DNA of 64,000 bases from Sphaerolaimus hirsutus (Eukaryota > Nematoda > Chromadorea > Monhysterida > Sphaerolaimidae), in assembly GCA_964036195.1 (NCBI GenBank), contig OZ038450.1, forward strand, positions 15,254,701 to 15,318,700. Direction: 5' to 3'. A model generated the notes under the pieces. That model ran no database searches. It was not told where the DNA came from and saw only the letters and a program-made list of their open reading frames with translations. The position numbers and the translations under genes are program-made. Position 1 is the first letter of the stretch, and each line of letters begins with the position of its first letter. Below are positions 1 to 64,000 of the stretch, one piece after another.

Positions 1-178
1 CAATTTGAACAAAAATTACATGTCATTTAGTAGAAATCAGTTCATAGGAACATGCTTAAAAATTTTGACGGAATAATAATTCGCCCATTGAATAATTCCC
101 CCCGTCGAATAGTTCCCCCTCAAAAAATTTTGACGAAAAAAGAATTCCCCGGGGGGATTATTCGAGTATATACGGTAA
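1..178. mobile_element. Right end of an ACCGTATT-family inverted-repeat element (partial)
   Basis: The stretch contains several variants of a GAATAATTCCCCC-like motif and ends with GAGTATATACGGTAA near 160-178. This is the reverse complement of the ACCGTATT terminus shared by many elements in the window. The left end lies outside the window. No gene is visible. Confidence 0.45.
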
Positions 179-426
179 TCTAATCAAAGATAAGGCCTGA
201 CTGGCAAAATTATTTTTCAAAATTATTCTGATCGTTGGTGATCATTAGCGAACATAGGCTGAGGAATGGCTGAGATACACGGTTTTTAAGTTGTTTGCAT
301 GGTTGGTTTGCGCAGTTATTTCTATGGAATGAGAACAGAACTTCGAGGTTCTAAATATAACCTTTGATTGGAGAAATATGTTCATGGAAAATGTGGGCTA
401 AATGTACTTTCTGTATATATTTATAA

Positions 427-2706
427 TAAACACCTTCCCGGACAAGTTCACCACCCAATTTTTTATTTCACTTCGGATGTAATATCTCTGTCGAATGGGG
501 TGTAATAAAGCTGAAACTTCGAATATATAAAGTTGTAACACCCCCATACTATGCTTCAATGGGGGAGGTGGAGCGACTCACTGCAGAGTGGGTTGCCCTA
601 TACGCAACAATTTTTTTTGGCTTTTTTGATGTCCCAAACAAGTTCACCACCCACTTGATTAGCTACACTTCCAGGGTCGTATCTCTAGCTGTGAGGCTGG
701 TATAATGCTGTAATTTGGCAGATGTCTTGCTAACAACCCCCCTTACAATACACCAGCAGGGCCGCCTGCCAGCGACCCACTATAGTATGCGTTGCTGCAT
801 GTACAGTTGTTCATTTTTTTTTAACAACCCAAGTGTCCCAAACAAGTTTGCCACCGAACTGCATTATAAAAAATGTTGTGAGAACATACCTGATATAAAA
901 TTGAGTCAGATTTGAACGCTAGTGCTGTCCATTAAGAATTTTTCGGTAGGGCACCCACCCCATCACATAAACAGCAGACCAAAAATTTCACTTTAAACCA
1001 ATTTTTTGTTTCACACTTAAAAAGTTGGTTTACAAGGTTCACTAGGGAAGGTCCAAGGTTCAAAGTTACGTAAACAACATGACCTCAAATGCCTCCATAA
1101 TGAAATTTATTTGGGGTGTAAATTATGATGTCATAATGACATCATAACAGGAACAATATTTGACAAAATTTCCACTTTTTCATTCACCCCAAATAAATTT
1201 CCTTATGCAGGCATTTTTGAGGTTATGTTGTTTACATAACTTTGAACCTTAAAGCCTCCCCTAGTTAACTTTGTAAACCAACTTTTTAAGTGTGAAACAA
1301 AAAATTGGTTTAAAGTGAAATTTTCTTCTTCTGTTTATGGGACGGGGTGGGTGCCCTACTGAAAAAATTTAATGAGCAGAACGAGGGTTCAAATTTTATT
1401 CAATTTTATATCAGGTACGTTCTCACAACATTTTGTTATAATGCATATGGGTGGCAAACTTGTTTGGGAGACTTGGGTTGTTTTACAAAAATGAACAACT
1501 TTATATGCGGCGACCCATGCTGTAGTAGGTCGTCAGCGGCCACCCACTGGTGTATTGTAAGAGGGGTTTGTTTCCAAGACATCCCCCAAATTTCAGCTTT
1601 TTATCGCCCACACAGCTGGAGATATGGCACTCGTAGTGTAGCCAATCAAGTGGGTGGTGAAGTTGTTTGGGACACCGAAAGAGCCACAAAAAATGTTTGC
1701 ATATAGGGCGACCCACCCTATAGTGAGTCGCCGCACCTCCCCCCATTAATACGGAGTAGCGGAGTGTTGGAATTATATACCCACCAATAGGGTTCAAACG
1801 ATATGACTTTTCGATATCGATATTCGATATTCGATATTTTTTCAAAATTTTCGATATCGATATTCGATATTCGATATTTTTTTCTGAAACTCGATATTCG
1901 ATATCGATACGATATGGAACCTCGATATCGATATTCGATATTCAATATTGAAAAATGGTCGATATTCGATATTCGATATTTCGATATTTTCGATATTCGA
2001 TATTGCGATATGCTTTTGGTATAGCAAGGCATATTTCAAGTGGCATATTGTATTTTCATGTGGTTGCACACATGTTTAATCATCTCTTTACTGAAATGTG
2101 AATGGTACAAGTGATTTTAACAAGCTTTACATCACTCAATGGTAGAAAATAGAAGAAAAACATGATGAATCAAAGTGTATCAGACAAATAACAATTAGTA
2201 GATATTACAGTTCATCCTTATAACCTAATTGCTTAAGGGCATGTTGCAAAAAAAGTATATCAGCGTTTTCTGGCTTCAAATTTAGCACTCCAACAACAAT
2301 GACATTATAAATACTGTACTTTTACTCATCAAATACAATACTATAAGCACATCAGATCAACCATAAATATCTCAAAATGAAAATGAAAAGTAAATTTGGG
2401 GACACAATACAGGTTCGATATATCGAAAAAATGGTCGATATTCGATATCGATATTCGATATTTTTTCAAAATTTTCGATATCGATATTCGATATTCGATA
2501 TTTTTTCAAAATTTTCGATATCGATATTCGATATTCGATATTAAAAAATGGTCGATATCCGATATTCGATATTCGATACGATATATCGTTTGAACCCTAC
2601 CCACCAAATATAGCTTTATATAGCTTTATACCACTCCCATAGCTAGAGATATTGCATCTGACGTGAAATAAAAAATGGGTGGTAAACTTGTCCGGGAAGG
2701 TGTTTA
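427..2706. repeat. Large foldback (inverted-repeat) element
   Basis: The sequence starts with TAAACACCTTCCCGGACAAG and ends with its reverse complement near 2687-2706. The arms continue inward for several hundred bases: the texts around 470-490, 780-860 and 960-1080 reappear inverted around 2640-2660, 1440-1520 and 1190-1350. The right arm is interrupted by the hAT-like element at 1788-2599. No transposase is visible, so this is a non-autonomous foldback. Short open frames within it look like chance. Confidence 0.7.
1788..2599. mobile_element. hAT-like MITE filled with CGATAT arrays
   Basis: The ends are TAGGGTTCAAACGATAT and its inverse, and both sides carry the exact 8-bp duplication CCCACCAA (1780-1787 and 2600-2607). 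An 8-bp duplication with a TAGGG-type end is typical of hAT elements. The subterminal regions (about 1800-2010 and 2405-2590) are irregular arrays of the self-complementary words CGATAT and TCGATATTCGATAT. The AT-rich centre has no coding potential. Confidence 0.8.
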
Positions 2707-3415
2707 CATGACTGTGTGGTCACAATGTCTATTGTTACGTTGTTATTAAGTATACTTAAGTATGGTACTGGGCACCGCGTGACTATATTTGTAGTGGTCT
2801 TCATACTCCCAAACAGGGGTTCAGTATACGGTGGTTGGGGGGGGGGTTACCCCCCAAACGCTCCAGCTATCTGTCCAACCTCCGGGCCGCTCAGCTATCT
2901 ATCTATTATTTCTAGGCAAATTTTTGGCTAAAGTCCCTTCAACCCCCCCCCCCTCCCGCAACATCGACGAGCTTTCTATCTACTCTAGTTTTTCACCTTC
3001 AAAATCACTATCGTGATTTTTTAACTTCAAAATCGATATCGTTAATGTGAATTATTGCCTTTATTTAACTGTTATTGACTATAACTATATGTGCGTATAT
3101 ACCTATTTTTAGTTATTTTGCACTTATTTTTAGCGATTGATTTTTTTCTTCTACTCCTTGAAAAAGCCTATATATTGAACCTCCGTTAACCCCCCCCCCC
3201 CCCCAAAGAAAATTCTATCCAACCGCACCCATTTAGTATCTATATAAACCCCCGGAGGAGCCAAATTCACAAATGACCCTGCTCCATAAACATACATAAA
3301 TAGGCGGCCGTCTTTGCTCAGAATGCCTATCTTCTATTTGTTTGTTTTTGGTGTTTAAATATTTACATAATTTAATGTTTATTTCTCTCGTAATAACACG
3401 ATGGTTCACGCGCAG
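2707..3415. other. Gene-free stretch with poly-C/G repeat remnants
   Basis: Between the foldback and the first recognised CDF exon there are long C or G runs (about 2837, 2943 and 3190). There is also a repeat segment around 2985-3130 (AAAATCACTA..., TAGTTATTTT...) that recurs near 6280-6420 and 11330-11460. An N-terminal CDF exon could be here, but I cannot identify one. Confidence 0.4.
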
Positions 3416-6400
3416 ACGTGTCAAAAAATACTACAAAAAGCAGGAAGAGATGCAGAAAAACTACGAGGAGGACCAGAAGACCGTTCTGGTGCCAGTCCCT
3501 GACCCTGTAAAATGCCCTGTTAAATGTCAAATGTCATGCATTGTGTCAAAAGTCATGGTAAATGCCCTGCAAAATGGCAACTCGGTTGCCATTTTGCAGG
3601 GCATTTTCCATGACTTTTGACAGTTTGCATAACATTTGATATTTTACAGGGAATTTTACAGGGTCTGGGACTGCCCCCTGGCGTACGAACACCGCCGGGT
3701 CAATTCGGCCGCTGTGTTGCGCAACCAACGACCCACCACCGACTCCGCCCACACTGCGGACGGCAGCGAGCCGAGCGTCGCCGCCAAGCCGTCCACCGCG
3801 ACCGGCACCGGCCAGCAGGACGACAAGCCCACCGCCGTTGACACGGCAGTTGCAGATGGGCGGGAAGGCGACGCCCTGGTGGAAAGCGCCCTGCGCACTG
3901 CTATTGAAGACAGCGACGCGTTTCAGAAGAAGTTTGTTGTTGTTATTTTACGGATGTAGATGGCTCGTTTGAGTAAGATTCTGATAACAATTTATCATTA
4001 CAGCGGTCTATGACTCTTATTTAGTGTATTATCAAATTACCCAAGGACGAATCCAGGGGGGGCGGGGGGGGCTCCCTCTTCCCGGAGTGAGACCTCAAAA
4101 GTACCGGAAACTGCAACTTTTCCTATATTTTTTGCGATGTTTCTTAAAAATTTTGCGCGCAAGCGCGCAATTTCTTCCCCATGCAGTGTATTTTCAGTGG
4201 ATCGGCCCGTTTAAACCAAAATCCTTGGAAATGAACACATTTTTGCGAATTTCGCTGCAAATTTATGCATATTTCCATACATATAAAGCGGTTCCTGGCG
4301 CTGGCGCCAACGCCAATAGCGCCATGGCGTGGCGCCTTTGTATGGCGCTAGCGCCAGAACGCTTTTCCGCCCTTATATAGGGAAAAATTTTAGGGGGGGG
4401 GGCTGAGCCCCCCCCGTTCGCCGGCCCCCGTAAACAAGCAGCCCCCCCCCCCGCTCAAAAATCCTGGATACGTCCCTGAAATTACCCAATAGGGCTAAAG
4501 AGGCTAAACACTCGTCTAATTCATTCATCTCTGTCCCTCCTTCCATAACATTCTCCTACATATAATCCAGTATTTGATTATTTCCATACTTTAACTCTCA
4601 TACCTAGGTCCTGACCCCCAAAATATAAATACTGACAATCTTTTTCACTTATTATTTTCTGCCGCGCAATAAACATCCCTCTGGCCACTCAGAAATGTGT
4701 CGGCGAAACGCCGCGCCAAACTGATGGCCCAGCTCAGCTTTGGCATCAACGTGATCCTGTTGTCGGCCAAAACGGTGGCCACATTAATCTCGGGCAGCTA
4801 TTCGATCATCAGCAGTCTAGTCGATTCGGTCGTCGATCTCACCAGCGGCGGGGTGATTTGGTACACGGAGCGCGCGATCAGGTGCCAGTCCCAGATCCTG
4901 TAAAATGCCCTGTAAAATGTCAAATGTCATGCAAAGTGTCAAAAGTCATGGAAAATGCCCGGCAAAATGACAACCGTGTTGCCATTTTGCAGGGCATTTT
5001 CCATGACTTTTGACACTTTGCATGACATATGACATTTTACAGGACATTTTGCAGGGTCTGGGACTGCCCCCTGGACCAGAGACCCCTACGAGTACCCGCG
5101 CGGCAGGACCAGATTGGAGCCGCTGGCTTTGGTGGTCATTTCCGTGGTGATGGCCGTCGCCAGCATTCAGGTTTGCACCGGTCAGTGACCAGCTGCCGTG
5201 GCAGACAGGTCTTTTCTTTGTTGGTGGAAACTGGAATGGGTAACCGTTTTTGCTGGTTGCTTGCTGAGCTCTTTTCATATAACTATGGTTTTATCACGGG
5301 ATGTTTATTTTCATTTTTCGTAGTTGGTATTCCAATTTGATGTTATTTTAATCTTCCTTTGAATGCCTTTACAAGTTACCGTTTTTTTAGAGTGCAAATT
5401 TCGAGAGGGGTATTATTTCGCCAGAAATTTCCATGGAGGATCGTAGTAAAAAATAGGTATTTACATACCCAAGACGTGAAAAATAGATGTTAGATCGTTA
5501 CACAAACAAGTCTGTGTATTATTTCGAGGGGATATTTTTCCTCCAGCTCGCTCTGAGATCTGGGCGTATTTCGAGGGCGTATTTTTCCTTCAGCTCGCTC
5601 AAATCTCGGGGTTTTTCGACGGGGGGGGGGTAATTCAAGGGGGCGTTTTCGATGAAATACAGTAATACATTTAGAGGTAAGGTATCGTAACTTTACAAAC
5701 TTAATCCCGGATAGTGGCAATGCCTGTGCTTTTTATCATTTATATTTACACTGAAGCATAAATACAACCCCCAACAGGTGATCGTGCAATCAACAGAAGC
5801 CATAATATCTGGCGGGATCGAGCTGGACGTGTCTCCGGTGGCCATCTCGCTTATGGTGGCCACCGTGTTCGCCAAGTTCATTCTCATGGTGCTGTGCAGA
5901 CGGGCGGCGGCCGCGGGCGCCGGCGACGCTTCTTGCACTGTGCTCGCTCAGGTGCGCCAGGTTTTGTGGTCGTTTTGCTTTGTTGGTCAAATATGCATGG
6001 ACGTTCCCGGGATTTTTGAGCGGCCCGGTTGTATACGGGGCCTGGAGAACGCTGGCGCGCCCACGTAAATTTTGACCCTGTGGTAATATGGTGGAGTCAT
6101 GGCGCTGGAGCCCTTTGTAGACTCCGCGCCACTGCAGTAAAATATTAGCGTCCTCGTCAACGTACGCCACCGTATTTTTTCTAATAGAAGAACGCCGTTC
6201 TATTGATCTGGAACGATTTTTGAGAAACTGTCCCCCAATTTTCACCCAAAATCGCTATTTTTAATACTCTTTTATAGATTTTCACCTCCAAAATCACTAG
6301 TTCATGCATCTAACTGCCTATTTTTTGTACTATATGCCATTATGTTATATAGCCATTTTTAGCCATTTTTCACCTACTTTTAGCCATTTTTCACCCTTTT

Positions 6401-8246
6401 CTTCCTTATAAACAATTCAAAGAACCGGTCAATTTAAATGGAATTTTTAAATTTCAATTGATTCTCACTCAGCCCGAAATTGAAGTTTGGCTAAGCCAAT
6501 TGGTGTGGAGATACCTACAGGTGTTGCCAATGTTCACCCCAAATCGGACCCCTGTAGCTGCTCCAATGCAGCCACAGGGGCATTTTCTGTATAAAAAATT
6601 TAAAATTTCTGTCTGGCTTGAACTTCCTTTCTTTACATCTTTCAAAAGCCTATCTATCGAACCCCCGCAACCCCCCCCCCCAAAATCCCCCCCCCAATTT
6701 TTTCCAACTATCAATCTATTTCGGAGGCCGCTAAGCTACCTATCCAACCCCCGGAGGGTCAAAATCTAGAAGACCCCGGGCCGTTGTATTGGAGATGCAC
6801 CCCCCCCCCCCAGCAACCCATATTTAATGGTCGATTCACCATTGAAGTGTAGTCAGACACTACTTCCTAGTTTATGTGAATAATAGCCTAATTTGGTCCA
6901 TAATCATGGTATTTTTAGGATCACCGGAACGACTGCATCTCGAACTCGGTGGCTATTGCGTGCGCGATAATTGGCGACCGGCTATGGGTATATGCCGATC
7001 CCATTGGCGCAATTCTCGTATCCATCTATATTGTGGTCACTTGGTTCAATACGGGCTATGAGCAGGTACGCTTTACTAAACATTACTCGCGGAATAAACT
7101 TAGTAACCGAATAAAATCGTTAGTGGTAAGGGAAGTGACAGTATTATTCAATTCAACTCACTTTTCACTTGACTATACCTTTACTTATTGCTAATAACTT
7201 CCCTTGTCAGTAGTTTTCTTTTTGCTGAGGTGTAGCCATAATAGAAATTGGCAACCGGAATAAGTTCTGCACAAACTATTGCAACCAGCGAAAATATTTA
7301 TAAATTTTTTGAGCGTTTGATCGGATGAAAATATTATTTTGATCTCTGCCGCAATGCCACACCTCTCGGCAACCCCACATTTTCAACATTTTCTCACACT
7401 TTCAGATTGTGATGCTGTCAGGGAAGTCGGCCCCGCCCGATCTAATAAATAGAATAGTGCGCGTGTGTTTGATGCACGACCCACGCGTGATTTCAATCGA
7501 CACCGTGCTCGTTTATCACTTTGGCTCAAAGTTTCTCGTCGAGGTCGGTTTGCAACTTGTTGCCATTTTAAGTGGCCTCGAATTTCACACGTTTCGCTTC
7601 CTGGCACAGTCTCTTGACTTTGAAATACGACAATTTCACAAGGCATATGTGGATTCGGATGTATTTAATTGTATCAAGTATTTTTGTGTCAAGGATTTGC
7701 TGAAGCTATTTATGTTCGGTGTCGGTCATTAGTTCAGCAGTTTGTGGTATTATATTATTTTTCACTGCAGATAATAATGATTACCTAATGCGGTATATAG
7801 TAATGGGTAATGCATATTTCAAATTTCTAGCAAACGGCGCATGGTCTTGCCAATACAAAAATTATTGTAGGTTGAAATCAAAACTCTCTCTAAAAAATAG
7901 TTCTCATATATAGTCTACAATAGTTGCGGGAACATGAAAATGGACGAAACCTGCCTCATAACAATGGTCGTAAATTTGAAAATTTTCAGTCATAAAGCCG
8001 AAAAAAACCTTCATTGATCTTATTTCTGAATTTACGGTAATCAATCACCCTTCACTACTAAAATCTATCATTCCAATATCCCAGGTGCACATAGTTCTGG
8101 ACGGCGAGATGTCCCTGCGCGAGTCGCACGACCTCTCCGAGCCGCTGCAGAACAAGATCGAGGCTCTCGATTGGGTGGAGCGAGCGTTCGTACACAATGA
8201 TTACGATACTGAACACAGGCCCGAGGATGAGCACAAGATTGTGTGA
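3416..8246 (+). CDS. Cation diffusion facilitator (Mn-CDF-type metal transporter), 5' end incomplete
   Basis: This is a multi-exon proton-coupled divalent metal transporter of the CDF/SLC30 family. Exons are 3416-3488, 3681-3931, 4693-4881, 5074-5170, 5778-5951, 6919-7065, 7406-7543 and 8085-8246 (TGA). The first exon matches the N-terminal basic motif of the family (VKKYYKKQEEM). Transmembrane helix 2 carries DSVVD (about 4828), followed by the conserved DPYEYPRGRTRLEP loop. Helix 5 carries DHRND (6919). Both sites fit DxxxD, the pattern of the Mn-CDF branch, rather than the HxxxD of zinc transporters. The last exons encode the cytoplasmic domain ending in an HxPxxEH motif. All exon phases agree. 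Five introns are GT-AG, but the gaps after 3488 and 4881 are palindromic insertions without a usable acceptor. The start codon is unresolved: an in-frame ATG at 3342 exists, but CGCAG just before 3416 looks like a splice acceptor. Substrate is inferred. Confidence 0.88.
3489..3680 (+). mobile_element. Palindromic intron-like element, copy 1 (192 bp, inside CDF coding sequence)
   Basis: It begins GTGCCAGTCC and ends GGACTGCCCCCTG, and lies between codons CTG and GCG of the CDF gene (phase 0). About 90-base arms fold into a nearly perfect hairpin, centred on TGCAAAATGGCAAC/GTTGCCATTTTGCA around 3570-3600. Because G flanks both sides, the excision point can slide within a GG dinucleotide; every choice restores the same frame. 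The first dinucleotide can be GT, but the last is TG, CT or GG, never AG. Confidence 0.85.
4044..4480. mobile_element. hAT-like MITE in a CDF intron
   Basis: The ends AGGACGAATCCAGG and CCTGGATACGTCCCT are imperfect inverses. ATTACCCA is repeated at 4036-4043 and 4481-4488 (8 bp). The interior has long G and C runs and GGCGCC-type palindromes. The element sits in the GT-AG intron 3932-4692. Its ends resemble those of the element at 8507-8951. Confidence 0.7.
4882..5073 (+). mobile_element. Palindromic intron-like element, copy 2 (192 bp, inside CDF coding sequence)
   Basis: It has the same ends and exactly the same length as copy 1, with roughly 10% differences by eye in the left arm. It splits an AGG arginine codon (phase 2): ...GCG ATC AG before, G ACC AGA GAC CCC after. 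Precise removal gives the CDF sequence AIRTRDPYEYPRGR. Reading through gives a stop within eight codons of the left end (TAA after ATC CTG). The last AG inside the right arm would leave 19 extra bases and break frame. Confidence 0.87.
5171..5777. other. CDF intron (GT-AG) with degenerate ACCGTATT-family sequence
   Basis: The donor is CAG|GTTTGC and the acceptor is CAACAG|GTG. Around 5395-5670 there are repeated motifs of the type TTTCGAGGGG...TATTTTTCC, related to the interior of ACCGTATT elements, but clear termini are missing. No gene is seen. Confidence 0.6.
5952..6918. other. CDF intron (GT-AG) with repeat fragments
   Basis: This intron holds an ACCGTATTTTTTCTAATAGAAG fragment near 6169, a copy of the AAAATCACTA/TAGCCATTTTT repeat (6280-6420), and poly-C blocks at 6670-6700 and 6799-6812. 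No exon is recognisable between the two CDF exons. Confidence 0.5.
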
Positions 8247-8506
8247 TTGGCGCGTAAGGCGCACTCCGGGGTTTAGCGCCTTATGTTCTATGGATTTTGC
8301 GCCTGCACCGTGTGTGCATTTTCAGGGGGCGATGGATCTGGTTTTGGGTGGTACTAGGGGTTTTTCAAAGGTTTTTTCAAAGGTTTCAAAGGTACACGAA
8401 TGAAGGCCGGTGCGGTAAACTTTCACCTCGGTATTGGTATGGGTATTTGTGTATCGTCTCTTAGCTTGAAATGTTCCATATGTTCAACCATAAGGTTGTG
8501 TTTCAA

Positions 8507-8951
8507 CAGGGACGTAGCCAGGATTTTTGAGCGGGGGGGGGGCGGATTGTATACGGAGCCCGGCGAACGGGGGGGGCGGCGCCCCCCCCCCCCTAAAATT
8601 TTGCCTATGCAGTAAGGAAATGACGTAATGGCGCTGGCGCCATTCGTAGGCGTGACGCCATGGCGCCACTGACGTTGGCATTGGCGCCAAAACAGCTGTA
8701 TATGTCGGTATTTTACAGGCATATACAGCGACACGGACAGAAATATCGGGTTTTTTACTGGCTTTGAGGCCGCGGATACTAGTCAATTGTAAATATATGG
8801 TGTGTGTCGAAAAAATGCGCGCTTGCGCGCAAAATTCTTACAAACTGCGACAAAATCGTCTTCTGGAAGTGCTATTTCTGGCACATTTTTTTGTCCGGCC
8901 CGGGAAGGGGAGGGGGGGCGGCCGCCCCCCCGCCCCCCCTGGCTACGTCCT
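8507..8951. mobile_element. Inverted-repeat MITE, CAGGGACGTAGCC ends
   Basis: The left end CAGGGACGTAGCCAGGAT pairs with the right end CTGGCTACGTCC. TGTGTTTCAA flanks both sides (8497-8506 and 8952-8961), which gives an 8-10 bp duplication. Inside are two blocks of long G and C runs and a GGCGCC-rich centre. It lies just downstream of the CDF stop codon. Confidence 0.7.
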
Positions 8952-9028
8952 TGTGTTTCAATATGGTGAATTTTTACCTGTTACCGCTAATTACCGTAAT
9001 TTTTCCCACCCGAAACAATTGTCATGAG

Positions 9029-9102
9029 TAGTGATGTAAAAGCGCCATGGCGCCATGCCCATGAAAAGCGCCATGGCGCTTTTGGCGCTTTTTACATCAC
9101 TT
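9029..9102. mobile_element. 74-bp hAT-like micro-MITE, TAGTGATG ends with GCGCC palindromes
   Basis: TAGTGATGTAAAAGCGCC pairs with GGCGCTTTTTACATCACT. GTCATGAG is duplicated at 9021-9028 and 9103-9110. It is little more than two termini around GCGCCATGGCGC palindromes. Related copies are at 20168-20244, 26719-26799 and 33054-33891. Confidence 0.85.
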
Positions 9103-9110
9103 GTCATGAG

Positions 9111-9767
9111 ACTAGAGTTCTATGATGTTGATTGGTGCCGGCGCATCAGTATCCACGGTTATTTATCGGTGACGAGATAATCAAAATGGGTATACGGATT
9201 GCATTGGTAAAATTGTGCGCACTGACTTGTTGTTAATGTTTTTACTCTGGCGCGTTTTTTATATGCTTTTGTTATTTATCAGTCATCCAGATGGTAAAAT
9301 AGCGTTTTCAATCGTTTCCACTTTGCTGTATACTTTAATTGCTTCACATGGCATCGTTATTCCGTCACTTTCTTATTTGCTTAGTCTTGAGTGTGCCGCG
9401 AATCTAATCAGCGATCCCGTTGCATTTATTACTTTTCACCTGCGTTTTGCCCTAGTTTAGGTAGATGTGAAGCTAGAATACCTTGATCGTTACATGGTTG
9501 CACCTTGTTTTGGGTATTTTTATTGTTCGGAAAGTCGTGGGACGGTCAGACGACGATATGGACTACGATAGTAGCAATCTCTTGTGTTCATCTTTGATGA
9601 GCCGCGACGCGTGACACAAAATGAAATGAATGATGTTGGTATTTTTCAGGGTTTGGTTGGTGGCTAGCCAGGGTTGCCTTCGCAACATATACCTGATGTT
9701 TTTCTAAAAATGCCTAGCTGAGCAGATGCCAGCTGAATACATTAAATACATATTTATACTTTGTAAG
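9111..9767. other. AT-rich gene-free stretch
   Basis: I see no convincing exon, RNA gene or repeat terminus here. A short open frame around 9215-9460 has no recognisable domain. Confidence 0.4.
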
Positions 9768-10789
9768 CAGGGTTGGCAAAATCTCAGAAAAGAATAAAAA
9801 TAAAATTAAAATAAAATAGAAAACTGAAGAATAAAATAAAATAAAATAAAATGGAAAATTACAAAATAAAAATAAAAATTGTATAAAAATTCGAATTTTT
9901 GTTAAATTTTTGTAAAATTGTATACAAATTCATATTTTTGTAAAAATTGTATAAAAATTCATATTTTTTGTAAAAAAATTTTCTGTTGTTTATAGTTCAA
10001 CCTGTTCATTCGCGGAGCTGGGGCAGTCCCAAGCCATGTATATGTCAAAATGTCATATGAAATGGAATGGAAAGTGTCAATTTTCATGAAAATGTTAAGG
10101 TGTCAAATGTCATGACAAATATAAATTAAAGTGGAAAATGTAAAGCAAATTGTATCCAAATCTTATCTTTTGTATCCAAATCTTGTTGTTTTTGTAACCA
10201 AATCTTATGTGTACATTTGGATACAAAAACATAAGATTTGGATACCAAAATATAAGGTTTGGATACCAAAACATAAGATTCAGATACACAATTTACACTC
10301 TGCATGACATTTGTCATGACAATTTTACTTTGCTTGACATTTGAGATGCCAATTGACCCTTTACTACATTTGTCATGACAATTGACACTTTGCATGATGT
10401 TTTACAAATGTGCCCAGCACACTCCAGTAATCCTTCTTCTGAAAATGCAAACCATTCTTATCGATAATTGTAACTTAACACTTGCAACTAGCTAACAATA
10501 CCTACTGCATGCAACTTTTGCAAAGTAATTGAAAAATTTTTCACGTTTTTCATGTTTAGGTCTAATTATCACATTTTTCTGACCTTGCATGCGAGATTCT
10601 GATTTTTTGTAAAATTTCTGTAAAATTTTTGTATAATTTTTGTAAAATGATCCATTTTATTTTTTTATTATTATTTTGGAATAAAATAAAATAAAATAAA
10701 ATGAAACAAGAATAAAATAAAAATAAAATACATTTTTATACAATTTTTATACAATTTGTATACAAATTATTTTTATAAAACCAACCCTG
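9768..10789. mobile_element. hAT-like element, CAGGGTTGG ends, carrying an inner palindromic insertion
   Basis: The ends are CAGGGTTGG and CCAACCCTG with the 8-bp duplication TTTGTAAG (9760-9767 and 10790-10797). The subterminal parts are AAAATAAAAT arrays. Roughly 10016-10427 is a separate palindromic unit beginning GGGGCAGTCCC. Its core repeats GTATCCAAATCTTATG-like words on both strands and resembles the CAGTCC-end family found in the CDF gene. No transposase frame is present. Confidence 0.75.
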
Positions 10790-10797
10790 TTTGTAAG

Positions 10798-12224
10798 TTT
10801 TTAGAATTCGCCAAATGAAAAGGGGTGCCATTCAAGGTTATGGTAAACATCTATCAAATTGAATTACATGACAAGTACATGTAATTCAATCAAGTCAGCA
10901 AGTTACTCTCCCATATATTCAGTTCATGATAAAAAAATTTAAACCCCGAGGGGTTATTTGAAGTTGTGGTAGAGTAGTGTCAAATTGGAATACCTAGGAA
11001 TTTTACATAAAATCGAGTGTCAGGTCAACACCATAAAAATATCTCTCTCCTACATGTTCGGTTTCACGATTAAATTTTTTTTAGCCCTGGCGGTTATATT
11101 TGAGGTTATGGTTAGGCAGGGGTAGGAAAGAGGGGGAAAGTCAACCCCAAACCGCACAGCTATCTATCTATTCCGGAGGCAAAATTTGTGGCTAATACCT
11201 CCTGAACCCCCCCCCCAAATCAGCCAGCTAAAAAAAAATATCTACCTACATATCTGGAGCGATTTTTTAGAAATTACACCCGAATTTTTTCCAAAAATCG
11301 CTGATTTTCATACCTTTATAATATATTTTATACCTCCAAAATCACTAATTCACTATGTAGATTTGTGTCTAACTGCCTATTATCAGCTATTTTTAGTACT
11401 ATATAGTATACGTCCTTATATACCCATTTTCACCTAGTTTTAGCGATTTTTTTGCTTTTCCTTCCTTCTACACCTTGAAAGCCTATACCGTAAGAGTCTT
11501 ATACGAGGCAGTTTTTGTTGCATTTTTTGACGTCTGTGTATGTTTTTAGTACTGGGTTTCAAAAAATTTCTGGCAGATTAATAACCCCCCCCCCCCCGTT
11601 TGACCCCCCTCAAAATTTCCACTGTGAAAAAATAAATGCTGTCATCACGGCATCTTGGCGTCATTTCTGGCGCCATCCAAAACAATGGCGCCAGCAAAAA
11701 TGGCGTGAAGCGCCGAGGGCGTCATGGCACCATTTGAAAAAACGGCGCCGGGCGCCATTAAAGGGTGCCGGCGACATGGCGTCATTCCATCACTAGTTCT
11801 AGCACACAGGTTCAGGTCAGCTAATACAATAGTACATCGTTTTTGCAATATCCCCCTCACTTATTACCAATGGAAAAAGCGCTAGTAAAAATAGAGCCAG
11901 GCGCCATAAGGGAAAATTTGCATTGGAAAATTTCCAGGAATATTGATCTGCCACACAACCTTTAAAACACATCGAAAACGTGTGATGAGCGTAATTGGCA
12001 ATCAGCACTGTATTTAAGCCGAGTGCGCAGTTGCGCACTGCTCAAAATCATTAGAACGTCAATGGGTGTCATTACCTAATTTAACATAAATAAAATTGCA
12101 GGTGCATTGCATGGCGGCGAAAAGCGGCCCTTTGATAAAGGAGTTAATTCAATTCTTCATATACCACTCAGTCTTCGCGAGGCAGAAGGGTACACAGTAC
12201 AAAAATACAAAAGTAATATAACAC
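10798..12224. other. Gene-free stretch with GGCGCC-rich MITE remnants
   Basis: The stretch contains a copy of the AAAATCACTA/CACCTAGTTTTAGCGATTTT repeat (11330-11460) and poly-C runs near 11207 and 11586. A GGCGCC-rich block lies at about 11640-11795 and ends TTCCATCACTAG, like the TAGTGATGG hAT family. Its left terminus is degenerate. No gene is visible. Confidence 0.4.
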
Positions 12225-12670
12225 AGTTAAATACCATACTTGTAAAAAGGTATTTACGTTTACTCGATAAAAACGTATACTCGCGTACTGGCTAAATACG
12301 TTTACGTTTCCTCCCGAAAAAAAATGCCGGTACTCGCGTACTTTTTAAAAGTACGCGAGTACCGAAAACTTATTTTAAGGGACAGAAAATATCGTTTTGC
12401 CAGACAGAAAGTGACAAACATACGACATTTTCTTAAGAAAAACTTATCAGGAGTGAAAAACGCACATCTTTGATGTATTTCAGGGTAAAAATTTAAAAAA
12501 ACACCAATTTTGACGTTATTTTTGTGAGAAAATTAGCAACTTTTACGTTTTCTGTGAGAAAAATACCAATTTTTTCGTTTTCCTTGGAAAAATATATTCA
12601 TTTTTACGTTTTTCTGGAAAAAAGTATTTTACCTGCCTTTTACGCAGTGTAAAAGTATAAGTGTAACGGA
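12225..12670. mobile_element. Degenerate MITE of the ACAGTTAAAA/TACTCG family
   Basis: It begins ACACAGTTAAATACC and ends near GTAAAAGTATAAGTGTAAC. Internal words such as TACTCGCGTACTTTTAAAAGTACGCGAGTA are self-complementary. The family resembles the better-defined copies at 24260-24719 and 30939-31354. Boundaries are approximate. Confidence 0.45.
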
Positions 12671-13349
12671 CAGTTCATAGAAGACCATACATATTTAGAG
12701 TTCATTCAACATTTTTGCATTAGAGAGCTGCCTCTGAGAAAAACATGCATTTATGAAAAAACAAGTTTTCAATAAAAACGCAGAAGAAAAGAGTTACTTA
12801 AACTTTTTGCAAAAACCCTTATAAAAACAGGTATTCATTTTTGAAAAACCTCAAAACACAAAGTGTTTTTAGAAAAACTTACCTGTCATTGGTGACTGGT
12901 GAGAATAGAACTGAGGCAAAAATTATGTCAATTTTCTTTGACTACCAACTTGTTGCTTACAACATTTCTAATATAATAACTTGTGATATGTTGTCCTGAC
13001 TGACAATGTACAAAATTGTAATCTGCATCGAAGATATTTAGTTATCACTGTGGGTTTCAATGTCAAATGCTCTGCTTCCATGTCACTGTCTGAACGTAGT
13101 AATTGGATTCAAATGTCCAATATAGCTTCTTGCTGTTTAGGAGGTTGGTTTCCGTTTTCCACATTATTATAAATAGCACCCTTGCACAATCTTAGAAGAT
13201 AGAAGTCGACACTTGAGAAACAGTTTAACAGTTTTTCCCCATCGTTTCTGAGGCACAGGTGACGTCAGATTTATCTTTATAAGATAAAGATAAAACAAGG
13301 AAGCTAAAGAATGCTGGTTTGTAATGAAGATTCAACAGAAATTCAGTCA
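12671..13349. other. AT-rich gene-free stretch
   Basis: At 12720-12890 there is a fragment related to the CAACGATGG family (AAAACACAAAGTGTTTTTAGA, AACTTACC). Nothing else can be identified. Confidence 0.35.
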
Positions 13350-13724
13350 TACCGCATTACCTCGAAATACCCGCAGGGGGTTTATTATTTTGCCAGCAAA
13401 ATTTGAGGGGGGGTAATTCGAGAGGGGTCTATTATTTCGCCAGAAATTTTTGGAAATTCCCCATACTGAGACGTATAATAATCAAACAATTACATAGATG
13501 TACAGGTGTTTATAGTCATATATGACTGTATATACACATAAACCCTTCACTAACGTCACTCGATCATCGGTTTTAACGTGTGTTCCGCATTGTACAGATC
13601 ACAAACTGGTATTTTATATTTGTCATGTACGTTCTCTTTACATTCAATTTTTTTTTTTTTTGGGGGGGGGGGTATTATTTCCTCGGCCAAATTTTAGGGG
13701 AGGTTAATTCCAGGTAATACGGTA
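13350..13724. mobile_element. ACCGTATT-family MITE, CTCGAAATACCC type
   Basis: It begins TACCGCATTACCTCGAAATACCC and ends CAGGTAATACGGTA. The subterminal motif ATTCGAGAGGGG / TATTATTTCGCCAG is repeated inside the element. No coding frame is present. Confidence 0.6.
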
Positions 13725-14695
13725 TTTTTGTCTGACTTATCTTCGAAGATCAAAAGAAATATCAGAACATGAATCGAAAATTCAAAAATTTCTTAGTGTC
13801 AAAATAAAAATTTCGGATGTTCAGCCTGCTAAAACTCGTACAAAATACTTCAATCCATTTTCCCATATACTTTCCCATAGAATGGAGTCCATATTAGGTA
13901 TGTAGGGGCCTAGTAAAGTCACGAAATTTGACACTCGTGCTTTTGACTGACTGTCATATTTCAATATCTCTTTCCAATCAAAAGTAATGGCACTTCAAAG
14001 TTCCATACTTGCACATATTGACATATATCATATTTAAACATTGACAGTTGGGCCAAGTTATCTCCCTCCAATAGAGCAAAGCCAAATTTCAAATTTAGGT
14101 AGTCTAGTATGCCTTACCCCCATTTCTGAGTGACTGGCAATGGATGTGATGTCTTGCGCTACTTTTTTTCACTTTACTCATATCTGAAAATCACTTGAAA
14201 AAGTGTCAAGTGAAAAAACGGGCAAATGTGCGTATAAGGCCTGCCCCGAACACGCCGTCCTATAATTGAAGCGAACACGCAAGTCTTGCAGGATTTTCTG
14301 TGTTTATAATTAATTTAGCTATGTTTATCGAAGTCAGCGCAATCGATGTTCGCATCAAGGTGCCAGTAAACTTATTTGCTTTTTTAAAGTCAGATAGTCA
14401 TTTCCATGTCTGCAGCTTTGAATCAGTTTGTTTCTGGCATGGTTAGCTTGGTGCATTGCAACTTTTAGCCACAAAGCAAGCGAGGGAAACCCATTATTCA
14501 ACCACCGCGACTCGCAACCTTTCGACTCGTAAGCTGAAATGCGTCATGAATTAAGCAAAGGTACCTAGTCTCTTAAGCCACAGTCAATGAGTTGACTCGT
14601 CACCAATAGTGTGAGATTATTTAACCTTATTGTGTCATCATTTAAGCCATATGTACATGGTTAATATCTATGTATTGATTTACATGCCTCTATTT
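13725..14695. other. AT-rich gene-free stretch
   Basis: I see no exon, RNA or terminal repeat that I can support in this interval. Confidence 0.35.
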
Positions 14696-15476
14696 GGGGA
14701 CTTCCGTTCCAAAAGTTCACAAGTGCCAAATCCAGAAAAATCGAGTTAGCTGTGGATTCGACATCCACGTATAATTCTGCCCATTTTGGTAAAAAATCAG
14801 TGTTAGAGTCCATTTCGTTCCCGAGATACAGTGGTACCGTTTTTCAGAAAAATCACAATTTTCATATCGAAAGTGCACATATCCATCTCAGATCCCCTAT
14901 GAAAAACAGGACTTTCATTTTGTGAGTGCACATATCCATGTTGGACCACCGGAGTTTCATTTCATAAGTGCACATATCCAAAAAATAGTTTCATTTCCAA
15001 AAGTGCACGCGTGCTCCGGATCGCTCGCAAAGAGCCAGCCGGATTTCCCATACAAAATGATTTCCAAATGTGCATACGTGAATTTCCAAATTTATTTTGC
15101 TCTATAAATCGAGTACGGGTATAAATATAGATCTGAAAATTTAGGTTTGTGTACTTCTCGAAAAGGGCTTCTCAGTGGTGTAATTGGTTTTGCCCTGCGA
15201 TGCACCGTTAGGATATTATTTACATTTCAAGTTCAAATTTTCAAATTTACTCCTTATTTTGGGTGGTTTACAAAATATGACATAACTCCCAAAATATTTA
15301 CCAGCCAACAAAATTTAGGGACACAAAAATTGTAGACAAATGTCCGAGATATCTGAAAAGTGCAGGGCAACCTTTGTCGCTCAAACATGGCGCTGCCGGG
15401 CCAGCGCCAAACTTTAAAATGCAATTTTGAAAAATCAAAAAATCTGGATATGTTAACTTTTGGAATGAAAGTCCCC
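14696..15476. repeat. Inverted-repeat element with GGGGACTTCCGTTCC ends
   Basis: The left end GGGGACTTCCGTTCCAAAAG pairs with CTTTTGGAATGAAAGTCCCC at the right, with a second block (CCAGAAAAATC / AAATCTGG) just inside. The interior contains repeated words of the type AAGTGCACATATCCA (14870-15000). No transposase is visible. Confidence 0.6.
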
Positions 15477-15776
15477 ATTTACATACATTTTATTATTACA
15501 TACTCATTATTTACCTGCCATGTCAGTGAATAAATGAAGCACCTGCTGCCTGCTGCAAGCGGAAACAAGGTAAATAGGTATGTATTTACACAGTGACCCA
15601 TACATATTTACATGGATACTTGTAATGTAGGATTAAACAATGGCACTTTAAATATCTAGGTATTTTAACTGAATTATACATACATTTGTCATGTTTTTGG
15701 TAATTTTAATTTATAAATATGTATTCATATAAATTATATCTCAATGTCAAATAGTGAAAGTCAGGACCAACAATGT

Positions 15777-16396
15777 GTCGGCGGACATTTCACCCTACAA
15801 AATCGGAGAGTTAGAATTCGCTCGTGAATAGAGCGAACAATGAAACTTGTGTCCCACGCGGATGCTAGAAATTAAAAAAGAAAATAATATTGAAAGAAAA
15901 ATGGACGTTTTGCTGCGTCCGTGCATGCCGCGCCCTAGTTATCTACATTTTCAATGTTGCTCGTAAAGAATTTGACCGTTCAAACTACCGTTTTACCGTT
16001 CAAACTACCGTTTTTGTTTTTATTTTATTTTTCATTCGTTGGCTCCGTTCCAACAGAAGAGAACTTGGCAGCCGGCCAAAATTTCGACATCCGCTATTAA
16101 TATGAATAAAATAGGCTCACAATAGCTATATAACCATGTATATAAACAAAAATAGCGATTATGAAGGTGGAAATTGGCAAAGCGAAGCAAATTTTAACGA
16201 TTTTCAGCTAACTTTCAGTTTTCACTCTCATTGGTATAATACGCAACTGGTAACTGGGATAAAGGCCAAGTTTTCATACGTGACCCGATCTATTCCAATC
16301 GTTAAAATATTGTGTCACAATACTCAATGCTGTCATGCACTCTCCACTGGAGAGATTGACGCAAATGTTTGTAGGGCGATACGTCTGCCAACTTTA
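15777..16396. mobile_element. MITE with GTCGGCGGAC ends, copy A
   Basis: GTCGGCGGACATTTCACCCT at the left pairs loosely with GTAGGGCGATACGTCTGCCAAC at the right. A second copy at 25511-26150 is about 90% identical by eye over the whole length in the same orientation. This shows that the element is a dispersed repeat rather than a unique sequence. Confidence 0.7.
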
Positions 16397-17367
16397 CCTT
16401 AATATTATTAATTTTAATACCTACCCATCCACTTTCATATGCAAAATACCTAGTGATGGAAATGCACAAGCGCATTACCCCAAAATGGTAATGATCTTAC
16501 CGCCACAAGTACTATACATTTGTACATAGGTATGTGAACATGTCAATTCGTGTAAATGTAAACACTTTCAAAGATCAATCTGGCATTAATATAAATACCT
16601 AGTTACACTTTGGCTTACCTAGCGAGGTACTTTGGCTTAACAGTCAATGGGTTTAATATCGGGTAGCTTAAATCTCGCTTTACTCTCAAAGCAAGCGCCT
16701 TCTATTTAACTGCCTGCCGCCTACATCTTGATCCGAGTGCCGATGCGCATGGGCGCATAATCTACTTAGGTGAATGATTGATCACACTTATGTCTAGGAA
16801 GCTCAATACAAAAACTAGAAAATTCTATCATACAGAAATACAAATAAATAGAAATCCAAATCTATGAATAAAACGAGAAGTGGCGCTTTTTCATTACATT
16901 TTTTCATCATCACATTGTAGGCATGTGCCGCTCGAGCGTGAATAGTTATCTATCTTTGCTAACCATGATAGACGTCACGTATCACTTATGAAAGAATGAA
17001 GCGCAGGCGTGAAGTTGGCTTGATAATTTAGGTACACCTATAAATTAGTTCAAACAGTTTTCATGGACACGGTCAGTTAATCCAGAAAAATTCTGCGGCG
17101 CCGTCATTTCAACCCCCCCCCCTGTAATTGTGATTGCGAGTTGATGTTCACCCTGCAGTCGGAATAGTGAAACGTTGCGTCATGGCATCGCCGACAAACG
17201 CACCACTTTTTGATGCGCCTTACATTCGGCGCCTTTTTTCCTGGCGTGGTGTGTCGCACTTTTAAAATTCAATCATCGACCCTTAGCGTAACATATCGTG
17301 CCAGTTTTATCTGCCAATATATATCAATTTGTATATATTTATATTTTTTCCAAATTTGGGAGTGTTA
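16397..17367. other. AT-rich gene-free stretch
   Basis: Nothing supported apart from a short poly-C run near 17115. Confidence 0.35.
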
Positions 17368-17555
17368 TACCGTATTACCTCTAATATAAGGTATACCTTA
17401 TATTGTTTTCGTCAGATTTTTCGAGCCAAAAGTTATGCCTTATATTAGAGGGTACCTTCAATTATTTTCACCAGATTTAAAAGAAATTTTACCAACAGTT
17501 AACAACGATACAATTGATTTTTTCAAATTGGAATGTATGAAATAGGTGGTACAGT

Positions 17556-18734
17556 CAACGATGGAAAAAACACAGAAATTGAACACAGAAACTCATTGAG
17601 TTTCTGTGTTTTTGTTTTACACAGAAACACGGAAACTCGTAAATTTTGAAAAACTCAAAACTCAAATGAGTTTTTTTTTGGAGAACACAGAAACACAGAA
17701 ACACGGAAACACAGAAAAGTTTTTTGAGTTTTTGTGTTTTTTTTCAGCGAAGTGGTTGAATGCACATTAATTCAGTTAAACTAAACAAGATAAGATAAGC
17801 ATCTATAGTATGTAAATATTTATGTACATAATGTATTCATATTTTATAATGGTACAAAAAAGAAATTCAAGATGGCATGCACATCTCATGGTGGATTTGA
17901 CAATTTAAGTTTCAACATTTAAGTATACCTTATTACCTTGAATTAACTCCCCTCAAAATGGACTGGTGAAATAATAAGCCCCGCCCCCCTCGAAATAGCC
18001 CCCTCCGGGATGATGTACATCATTTATCCAATGTACATGATGTTTTTATTACTGCTAATTTGCATCGCAGCCACACATAGTCTGTACTAGGTTGTGTAGC
18101 TATCTACATGTTTATTTCAAATATATCCTGTTTGTACGCATTTATAACCTGTTTTGGGTACATAAATGCCTACTATTTTCTATGATCCTTACAAAACTTT
18201 CTGACAAAATAATAATGCCCATGGGGGTATTTCGAGGTAATATGGTAGTTGTAGTTCAAATCAATTCCGTAGTCTTCCATACAGTGCACATCCATTGAAG
18301 AATTTTGGAGTACTGCGTAAATTGTCGTTTCTGGGCATTTTGTTGCTGGTGTTGTGATGTTGATGTCCTCATTGAGGACATTTTTTGGGACTTTTTGACA
18401 CTTGAATGAATAAACAAATGTTATGTGGGGTTAAAACATGTGCAAAACCAATATTTTATAAGAAAACCACTGTTTCCTGATCGAAATGCTGTAAATCTAA
18501 ATTTTTGGGGGGAAAACTTGAATTTTTTGGAAAAAAAACACGAGTTTTTTGGAGAAAAAAAACTCGAGTTTTTTTAGAAAAAAACTAAAAAACTCGAGTT
18601 TTTACAAAAAACACAGAAATAAAAACAGAGTTACTCAAGTTTTTTTCAAGAAAAAAACTCAAAACACAGGTATTCATTTTTGAAAAACTCAAAACACAGA
18701 AAGTGTTTTTTTTTGGAGAACTTACCCATCGTTG
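17556..18734. mobile_element. hAT-like MITE, CAACGATGG ends, nested
   Basis: The ends are CAACGATGG and CCATCGTTG, flanked by the exact 8-bp duplication GGTACAGT (17548-17555 and 18735-18742). The interior is dominated by AACACAGAAACTC-like words on both strands. Related right ends are visible near 28050 and 12880. Confidence 0.75.
17926..18247. mobile_element. ACCGTATT-family MITE nested at third level
   Basis: It begins TACCTTATTACCTTGAATTAA and ends TATTTCGAGGTAATATGGTA. The element lies inside the CAACGATGG element, which is itself inside the ACCGTATT element at 17368-19006. This gives a relative insertion order. Confidence 0.55.
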
Positions 18735-19307
18735 GGTACAGTATCACTACAAAATGGCAGAACTCGACGAAGAGTTATCGCAGTGCCCTTTGGCACCATT
18801 TTCATCATTTTCCGCCATGTTTGGCGACCGTTTTTATGATTTTGCGCGTTTTGGCACGCAGCCAGCTGTGCCTTATATTAGAGGTATGCCTTATATTAGA
18901 AGGTACCTTATATTTATTTCATCGCGTTCAAAATAGGCAAAAGTTATACCTTATATTAGAGGGTACCTTAGATTTGAGGGATGCCTTATATTAGAGGTAA
19001 TACGGTCTTTATATATATTTTACAAAAAATAGGTGATTTTTTGAATGCTAATTTGCAATGCGACGCGGCGAGAGACATGCGCTCAAGTTTGTTGTTTGAG
19101 TCCCGCTTTGAATCCGTTGGATTGCGTGTTGGACACTGGCACCAGAACATGCTGCGATGGTGGCCTTCATTCATTGATCCCAAGGTTGTAGCTTCACTCA
19201 CTTCCTGACTTGCGTGCCGCTCCGAGAACAAAAAAGCTTGCTTTCAGTTTTGGTAACGTTTTGTATATTTTGATTGAGTTTTTTTGGTTTCTCGGTTTTA
19301 CGCCACA

Positions 19308-19662
19308 TACCGTATTTCTTCTATTAGAAGAGCGCCGTTCTATTTTTTTCGTCAACTTTTTTACCTGCCGTTCTATTGGAGGTGCCGTTCTATTGGAGGC
19401 TGCCGTTCTATTTTTTTCACCAAATTTTTACACACATTTTTAATTTGAACATATTATTTATTAGCTTTATTTACCAACAAAACGTGGGCAATATTTTAAC
19501 ATGAGAGCATCAATTTGAGATTTAACATCTTTTTGAATGCTTTGAACATTCTGGTCATCCATTCTCTATGTTTGGCACTATTCCAATGCAATTCCTACCT
19601 GCCGTTCTATTGGAGGTGCCGTTCTATTGGAGGTATGCCGTTCTATTAGAAGAAATACGGTA
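19308..19662. mobile_element. ACCGTATT-family MITE, CCGTTCTATTGG type
   Basis: It begins TACCGTATTTCTTCTATTAG and ends CTATTAGAAGAAATACGGTA. The word GCCGTTCTATTGGAGGT occurs at least twice at each side. A homologous element is at 22738-23174, and a fragment lies near 6169. Confidence 0.75.
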
Positions 19663-20167
19663 GTTCTTTTACTATTTATTTACACTGTGCGAGCAATAAT
19701 TTATGCAGAATTATGCATGTTTTGTCAAAATATTTCGCACAATCTACCGCCAAATATTTCATCCAAAAGGTAATACAAAATTCTCGGTATATCAGGCAGT
19801 GAGCGATCGCAATCAGACATGCGCTGCATCAAGTTTAGGATCCACTTGTGGCAGACGGTGCCAGCCCGTGCACTTTTCAATTTTAGCCGACATTCAAACG
19901 TGATGAAAATATTCTAGACGTTTTGCACTGCAGTGTGCACCGCACCGCAGCCGCGGATTTGTTATACGCAATCAGTAATTCCATAATATGCAGTCAAACC
20001 GTTCTTTGGCTGCTCATCCGTTTGCGGTGCGCCCAGCTTTGCGTCACAATTGAACGGCCCATTAGCGTGTTATATAAATTTTATAGTTGTGTTTATGCGC
20101 CGGCCGCTGGACTAGGCACTGTTGCGGTTGTCCACCGTGAGCTATCTAGACCGTGTTGCGCCGCGAC

Positions 20168-20244
20168 TAGTGATGTGAAAAGCGCCAAAAGCGCCATGGC
20201 GCTTTTTGCTTTGGCGCTAGCGCCACGACGCTTTTACATCACTA
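20168..20244. mobile_element. 77-bp hAT-like micro-MITE, TAGTGATG ends
   Basis: TAGTGATGTGAAAAGCGCC and the inverse ACATCACTA enclose GCGCCATGGCGC palindromes. GCCGCGAC is exactly duplicated (20160-20167 and 20245-20252). The flanking sequence is GC-rich and could be degraded coding sequence. Confidence 0.85.
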
Positions 20245-20269
20245 GCCGCGACGCTTCAGTTAACTGCAT

Positions 20270-20434
20270 CCTGGAGGCAATCCCAGACTCTGTAAAAGAG
20301 CCTGTAAAGTGTCAAATTCTTTGTAAAATGTCAAAAGTCATGTTAAGTACCCTGTAAAAGGTCCTGTGTTACCCAATTGTTAAAACTCGCAAAAAATCTA
20401 TACAGGGTCTTTTACAGGATTTAGGACTGGCGCC
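20270..20434 (-). mobile_element. Palindromic element related to the intron-like CAGTCC family, reverse orientation
   Basis: On the minus strand it begins GGCGCCAGTCCTAAATCCTG and ends CTGGGATTGCCTCCAGG. This matches the ends of the elements at 3489, 4882 and 32975. It is about 165 bp with complementary arms. The flanks are GC-rich, and the minus strand reads through both sides for a short distance when the element is removed, but I cannot identify a gene there. Confidence 0.6.
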
Positions 20435-22737
20435 AGTTGGGGGAGCGGTACGCCCAGTTTGCTGAATACGACTGCCCAGTTTACTGAATAATTTGCTGAA
20501 TACGACTGCGTTTACTTGACCCGTTTGATAATTGATGTTGTTTCCACCTTTACATTTTCCTTGGGATTATTCATGCTCATGCTTAGTCGCGAAATTTTTA
20601 CAGTCACTTTACAGATTTTTCCTCAAGAATATTGGGAAATGTTGTACCGATCTGTTTTTCACAAGAAATATTGGGAAATTGGGGAAAAGATGAAAACGTT
20701 TACTTGGACGTTACTTTCCAATCGGCACTTTCTGTTTCGGTACGAACGAGCCCGCAGTAGTCACGCATTTCGCTCTGAATTCAAATCAGCACTGATTTAA
20801 GTTTGCTTTGCCCACTTCGCTCTTCCTAGATTATGCGCTGACCGTGTTGAAGCATAAGTTGGGGAAATGCGCTTTAAAATTTTGTGCCGACGAACGCCTG
20901 TGACTGAAGGCGTAAATACTGTGCCTTACATCGATCTCCATTTTTACATGTGACAGCTATCTCTCTCACCGGTGTATGTATATTTTTATTTTTATAATGA
21001 ATACAAAAAGAAAACCTACTGAAGTTCTTCTGCTCAACTTTTCAGACGTTTTTTTGAGCGGGATTATCAAAGCCGGCGCAATTCTACTCTTATTTCGTCT
21101 TTGACTCTTTCATGCTTCATTTTCACGAAGGATCACCTTTTCATTGAAAGATAACCGTTGCATGAGAAAAATGCGCCGGGCGAACGGCGGAGTGTGCCGG
21201 CCTTCATTTAGTCGCCGTCGCCGGAGCTAAACAAACAAATCGGCGGTTGCGCAGCGTCGCGCGTCGCATTTAGTTAGCGGCGCATTGTGTCGCCGTGCCT
21301 GCCTGCAGCGGCCGTCCGGGCTCGCCAGCCAACACGATGGCAAACTCTTTTGATATTTTTGGAAATAATTTTTCGAATTTTTTTCAGATATAGTTTTCGA
21401 AAAAAAATTCAATTAGATTATTGCATTTGCGAATTTTGCCGGACAATTTTGATCAAAGCTTTATGTTTTGCAGCCACCTATGTTTTGCAGCCATCTATGT
21501 TTGAACTGTTGCCGCATGAAAGTTAGCATAGATAGCTTAATTTATTGGATACATTCATGTTAAATAGTAGTTTTGAAGTTTTTTTTGCATTTTATTCATA
21601 TATTTGCATGCATGTGCAGGCACTTCAACCAAAACACTTCTGGAATTTTCAAAGATCGTGTCTTCTCCAGTGGTGAAATAAAAATTCGGAGAGCCGAAAA
21701 AAATAGAAAATTCGATAACGTTTTCGAATTTTCAATTTTTTGTTTACCATCAACACCCATGCAATCTACATAAAGCATTTATATGTGTAGGTAGGTCGCA
21801 AAGCTGCTAAACATAAGTGCACTCTGCCACGCCTCGCATGAGTACCTTGTGCCATTTGTTTAGGCACTTTACGGTAGATGCTAGAATAGAATGCCACTTA
21901 AGTTACTGTCACAGCCCAAATTGTTCCGGGTGGATCAGATAGTTTGATCAGAGATGGAAGATTTGTGCAGCTTAGTTCGTTTTTCCACAATATCATTCAC
22001 AAATACAACAACATTGAGCTATTTGAATGTCAAGAACCGTACATCCTCAATTAGTTCCCCTCTTGAACAGTTCCACTTGAATATTTCCTCCTATCAGGTG
22101 AATGAGTCGAAAAATTCGTCCTAGAATATTCTCGCCAACTCTGGTGGGTGGGAAAACACATCATAAAACACCGCCGGGTAGATTTGATTCTCTGCACTCG
22201 CACTTGTCCCATGTTGGAAATGTACCAATGATAATAGAAGCAATTTGATTTTTGTAGAAACATTTTAAAAAATTTATCGTTATGAGTACGTCAACTTTTT
22301 TAAATCACATGAATTACATATCATCGGCACGCTTCCAGCGTGAACCACGCGTGCAAGGTGTATGAAGTCGAATAATACAAGTATATTAAAAGAGTTTCTG
22401 ATGAACATGTATTTTAGTTTTCTTGTGATAATTTTGTTGTATTGAAATGTCACATTGCCGGCAAATTGACAGAATATCCGGTCCATTGACATTATTAACT
22501 ACCTAGTTCCCAATCTAAAATGTCTGATGAGAAAATACACCACGGGAAGTAATGGGGGATATATGGTAGGTAAATAAAAATTGATGTATCTATCTAAGGT
22601 AGGTATATGGTAGATTCGCGTTAGCAGTCACTTTTCAAAGCATTTTATATGCAAGACCCAGCATGTTTTTTAGAGAAACACTCTAGTATTTTGAATTGAT
22701 CACCTCATTGAGTAACCCCCTTGCACATTTGTTTAGT
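20435..22737. other. Mostly gene-free; one CpG-rich patch at about 21170-21345
   Basis: Around 21170-21345 the base composition changes sharply to GC- and CpG-rich sequence. This could be a promoter-like patch or an exon of an unknown gene, but no open frame there has a recognisable domain. The rest is AT-rich, and I see no supported feature. Confidence 0.35.
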
Positions 22738-23174
22738 TACCGTATTTCTTCTAAGAGAACGGCATACCTCCAACAGAACGGCACCTCCAATAGAACGGCA
22801 GGTTTTGGCATTTTTTTCGCAGCCGCGAAAACAATAGAACGGCATCCTCCAATAGAACGGCACGTAGAAATTAGGTTGGAAAAGTGCCAAACCACGAAAA
22901 TATTTAAAAAAATGTTGGTGAGAACATCCAAAGCGTTCAGAACAATGATTCAGGGTTGTTTTCGCAAGTGGTTTTGTTTGTGTTGATGCTCTGATATTAG
23001 AATGTTGCTCGTGTTTTATTTAAAACACTAAACCTCAAATGAAAAATGGACGAAAAAGGTTGGTGAAAAAAAAGAACGGCACCCTCCAATAGAACGGCAC
23101 CTCCAATAGAACGGCAGGTTTAAAAGTTGACGAAAAAAATAGAACGGCGCTCTTCTATTAGAAGAAATACGGTA
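22738..23174. mobile_element. ACCGTATT-family MITE, GAACGGCA type
   Basis: It begins TACCGTATTTCTTCTAAGAG and ends CTATTAGAAGAAATACGGTA. Words such as CCTCCAATAGAACGGCA are repeated at both ends. It belongs to the same subfamily as 19308-19662. Confidence 0.75.
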
Positions 23175-24259
23175 TATGATGACGAATAAGTGCCCCGGAT
23201 AGTTGTCAGAAAGAAACACAACCAATGCCATCATTGAAACACCAGTGTAAATAGGAACCCAATTGGCATGCTGCCAGCAGTCTGGGGCAGCAAACTGTAA
23301 AGAAGAAACTAAGGCGGTACCTCGAGAAAAAACACTTAGCGCGATGCCAAATTTGATGGTTAAATAATTAGACAAGTCGTCAAATCAAAAATTGGTAAAA
23401 TACTGGGAATAATGAATTTGGACAGCAATGCTAAGCAATTGTTCCTTTTGCGCCAATGCAGCTGTCTCAGACAGAACTTTTTTGGCCAATCTAAACAACA
23501 CAGGAGACTTTCCCCGATTTGTTTTCTAGTAGCTCACCAGGGAATTGCACTGTGATTGGCAGGTGCTTTTCATATTCTGACACTCAGACACCTATTTTAC
23601 TGTAATGCAGATTCTGCATTCACATGAGATCAAGTTCACCCATGAATTTTAGGACAAATAGGTGATGAATGTGTCCAATAATCGTCAAATTTTGTGACCA
23701 CAATGATATTATACTGTTCAGTTGTTAGCTGGATGGCAATAACTTTTGCTTATTTTTTAAAATTAAGTAATTGACCAAACAAAGAAAAACAAAAAACGAA
23801 GGTTATGCACTCGCAAACGTGTTAAAATGGTTGTATAGGTATATGTTTCAGTTGACTGCTGATTGTCAGTAAACTAGTATGAGCAGTGCAAATTAATTGC
23901 ACATTGCATACGTATTTTTAATCTCAAATAAAACACACTCTGAAATTTCATGTAGTTAACTTGAAGCCACTCATTACCACTGCCGCTCTTTTCACCATTT
24001 TTGCTATTATCGCGATGCATTCTGTTCCTGCTTAATTAAAGAAACGCCCTCTGGCAGTAAAAAAAGCTATGAAAACTGTAATAGTCACAAGATCGCTAAA
24101 TCGCCCTCATCAGCAAATATCACAGTTCACAGCCGTACCCGCGAAATGAGATGTAGACGTGGTTGCAAAAACACTGTTGTTGTTGTTGTTGTTTAAATGA
24201 AAGAAGGGGTCAAACAAAAAAATTTGATCAAAATGCAAAATTCTTAGCAGTGATTCACT
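23175..24259. other. AT-rich gene-free stretch
   Basis: The only notable feature is a short TTG microsatellite near 24176-24194. No exon or terminal repeat is supported. Confidence 0.35.
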
Positions 24260-24719
24260 GCACAGTTGTTAAAATGTACGTACATTTACTCAAAAAATAC
24301 GCGTATGTGAGTACGCGGTAAATACATTTACATATACTTAAAAAAGTAATGTACTCACTTTTACGCGTACATTTTAAAAGTACACGCGTACAGATAGAAT
24401 GTATTTTTGTTGCTAAAAGCACTATTTTCTGTTGCTAAAATAATTTTTTTAAAGAAATCATATCATTTTCCTTATTAAAAAAAATCACTAAAAAACGACA
24501 TACACAAAGTCTTCCAGTGTAAAACTCACTCTCATATGTAAAAAGTAGTAGCTTTCACGTTTTCCAGGGCAAGTACTCCTTTTACATTTTCCGGAAAAAA
24601 GTATTTTACTCACATTTGCGCACGAAAAAAAGTATTTTATGTTTTCTATAATTTGTGGTGAGTAAAAAATACTTACATTTACAAATACCTTTAAAAAGTT
24701 CAGTAATTCTAACAGCCAT
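24260..24719. mobile_element. hAT-like MITE, CAGTTGTTAAAA ends
   Basis: GATTCACT is duplicated at 24252-24259 and 24720-24727. The ends (GCACAGTTGTTAAAATG and TTCTAACAGCCAT) are imperfect inverses. Internal GTACGCG/CGCGTAC words are self-complementary. It is related to 30939-31354. Confidence 0.65.
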
Positions 24720-25226
24720 GATTCACTGGCACATAAATCACAAATTTATGTTTCACCGGAGTCGTTAAAATACTGCTAAGCATAAATATTTTTTCTTGAT
24801 GTCAAGTATTGAAGTTTTGAAGTAGGTATTATGAAAAATAACAGTATTTTAACAACTCTGCTTTTATGTAATCAATTTTGTGGTAAAATTTTACATGGAA
24901 CTGTAATCGCAGCTTAATAGCCGGGGCCTCCCTTTCAACAACAGGCACTTGGGTGTTACCTAGATGTAATTCAATGTGAAATAATTTGTACCTGACTCAG
25001 TCCCACCTAAATTGCACACGTGGACGGAATGCGCATAGAAAAACGACCACCTAGCAATCAAAAACATGTTCATTAACCCAGTTGAAAGAAGCTGTAAGCC
25101 TATTTATTAGCCTGACTTTATTTCTGAGTGCGGAGTAGTGCCATTTTCAAAGTTGACATTTCATTCTGTGCTCTTTGGTGCTATTTCAGGTTGTTCGGTC
25201 CCAATGCAAAGTAAATAAGATGTCAC

Positions 25227-26220
25227 TAAAGCCGGAATTAGAGCTCAGCGTCGATTCAAAATTCAATTTTTATCATTTCACGTCATCATTTTACGTCAGG
25301 GAACTAACTTTACATTTCACGTCAACGGTTGCTTGCAATGTTCCCTGACACTGTGACGTGAAATGATGATGACGTGAAATGATAAAAATTTTAATTTTTC
25401 AATTCGCTCTAGTTGTGGCTGATAACACTCAGTATTGGACACGATTAAGGTATTGATTCATATATTAATCCTTAGAAAATTGTAGACCCGTAGCATGATC
25501 CACACTCGTGTAAAGTCGGCGGACATTTCACCCTACAAAATCGGAGAGTTAGAATTCGCTCGTGAATAGAGCGAACAACGAAACTTGTGTCCCACGCGGA
25601 CGCTAGAAATTGAAAAAAAAAATCATATTGAAATAAAAATAGACGTTTCGCTGCGTCCGTGCATGCCACGCCCTATTTATCTACATTTTCAACGTTGCTT
25701 GTAAAGAATTTGACCGTTCAAACTACCTTTTCACTGTTCAAACTAACGTTTTTGTTTTTATTTTATTTTTCATTCGTTGGCCCACATTCTAACAGAAGAG
25801 AACTTGGCAGCCGGCCAAAATTTCGAAATCCGCTATTAATATGAATAAAATAGGCTCACAATAGCTATATAACCATGTATATAAACAAAAATAGCGATTA
25901 TGGAGGTGGAAATTGGCAAAGCGAAGCAAATTTTAGCGATTTTTAGCTAACTTTCAGTGTTCACTCTCATTTGTATAATACACAACTGGTAACTGGGATA
26001 AGGGCCAAGTTTTCATACGTGACCCGATCTATTCCTATCGTGTTCCTATCTATTCCTATCCTATTGCGTCACAATACCTAATGCCGTCATGCACTCTCCA
26101 CTGGAGAGATTGACGCAAATGTTTGTAGGGCGATACGTCTGCCGACTTTAATTAATTTCACGACGTCATTTTACGTCGTCATTTCACGTCGAATCGACGC
26201 TGAGCTCTAATTCCGGCTTA
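25227..26220. mobile_element. Inverted-repeat element, TAAAGCCGGAATTAGAGC ends, containing copy B of the GTCGGC MITE
   Basis: The left end TAAAGCCGGAATTAGAGCTC is mirrored by GAGCTCTAATTCCGGCTTA at the right. The arms extend into CATTTCACGTCATCATTTTACG-like repeats. The GTCGGC MITE (25511-26150) lies inside. Confidence 0.7.
25511..26150. mobile_element. MITE with GTCGGCGGAC ends, copy B
   Basis: It starts TAAAGTCGGCGGAC and ends GTCTGCCGACTTTA. It is about 90% identical by eye to 15777-16396 in the same orientation. Confidence 0.7.
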
Positions 26221-26429
26221 ATGTAAAAATATTTTAGAATACTTTCCAAAACGGAAATACCTAGATAAAAAAACAAACCATAGAAAAAAACAAATTGAAA
26301 GAATGCATTTTACATGCGATCTTACTTTCGTTACATGAAACCTGAAATCTGACCCATCGAAAAAGTATGCCAAGTTACGGTCAACAATCAATAACATTAG
26401 CGAGTTACTTTTTTATCTACCAGGGGCCA

Positions 26430-26716
26430 GTCTTTACTTGCGAGTTACTTTGCTCGACTTAGCTCTTGACTTTTAAAATGACACTTAACTTTGCCACTTG
26501 CGGAACCAGCACCAGGGGGCAGTCCCAAAGTGTCAATTGTGTTTCCAAATCTTATGTTGTTGTATCCAAATCTTGTGTTTGTGTATCCAAATCTTATGTT
26601 CAACATACACAATTGGCAATTTTGGACGGTCCCCTGGAGCTGATTCCGCACAGTGGCAAAGTTAAGAGTCAAGTGAAAAGTCAAGAGCAAAGTCAAGAGT
26701 AAAGTAAAGAGTCAAG
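26430..26716. repeat. Nested palindrome: CTTTACTCTTGACTTT arms around a CAGTCC-end hairpin
   Basis: The outer arms (ACTTGCGAGTTACTTTGCTC... and ...GAGCAAAGTCAAGAGTAAAG) enclose a unit at 26512-26637. That unit begins CCAGGGGGCAGTCC and ends GGACGGTCCCCTGG, ends that match the right terminus of the intron-like family. Its core repeats the word ATCCAAATCTTATGTT. Confidence 0.55.
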
Positions 26717-26718
26717 AA

Positions 26719-26799
26719 TAGTGATGTAAAAGCGCCATGGCGCTGGCGCCAAAGCAAAAAGCGCCATGGTGCTTTTTGCTTTGGCGCTTGTCCTCACTA
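26719..26799. mobile_element. 81-bp TAGTGATG hAT-like micro-MITE
   Basis: TAGTGATGTAAAAGCGCCATGG at the left and CGCTTGTCCTCACTA at the right enclose GCGCC palindromes and two GCTTTTTGCTTTGGCGC words. No clean target duplication is visible, so one flank has probably changed. Confidence 0.6.
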
Positions 26800-28176
26800 A
26801 TCTAAACTCTGCATTCAGATTTCACCCGGTCTTTCAACACAAAATTTTGATGTCATGTTCAGAAAAAAATTATTTTTCGTGATAAAAGCGGGTCAAATCG
26901 GCACGACGAGTTTAGACATTGCCAAACCGATTTTTTTGGTTCAATGGTCAACCAAACATTAAATATGGCTCACTGAGGGGTGAAACTCATACATAGGGAG
27001 GGTAATTATGTCAACCACCCACACTAGAAGTATGGCTTCCCTAGTGCGTATATAGTCAATATATCGTTAACCCTGAAAGCAGTGCCTTCCACGATTTTTT
27101 CTTGCTTTTTTTACATTTTGCTTAATGCGCGCAGTCGTGAGCTGGCACGGTGCCAACATTTTGTTTTGTTGAAAAATTCAAAAATATGAACCATGACGGG
27201 TCGATATTTGTCTGCCAACCGACAGCAGAGGATTTTGAACATGATGTGAATTCAATGTGAGTGCAGAGTATCAAGTCCACTGCGTATACCATTTTGAATA
27301 CAAATTGGCAAAGTGATAAATATTTGAGCAGTGCATCGTTTTTTGTACATCGCATCGCAGTCTTTTTCATTGTTTCACCATGTTTTCTTCATTGTTTTAA
27401 TGTTTTAGTAGTATAAGGGATAAAGACTTTTTTCCACCGGAAATTTGACTTTGGATCGCTGCCAAACGAGCAGCAAAGCACCCAGAAACCTAAAAATCGA
27501 CATGTGGCATAAAGGCACCTTACTCTACAAGAATTCATCCCATGTACACCCCGACACAGGTCGCACGTTAGCAGGGGAGACATTGAATTTTTTTGTTCCC
27601 TATCAGGAGGATAAAAGACATATTTCCAGGAGTGTATGTGCATACATTAAGGTATGCATGTAAATATGTTTTTATAGTATGTAAATATGTACATAAGGTA
27701 TCGAAGTTTAATGATAACCCATTTGGAACTACCACGAGTGAACTAATGGAACTGTTTCAATGCGAGAAAAAACATGTGCAAAACCAGTCTTTCATAAGAA
27801 AATGACTGTTTTCACAGTAAAATGCCATAAAATTCAACTTGTTGTAAAAAACTTGTGTTTTTACAACAACGAAAGAACTTGAGTTTTTACTAAAAAAAAC
27901 TTTTTATAAAAAAACTAGAGTTTTTGCAAAAGCACAGAAATAAAACACAGAAACTCAAGTTTTTTTCATGACAAAAACTCAAAACACAGATATTCATTTT
28001 TGAAAAACTTAAAATACAGAAAGTGTTTTTATTTAGAGAACTTACCCATCGTTGCTCGGGACTAGGAGATTACGAATCCATATCCTACCCGCAATCCATA
28101 ATTAAAGTTTGTAAATGGATGAACAATGGCACTAACAAGCTATTGCAGTCACATTTCAACGTGCTTTGCAATAGCT
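26800..28176. other. AT-rich gene-free stretch with a CAACGATGG-family fragment
   Basis: From about 27755 to 28055 the sequence matches the interior and right end of the CAACGATGG family (AACACAGAAACTCAAGT..., GAACTTACCCATCGTTG). I cannot find its left end. Nothing else is supported. Confidence 0.4.
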
Positions 28177-28412
28177 CACCGCGCACACTGACATTTTGCG
28201 TTCAGCGTTCGAACGTTTTTGTAATCTGAACTACAAACGCTGCTATCAAAATTTAAAGAACAAAGCGTCTCTTGAAGCGTCAAAAATTCCGTAAAATATT
28301 GCAAATTCCGAATTTTTAGATTTAAAACGTTGTGTTCTTTAGATTTTGATTTAAGCTTTTCTATTTAGTTCAGCGTGCAAAACGTTCGAACACAAAATTT
28401 CAGTGTGCGGTG
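28177..28412. repeat. Palindromic MITE with CACCGCGCACACTGA ends
   Basis: CACCGCGCACACTGACATTTTG at the left is mirrored by AAAATTTCAGTGTGCGGTG at the right, with GTTCGAACGTTTT / AACGTTCGAAC just inside. The short AT-rich interior has no coding frame. Confidence 0.65.
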
Positions 28413-28424
28413 CCGCCTTGTGCC

Positions 28425-29954
28425 CATAGCGGATTTTGGGGTTAGCATTTTGGGGGGGGGGGGTCAGCCGGTAAGCACGCGTTAATAACTCGGGAACGGC
28501 TTGGCGAAAAATGTTGAAATTTGGATATGTTATGGTTTCAGGTCGGGGCTAGTATCAAGTACGACGATTTTTTTCTACGACCCCCCAGACCGGAGATAGG
28601 GGGGGTCTATAAAAACACTGTAATTTGCGTTTTTTTGGGTGTTGCCAAGAACATGCAAACTTTGAACATCAATAGCTCGGTCATTTGTGAACCGATTTTG
28701 GTCATTAAAATGTTAAAATGATCACAAATGTTCGTAGAGTTCATTTCTGAGGTCAAATCGGAGATACACATTTGTTTATATATCGATTTAACCCGATTTC
28801 GAAATGCAAAATTTCCGCAAAAGTTTGCTTTTTGAACATACTATCCTATTCTCCTGATCGAGAGAAACCCAATGAAACAAAAATGAGATCGATATCTCTC
28901 TCCGATCAAAAGTTATAGCACTTCAAACTTTCGCGTCCCATCCATGTAAATAACCGCATGAAGGTCAATGCGTTCAAATTCAAAACTCCATATCTCGACC
29001 ATTTCTCAGCCGATTTTTACCAATGAATATTTAAAATGATCAGAATAACCTGAAAGTTCCATTTGTATGCTCAGCTTATCTGTATCCTAACTTAAATTTC
29101 CCACACAAAAAAATAATGCAAACTCTTGTATGAAATTATCATTATGAAAAAGCATATTGACAATTTGAACATACAACTGGACTCTTTAGGTTTTTCTGAT
29201 CATTTTAAGTGTTCATTGGTAAAAATCGGCTGAGAAATGGTCGAGATATGGAGTTTTGAATTTGAACGCATTGACCTTCATGCGGTTATTTACCTGGATG
29301 GGAGGCAAAAGTTTGAAGTGCTATAACTTTTGATCGGAGAGAGATATCGATCTCATTTTTGTTTCATTGGGTTTCTCTCGATCAGGAGAATAGGATAGCA
29401 TGTTCAAAAAGCAAACTTTTGCGGAAATTTTGCATTTCGAAATCGGGCTAAATTGATATATAAACAAATGTGTATCTCCGATTTGACCTCAGAAATAAAC
29501 TCTCCGAACATTTGTGATCATTTTAACATTTTAATGACTAAAATCGGTTCACAAATGACCGAGCTATTGATGTTCAAAGTTTGCATGTTCTTGGCGACAC
29601 CCAAAAAAACGCAAATTACAGTGTTTTTATAGACCCCCCCTATCTCCGGTCTGGGNNNNNNNNNNNNNNNNNNNNNNNNNNNNNNNNNNNNNNNNNNNNN
29701 NNNNNNNNNNNNNNNNNNNNNNNNNNNNNNNNNNNNNNNNNNNNNNNNNNNNNNNNNNNNNNNNNNNNNNNNNNNNNNNNNNNNNNNNNNNNNNNNNNNN
29801 NNNNNNNNNNNNNNNNNNNNNNNNNNNNNNNNNNNNNNNNNNNNNNNNNNNNNNNATTTCAACATTTTCGCTCAAGCGGTTCCCGAGTTATTAACGCGTG
29901 CTGACCGGCTGACCCCCCCCCCCCCCAAAATGCTAACCCCAAAAATCCGCTATG
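28425..29954. repeat. 1.5-kb foldback with long, nearly identical arms
   Basis: The left arm from CATAGCGGATTTTGGGG onward (28425 to about 29090) is repeated inverted from about 29160 to 29954. The resemblance is close enough to follow line by line. Both arms contain a long G (or C) run and the sequence around CACGCGTTAATAACTCGGGAAC. The right arm is interrupted by the assembly gap. Confidence 0.85.
29656..29855. other. Assembly gap of 200 N
   Basis: Exactly 200 Ns lie in the right arm of the foldback. By comparison with the left arm (about 28524-28588), the missing sequence should be about 65 bases, so the gap length is probably a placeholder. Confidence 0.95.
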
Positions 29955-29960
29955 GAGTGT

Positions 29961-30158
29961 GCCTGCGCACACTATAGTGTACACACGAAATTTCGAAACA
30001 CCACAAATCAGCTTAGAACGCATTTGAGTTTCCCACGATGAGTCATTTTTGAATCTCCGTCAACTATAGTTGACGGCCACCTCATTGTAGAAAACTCAAA
30101 TGCGTTCTCAGCTGGTTTTGTGAGTTTTCGAAATTTCGTAGTGAATTTGTGCGCAGGG
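29961..30158. repeat. Palindromic MITE with TGCGCACAC ends
   Basis: GCCTGCGCACACTATAG... at the left is mirrored by ...GAATTTGTGCGCAGGG. Inner arms read CGAAATTTCG and AGAACGCATTTGAGTTT / AAACTCAAATGCGTTCT around the centre CAACTATAGTTG. A relative lies at 35121-35306. Confidence 0.65.
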
Positions 30159-30938
30159 ACAATGAGGTGCTGTGAACTAAGTTGGCGGGGATTAAAAATT
30201 ACTTATTGTGGAAAACTCAAACAAGGTTTAAGCTCAATTATGAGTTTCCAAAATTTCATGTGAAAACTAGTGTCAGTCTGTGCAAGGCTCGTCTGAGCGT
30301 CACATTTAAGTGTACTCGCTCACGCCTGAAATGGTTCAGATTGGCTAGTTAAAGGTTCAGAGCGGTGCCCTGTTCACTGGTGCCCACTTTTCCGGCTGGG
30401 GATCCCTGCACCTAAAGGCACCCTCGCGATAAATGGCTCCGCACCACACTCGGCACCAGTGCTATTGTGGAAAACCGCACGGCACTGGCAGGCACCTCCG
30501 GAAATTGCAATGGCACCGCACCAGCACCGGTGCTGGTGCCTTCGGTGCCCCACAGCCCAATCACCGGGGCACCGGTCCCCCAGTGCCGTTACATCACTAG
30601 TCTATATGTCCACGAATTGTCTACCGTGTGATGATGGTTGAGTCCTTAAAATGATCAGAGTGTTGTGTCAATCCGTTTATGAAGTGATCGGAATGATTAT
30701 CAGATAGCTTGTATGATGTAATTCACTCCTGTGTTTAATATTGTAATACTCTTGACTTTAAAATTACTCTTTACTTTACTCTTTACTTTGCCACTTGCCG
30801 AAGTGACCCCAGGAACTTTAGTTGTAACTAGGTAAATAAGTTCTCGGAGCGCCAGCCACCGTGTCATTATACCCATGTTTAAAAAAAACTTTTAATCGTC
30901 TGCACTGGTCTCGGGAGTCAAAATCGACCAGCTGGGAG
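30159..30938. other. Gene-free stretch with a GGTGCC-rich block
   Basis: At 30365-30600 there is a GC-rich block full of GGTGCC/GGCACC words, ending GTTACATCACTAG like the right end of the TAGTGATG hAT family. A left terminus is not clear. Repeats of CTCTTTACTTT (30765-30790) resemble the arms at 26430-26716. Confidence 0.4.
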
Positions 30939-31354
30939 CAGAGCTTTCTACTCGCTTTTACGTATACTTTTGAAAGTACTCGAGTACATAAAACGTATTT
31001 CGGATGATCTTTTAAATAGAGTTTTAAAGGCATGAAGGAAAACAGGAGAAAATATGCTATAAATTATAGGAAACTAGTCGAAAATGGGTATAAAATCAAA
31101 TATATAGTCTAAAATTGCATTTATCAAGCAAAAAGTTATGAAAATGAGTGATTTGAGCGATAATTTTGGCGACATTTGCTCGAAAGTACTCACGGGTTAC
31201 GTTGTCTGAGGGAAAAGTACGTTTACTCACGTTGACTCATGAGTAAAAGTAAAAAATTTTACTTTACGTTTTCTGTACTCAGTGGGTGAGTAAAAAATAA
31301 ATACTTTACGTATACGTAAAATTTGAAAAAAGTTCAGTACTTTTAACAGCTCTG
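30939..31354. mobile_element. hAT-like MITE, CAGAGCTGTTAAAAG type
   Basis: It begins CAGAGCTTTCTACTCG and ends GTACTTTTAACAGCTCTG, with the exact 8-bp duplication GCTGGGAG (30931-30938 and 31355-31362). Self-complementary TACTCGAGTA-type words fill the subterminal parts. Confidence 0.8.
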
Positions 31355-31543
31355 GCTGGGAGCTCTCCCAAATTCTAAGTCAATGTAAGCTAATTAATCG
31401 GAGCTTGAAGCATGCGCTCCTATTGCCGCATGGACGAACTCATTTAGTCCGTGTTTATTTTATCATCACGTCACGCCTCGGTCCGCACCGCTGCGCAACA
31501 GTAATGATTAATGATCATTTTATCACAAAAATGGACTCGGACT

Positions 31544-31575
<32 letters not shown>
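31544..31575. repeat. GT microsatellite
   Basis: An uninterrupted (GT)n tract of about 15 repeats. No other function is suggested. Confidence 0.9.
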
Positions 31576-31577
<2 letters not shown>

Positions 31578-31621
31578 CCTTTTTTTGGATTCAGGTCCTC
31601 AATGTATTCACACAAAGTACC

Positions 31622-32051
31622 TACCGTATTTTCTCGAAATACCCCCAGGGCGTTTATTTTTTAGAGTGATAATTTTGAGGGGGGGGGTGTACCGAGGGGG
31701 GTATTTCGAAGAGGGGTTATATTTCGCCTGAACTTTTTTGAAATCCAAATACTAAATGTCGTTTGAAACGTATGCAGACGTCGAAAAATGCTACAAAAAT
31801 CACCATTTATAAGGCTCTATGGATTTGTATAAGTAAACATGTAGACGGTATAAACACTGTTCTCACATAACACAATCATTGTTTTTAACGTGTGTTCTGC
31901 ATTCCCCGATGACAAACCGTAGCTTTTGTCATTTACGTTATCTATACAATAAATTTTGGGGGCGGGTGGTATTTCGAGGGGATTATATGTTCATAGTGGC
32001 CATTTTGAGGGGGGGGGGGGTTTCGAGGTGTTATTTCGAGGACATACGGTA
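31622..32051. mobile_element. ACCGTATT-family MITE, CTCGAAATACCCCC type
   Basis: It begins TACCGTATTTTCTCGAAATA and ends ATTTCGAGGACATACGGTA. TTCGAGGGG words are repeated within both ends. It lies just upstream of the GPCR start codon. Confidence 0.75.
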
Positions 32052-32169
32052 GTTTGAAAATTAAACAAACACTCTAAATACCAGTATCGCTATTAATTTA
32101 GACTTTCAATTAGTCATAAATCTCATATCAATTATCATGGAGGGGTAATTGACAGGCGATCTGACAATC

Positions 32170-35100
32170 ATGTTAAATGCGAGCTACAGCAATCTAAGCG
32201 ATGCATCAGCGGCGACAGAGGACGTTTACGATGGCACCTTCGTGGACACTTTTGTGATCACATTCATTGTGCCGCTCTACTGCGTGCTGTTTGTAATCGG
32301 TATGACGGGCAACCTGTGGGTCATCTCCATGCTGTTCCAGATCTATCACACTTATTCTGATGCCAACAGAATCCTATTTTCGTTTACGTGCTGACTTTGA
32401 GGTGAGTTAGTATTGTGATGATGAGGCCAGGCCACTTAACATTCTGAAAGTTTTACATTCTTCCACAATGCGACAGTTTTCATCTAGTTTTCATTGTGAT
32501 AGAGGAAAACAAATGCGAAGTCATAATGTCGTGAAATATTTGAGGGTCCTAAAAAAGAATACGTAAGTATTTAAATAAATGAATGATAAAAATTTAAGGA
32601 AATGTCAAGAAACACCTTAATCCTTAATATAAATATCACTTCATCTTTGGGTTTTAATGAGTCAATAGGCACTTCTGTAAGAAGCACTCAAGCCGTGTAA
32701 TTATGGTTACAAAGTAGGTATCTACTTTATATGAAAGCGACACGGCGTGGCGATATGCAAACGCACTCTAAAAACGCCGGGTCGCCTCAGCAATCTTGCA
32801 ATCTCGCACCACTGAACCTCCACACGCCCCAGCGTGATCGACGCGCTGGTGCTGCTGTGCGTGCCGGCGACCGTGATGGACATGGTGGCCGACGAGTGGC
32901 TGCTGGGCAACCTTGCCTGCAAGCTGTACTTCCTGCTCGAGGCGAACAACAAGTTCGCGTCCACCTTCCTCCTGGTGCCAGTCCCGGACAACGTAAAATG
33001 CCGTGTCAAATGTCAAATGTCACGCAGTGTCAAAAGTCATAGAAAATTAGGGTTAGTGATGGAATGGCGCCATGGCGCTGGCGCCATTATAGGGCGCCAA
33101 AGGGCGCCGCGCCATGGCGCCATTGGCGCTTGGCGCCCTTTTTCTGTGGCGCCCTTGGCGCCTGGCGCCCACAATCTGAAAGGGCGCCAGCAGGGTTTCA
33201 AGGTGAGTGCTGCGTAAATGAAAAAAATAATGAAAAATGCATCTGTGAATGATCTAAATTCATCAGAAAAATGGACGAAGTGGTGTGAGTTGGTGGAAAT
33301 CTTTCGTCCAACGTTTCATCAGATGTGTCTGACGGATCAGAAGACAAGAATGATAGGCCGTCGAACTTGCAAACTTATAAAAAAAGGATTCAAATCGTTG
33401 CAATTCCGTATTTGTCCATTTCGGGAAATATTGATTAGAAAAGCCTATTTGAAGTGAATGGATTGTTATCAAATGACAATTTCCATTGTGTTTGAATTCG
33501 TCATGATGATTTTATTGAAAAAAAATTTGTTGCCAGATGTGTTTTTGTTCATTACATCCTGAAGAACGCGAATTAAGACGTGAATGCGTGTACCACGGTG
33601 CTGTAGCAACTTTTTAGCACAAGCAAGGTGTTGTAGGCACTTATTTTTCCTGGCGCCCTTGGCGCCTGGCGCCCTATTTTCCAAATGGCGCCATGGCGCC
33701 CTTGGCGCTTGGCGCCCTCTATCCGTGGCGCCCCTGGCGCCTGGCGCCCACTTTCCGAATGGCGCCATGGCGCCCTTGGCGCCTGGCGCCCTTTTTCTGT
33801 GGCGCCCTTGGCGCTTGGCGCCCACTTTACGAATGACGCCATGGCGCCCTTGGCGCCTGGCGCCATTTTTTCTGGCGCTTTTCCATCACTAATTAGGGTG
33901 TCAAAAAAAATTTTTTACGGAAAACGGAAAGGTAAAATTTTTTAACTTTACGGAAAACGGAAAACGGAAAGGTATAAAAAAATTATCGGCCAGAAAACGA
34001 AAAACGGAAAGGTAAAAAATTTCACTCAGCGAAAAACGGAAAACGGAAAGGTAAAAAAAAATTATCGGCCAGAAAACGGAAAAATGAAATGCCCGGAAAA
34101 CAGAAAGCGAAATTTTCACAGAAACGGAAAAAAAATAAAGTGAAATTTGCACAGTAATAGACAAATTTGCAGAAGGGAAACCTGCATGCAGGTTTGCCTG
34201 TTTGGCTTTGATTGTGGTAGCTGTACATTCTGCAACTATGGATAATGCCAGTAACTTCACTTGTAGTTCAAGCTTAACTGAACCAACAAAAAATCATCTA
34301 AAGGTAGCAAAAATACACTACAACAACAATAAGAATTTAGCAAAAGTGAACTTTGATGTAACTGAACAGTAAAAAGTATACTCAGCGGACCGCAAAGTAT
34401 GTGTCCAAAATTACTTTGTGTTTTTTTACAGATTTGGATACAGATAAAAATTATGAATGACAGAAGAACCTGGTAGTTAAAAACACCATAGTGGAAAAAG
34501 ATAAAAACAGATTGGAAAAACAATGAAACAATGCCAGGAAACTGAAAATCGAGCCAGAAAATGGAAAAATGGCCTGGAAATACGGAAACGGAAAGGTAAA
34601 AAATTTTCAGCCGGAAAACAGAAAAATGGGCCGGAAAAACGGAAACGGAAAGGTAAAAAAATTTCAGCTGCCGGAAAACGGAAAACGGAAAGGTAAAAAT
34701 TTTTTGGCTGCTGGAAAACGGAAAACGGAAAGGTAAAAATTTTTCGGCTGCAGGAAAACGGAAAACGGAAAGGTAAAAAATTTTCCTGCGGAAAGGCGGA
34801 AACGGAAGCGGAAATTTGACACCCTATAGAAAATGCCCTGCAAAATGGCAATTGGCAATGGCGCCATCTTGCAGGGCATTTTCCATAACTTTTGACACCT
34901 TGCGTGACATTTTACATTTTACAGGGCATTTTACAGCGTCTGAGACTGCCCCCTGGCGGCCGTGTCGCTCGACAGGTACATGGCCGTCAACTGGGGCCGG
35001 GTGGTCGAGCACCGGACGGCCGTGCGCAACGCCGTGATCTGCGTCGTCGTGTCGCTGGCCATGCTCACGCCCGTGCAGCTACAGTCGACGGTGAGTGCCT

Positions 35101-38100
35101 ACATGTCGTCTTGATCTGGCTGCGCACACTAGTTTTCAGCCGAATTTTCGAAAACTGATAAATTAGCTTTGAACACATTTGAGCTTTCTAGAATGAGCTG
35201 TCCGCCAACTGCAGTTGACGGGGGTTAAATATGAGTCATTCTAGAAAGCTCATATCAAAGCTGATTGATGAATTTTCGAAATTTCTGTTGAAAACTAGTG
35301 TGCGTGGGGGCAATGGTTTGCATAGAAATTGGTTTCAATGATCCACTCCGGCTCAAATATTTTGTGTCAATTTGGTTCAGTACCACAGCATTTTTAATTG
35401 ATTTTTTAAAATAAATATGTACCGTATGTCCTCGTAATACCCCCTCGAAATACCCCCTCAAAATGGCCACTATGAATTTATTAGCCCCCCCTCGAAATAC
35501 CCCCCCCACCACAAATTGAGTGTACAGAGAACGTAGATGACAAAACTGCGGTTTGTGATTCGGACACTGTAAAACACACGTTAAAAACAATAAATTGTTA
35601 CGTTAGGACTGTGTTACATACTTATATAGGTCAATAGACTGTTAAATACATATAGCGGTTATTGTTGCATTTTTTACATCTGCGTACGTTACACACGACA
35701 ATTTAGTACTGGAATTTCCAAAAAAATGTCTGACGAAATAATAAGCCCCCCACGAAATACCCCCCCCCCCCCTTGTTTAACCCCCCCCCCCCTTCAAAAC
35801 TCGCACTCTGAAACAATCACCCACGGGATACGGATTCGAGGAAATACGGTAAATTGATTTGGTTTAAATCCATAAAATATATGATTTGATTTTGTTTAAT
35901 TCAGTGCCGGTGTGAGAATAAAACCGATTGTTTTGTTTGGTCGATTTAAGATTGTAATTTTTTCGACCAACACACACGAGCGAAAACTTCGCAGGCGCGG
36001 CCGCTGCACGAGCTCAACATGACCACTGTCAAGTGCATGACGGACCTGTCGCCGATCATGCGCAAGGTGTTCATCGGCTACAGCTTCCTGTTGGGCTACT
36101 TGTGCCCCGCGCTCGTCATCACCGCCTGCTACGGCTCCATGATCGCATCGCTCGTGTTCTCGTCGCTCAGAAACATGCAGTCCAGGATACCCATGAAGAA
36201 GGTGGCGCATTTGTAATCGTTTGATTTCATATTTAGGATTTATTTGGACCGTATTTACATTTGATTCAAATCTGAAAACACCAATAAAAATCAATATATA
36301 GGTAAATGGAAGCAAATTGAATGAAAGTGTCTGAAACGGGGCCAGATCACCCTCGTAAGCCTCCCATGGAACACTCGCAGGTGGTAGTGAGCACGTTTCT
36401 GGTGGTGGCCTTCTACTACGCCGTGTGGACGCCCTACTGGCTGCTGGTCTTCCTGTTCATGTTCGCCGACGTGCACGATCTGCTCGGCAGCCAGCTGTAC
36501 TACATGACCACGTACATCGTGCACGCGCTGCCCTACACCGGCTCCGCGTGCAACTGGGTCTTCTACGCCTACTTGAATAGCCGACTGAGAAGCACCTACA
36601 CCGAGGCGAAGGAATTGAGAATGGCCAGGACCAGAGCTTCGCAGGCCATTAATGCCACGCTAGTCGGTTTCTTTTCGTCATTTAGCTTGACAAAATAATT
36701 TGAAAACGCTACCGTATTTCCTCGAAATAGCCCCCTTGAAATCTGAAAACTCTGAAAAAATTAAACTCCTCTCGAAATACATCCAGCCAAAATGAGTGTA
36801 ACGAGAATGTTATTTTCAAAAACTGCAGTTTGTGATCTGTGTGATGCAGAACACACGTTAAAAACAATGACTGAATGACCTATGTCACAACAGGACTTAT
36901 ACTGTAACTAGGCCTTATATTTACACGTCAGTTATTTTTGCATCTTTCTACTTCTGCATACGTACAAAAAAAACGAATAAGCATTTGAGAGTTCAGAAAA
37001 TCCTGGCCAAATAACAACCCCCCTCGATAAACCCCCTTTAAAATTATCGCTATGAAAGAACAGCCGCCCCGGGGGTATTTCGAGGAAATACGGTAATTTC
37101 GATTCTCCCAATGTAAAAAAACCCGGCGGCGCAGTTGGAGGCGCCCGTCGACTCTGGCGGCCGGCGTCGTTCCACGCCCGTGCCGGTAAAGGCGCCGGCG
37201 CGGCTGCCGTGCATGTCGCAGCTGCGGGCGATCTCGCTGTCGAGCCGCGTCCTGTCGCTGTCCAAGGGCGCCTGCCACAATCCCGACCCCGTGGCGCGCA
37301 ACGGCGCCGGCTTACGGCAGCTCTCCTTCGACTCCAGGATCGGCTCGCCCTGGTGCGACGGCGGCGAGTCGCAGCAGCAGATTCTGGACGGGCACTTGTG
37401 AGTCGTGGTGGGTGTGCGCGTCGATCTGCTTCATTGGGGTGGCCGGCTTTTTTACCTGAGCAGTGGTTCATGTACTGAGGTAGGTAATCGCTCCTCCAAT
37501 AACGTTTTCGGGCAAAGCCGAGATTGCGGGTTGGCGCTAGTTTATTTCGACGCACAGATAGCTGGCTGAGCAAATCCCGGGGTATAAATATACTTAGAGA
37601 GGTAGCTCAAACAATTCGGAGTAAGCATATTGTGGCTCAAGAATGTCGTCCGCCATATATGTACATGCTTTTATACACCGTATTTCCTCGAAGTAATCCC
37701 GGGATATCTATTTTCGCCAGCCGACTTGGGGGGTTTTCGAGGCGAGGGTTAATTAGAGGGGATTATTAATTAGTCAGCATTTTCATGGAAGTCCATCATT
37801 AATTTAACGAAGGTCCATCATTAATGAAGGGTTCTCCCAATCTCTCACAGCGACTTTTCACCTTGCACTCTGGTTCACCCCGGAAGAACGAAGTAAAAGT
37901 GCCAACGATATATCAGTTCATAAAAAGTTGAGGAAATACATTGCTGTAACCTATAATGTTTTACGTCAACTTATTCACAACAATAAGTTTTATTTTTCAT
38001 ATTTTTAGAAAAAAGCGCATGCGTTACCTAGGTAATTATCATTATCCTTCCAACGCGAGACAAAAATAACTGCGCGTGCGGAGGGTCATGAAAATATGTC

Positions 38101-41100
38101 ACTTGAGTATAACTACAATATGTTCTTACTTTCATTCAACGTTCTCTTTAGCTCATTTGGAAAGTATTTAGTGAAAAGAAAAAATTTGAAACCGGTTTCT
38201 TGGAACGGGCGTAAGAAAAACCGGCCCAGGCCGGTATAACGGACTTCGTGGAGTGTTTTCTTTTGTTTTGTTTGTTGTTTTGAACTTATTTAATAGGACT
38301 TTTAGCCTTACCTGACCGTTATTCTCTTGCAGTTGCGTTTTATCACAAATTTACGGTTTTATCTAAATACCCGGGATATTGGCACATGTCCAAAAATCTG
38401 GATCCGTACTCGGATATAGCACACCTGGCGTCAGACCCTCTCAACACGTCATTTAATTCATTTCGGTCTCGCACGAGCACAAACTGGGACTCGGCCAGCG
38501 GTGATTCCATCTCATCGTCCGCGAGCGTAGCCACGTGCAAAATAATGGACAAGACACCCGAAAATCTAACCGACGGTGGTGCCGACGACACCCGCCCGAT
38601 GGACACGGATAGGAACCTGAAGCGGCGCTTGGCATACTCGGAAGTGAGTCGTTTGAACATGTTATCTTTAGCATTGAAATTTTGCGAAACGGGATATGGT
38701 AGATTACGGTACCTGGAAAGTGGATTAATGTTACTTTTTATACTATGCATGACTTATTTACTAAACGTACAAATACACATAGCGCTAATACAGAGCGGCA
38801 CGGCTGACAAAAAACTGGCTCTGGTAGAGACGGAAAAATGTGCTTCATCGCCACGATATCGTCCTGAAGACACGGTTTTGGCTGATGCATTGAAAATTTC
38901 GGTGGGTGGTGGGAAGTGTTTTTCGATGGATGTATTGCTTTCGAGTCGAGTTAGATTGACCAGAACATTTCACTGCTCTCATTACGGCACAGAAAATTTT
39001 TTGGGGGGTAAATACACGGATATCTTGCACGTGGTACTTAACGGTGATATATTCGATCCAGGTATTTTCATAGTTGACAAAGATGTACTGATGTTAAAAA
39101 TTGGGCACCACATTAGGATCGACGTGCTACAAAGTGTAATGGTAACTTGGAAATATATAACACAGAAAAGCTGCGATGGTACACGCGCGATTTTCGACGA
39201 ATTAGAGGCAAAAATGGCGGATGGTAAGGGGTCGGACACGGTGGACGTGCGCATGATGCACATGTTGGCATCGCATGTGCGCAGCTTGGAGGAATCGGTA
39301 AAAGTACTCAAAAATCCTCAAAAACTGTCCAGCGAACAGACCCGTGAACCAGTTCCAATCCACTTCTCGGCGCTAGAGTACAGCGACATGTTCAGCCTGT
39401 GCTGGCAGTACACGGTGATGCTGGACGGTTTCGAGGAAGTTTTTCCCTGCATGCTGTTGGCGTTGATGAGGGTTAGTGATAGGAAATTTACCCACGTGGT
39501 TTTTTATTTCATGCTTGGAAACCGGGGGTTACACTGGATGGGGGGTTATACCGGGGGTTACACCGGGGGTTACACAATTATAGCCATGAATGGCCAGTTA
39601 TACAAAATATATTTAATCTCTTTAAAACATACACAAAAATATAAATCTCACTCCCAGATCCAGGCAGAACTATGCTGACCGTGGCAAAATGAATGGATAA
39701 AGAAATACAGAGAATTGATAATTAGGCTCATATTTGCATATTTACTTATTTGCACTATTTTACAATTTATGCACTATATTAATTTACCACGCAAATTGTA
39801 TTTCCTGCACTATATTATTTACCCATGGAGAATATTCGATTAGGAAAGTGTTCTATAAGTTATTGATAGGTTTATGTGGAATGTTTAGGTTAAAAGGTCA
39901 AATAAGTTATTATTAGGTGTATTAATACAAAATTAGGCTCATTCAACTCGCCGTAATTTTCTGATCATTATTATATATACATTTGCATAGTTTACTTGCA
40001 ATTTGGGAAAGTCAAAAGTTGTAAATATTTATGTGCCACGTATTTATTTAGGCCAGCGTCCTAACAGAGAAATAGCGCCCTGTGTGTAGCTAGCATTTAC
40101 TGTACGTATTTACGAAGCCCTTCGCGTAGGCATAATTATTGTAACCCTGCTCACAACTTATATTTATATTTACTTAATAATTATAATACCCTGCTCAAGT
40201 TGAATATATTATAAACCCTACTCAATTAATATACCCATTTACCTCGAATAAGTCCCAATTTGCCAATTATGAAGTATACGTTTCCAGGAAGTGATTACTA
40301 TTATTGTGTTGAATGTACTTTGTTCTATTTACGTCATTAGGAACACTTGCACTACTATTTATAAATTCCCAACCCTATTATATTAGTCCCAATGTGCGTC
40401 AAGGTTTTCTGACAAATTGAACCAAATTAGTAAATCGGCCGAGTTTGCCGACTTCGCGCCTCGTAAGATTAATAGTTTTCTATTAACCCAATTTGTACCT
40501 GGTATTTCTTTACCATGAGTATTTGAATGTATGCCCGCGCAGTATGAGGCAACTGTTTCGGCTAGATATGTTTATTTGTTGCATTTGTGACTTACTTGTG
40601 TATTTGTATTAGGAAATTACTGTAGCTGTTTTTCTATACATGATTTCTGTGTCTTAGCTACTTTGGAAGTTTTTATTTCAGTCTGCGGACCCCAAGCTAC
40701 TGAACGAAAATAAGCTAGCGATAGAAACTTCAATTAGGAAGCTCGCTAGACTTTGCGCTTTTGTAACACGCTGTATCTGATCGAAATAAAGTACCTGAAA
40801 CAATTCGAACTCCCTTTTCAACACACAACTATGGAATAAACTCAACTTGGCTGTCGACAAGTGGACGTTCGGCTACAACGGGAAATCAACCACTCTAAAG
40901 GCCGTTTCTCACTACGGTCTTGGAGTTGCCGGATTCGGTGGTAGAAGACGCTGACTTCGGTGGCTTCATCACATGGCGCAGCGAGCAGGGTGATGGCATG
41001 ACATTGTGCTATCACCAAGCCGGAACGGACATTGTGCGGCAGTTGGCAGAACTTCAAAAGTCCTGCTGAACATCAATTGGCCTTGGCTGAGCGTTGGCTG

Positions 41101-44100
41101 TTGATTTGCAGACAGCATTGTGCCAAAGTCACGGCACTCCTGTCTACATCCTGGGAGCGGTTCTACGCTCACGCGCGGAGGACACTGGAGTTCTGACAAG
41201 CCTGTCAGGATTTCAGGCAGCTTTCACCAGTGTTCTAGCAAGGTGCTAGACGCTGGGCGGCACCGGCATTTGACAAGGAGTCATTGTCGGACGGTGGTCA
41301 AACTTTTGCTGGACGTTCCTGGACATCCGGACGCCAGTGACCGCTCGCACGTCCTTCCTATGCCGAGGGAGGGTGACCTGACGGAGACAGGATCGCCACA
41401 GAGCCACGCTAGTCAAAGGGCTGTTTTTTGGGCATTCGCGGAGGTCCCTCGCTCCACTGGGTAAGAGTGGACTCATACCTCGGAAGTGCAAAAGTAGGGG
41501 TATCAGTGTACAAAGGGCTGTAGCTGACAAAGGGCTGTAGCTGACAGAGAGTGGATTTGAAAACCAAGTATTAGGATACTTGGTAGCGTGTAGGGGCTTT
41601 GCGGAGCTCCCATCAAATATACACGCTGTGCCTGCTCGGTACCATCAGATCAGACAGCACAGAAGTGCCAGAATACTGCATTGCACAGGCGCAATTGCAG
41701 AGCAGTGTACAGAAACACTGCCCAGAATCAGAAAGTGCACCAGAGTGCACAGAAACGTGTCACAGGCGACACGGCAAGCGCAGCACTGCGCACGGCGGCA
41801 CAGGAGCCGCTCAGGAAAGCAAGTGGCCGGCGTGGTCACAAGGCACACAGGCGTGCCAGAAAGAGTGCCAGAGCGCTCAGAAAGAGTGTGTACGGACCCT
41901 CCTTGGGCGCACACTGCTGGGCAAATAAATTGTTTATTGTCCAGGTGTATTTGACCGGTGTGTTGAAGTCAACGCGTATAAACAATCACGTCAGGGGCTT
42001 TAGGAACACACCTGGTGCCAGTGCAGTAAAGGTCAACGCGTGAGAACACGTCAGGGGCCTGTAGGACTGCATTGGTATTGTGCGTGGCACAACAAATCCG
42101 TGGTGCACAGAGCACTGCACAGAAAGACGCAGAGAAGCGTCACAAGCGTCACAGGCGACGCACTATAAAGAGAAACAGTGAAGGAAAAATTCATCAGCAA
42201 AAATGGTTTCGCCAACAGGTCACATCAGAAAGACCCTGGGGCCAGCAAAGCACAGGGTGGAAAGTAGATTGGCAAGAGAATTTGCCAAGTATGACCTGGA
42301 GCTATTTGCGGAAGCATCAAAGGAAGATAAGAGAACAGAGATGAGAAGAGTGATTGCAACTATCAAACAGGAGGGTGCAAAATTGGAAAGTGCAATGACT
42401 GCAGTGAGAACTCAATTTGACGCATGGAGGGACATCGTCAAGGACATTGACGAACCCGACCAGTTGGAACAAGAACAGAAGATATACCAAGACTCATATG
42501 AGGAGTATGCAAACATGTCAGACTTGGTGACACAGAAAATTGCAGCCATGAATGTATACATCGAAGAGTTGCAAGACATGATCCAGCAACAGAGCGGAAA
42601 TACCATGTATGAAGTCAATACAGCATTCATACAGCAGATGGCTGCCCAGATGGCTCTGACAGCTCAGGGAGCTGCTCCGGGGGCCAGTTCAACCAATGTA
42701 ACCACAGCAAAGAGCGTCAAATTACAGAAACTGGAAGTGGAACAGTTTACTGGGGAAATTGTCAAATTTAGATCATGGTGGCAAATGTTCGAATCCCACA
42801 TTCACAATCGGACAGATTTGGAGGACATTTCCAAGTTTTCATACTTGAGGAGCTTGCTGAAAGGCTCAGCATTTGGCATGATCAGTGGATTGAGTGTGAC
42901 CGCAGAGAATTATGCACCCGCAATTGCAATGCTCAAAAAGAGATATGACCAGCCAGTTGTGGTCAGAAACACGCTGATGAGTAATATCATGAAGCTGCGA
43001 CAGGCCAGGAATACCTGTCAGGATATGAGAATTTTGTTTGATGCAATTGAAAGGCTGCTCCAGCAGTTGGAGTCACTGGGTGAATCAGTGGAACATCCAA
43101 TGCTGTTGAGCCAGCTGCAACAGAAAGTGCCACCCGAGGTTCTCAGAGAAATCCAGAAGGAACAGGGAACTGAGGAAGCCTTGACGGTGGAAAAATTCAG
43201 AGAGCTGTTTGGCAAGCAGCTAGCGCTCAGTGAGGCTGTACAGCACGCACAGCAAACTGAGGCACCAGTTCAGCAATCGCGCCAGGGATTCGGGAATAAT
43301 CCTCGCGCACAGCAATTCAATAATCGATTCCAAGGCAATGGGAATCGATTCAGAGGGCCAGAGAACCCAAGGACCAGCACAGGGAGCATGTCTGTGATCC
43401 AGAATGGTCAGAGTGCACCACAGGCTGGATTCATGAATCCTGGGAGGCCGTGTGTGTTCTGCAATGACACACAGCAATTACACTTTAATGATAAGTGTCC
43501 AAAGTTCAAAACTGCCAGAGAAAGGAGAGTGATTTTGTCAAAGGCAGAGCGATGCCTGAGATGCCTGCAGAGAGGGCATTACATGAATCAATGTCAATTT
43601 ACGAGAAATTGTTTCTATTGCAAGTCCAATAGGCACCACACTGCGGTGTGCCCAGAGAAATTTGGTGACAATGGCAATGGAAACGCTGGACGGCAAATTC
43701 CAGCGTTCAGAGCGAATGGTCAACAGAATGGCCAGCAATCAGCAAACAATGGCAGAAAGTCTGTGCCGACGGCCGGTCGACCAGCACAGAGCCAACAGAG
43801 AAAGGCTACAGTGAATTGTGTCACTGTAGAAGAAGCTGGACCAGAAATGGTAGAGACAGAAACCATATCCAGCACAGTGGTTACAGAACCAAATACAAAG
43901 CAACAAAATACATCAGTGAACCTGTCAGTGAACAGGAATATGTCAATGTTGATGACAGCCAGAACCGTGATTGAGGCTTCAGAAATGGATACAGAGATGG
44001 AGCCTGAACAGCCACCACTACAGATTCAAGCGTTCCTGGACACAGGATCCCAGGGAACGTACATGTCAGAGAAAGTGGCCAAGAAACTCAATTTGAAGAG

Positions 44101-47100
44101 TACAGGTGAACACCACATCCAGGTGTACACATTCGGAAATGAAAAGCCGCACTATAAAGTAGTACAGCAAGTGGAATTCAGAATGCGGCTCAGAAATGGC
44201 CAGAAAGTGGAAATGGTGGCAGATGTGGTCCCGACGTTGACCACAGAACAAGTCAAAGTGCCTGTATCAGAACAGGACGAAAAGTACCTGCAGAAGTACT
44301 TCCCGGATGAGAGTTACTTTGCAGACAGAATTCCCAAGGAAAAAGGGACAGAGTGCAAGTTCAAGCCAGACATTATAGTGGGCTTGAATTATTTCTGGGA
44401 CTTGATGTCCAGAAACACCAGCACCACCAAACTTCCGTCAGGATTGTATGTCATTCCATCAGAATTGGGATTGCTGATGGGAGGTGGGCAGCTGATGAGC
44501 AACAGAAATCAATGGACCACGGATGGCGCATATCCGGTGGTGGTCAATACAATTGTGCATCAAATTCAGAGAGAAAAGTGGTACGAGGAAGCACCGTTGT
44601 CAATTGCTCCTGTACCAAATGTCAAAGACATGGATAGACTGGATACCATTGGCATAATGGACCAGCCAGACCTCGTCGAGGACGATGAGGCCATCAAGCA
44701 ATTCAATGAGAGTGTACAGAGAAACCCAGATGGACGGTACTCTGTAAAGTTCATGTACAAACCGAATTTGCATGAGCTCCCAGATAACAAGGCAATGGCG
44801 TTCAAGAGGTTCAGATACCTCACCAATAGGCTCAAGAGAGACCCAGAATTACTGGAGAAAATTCAGACAATCATGAAAACGCAAGAGGAGCAAGGAGTGA
44901 TTGAGAAAGTTCAAGAGGATATTATGGATGGCAGAAAGTTCCATATATTGCCTCATCAACCAGTGATAACGCCAGAGAAAACTACCACAAAGGTCAGAGA
45001 GGTATATGATGCCTCAGCGAAACCGCCAGGCATGCCAAGCCTGAATGAGTGCATGTACCGCGGTCCAGTTATACTACCACAGCTGGTAGGGATGCTGATG
45101 CGATTCCGATTGCATGGAATTGCACTGGTCGCAGACATAGAAAAAGCGTTTCTGCAGATTAGTCTGCAGGACAGTGACAGAGATGTGACAAGATTTCTGT
45201 GGTACAAGGATCCCACGAAACCATCTATGGAGGACAACATTCAGATTTACAGATTTGCCAGAGTGCCATTTGGCATAATCTGCAGCCCAGCGCTGCTAGC
45301 GCTGACAGTCAGATACCACCTGAATCAAGCTGGCACAGAAAATGCAAAATTGATCGATGAAAATCTGTATGTGGATAATTTGATCCTCAGTGTGGACACA
45401 GAGCAGAAAGCAATCGAATTGTACCAGGAATCTAAAGTGCTGTTCACAGAGGCACAGATGAATCTGAGAGAATGGAACAGCAACAATAAGAGCTTTACTT
45501 GGCAATTGGCAGAGTCAGATGTGGCCAAGGAAATTGTCACAACAGTCCTAGGAATGAAATGGGACACAGAGAGCGACCAGATGTGGCTGAAAACGCCAAA
45601 GACAGTTCAGCAATCACAGTTATCAGAAACTGACCAGAAAATCAAACTTCCCACGAAAAGGACAGTTGCAAAGGTGACTGCGGGATGTTTTGATCCAATG
45701 GGACTCGTTAGTCCTGTCCTACTGCCAGCAAAGAGATTTTTGCAAACGTTATGGCATTCAGGACCAAGTGCCAAAGAATGGGACACACCCCTGTCTGAGG
45801 AACAGACAGCAATTTGGCAGCAACTAGAGACAGAGTTGCTCAAAGTTGGACAGATCAAGTTCAACCGAAATTTGAATTATCAGAGTGGTGCAGATGCACA
45901 ACTGCACATTTTCGTCGATGCCTCAGCAATGGCATACAGCGCAGCGGCATACATATGCCAGAAAACAGAAAATGACAGCGGCACGTCAAGCCTGCTGTAC
46001 TCCAGATTGAGACTCGCTCCAAAGAAATCAGAAGTGACAATTCCACGGCTGGAATTGTTAGCAATGTTGATCGGCAGCAGAATGTCAAAGTTTATTCACA
46101 AGGAGCTCAAGGACGTCAAATTCAGTCAAACAGTCGTATGGTCAGATTCAACTTGTTGTCTGAAGTGGCTGACAACTGCGAAGCCACTGGCATGTTTTGT
46201 CAAGAACAGATTGGATGAAATCAGGAAAATTCAGAGTGAGACAGAAAACATGCATATCAGACACATCGCAGGACTGGAGAACCCAGCTGACATGGCTACA
46301 AGAGGCATGAATATGTCAGAGTTGGAAGGCAGTAACCTGTGGTGGAAAGGGCCAGAATGGCTGATGACTGGAGAGTGGCCAGAGCCAAAAGTGGAGCCAG
46401 TTACGCCAGAAGTAATGGCAAAAATCAAGAAAGAAGAGCTCAAGTTCCCAAAAGCCAGTCCAATTTACCTGGGCACCACACAGCAAGTGGCCAGTGACCC
46501 AGATGTCAGCAATGTGCAAATTTATGAAAGCAGGCAAAGCAACCCATTGGGAATTGAGGTTCAGAGATTTTCATCACTGACAAAATTACTGGATGCAACA
46601 GTATACGTGATGAGATTTGTGCGACAGATGCACAAAAAGCGCAGCAGAAATGGCAGTCAGAGTGGACTGTCAGAAATCATGGAAAATATCTGTGGTACAA
46701 TGAAACCACAAGGAATTATCAGTATTGAAGAGAGAGAGATTGCGTTGAAATATTGGATCAAAGTGACGCAACAGAATCATTACAAAGGAGTGGCAGAGAT
46801 TCTGGCAACAGGCCACAGCAGAGGCAGCCAGAATAGCAAGAAAACAGCTGCAGACCAGCAGTTGATCAAATGGCTCAATGTGCAAATGCATCAGGATGGA
46901 ATCCTGAAGTGCCATGGCAGAATGGAGCATACAGACCCACAGGAGGTCACAGTGCCACTTATACTGTTGCCAGCAATGGCTACAGTGACTCAGCTGATCG
47001 TCAGAGACCAGCATGAAAAGTTGATGCACGCAGGAGTGCAACACACATTGGCAGCAATCAGACAAAAGTACTGGATTACACAGGGCAGACGGGTGATCTA

Positions 47101-50100
47101 CAATGTGACCAGAACCTGCCCAACCTGTAAGAAATTGGGAGCGAAGCCGTACCAGCTTCCACCAATGCCAGATTTGCCAGAAACCAGAGTTCAGAGAGCT
47201 AGACCGTTCCAGTACACGGGCTTGGATTATTTGGGACCAGTTTGGTACAAAGTGGACAAAGATCACAGGAAAATGTGGATCTGTTTGTTCACATGTATGG
47301 TGACACGTGCAGTTCACCTGGAAAGTGTGCTGGACATGACAGCACAGGAATTCCTGAACGCAGTCAGGAGATTCATCGCCAGGCGTGGAAAGCCTGAGGC
47401 AGTGATTTCAGACAATGCGACGCAATTCAAATTGACAGAGAAAGTGCTCAGCACAAGCACTGACAAGGCCATCAATACTGGAAAGGAATGGTCAGAAATG
47501 GTCAAAAGTGGAGCAGTACAGACTTACTGCTCACAGCAACAAATCCAGTGGAACATGACTACTCCTATGGCACCATGGCAGGGAGGAGTCTATGAAAGAA
47601 TGGTGGGCATCACCAAGAAACATTTCAAAGCAGCTGTGGGGCACAGAATGTTAACCCTACAAGAATTGTTGACACTTCTGCCAGAAGTTGAGGCAGTGAT
47701 CAACAGCAGGCCGATTTCTTACATCTATGGTGATGTGAAGAGCCTCAGAGTGCTGACGCCAAAAGACTTCCTGACAGGGGAAGGTCAGATTGGAGCACCA
47801 CAGTTTGACGCAGACAAAGATGGAGAATTTGTGCCCAGAATGGATAACGCAGCGAAACTGCAGAAATATTGGGAGACAACCCAGCAAACTTTGGATAAGT
47901 TCTGGGACTTGTGGCATCAAGAGTATATCCCGAGCTTGAGGGAAAGAACTCAGGTGACGCACAAACATGGCAGATTGACAGCGACTCAAGAACCCAAAGT
48001 GAATGAAGTCATGCTGATTTATGAAGAGAACATGCCCAGAGGTGCATGGAGGATGGGTCGCATCGAGCAGTTAGAATCCAGCAAAGATGGACAGATTCAC
48101 TCAGCAAAAGTCAGAACTGCCAACAGAAATGTGGTCAGCAGACCACTCAATCAATTGTATCCGCTGGAAATCAATTCAAAGACAATGGATATCCCAGAGA
48201 CAGCAGTGACAGTCAAAGTGGATTTACTGGACCCAGCGATTGTCCAGAAACATGTCAGAAATCAGAGCTCGAACAGAGACTCTGTACCAAACCCTGCTCA
48301 GAGGAACTCAGCATCAGATAGAGTCCTGAGGAGTGCAACAGGGAAGGCCACAGCAACCACCAGCAATCTGCTGATTGGAATGCTATGCATGGTGTTGATG
48401 CTGACAGGCATGTCAGAGTCAGCAACGCTGAGAGAAGCCAGCAAGGCTTACAGCGAAGTATTTTCCAGAACATACGTTCTAGAAACCTCGACAGTAAGGC
48501 CACCATCATTGGCAGCGCATCATGGATTGCCGCCTTTGCCTTCAGAATGGCCACCAAAATCTGTCAGAGAAATGCAGACTTATGAGAGATTCAAGGATGC
48601 AATCAAGGACCATCCTGTGGAACAAGTGATCAGCTCACAAAGCCAGAAGTATCAGATTTGCACCAGTGGAAGACATGGACATGCGCTTACAGTTCCTGAA
48701 GAAGTTCAGTGCCATATCCCACCAAGGAATTTTGTCAAGGCAATGAAAGTTACACTTTACGCACAGAGACAGATTCCACAGAAAGAGAAAGCATACAGAT
48801 GCTACATCAGAATCAAAGAGATTATCACACACACCAGTTTCTGGGGAGCGAAAGGCATTACAGGCAATTTTGAGAAATACCAGCAAGTTGGTGTGGTAGC
48901 CTGTAACTATGCACGAATTCACAAGATGTTTAGAGGAACACCTTTGGTGGAAATGGAGCCCAGAGTGTGGACAACCAATCAAACCTTGAATGTGGAATAT
49001 TCATGGTGTTGTCATGACAAAAAAAATGTCGTCAGTAACTTCTACATGGAAGAAGGAACCGTGGCTTCACTTGATGGAAAGACTGTAATCAGCGACTTGC
49101 AAGATTTCAGCCAGTGCAGAGCCATGATGGGACATTGCAGAGACCACAACTATGGAATCACAGTGTGGGACACGGAGAACTTCAAGCATCAATGCGCATA
49201 TGAGAGAATTGGCAGATTCAAATCAGAGATATCTGGCCAGACAATTATTGTGTCAAAATTGCAAGCAGCATACTCCCACAGCAACAAGACAAAGAGGCCA
49301 ATTGGTTCAGAATGTGTTCCGGGAGACACATACTACACCGATCAAGGAGGTGTATTCATCCAGTTTGACAGAAGAGAAGATGTGCCTGTGGAATGGGCAA
49401 TGCCAGGAAAGATAGTGGAGGCAAGAGAGTCAACAATCAGTGGAACGTTGTATGCCAGATTAGACGACAGAAACTCCAAGTTTCAATTCCTGCAACATGT
49501 GGTCAGAGAGATGACTCAGGCACAATTTGCGATTGTATGGCATCAGCTATGTCAACTTCGCAAGAACCAGCTGGACATGTTGACTCAGCTTTTCCGCATC
49601 GATCCAACACTGGGGATTCGAGCCATGCTGGGAAGACAGGATGTTCATGCAGAATGGGCTGGAGAAGCAATTATGTTTTGGGAATGCAAGGAAGTGCAGC
49701 CATACATAATTTATCAGACAGGAAAAGTGGGAGAGACATGTTACAAGTACACACCAATGAGATTGGACAAAGACGGGCCCTTGTGGTTCAAGAGCCCAGG
49801 CAGCAGAGACTTGGTGGAGAAATCACCAGAAGAGGATTGCAGCCACACCACACCGCACCTGTACAGAAACGAACATGGACAGTGGAAGTCCGCACATGGA
49901 ATGGTACATGTTACAGAGACGCCGATTGAAATGACATGGAAAGGACAATGGCAGGCCTTCACGTTTGACGCGCCTCACCTGTTCACCAACATTGTCAACA
50001 GAGCGACCAATTTCATGGATGTCAGAGGCCAGATTCAGAGACTACAGAGTTTAGAGCATGTGCAGAATCAGTTGATTGATTACACAGCAGACATGTCATT

Positions 50101-53100
50101 GGATCCCAGAGTGATCAGAAATTCAATAGAAGGCATTGGAGCTGGAATTGGACAGACAGCAGCAGGAATCGGCAAGGCATATGGTCATTATATATCTGGA
50201 GTGTCAAAGGGGTACACCAACTTTATGGGAGGAATGCTGAAAGGACCCTTTCAAGTGATCATCAACACAATCGCAATGTTGCTGGGGATCACAGTCCTGA
50301 TAGCTGGAATCGTAGCTGCGGGATACCTGTGGTACAATTGGAGAATTGCCACAGGGAAGCCAGTAATTCCACCATGCGTATACACATGCATATGGAAATG
50401 CATAGTGTGTCCATTCAAGTGCATATGGCTATGCTTCAGAGCCATCAGATACACTATCAAGAAGTCAACTCAGAAAGAGACCAATTACCCACAGAGAAAA
50501 GTACGCAAAACAGAGTTGAGACCAGCAATCAAGAGAAGAGCCAGATCCAATTCAACACAGTCCGTCAGATTTGCCAGGAGAGCAGAAACAGAGGACAGAA
50601 TGGCAAAGTCACTATCAGCATACGTTCAGCCAGATGAAAGTTCAGCTGATGAAGGACAAGTCAGAGTCAAGAACAGAGACAGTGTTCACATGCCCGATAT
50701 CCGCAAATTCACCTCACGCGAACACGCAGGAAGCGACACAGGCAACTACCTGCTTCATCATCAGGCTAGGTCAGCGTTGGCATCACCAACAACCGGACCT
50801 GCAACTTCACGCACGCCTACGACTTCGCGCACGACCACGTTCACCACCGAGGCGACTGTGGAAACGCCACTCATCACTTTGGCGCCTACCACCACCAGCA
50901 TGTGACGTTGCTGCAACAACGGGGTGCAGCAACTCTTCCGCCCGGAGTATGCTGACCGTGGCAAAATGAATGGATAAAGAAATACAGAGAATTGATAATT
51001 AGGCTCATATTTGCATATTTACTTATTTGCACTATTTTACAATTTATGCACTATATTAATTTACCACGCAAATTGTATTTCCTGCACTATATTATTTACC
51101 CATGGAGAATATTCGATTAGGAAAGTGTTCTATAAGTTATTGATAGGTTTATGTGGAATGTTTAGGTTAAAAGGTCAAATAAGTTATTATTAGGTGTATT
51201 AATACAAAATTAGGCTCATTCAACTCGCCGTAATTTTCTGATCATTATTATATATACATTTGCATAGTTTACTTGCAATTTGGGAAAGTCAAAAGTTGTA
51301 AATATTTATGTGCCACATATTTATTTAGGCCAGCGTCCTAACAGAGAAATAGCGCCCTGTGTGTAGCTAGCATTTACTGTACGTATTTACGAAGCCCTTC
51401 GCGTAGGCATAATTATTGTAACCCTGCTCACAACTTATATTTATATTTACTTAATAATTATAATACCCTGCTCAAGTTGAATATATTATAAACCCTACTC
51501 AATTAATATACCCATTTACCTCGAATAAGTCCCAATTTGCCAATTATGAAGTATACGTTTCCAGGAAGTGATTACTATTATTGTGTTGAATGTACTTTGT
51601 TCTATTTACGTCATTAGGAACACTTGCACTACTATTTATAAATTCCCAACCCTATTATATTAGTCCCAATGTGCGTCAAGGTTTTCTGACAAATTGAACC
51701 AAATTAGTAAATCGGCCGAGTTTGCCGACTTCGCGCCTCGTAAGATTAATAGTTTTCTATTAACCCAATTTGTACCTGGTATTTCTTTACCATGAGTATT
51801 TGAATGTATGCCCGCGCAGTATGAGGCAACTGTTTCGGCTAGATATGTTTATTTGTTGCATTTGTGACTTACTTGTGTATTTGTATTAGGAAATTACTGT
51901 AGCTGTTTTTCTATACATGATTTCCGTGTCTTAGCTACTTTGGAAGTTTTTATTTCAGTCTGCGGACCCCAAGCTACTGAACGAAAATAAGCTAGCGATA
52001 GAAACTTCAATTAGGAAGCTCGCTAGACTTTGCGCTTTTGTAACACGCTGTATCTGATCGAAATAAAGTACCTGAAACAATTCGAACTCCCTTTTCAACA
52101 CACAACTATGGAATAAACTCAACTTGGCTGTCGACAAGTGGACGTTCGGCTACAACGGGAAATCAACCACTCTAAAGGCCGTTTCTCACTACGGTCTTGG
52201 AGTTGCCGGATTCGGTGGTAGAAGACGCTGACTTCGGTGGCTTCATCACAAGAACACTGCGGCGCATCCGACGAGCACATTCGTAGAATTTTGGCGCTTA
52301 CAAAGAGTCACAACGTTCACATGGTGGGGTGCTATGACAACGCGTATCGCCTGTGGTACTCACGCGCGATCGAACTATGGGCACAACTACCTAGAGGAAA
52401 TGGATGGTTCGAGCAGAGTGACGTTTCTGACATGACAAGCGCAATGGATACACCAGCTTTTAAAGCCTTACTTAAAGTGGTCAGAAAAGTTGACATTTTA
52501 TTTTTTTACTCGGACATGAAGATTTGGATACACGGACGGGGTATTTTTCACGTTGGATTCCCAAACATAAAGCACCATATAGCGGAGGATTATGGTACAA
52601 TGAGAAGGAAAATAATACATCGCTTTTTAATAAATGGGAAAGACTCGGAATTTGTCGTATGGGGGGGTTTGCACCTGTTTTTGGGGGGTTTATGGTCAGT
52701 ACATTGCGAGTTAAATTACGTTGTGCACATGAATATATCCCACCTAGGGGGAGTGGCTTACTTCACGCCGGTGGGAAACTACCCAATCAATTATACACAC
52801 GTTCAGATCCAATCGGCGGTGGCGCTGAACAAGCAGCTGCCTGCGTACCTGTTTCGCACGTACGAAATGGTGGATGGGCAGTTGAAACCGCAACGCTTAC
52901 GTAGCTGCGGCGTTTATCCGTACAGCCAGGCGCGAAAATGGGATTTTCGGTCAGCGCTCCTTATTGGTGCCGAAAAATTTGACAGAAAGGTAATTTGTTT
53001 AGATAAAGACTTTATTGTAGAAACATATACATACACACGTGTGCCTTTTAAGGTTTTGAGCCGTGACAGTGATAGAGCACACTGGTTCGACCCATACATG

Positions 53101-56100
53101 GGGCTCTTGGGGGAAGCATACATGCTTGTGCGTGATGAACTTGTAAAATCTAAAGGCCACACCGAGAACAAAATTGAAACGCGCCTGTATGACACAGAGT
53201 TTAGAGACTATACCGATACCGGTATCTGGTGCCCTGACCCGGATCTAGAAAGTCACCGAATGCGCTTTATGTGGCAATTCGGCAATCCAAACACGGTACG
53301 GTGTAGAGTTACATTATTACCGGAATACATTTACGTTTCTCGATGTACCTATAATATACCTGATCATTTTCACTGTCAGAATCGCGCGACGGACACATCC
53401 ACGGGGCGCCAAAATATGGCTGGCGGCAAAGCGACGCAATTGCAAACGGGGCGCGAGCCATTACTGCGCAACACCCGTCTTGGGAATTCACAAGTGGGGA
53501 GGGGGGGAGAGGGTTTTGTGTGCGCTAAGGGGGCTATATACAAAGGGGGACGGTTTGCACATTTGCACAAATATAATCGTACATTTGCACAAATACGATG
53601 CTGTGATAAAAACATAAGGTGCTATACCCGGGAAGAATTGGTGTCTAACCAAATACTGAAATGTACAGATAGCGATTGCTTGAATAGAAATAACGCGAAG
53701 AGAGTTTATAATTACGTTTACCTGGTGCACATTTACGACGTTTTTCATATTTATATAAGATGTATATACACTCAGTACTCGGAAGCGAATGCGAATTTTA
53801 CGGGGTCATCGCTTGCAAGCGGCACAAACAACGTCTACGTTGGCGGCTATGGCGATGACGGTGGCGCGACTAGTCATGGGCACATGGGAAATGTGAGACA
53901 TAACTTTCAAAATGAAAATAGGCGAAATGACTACTATACACACGCACAGGTACGTTCGGCTGGCGGTGGTGTTCTAAATGTGACTCTTACTGCCCGTGAT
54001 TTACCCATGGCCACCAAAAAAGCACTGGCGGTGGTAATGCAAAACTCGTCTGGAGGGGGTGCGCAAAATTTGACATCTTACATGGTTGCATGTTCATACA
54101 CGGATCCTGGACAAATTTGTGTACGAGATTTGATACAAAGAATTTTCGAAGATGATGATTGGGCCCCCCCCGCACCCTATCGCAACGCAATCTCGAGACA
54201 GCTATTTGACATGGATTTTGCATATCGCCTACCCGATTTAAACATGCGCCATTGGGAGTCAAAAATACTGGTGATTGGTGATAGCTGTTCAGTTAAGATC
54301 AAGCCGGAAATGATCCGGTTTGAAACTTTTTCTTTTCATACTTTTGTCAAAATAGGGGGTGTCGAACTAAATATACATGTATTTTGCAGTTACGGCCGCC
54401 AGTGCAAATGGGCGGTTCAAGTAACAGACTTTGGAACGCTGTTTAATGGGCGCAGATTAGGATGCATTGTTCCAATACTTACGGAGTGCTTTAGACCTGA
54501 ACGCATGTTTGACGCTGTTCTGTTACGCTGCTGTCTCGATTCGGCAGCGACTTTGCATTTTGAAAGTATGGTGTCGATGACAAATGCGCCGCGCATGGCG
54601 TGCTGGCACGAAAGTTTCCTAAATCCGTTGGAGAGGAGTCTGGATAGGGTTGTTAAATGGCTAAACAATATGGGCATGACCTCGTCAGTGGTCATGCTCG
54701 CAGCCCACAACCCGATACTGCCACACAGCATATCTGATGGCATAAATGCGCAGCTAGTGGAAGCAATGGCCGCATATATGCTTCAATTTGAGGAAGTTAC
54801 GGAAAAATTTTTTGAGCTGAACCCGCGTGTGATTGTACTGAAACTGATAAAATGGTTGATGGAAAATTTTCACCGGGTTTCGAAATTTCCGGCAGATAAA
54901 GCCACGGCGTTTTTATACGGCACAAAATCGGATAGCTTGCACCCGAGCACATTGTTTGACACAATTGTATGCCGTGAGATGGTGAAACGGCTGCATTTGC
55001 ACACGTTTGTTGTCATAAATATGAGGGTCATTTGTCGAACAATTAAAAATTCTGCTCTAAACACAGACAAGCCACGGCGGGCACGAACGCGCACAACATC
55101 ACGGAAGCGCAGACAGAATTGGAGCGGGATCTGGCAGTACCGGTTCTGCGACAACGCGTACCGGCGTCATTACACGAGACAATTCAATATCTCGGTGGTA
55201 ATTAAGGTGAATTTATGTGATAGTTTTGACATCCTGATAAGCGAGATACGGTGTAAGCAAGATAGACGCAAGGGTTACATGTGCCTTATACGGAGATTTC
55301 CTTACACAGACGAAAAATATTACATGCGTACACTTTGGCCCCCTAGGTATTTACAAGACTGTTACAACTGCACAAAACTCGCAGGATCATTTGGCACATG
55401 CACTTCTGCACGAGCCGAGAAAGGGAAATCAGTGCTGCGAAATTGGTCATGGTTTTTGATACTTTGTGGAAATTTTAGATTTTGTATTTACACGGGGCTC
55501 AGAATCGATATCAATCACGTTTTATCGAAATACCTGGAAGTACATGAATACATGAATAAGCTCGCGGGTTTGACTGTTAATAAATACCAAGATTGCTCTG
55601 TCGATTCTAGCCTGGGTTCAGATTTTTGGTGTGCTGTGATGTCGTTTTACCGGAATTTTGAATTGTTTGTTTTTACCGGAATCGCATTTTTGATAAGTTT
55701 ACTTGCGAGTACCGCCACATGTTTCGGTTGGGCCGTTGTCTACTATAAACTGTGGATTTTGTCAAATGGTTTGCTTGGCACTAGATGGGATTTACGTATA
55801 CTTCTGATAGGCCTGTACATGGTTGACTTGGTGCACGCGATGGATAGGGCAGGTACTTCGTTCAACAATATCAATGGGGCACTAGGTTTGATCACGGGTG
55901 CAGCACCAGGGGTACTTTATAATGCACGCAAATATCTCGGCCTGAGTACTAGGAAAAGTACCGCTTCTACACACGGAAAAAAGGGTTTTTTATCGATCTT
56001 CTACCAAAACGTCCGGGCGTTACGCAACAACTTCAATGCGATAGCTGACACGGTGGTTCATGTGGAAAAGGTAAAAGGGCTCGATATTATGGCACTATGT

Positions 56101-59100
56101 GAGACCCAGGCGACGAGTGGGTTATCGATACCTGTGTTGAAAAATTTTGACAATTTTAGCATCTATAAGGGTAACACAACACAATCAGGGGGCTTGACGT
56201 TGTACGTGAAGAAAACATTACACGGTCGTTTTGTAGGTAACGTTAAGGAAACGGACGTGAAAAACAACCTATTACATGTGATAGTGGAAGTGGAGGGCAG
56301 ATTAATTGGCATTCTCTTGACATACTTGGAAAATAATGGAAAAATACGGAAAAATAGATCATTGTTAAGCTTGAATGCGCGAATTTTGGAAGAAATTACC
56401 ACGATTACAAAAGAAAATGCGGCAAAAAACATTTCTACTGTTATTGTGGGCGACATGAATGGTCATATTGGCACTGGAAAATGGGGGATAGATGGAAACA
56501 ATCCTGTCATAAATGAAAATGGCATGTTGATACGAACTTGGCTTAAAACAAGCGGGCTGACACTTGGCAATCGTAAAATGAGCGGTAAATGGACGTTTCT
56601 ACGTAAAAATTGCAAATCAATAATTGACCTGTTATGCTACACGGGCAACTTTGTCTCAATGGTCGAGGGGGAGGTAGATGAAAATGGCTTGCTAAGTAAA
56701 CTGATAAGCGACCATAACTCAATCTGGGCACGCTTCAAAGTTACCTCACATGCGGATACAAAGGTGGTAAATACGTCCCCGAAACAACTGAAATTCACCA
56801 AAGATGAATTGAGGGAATTACGCCCAATCCTGTCAAAGAATCCCGTAAAGGTATCGAGCAGCTATGTCGAAATAATCGAATCGATTCATATGCACGGACG
56901 GCAAACAAATAATACACGTGGTCAAACACATTTGCAGCCGGTAGACGCATATGAAGCAAAACTGACACGCAAGGTTAATAAAGCACGCAGACACATGAAA
57001 AAAAATGGTGGGAAGGGTAAATTTCTCTTGGATTTGCAATGCTGTCGCTCTCAACTGAATGCATACAAAAAACACAAAAGTATAAATGCCGAATCAGTAT
57101 ACACGGAGCGGGCTAGTTGTAGCAAACCATGGAGTATTCAGGAAATTTACAAAACAGTTAACGATTACAAAAAACCCGCCTTTAGACATTTCGCGTTGGA
57201 AAACGAAAATGGGGTTATCACCGATAGAGAGGGGGTCACTGCTGAACTAGAAAAAGCATGGAGTTTGGTCATGACCAGCAATCCGGGGGCAAAAAAAATG
57301 GATGCACTTTCATGGCTAGGTAGGGATATAGTTTTTCACGAGGACAAATTAGAAATGGATTTACCGATCACACGGGACGAAGTGGTTTTATCTATCTCGA
57401 AGCTAAAAGATGGTAAATCTGCTGGCACAACGACAATTCAACATGAAACATTGAAAAAATTGGATATAAGCAGACTGGATGCTCTAGTGACACTGTATAA
57501 TACATGGTTCGATGGCAAATCGATCGAAGTTGAGAATAGAGTATGCGAAATGGTGTTTTTGCATAAAAAAGGCAGTACAATGGACATCAAAAATTACAGG
57601 ACACTAGGGATCGGATGTAACATTTTGAAGTTGTACATGTCGATACTAAACAGTCGGACATTACGCGCGTTCAAAAATTGTGGCGGGTTTGGTGACATAC
57701 AAGGGGGGTTCAGATCAGGGAGGCGCACACTGGACAATATACTTATATTACAGGCCTGTAAAAAATACGCAGATTTGAACAAAGGTAAATTGATAACATG
57801 TTTTGTAGATGCCGTAAAAGCTTTCGACAGAGTGGACAGACGAAAGTTGTGGGCAAAAATGAGCCACTTTGGCTACTCACACAAACTAATAAAGGCTCTG
57901 TCAAACACATACGAGGAACAAAAATGCAGATTGAAATTCGGAAATGTGGAAACAGACCTAAAAGACTACCCCATTGGATTGCGACAGGGTTGCTGCTGGA
58001 GTCCAACGGGTTTTATTCTATATATCGCTGACTTACGGATGCACATGGAGAGGAGTGATATGGGCGCACGCTTGAATGATATCAAGGTACCTCTATTGTT
58101 GTTCGCAGACGATATTTGCCTGGCAGCGAACACAGAGAACGAGCTCCAACGAATAATGGATATTTTTAGTACATGGTCATGGAATTGGAATATCACCATT
58201 AACACGTCAAAAAGTTTCGTGATGAGATGGGGTAAACGCGCCGACGTAATACGTAAATGGCGTTTAGGACGTTCAAAATCTGGTGGCGTAACGCATGTCA
58301 CAGAGACAGACGAAATAAAATACCTGGGGGTTACCTTTACCAGCGGACGAGACACTTTCACCAAACACAGGCAAAAAGCAGTCTCGAAAAGTACTCAGCT
58401 AAAGTATATGATAAACCAGTGCAGCAAACGCAGCCACAGACCACTGTGGTATGCGAACCACATCTGGAAAACATATGCGGAAAGCGCAATTATGCATGGT
58501 CTGGATTTAATTGGTGCAAGAAAACAGGACATGGATAGCATCGATCGCCACTATGTACAGCTACTTAAAAATACGGGCAAACTTTGTAAAAGTACATGCA
58601 GCGATGCGCTGATTTTTGACATGGGAGGGAGTCGCCCGTCAGATAGGTTGATGCGCCACGCAGTAAATTACGACAAATACCTACAAAACACTTCCAACAC
58701 ACTTTTGAAGAAGTCTTATGACCTACTTAAAAACAGTGACATTAACCAAACAGCTCCCCCCCGCGTGAATAATTCCATGGCTCTCAGATCGAAAGGATAC
58801 GCGATTTCATGGGGGCTACAGAGTACACGGTCAAACGCGATGTCGAAACTTTCCCTGAAAAAATTTACTTCAGACACATGGCGCAGAAATTGTATTGAAC
58901 GAGTAAAAACACATAAAAGCCTACAGACATGGTGCCATTACCTCTCAGAACGACAAAACCTAAATATCACACATGTATCGGCAGCATACTACCTTTGGCT
59001 ACAAATTAGATATGGCGCGGTACGCTACCCGCGAAACGAAATGCTTTTTTGTGACTATTGCAGTTCTGGTGCCGCAAAGATAGCTTTGACGATCCCACAC

Positions 59101-60394
59101 ATGTTGATACATTGTGCACACGGGGGAACAAATAGGCGCCTAAATAGAATATACATGACTGATAAGTGCAAATGTGAAAAATGCCCTAACAGGAAGAATT
59201 TACATGAATGTATTGCATGGCTTCAAGATGGTTCGAGATGCACCTATCATAGACAATTAATACATGATCACATAAAATACACAATGAACAGATGTTCAAT
59301 GAAACAACACGGCGTACATGCATTTGAACATACCATTGACTACTGGTAAATGTACATCACATGGGTTGATAAATACTTGGTAGACGGGGCATAAATTCGC
59401 TAGCACATTGGCACATAATTCCCTTGCAAATGATGCACAAATTTCTCTTGCTTATATACTTGGACCAGTCGCAATGATGACAACACCCCACAAATGCACA
59501 AAAATTCTCTTGCATGGCTATATCGGTTCGCCACCGACGGTTTATGAGTCGACACATGGTGTTTTCGAGCTTGCACAGGTTGCTATCGAGCTCGAACAGA
59601 CAGCGATTGATCTTGCACAGGTAGACCACGCAGTTGATCGATGCAAAATACCAACGCCATATGCAGCACCGCGCCGGCAGCTAGTTAGGCTCTCTTCGTG
59701 GACATATGAAAATTCGACACTGCGATTTAACGGACCAAAGTGATATATATATTAATTCTGTGATAGACATTTATAAATTAGCAAATTCACCACATTTTAT
59801 TCATTCATTTCATTACATTACACATTTATATGACTATACAAAACCGCTATTTTACATGAGAATTGGTGCGACTCGTATCAGCACGGTGTCTTACATGTTG
59901 GGACATGAGTGTGTAGTCGCTACAAGATCTAAAACCAATAAACAAACAATCCTAGTGTTTATCTTTTTCCCCAGATCACTCAGACCCGGGATGAGAGTAA
60001 TTTAAGGGAGGATTATTCGAGGAAATACGGTATAAATGAAGCTGCACGATAGGGTAGGCCAAAAAACCATCCACGCGGAAACCCCTACAAACGAGCAACC
60101 CCCTACCCCCCCAGCCCACAAGACAACGGCAGCGTGGCGGTGACCCTGCGACTCAGCACCAACAACCGGGGTTCAGTCAAAGGACGCCTCGCGGCCGCCA
60201 GCCGCCCGCAGCAGCCGTCGGGCAAGCGGCCGGGCACCCACTGCGCACTGGTGCTGAGCAACCCGAACGCGTTGTCGGGCGACCCGGATGGCAAAGCGGT
60301 CGCCGCCGCGCCCACGTTCGCGTTGGAGACGCCCACTAGCGAGGAGGGCGACAGCGGCAGCCAGGTGGGCGACGAGCAGTCCATACAGCTCTGA
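32170..60394 (+). CDS. Class A (rhodopsin-like) G-protein-coupled receptor, probably peptide-type
   Basis: Exons I support are 32170 to about 32345, 32833-32974, 34956-35090, 35995-36201, 36381-36662, 37135-37397 and 60115-60394 (TGA). The extracellular N-terminus has two possible N-glycosylation sites (NAS, NLS). Helix 1 contains GN, helix 3 contains SLDRY, helix 6 contains WTPYW, and helix 7 contains NWVFYAYLN in place of NPxxY. Cysteines in GNLACK and VKCM can form the usual disulfide. The long tail is rich in Ser, Gly and Ala. Phases agree across all later junctions, including the 22.7-kb intron (donor GTGAGTCG at 37398, acceptor CAG at 60114). The interruption 32975-34955 is a palindromic insertion, not a GT-AG intron. 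The link between helix 1 and helix 2 is unresolved. The ligand is unknown; aminergic motifs are not evident. Confidence 0.87.
33048..34826. mobile_element. hAT-like element, TAGGGTGTCAAA ends, nested in the intron-like element
   Basis: The termini TAGGGT(GTC) and GACACCCTA are flanked by the exact 8-bp duplication TAGAAAAT (33040-33047 and 34827-34834). Its left terminus is split by the TAGTGATGG element and resumes at 33900. The interior is an array of GGAAAACGGAAAGGTAAAA words (33900-34120 and 34540-34800). Confidence 0.85.
33054..33891. mobile_element. 838-bp TAGTGATGG hAT-like element packed with GGCGCC repeats
   Basis: TAGTGATGGAATGGCGCC and GGCGCTTTTCCATCACTA are the ends. ATTAGGGT is duplicated at 33046-33053 and 33892-33899. 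Both flanks of the interior consist of GGCGCC, GGCGCCATGGCGCC and CCTTGGCGCCTGGCGCCC units. A short open frame at 33218-33457 in the AT-rich centre has no recognisable transposase motif. Confidence 0.85.
35121..35306. repeat. Palindromic MITE with TGCGCACACTAGTTTTC ends, in a GPCR intron
   Basis: The left end TGCGCACACTAGTTTTC pairs with GAAAACTAGTGTGCG at the right. Inside, AGCTTTCTAGAATGA / TCATTCTAGAAAGCT flank the centre CAACTGCAGTTG. It is related to 29961-30158. Confidence 0.7.
35421..35851. mobile_element. ACCGTATT-family MITE in a GPCR intron
   Basis: It begins TACCGTATGTCCTCGTAATA and ends CGAGGAAATACGGTA. The interior has CTCGAAATACCCCCC words and long C runs. It lies in the GT-AG intron 35091-35994. 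Confidence 0.75.
36710..37095. mobile_element. ACCGTATT-family MITE in a GPCR intron
   Basis: It begins TACCGTATTTCCTCGAAATA and ends ATTTCGAGGAAATACGGTA. It fills most of the GPCR intron 36663-37134, leaving about 47 bases before it and 39 after it. Confidence 0.75.
38386..39670 (+). CDS. Giant EN/RT retroelement ORF, N-terminal part (interrupted by BEL/Pao element)
   Basis: The frame opens with ATG at 38386 and runs without a stop into the BEL insertion. After residue 428 it continues in the same frame at 52256, making about 2792 codons in all. The N-terminal part has a Ser-rich start and a probable membrane segment at residues 108-135. A heptad-like helical stretch near 285-310 is followed by an odd triple GGYT repeat around 384-396. 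I recognise no known domain here. Residues 363-426 (39472-39663) are bounded by GTTAGT and CAG, span exactly 192 nt and look like an in-frame intron. A host gene partly captured by the element is an alternative, but the continuous frame argues for one protein. Confidence 0.65.
39666..39670. repeat. Target site duplication of the BEL/Pao element, left copy
   Basis: AGAAC at 39666-39670 equals AGAAC at 52251-52255. A perfect 5-bp duplication is usual for BEL/Pao. Confidence 0.9.
39671..40973 (+). repeat. BEL/Pao 5' LTR
   Basis: 1303 bp, starting TATGCTGACCGTGG and ending GGCTTCATCACA. It is nearly identical to 50948-52250. Short open frames inside occur identically in both copies and are not genes. 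CAATAATTATTG-rich AT sequence and an AATAAA at 40784-40789 could serve transcription or polyadenylation. Confidence 0.95.
40974..40991 (+). other. Putative primer binding site
   Basis: TGGCGCAGCGAGCAGG follows the LTR directly. TGG at the first three bases is the complement of the CCA end of a tRNA. The cognate tRNA cannot be named without a search. Confidence 0.7.
40992..42202 (+). other. BEL/Pao untranslated leader
   Basis: About 1.2 kb between the primer site and the polyprotein ATG. A duplicated segment shares GTCAACGCGT and CACGTCAGGGGC (41968-41998 and 42032-42058). Such leaders carry RNA packaging and dimerisation signals in other elements; that role here is an inference. Several frames are open for about 100 codons, but they have no recognisable domain. 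Confidence 0.6.
42203..50905 (+). CDS. BEL/Pao gag-pol-env-like polyprotein (2900 aa)
   Basis: One uninterrupted frame from ATG 42203. Residues about 170-330 match the DUF1759-type Gag domain. Zinc knuckles (CLRCLQRGHYMNQC and a second) lie at 447-490. The aspartic protease motif DTGSQG is near 613. The reverse transcriptase spans about 880-1110, with VADIEKAF near 975 and YVDN near 1055 where YVDD is common. RNase H residues follow in FVDAS (1236), ELLA and SDST (1313). The integrase has an HHCC finger (about 1608-1650) and a D-D-E triad near 1672, 1735 and 1796. A DUF5641-like region is near 1934-1990. From about 2050 a hydrophobic signal-like segment starts a Cys-rich, glycoprotein-like region with a membrane anchor near 2690 and a Cys-rich tail. 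That arrangement resembles an envelope protein, but I cannot assign its family. Fusion of all parts into one ORF is unusual. Confidence 0.95.
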   Translation: MVSPTGHIRKTLGPAKHRVESRLAREFAKYDLELFAEASKEDKRTEMRRVIATIKQEGAKLESAMTAVRTQFDAWRDIVKDIDEPDQLEQEQKIYQDSYEEYANMSDLVTQKIAAMNVYIEELQDMIQQQSGNTMYEVNTAFIQQMAAQMALTAQGAAPGASSTNVTTAKSVKLQKLEVEQFTGEIVKFRSWWQMFESHIHNRTDLEDISKFSYLRSLLKGSAFGMISGLSVTAENYAPAIAMLKKRYDQPVVVRNTLMSNIMKLRQARNTCQDMRILFDAIERLLQQLESLGESVEHPMLLSQLQQKVPPEVLREIQKEQGTEEALTVEKFRELFGKQLALSEAVQHAQQTEAPVQQSRQGFGNNPRAQQFNNRFQGNGNRFRGPENPRTSTGSMSVIQNGQSAPQAGFMNPGRPCVFCNDTQQLHFNDKCPKFKTARERRVILSKAERCLRCLQRGHYMNQCQFTRNCFYCKSNRHHTAVCPEKFGDNGNGNAGRQIPAFRANGQQNGQQSANNGRKSVPTAGRPAQSQQRKATVNCVTVEEAGPEMVETETISSTVVTEPNTKQQNTSVNLSVNRNMSMLMTARTVIEASEMDTEMEPEQPPLQIQAFLDTGSQGTYMSEKVAKKLNLKSTGEHHIQVYTFGNEKPHYKVVQQVEFRMRLRNGQKVEMVADVVPTLTTEQVKVPVSEQDEKYLQKYFPDESYFADRIPKEKGTECKFKPDIIVGLNYFWDLMSRNTSTTKLPSGLYVIPSELGLLMGGGQLMSNRNQWTTDGAYPVVVNTIVHQIQREKWYEEAPLSIAPVPNVKDMDRLDTIGIMDQPDLVEDDEAIKQFNESVQRNPDGRYSVKFMYKPNLHELPDNKAMAFKRFRYLTNRLKRDPELLEKIQTIMKTQEEQGVIEKVQEDIMDGRKFHILPHQPVITPEKTTTKVREVYDASAKPPGMPSLNECMYRGPVILPQLVGMLMRFRLHGIALVADIEKAFLQISLQDSDRDVTRFLWYKDPTKPSMEDNIQIYRFARVPFGIICSPALLALTVRYHLNQAGTENAKLIDENLYVDNLILSVDTEQKAIELYQESKVLFTEAQMNLREWNSNNKSFTWQLAESDVAKEIVTTVLGMKWDTESDQMWLKTPKTVQQSQLSETDQKIKLPTKRTVAKVTAGCFDPMGLVSPVLLPAKRFLQTLWHSGPSAKEWDTPLSEEQTAIWQQLETELLKVGQIKFNRNLNYQSGADAQLHIFVDASAMAYSAAAYICQKTENDSGTSSLLYSRLRLAPKKSEVTIPRLELLAMLIGSRMSKFIHKELKDVKFSQTVVWSDSTCCLKWLTTAKPLACFVKNRLDEIRKIQSETENMHIRHIAGLENPADMATRGMNMSELEGSNLWWKGPEWLMTGEWPEPKVEPVTPEVMAKIKKEELKFPKASPIYLGTTQQVASDPDVSNVQIYESRQSNPLGIEVQRFSSLTKLLDATVYVMRFVRQMHKKRSRNGSQSGLSEIMENICGTMKPQGIISIEEREIALKYWIKVTQQNHYKGVAEILATGHSRGSQNSKKTAADQQLIKWLNVQMHQDGILKCHGRMEHTDPQEVTVPLILLPAMATVTQLIVRDQHEKLMHAGVQHTLAAIRQKYWITQGRRVIYNVTRTCPTCKKLGAKPYQLPPMPDLPETRVQRARPFQYTGLDYLGPVWYKVDKDHRKMWICLFTCMVTRAVHLESVLDMTAQEFLNAVRRFIARRGKPEAVISDNATQFKLTEKVLSTSTDKAINTGKEWSEMVKSGAVQTYCSQQQIQWNMTTPMAPWQGGVYERMVGITKKHFKAAVGHRMLTLQELLTLLPEVEAVINSRPISYIYGDVKSLRVLTPKDFLTGEGQIGAPQFDADKDGEFVPRMDNAAKLQKYWETTQQTLDKFWDLWHQEYIPSLRERTQVTHKHGRLTATQEPKVNEVMLIYEENMPRGAWRMGRIEQLESSKDGQIHSAKVRTANRNVVSRPLNQLYPLEINSKTMDIPETAVTVKVDLLDPAIVQKHVRNQSSNRDSVPNPAQRNSASDRVLRSATGKATATTSNLLIGMLCMVLMLTGMSESATLREASKAYSEVFSRTYVLETSTVRPPSLAAHHGLPPLPSEWPPKSVREMQTYERFKDAIKDHPVEQVISSQSQKYQICTSGRHGHALTVPEEVQCHIPPRNFVKAMKVTLYAQRQIPQKEKAYRCYIRIKEIITHTSFWGAKGITGNFEKYQQVGVVACNYARIHKMFRGTPLVEMEPRVWTTNQTLNVEYSWCCHDKKNVVSNFYMEEGTVASLDGKTVISDLQDFSQCRAMMGHCRDHNYGITVWDTENFKHQCAYERIGRFKSEISGQTIIVSKLQAAYSHSNKTKRPIGSECVPGDTYYTDQGGVFIQFDRREDVPVEWAMPGKIVEARESTISGTLYARLDDRNSKFQFLQHVVREMTQAQFAIVWHQLCQLRKNQLDMLTQLFRIDPTLGIRAMLGRQDVHAEWAGEAIMFWECKEVQPYIIYQTGKVGETCYKYTPMRLDKDGPLWFKSPGSRDLVEKSPEEDCSHTTPHLYRNEHGQWKSAHGMVHVTETPIEMTWKGQWQAFTFDAPHLFTNIVNRATNFMDVRGQIQRLQSLEHVQNQLIDYTADMSLDPRVIRNSIEGIGAGIGQTAAGIGKAYGHYISGVSKGYTNFMGGMLKGPFQVIINTIAMLLGITVLIAGIVAAGYLWYNWRIATGKPVIPPCVYTCIWKCIVCPFKCIWLCFRAIRYTIKKSTQKETNYPQRKVRKTELRPAIKRRARSNSTQSVRFARRAETEDRMAKSLSAYVQPDESSADEGQVRVKNRDSVHMPDIRKFTSREHAGSDTGNYLLHHQARSALASPTTGPATSRTPTTSRTTTFTTEATVETPLITLAPTTTSM
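50948..52250 (+). repeat. BEL/Pao 3' LTR
   Basis: 1303 bp, with the same ends as the 5' LTR and two substitutions by eye. The sequence just before it (CAGCAACTCTTCCGCCCGGAG) is not a clear polypurine tract. The right target duplication AGAAC follows at 52251-52255. Confidence 0.95.
52256..59349 (+). CDS. Giant EN/RT retroelement ORF, C-terminal part: SGNH-like, APE endonuclease, reverse transcriptase
   Basis: This continues the frame from 39670, with the split codon 429 rejoined across the BEL insertion. Numbering is for the rejoined protein. An SGNH-hydrolase-like region has VIGDS near 1103 and DSLHPS near 1321, matching the catalytic Ser and Asp/His blocks; esterase domains of this kind are known in CR1-type elements. 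Two membrane segments lie near 1564-1592 and 1609-1623. The APE/EEP endonuclease runs about 1677-1913 with YQNVRAL, LCET, GDMNGH and SDH. The reverse transcriptase (about 2190-2420) has KNYRTLGI, GGFRSGRRTLDN, AFDRVDR, LRQGCCWSP and FADD. A Cys/His cluster near 2694-2760 may be a zinc finger. Intron-like, stop-free GT...AG segments occur at 52990-53052, 53296-53379, 53494-53775 and perhaps 53950-54201. The core enzymes look intact; clade assignment needs a phylogeny. Confidence 0.85.
59350..60114 (+). other. 3' region of the giant retroelement, then end of the GPCR intron
   Basis: After the TAA stop there is an open frame at 59408-59743 with a Leu/Glu/Gln-rich repeat (ELAQVAIELEQTAIDLAQV), which I cannot name and which may be chance. 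AATAAA occurs at 59938-59943. An ACCGTATT-type terminus ends at 60032, and the GPCR splice acceptor (CCCCCCCAG) is at 60106-60114. Confidence 0.4.
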
Positions 60395-60725
60395 GTGGAT
60401 GCCAAATGGCGCGTCCATGCCTAGGCACATTGGTTTCAGTGTGATAGAGTTTATGTAGATTATGTGATTTTGCAGATTATTCGCCATGCTAGCATCTCAA
60501 ATTTTCCACTCATCCGCTACAGGTACTTTGACGGTGATCGTATCGTATTGGAATATATATCATTTATATTAGATTATTCGAAATTTAACTAAATTCAAAA
60601 ATAGTCCCATTATCTTGTAGCTAGATATTGTCATATTTTTGGTGACATAGCAAAACATATCAAGTGATATAGCTGATCAATCGGATGCGTAAAGTTAGAG
60701 CAGTGCCGCAGCCGCACATTGGCGC

Positions 60726-60931
60726 CACACACGCTGGATGTCAACTGAATTTGTGTCAACTAAATTTTACTGAAAAATGTCACTTTAAGTTTGCTATCTG
60801 ATACAGGATAGTTAATTTTACATCATGCCACTTTTTTCGATTGTTCTATCAAGTGTGATGCTTTAAAACAATTTTTCTGTTATTTAGTTGACATTGAGTT
60901 GACACGAATTTGCGATGTAAACTAGCGTGTG
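60726..60931. repeat. Palindromic MITE with CACACGCTGG / CTAGCGTGTG ends
   Basis: GTCAACTGAATTTGTGTCAAC at the left is mirrored by GTTGACATTGAGTTGACACG at the right, between CACACGCTGG and CTAGCGTGTG ends. No coding content. Confidence 0.6.
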
Positions 60932-60967
60932 GGACTATTAGCCTCTACATTGCTACTGTAATGCAGT

Positions 60968-61020
60968 GTCTGGTAGCTCAGTTGGTAAGGACATTCACAC
61001 GGTAAGGCATTCCCAGCCAC
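60968..61020 (+). other. tRNA-like fragment (possible SINE head or pseudo-tRNA)
   Basis: TGGTAGCTCAGTTGGTAAGG resembles the D-arm/A-box region of a tRNA. I cannot build a full cloverleaf, and a clean GGTTCGAAT-type B box is missing. A functional tRNA is unlikely. Confidence 0.3.
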
Positions 61021-61925
61021 CAAATTTTGTTCCGCTGTGTGCTTACTGCGTTGGTTAACACGTCGCTGCACTGTTCTAACTTTAAAATGTAAGGTTACAT
61101 ATTTACACACGGCGGACCGCACAGCATGCGCAGAATCCTGCCATAACCTTGTGATAAATTTCGTGATTAATTATTCCATAGTAAAAACGAAATACCATGA
61201 TGAAAAAATACAATTTTTGGTCCATTATTCAGATGGGTTATGGTAGGTGTCCATACTAAGTGTGATGTCCGCCGAGTATAGTTTGCTTCACTTTCTGACA
61301 AAAACGTGTAGTGTGGGAGAGGAACGACGTGCAACAAATTATGGCGTTTGAAGTGTGCCCATTCATTTACGTTGGCGCCCAAACCAACAAACGCCACGCC
61401 GCTACATCAAATGGTAATGCTCAGTCGTTTTGTTTCATTTTTAGAATGAAATTCACTGAAAAGACATCAGAAATTTTTAGAATAAATAACAGCTAAAAAT
61501 TCTCATTGAATATTTTTTGAAAATTCTTTATCATAAATATACACTCAAACGCGCAGAGGAATTTAACATAAAATTCAGCTTAACCATCAACAAAGTACCT
61601 AATCAAAAACACATGCAAGAACACAACAACGGCTATCTACTAAACCCGTAAAGCAACTGATAAAACTGATTTTTCACCGTAAAAGTGACCTAGATATATA
61701 AAACAAATTCATAACAAAAGAAACAGAAAAAAAACAATCAGACAACAGCACCCTACCCTGATTTGAAGGCAAAACATAATCAAATGTGGAAAAGATTCAA
61801 AAGATGTCTAAAGCCACACCCACAAATGCAAGCAACTACAACACAACGAAACTATCCAAATCGTAAAATTTCTCAAAATAAAAACTTTCCACAAAACTAA
61901 AATTCCTATTTCTAAATAGCAGTAC

Positions 61926-62864
61926 CTAAACAAAGTACATGACATTCTGCGCATTGGGATGTACAGTGAGCGGTTTACAATGTGCAGATTTGGCTAGTTC
62001 CCCACTGCGCGGCGTGTCGCGTCCACTGCCGCAGCTACCCTCACCCCTGCGAATGTAAATATGTTTGGGAATAAGTATACATGGCGGACCGCAAAGTATG
62101 CGCCCAAAATACTATGTCTTGGTCAATAATGCGCGAGCAGGATACTTATGTATTCACTTTCACAAAAAAGATAAACATTTCAGAAAGAAAAAGCCGGAGT
62201 CATGTACAAACAAGTGTCGAATGTTTTTTCTAGAAATGTTTTTCTGTTTTTGCTGGAACAAGTTTTAATTTATTAACGATGACGTCATGATGGTGTGTTT
62301 CCTTCAGAGAAATGCATAGCATGCGGTCCGTGGAGTATATTTACTTATTTGGGAGCCAATTCCGCACTTTGGCCTAGAGAAAAGTTGTAACGGATTACAG
62401 TTTAGTTGTAACTGAACAAAACACTCAAATTACAAAAATTACACAAAGTTACAAAACACTCAGTGTTTGAATAGTGGCTGGTATTTTGTGTTACCTTGCT
62501 TCTCGCCACAACTTTAATTGTCAGTTCACTTGACAGCCTGTACAACATTTCTTGTCACACTGGGCTTGGAAAAATTGAAGCGGTCATAGTGAGTTTAACA
62601 CAAGGATCGCATAACACCCAGAAGAATGGAGGTTGCAAGAACCACCGAAAACCGGCGCACTCACGTGTCCACCTCCCTGTCGAGCAGGTGATGCCTGGCC
62701 CGGAAGGCGACCAGGTGCGCGTAGTAGGCGGGCGCGGGCAGGGACACGGCCCTGGTGCACCTGGCGTAGGTGTGGCACAGCTGGTAGGTGACCTGCTGCA
62801 GGTCGTCGGCGCTCAGCCCGCTGTCGTCCCACAGCACGTGGTAGTGCGACGGGCGCGACGTGCC
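61926..62864 (-). CDS. Argonaute protein, last two exons (PIWI domain C-terminus)
   Basis: Two exons on the minus strand, 62665-62864 and 61926-62046, are joined by a GT-AG intron (62047-62664). The first encodes [14 protein letters not shown]..., the conserved end of the PIWI domain including the third catalytic-site region (SHYHVLWDD) and [13 protein letters not shown]. The second encodes the Gly/Ser-rich tail and ends MYFV, where most animal Argonautes end MYFA. The splice codon (AC plus G) and frame agree. This is a small-RNA effector of the AGO rather than the PIWI clade, judged by the [13 protein letters not shown] and LCHTYVRCTR-like blocks. Upstream exons must lie beyond the right edge; I find none in 62865-64000. 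Whether it retains slicer activity cannot be seen, as only part of the active site is present. Confidence 0.92.
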
Positions 62865-62939
62865 CTGCGTGCGCACGTTAACGTGGTGGCAGCCACACGA
62901 TGGCGCAGAACAACACTCGAACGCGAAATTGAAAATTTA

Positions 62940-63317
62940 TACCATATTTACTTGAATAATTCCCCCGGGAATTATGTTTTTGTCAGAGCTTTTTGAGGGG
63001 AACTATTCAAGGGGAGTTATTATTTCATCAAAACGTTCAACCATGTATAGGTATATCACATTATGTACTGTTTCCGTTGAAAATGCACATTCCATTTCAT
63101 CGTTGCACACCGAATGTGCTGCATTTGCATCCAATGAATCAAACCAGACACCATTTTTTTCTTTGTCTGGCTTCAGCGATTGTTTTAAAACATGTGCATT
63201 ATCTTACTTCCATGATCGGGGAGGGGAAATTATTAAGGTGGGGGAGGTAATTCTCCCTTTCTCATCTAACAGGGGGAATTATTCAAAGGAGGAGGAATTA
63301 TTCGAGTAAATACGGTA
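62940..63317. mobile_element. ACCGTATT-family MITE, TTGAATAATTCCCCC type, in an Argonaute intron
   Basis: It begins TACCATATTTACTTGAATAA and ends TTATTCGAGTAAATACGGTA. GGGGAATTATT words are repeated at both sides. It lies upstream of the visible Argonaute exons and is therefore probably intronic. Confidence 0.75.
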
Positions 63318-64000
63318 TATTCTACATGGTCCGGTTGAAAAGTCCCCGTGCAGTGCTCGCCATTCGCGCTAGGGGTAAGCTACGGTCATGTTTCGACAGG
63401 TTTAGCTATCAGTTGTTTTGAGTTTTCACCCAAAATTTCACCCCTCTAGCTCCACCCATTGCGGAACTGTGGGGGTTACAATTTCGGTCATTTTGTACTG
63501 ATGTACAAATGGTGCTCTAGCTCAATGCTGCTTTAAGTTGTGATCATGAAACTTTGGTTAGTGTAAGCCACCAGTGTTGGCAATGTGCCAGCACTCACCA
63601 ACATTAGCTATGATATCATAATTCTAGTTCATAATATTGTCATTACTGTCACTACTCTCACTACCGAATTCATCATTCTGCCTCTCCTTCTCGAAAAGTG
63701 GTTAATACAGGATGCATTTTGCATGCACACTGCTGTTGAACACAGGTAATGTATCCACTACAGATTAGGAATGAAACAGGGAAATCTTAAACACATAACT
63801 CACTTACTGCACATTTGAAAACAACATTAAAACCACTGCATTACAGCATGATCTCAGATGATCACCAGAACATCCATCACAGTTCCCACATTTCTTGCAC
63901 ATCACCCTGATCTAGGGTTGGCAAGCGATTTTTTTAAGCAATTTTTTTATAAAAAAATCCGATTAAAAAAAAAAATCGCAGCACCCGTACCGATTTAAAA
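63318..64000. other. AT-rich stretch, probably Argonaute intron
   Basis: No Argonaute exon is recognisable on the minus strand. At about 63913 the sequence TAGGGTTGGCAAGCGATTT resembles the left end of the CAGGGTTGG hAT-like element at 9768, cut off by the window edge. Confidence 0.4.

Follow-up and report, generated by a model that had tools for sequence, protein, structure and literature searches.

Introners explain the birth of introns, and few are known in animals. According to a 2022 survey (PMC9860276), just two of the groups with introners belong to animals or land plants, and both are animal groups. The DNA-transposon introners described there are multi-copy, non-autonomous elements that have inverted ends, duplicate their target and make introns, with a splice site partly recruited from the duplicated target. 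Rare GC and GA 5′ sites are reported, and no TG 3′ ends were found in the survey's main-text account of introner splice sites. Non-canonical introner elements of the dinoflagellate Amoebophrya (PMC7789003) display hairpin-forming terminal inverted repeats of 8–20 nt, short direct border repeats, unusual splice dinucleotides, none of which is fixed, and a transposon-like spread. NuwaI, of the PHIS (PIF/Harbinger) superfamily, is found mainly in animals and has inverted ends and a CWG target duplication; introner behaviour is absent from its description (PMC4482050). Inverted-repeat transposons are also taken out of animal mRNA by SOS splicing, described as a defence that operates by cutting and RTCB ligation (PMC13247085). 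The animal Fritillaria borealis shows a mass escape from the GT/AG rule, its non-canonical introns being mainly AG/AC and AG/AT and its U2AF duplicated (PMC13326754). In the nonconventional introns of euglenids, RNA structure draws the intron ends together and the borders are variable. Human U2 TG 3′ sites are reported to occur only beside an AG within 28 nt, TG never being the sole site (PMC2374985).

The element described here is from the nematode Sphaerolaimus hirsutus, and three copies were found in a stretch of 64,000 nucleotides (the window; positions 15,254,701 to 15,318,700 of contig OZ038450.1). Unlike the introners of PMC9860276, it is palindromic over its whole length, and a target base decides whether the 3′ end is AG or TG. 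In place of the short inverted repeats of Amoebophrya there is a palindrome of 190 nt with a fixed 5′ GT, in an animal. Its likeness to NuwaI lies in the inverted ends and the CWG duplication. A strong sense bias and a fixed junction distinguish it from SOS splicing, and a retained 5′ GT, with ordinary introns that are GT-AG, from the Fritillaria introns. In contrast to the variable euglenid borders, the 5′ GT is constant (92 of 96 copies, a figure biased upward, as copies were picked with a GTGCCA-like pattern). As with the human sites, the TG 3′ end has an AG near it, here 19 nt upstream, but this AG shifts the frame and TG would thus be the working site. No animal introner family of this kind was found in a literature search that covered titles and abstract openings and few subscription journals.

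Two of the copies interrupt a CDF (cation efflux) gene at 3399..8246 of the plus strand, which reads as eight coding pieces: 3399-3488, 3681-3931, 4693-4881, 5074-5170, 5778-5951, 6919-7065, 7406-7543 and 8085-8246. The joined coding sequence starts at 3399 as read, and the true start or N-terminus may lie elsewhere. Copy 1 (3489..3680, phase 0, CTG|GT...TG|G) and copy 2 (4882..5073, phase 2, CAG|GT...TG|G) are hairpin elements of 192 nt each, both on the plus strand. Coordinates, length and phases are as given in a first-pass annotation of this DNA, with borders made ambiguous by a shared GG, and the five remaining introns of the gene are all GT-AG, as it had claimed. The hairpin arms, put there at about 90 bases, measure 94 nt in copy 1 (88% complementary) and 96 nt in copy 2 (92%), with a 3-nt spacer between arms. 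The two copies are 90% identical over 200 nt, and folding with about 10 nt of flank gives predicted energies of -139 kcal/mol for copy 1 and -151 kcal/mol for copy 2. The annotation had also described both as being without GT-AG boundaries. This is true of the 3′ end only, which is TG; both begin with GT.

Precise removal restores the frame, as had been proposed. The joined CDF coding sequence is open, matches the Pfam domains Cation_efflux (102.8 bits) and ZT_dimer, and aligns, with no gap across junction 2, to 3j1z and 5vrf, chains from solved cation efflux structures. The Cation_efflux match also spans the copy 2 junction in the second-haplotype allele. Copy 1 falls outside the Pfam domains and is left out of the count of 20 junctions given below. 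The statement that the only AG near copy 2 leaves 19 bases was too strong, as in-frame GT-AG choices exist: 4888..5079, with a net length change of 0 and TR becoming CQ, and 4882..5079, with two residues fewer. Pfam barely separates these from exact removal (102.1 and 102.1 vs 102.8 bits).

Both CDF insertions are also present on a second contig, which is presumably the other haplotype. Over the five CDF coding pieces that lie within the fetched stretch, the contigs differ at 10 of 801 bases, with no indel and no stop. These are 5 synonymous and 5 non-synonymous codon changes, the latter mostly conservative; they are too few to prove selection and by themselves offer it weak support. Element 1 differs at 4 positions between the contigs and element 2 at 16 of ∼193. 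The CDF gene is probably not dead.

The third copy, missed by the first-pass annotation, is a decayed element that forms a 1,981-nt intron with the same ends (32975..34955, plus strand, CTG|GT...TG|G) in TM3 of a rhodopsin-family GPCR gene. Element sequence survives at about 32975-33047 and 34826-34955, and the interior has been replaced. The flanking exon sequence, TM2 to TM4 at 32828..35090 of the plus strand, is identified by Pfam 7tm_1 and by alignment to galanin receptor 2; inspection by eye alone suggests additional GPCR-like frames at 35950-36213 and 36321-36695. Taking out the 1,981 nt restores FLLAAVSLDRYMAV, TM3 of a rhodopsin-family receptor, and the joined protein matches 7tm_1 at 48.8 bits and aligns ungapped to galanin receptor 2. 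Two GT-AG alternatives tested at this copy ruin TM3, one with 20.8 bits to 7tm_1 and one with no match. Folding predictions still pair the arms: in the full intron, 52 base pairs connect the outermost 80 nt at one end with those at the other, and the duplex formed by the arms has a predicted energy of -75 kcal/mol vs a mean of -25 in 200 shuffles. Copy 3 looks like an old insertion in a still-readable gene and is, on sequence grounds, the strongest case of the three window copies.

GGCGCC-rich palindromic repeats and long runs of G or C are common throughout the window, and such repeats also occur inside the expanded intron of copy 3. Three degenerate relatives of the element lie on the minus strand, two of them outside recognised coding sequence (10016..10425 and 20270..20437) and one (26512..26637) with the 3′ end GGGACTGCCCCCTGG kept exactly. 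A separate long palindrome at 28584-29655, with two 505-nt arms that are 95% complementary and 62 nt apart, runs up to an assembly gap of 200 bases (29656-29855). One uninterrupted frame of 2,900 codons at 42203-50905 is presumably a BEL/Pao-type retrotransposon with an envelope-like part, and a frame of 2,370 codons at 52237-59349 with endonuclease and reverse transcriptase domains is a non-LTR retrotransposon. By eye, a minus-strand frame at 62664-62936 resembles the C-terminal PIWI part of Argonaute. An Rfam search of the window gave no match, nor did a search for the element pattern in viral contigs.

The element represents a large transposon family in the window's own genome (348 Mb assembly, 762 contigs). 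An element query returned 3,714 first-look candidates, 40 of which were scored. Exact 5′ ends (26-mer) number 677 and exact 3′ ends (23-mer) 1,295; reversed versions of these two patterns are not found in this genome. Two samples were drawn, set A with the 39 loci closest to copy 1 and set B with 60 of the 81 places on chromosome C1 that occur among the first 100 listed of the 677 5′ matches. All 39 loci of set A and 40 of the 60 of set B together gave 96 distinct oriented copies; in the other 20 set B loci the two-end pattern recovered no element, and these were excluded. The consensus is predicted to fold into one hairpin, and the ends are predicted to pair in 92 of the 96 copies. Many similar copies interrupt the coding sequence of unrelated genes, with inverted ends and a duplicated target, as introners do.

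The target can be read from the flanks. To the left of the element stand C in 93, A or T in 89 and G in 89 of the 96 copies; the bases further outside are less fixed (C in 54, G in 62) and point to a preference for a palindromic CCWGG. The left W equals the right W in a fraction of 0.708 of the copies vs 0.414 expected (sd 0.048). Agreement of the adjoining G shows a smaller excess (0.875 vs 0.824 expected), and the remaining positions show none beyond expectation in the 96 copies. The 3-bp CWG target duplication deduced from these flanks is the published signature of NuwaI, a PIF/Harbinger-like element. The genome has 163 matches to DDE_Tnp_4, a Harbinger-type transposase domain; most of those listed show several TGA within the profile match, perhaps an intron. 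An autonomous transposon with the element ends GTGCCAGTCCC/GGGGCAGTCCC was not found among the transposase matches examined. An element end near one transposase was considered as an autonomous Harbinger link and rejected, as it belongs to an ordinary copy.

The two ends of the element differ in origin. The left end of the element itself (CWG|GTGCC) contributes the 5′ GT, and the final two bases are those of the target duplicate (CCCC-CWG|). As the 3′ end is drawn from the duplicated CWG, a copy inserted at CAG becomes GT-AG, one at CTG becomes GT-TG and one at CGG becomes GT-GG. Left and right classes among the 96 copies are CTG/TG in 35, CAG/AG in 27, CTG/AG in 8, CAG/TG in 4, CGG/GG in 2 and others in 20, the mixed classes being too few to show drift towards AG. 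Of the 1,295 exact 3′ ends, the first 100 listed, which all lie on contig C1, comprise 63 AG and 37 TG by hand count.

Protein homology crosses the exact-removal junction in 20 elements, of which 15 end in TG, three in AG and one in GG, and one is antisense. The TG junctions are in an IRK channel, an SLC6-type transporter, Dna2, an ionotropic glutamate receptor, an ankyrin protein, Laminin_N, a SpoU methylase, BCKDHA (two copies), Reeler, CDF copy 2, Oscp1, an Srx-like receptor, a xanthine/uracil permease and the GPCR of the window. AG junctions are in an LRR protein, BCKDHA and an AMP-binding enzyme, the GG junction is in an ATRX-like SNF2 helicase and the antisense junction in BCKDHA. The peptides given to Pfam were a chosen set of 57 sense (plus 7 antisense), with at most 50 residues on each side; the spanning matches to Srx (L073) and Ank_2 (L018) fall short of the cut-off, and in the LRR protein (L014) no stretch passes alone. 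Alignments are ungapped through TANL^AAFLTVERM in the glutamate receptor and, at a GT-GG element, through AANR^VIIFDASWN in the ATRX-like helicase. With 15 of the 19 sense elements ending in TG and one in GG, the 3′ AG of U2 introns is not the pattern found here.

One BCKDHA gene (L030, G000:C1:8332200-8338500) has four copies, three sense and one antisense, with homology across every junction. When these are left out and two ordinary introns are bridged by eye, the joined protein of 329 residues matches chain A of 1dtw with E 2e-148. The alignment has no gap at any junction; gaps of one residue occur some five residues away from the antisense copy and some four away from the AG copy. Codon scoring was too weak a test of whether the flanks agree in frame (15 of 27 at threshold 4, 10 of 15 at threshold 6, 2 of 4 at threshold 8); the exact-junction claim is carried by homology.

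The copies in coding-like sequence are strongly biased in orientation. There are 31 sense and 3 antisense copies (p 8e-7, threshold 1), 25:1 at a stricter threshold (p 8e-7) and 38:8 at the loosest (p 9e-6), by a codon model whose training loci were chosen by eye out of a listing limited to sense copies, the tested locus being left out each time. Set A alone gives 23 sense to 2 antisense copies (15 TG, 8 AG), and set B at threshold 1 gives 8 to 1 (2 TG, 5 AG, 1 GG). By homology the count is 19 sense to 1 antisense. All 128 open antisense peptides, from 76 elements, yielded one Pfam match, the BCKDHA antisense copy; with at most 31 residues on each side, they are not strictly matched to the sense set. 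The 3′ dinucleotide shows no such bias: TG:AG is 17:13 (plus one GG) in coding-like sense copies vs 24:23 among the remaining copies (Fisher p 0.65, and between 0.33 and 1.0 at other thresholds). TG is not depleted in coding-like copies, which argues that a 3′ AG is not needed.

Sense and antisense RNAs would form nearly the same stem and differ mainly at the tips, GTGC...CCCCC vs GGGG...GGCAC. Given the sense bias, the tips or ends must carry the signal, and the 5′ GU is the obvious candidate. The antisense copy in BCKDHA need not break a 5′ GU rule, since it has a GT 6 nt in from its border, from which GT-AG splicing would keep the frame and add two residues.

The reading that we consider, on balance, somewhat probable is that the palindromes constitute one non-autonomous, PIF/Harbinger-like (NuwaI-like) introner family with a CWG duplication, whose copies are removed exactly, at ends set by the hairpin, with a requirement for a 5′ GU but not for a 3′ AG. 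The transposon favours CCWGG and duplicates CWG, the inserted copy bringing its 5′ GT and the target duplicate providing the 3′ end. Each copy would then be cut exactly from the pre-mRNA, with a 5′ GU needed as in spliceosomal recognition of 5′ splice sites. The hairpin may bring the two ends of the intron side by side and bury a CAG that lies 19 nt upstream of the 3′ end; a 3′ AG would be dispensable because hairpin geometry fixes the 3′ end. The remover is probably the spliceosome with a structure-set 3′ end, and a conceivable route is that the first step recognises the buried CAG and the second step uses the TG. Removal other than by standard splice-site choice had been proposed in the first-pass annotation for an active gene, and removal from RNA without ordinary AG choice is the best reading of the same exact junction in 20 elements, 15 of them TG and one GG.

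Several points stand against this reading of structure-guided removal. One antisense copy is found inside conserved BCKDHA sequence. A perfect hairpin would leave little single-stranded space for a branch point. The human TG 3′ sites are reported to work only beside an AG (PMC2374985). In-frame GT-AG alternatives are available to copy 2 and to several further TG copies. The search of transposase matches gave no autonomous element with these ends.

A different remover is possible, though we consider it rather unlikely: the RNA hairpin might be recognised as in SOS splicing, with an endonuclease cutting its base and RTCB joining the exons, independently of the spliceosome. Inverted repeats this close to perfect, whose ends are predicted to pair in nearly all copies, are a fitting substrate, and AG, TG and GG ends all occur in conserved coding sequence, as does the one antisense copy in BCKDHA. 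Transposon SOS splicing with RTCB ligation is, moreover, reported in animals (review PMC13247085). Nevertheless, SOS splicing would presumably be blind to orientation, and the sense bias of 31:3, or 19:1 by homology, persists despite a near-identical hairpin; the junction, too, falls at the same bases every time. The hairpin-guided excision that had been named as a candidate is not supported as first stated, because a purely sequence-independent form would not predict such a bias.

Ordinary U2 splicing at nearby GT and AG, with exact removal an over-interpretation, is improbable. It accounts for the copies in CAG sites, which are plain GT-AG introns, and it has the frame-keeping choices at copy 2; some in-frame choice lies at most 30 nt away in 14 of 18 TG-copy rows. 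Such choices, however, drop or replace residues conserved right at the junction, and none is found within 30 nt in the other 4 rows, which represent three distinct insertions (CDF copy 1 and its allele counted once). Both alternatives at the GPCR lose most of the 7tm_1 score. The CAG at -19, present in 74 of 96 copies, shifts the frame with donors at +0, +6 and +18, and copy 1 attains an open frame via this CAG only if at least 63 nt are retained.

Excision at the DNA level in the soma, by precise transposase action or programmed elimination, is very improbable. The CWG duplication would permit exact excision, and Harbinger-type transposases are present (the DDE_Tnp_4 matches above). Yet copy 3 persists in a readable gene although it has lost its interior and expanded to 1,981 nt, both CDF contigs of the assembly contain the elements, and no dependence on orientation relative to the gene would be expected; this candidate of the first-pass annotation is consequently hard to sustain. 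The plain alternative offered there, that of non-functional alleles or pseudogenes, would explain why straight reading meets a stop in each of the three window copies but appears already close to refuted, because the second contig carries both CDF insertions with five coding pieces free of indels (10 of 801 coding bases apart, against 16 of ∼193 in element 2) and because the pattern recurs, with open frames at exact junctions, across many unrelated conserved genes, the four-copy BCKDHA with its match to 1dtw among them.

The palindrome constitutes a natural experiment. Sense and antisense hairpins are near-identical and differ mainly at their ends, so that an orientation bias identifies the ends as decisive; a single target-fixed base separates AG from TG copies, and many loci are therefore available for measuring whether a 3′ AG is needed. 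We think it fairly probable that these are hairpin introns that need a 5′ GU and not a 3′ AG, and that they reflect either a structure-guided spliceosome acting genome-wide or a dedicated hairpin-excision pathway on which the genome depends. If TG copies are spliced well, they would represent a mass exception in an animal to the AG rule of U2 introns and make 3′ splice-site choice directly testable. If they are cut and ligated instead, a whole genome would depend on a supposed emergency system.
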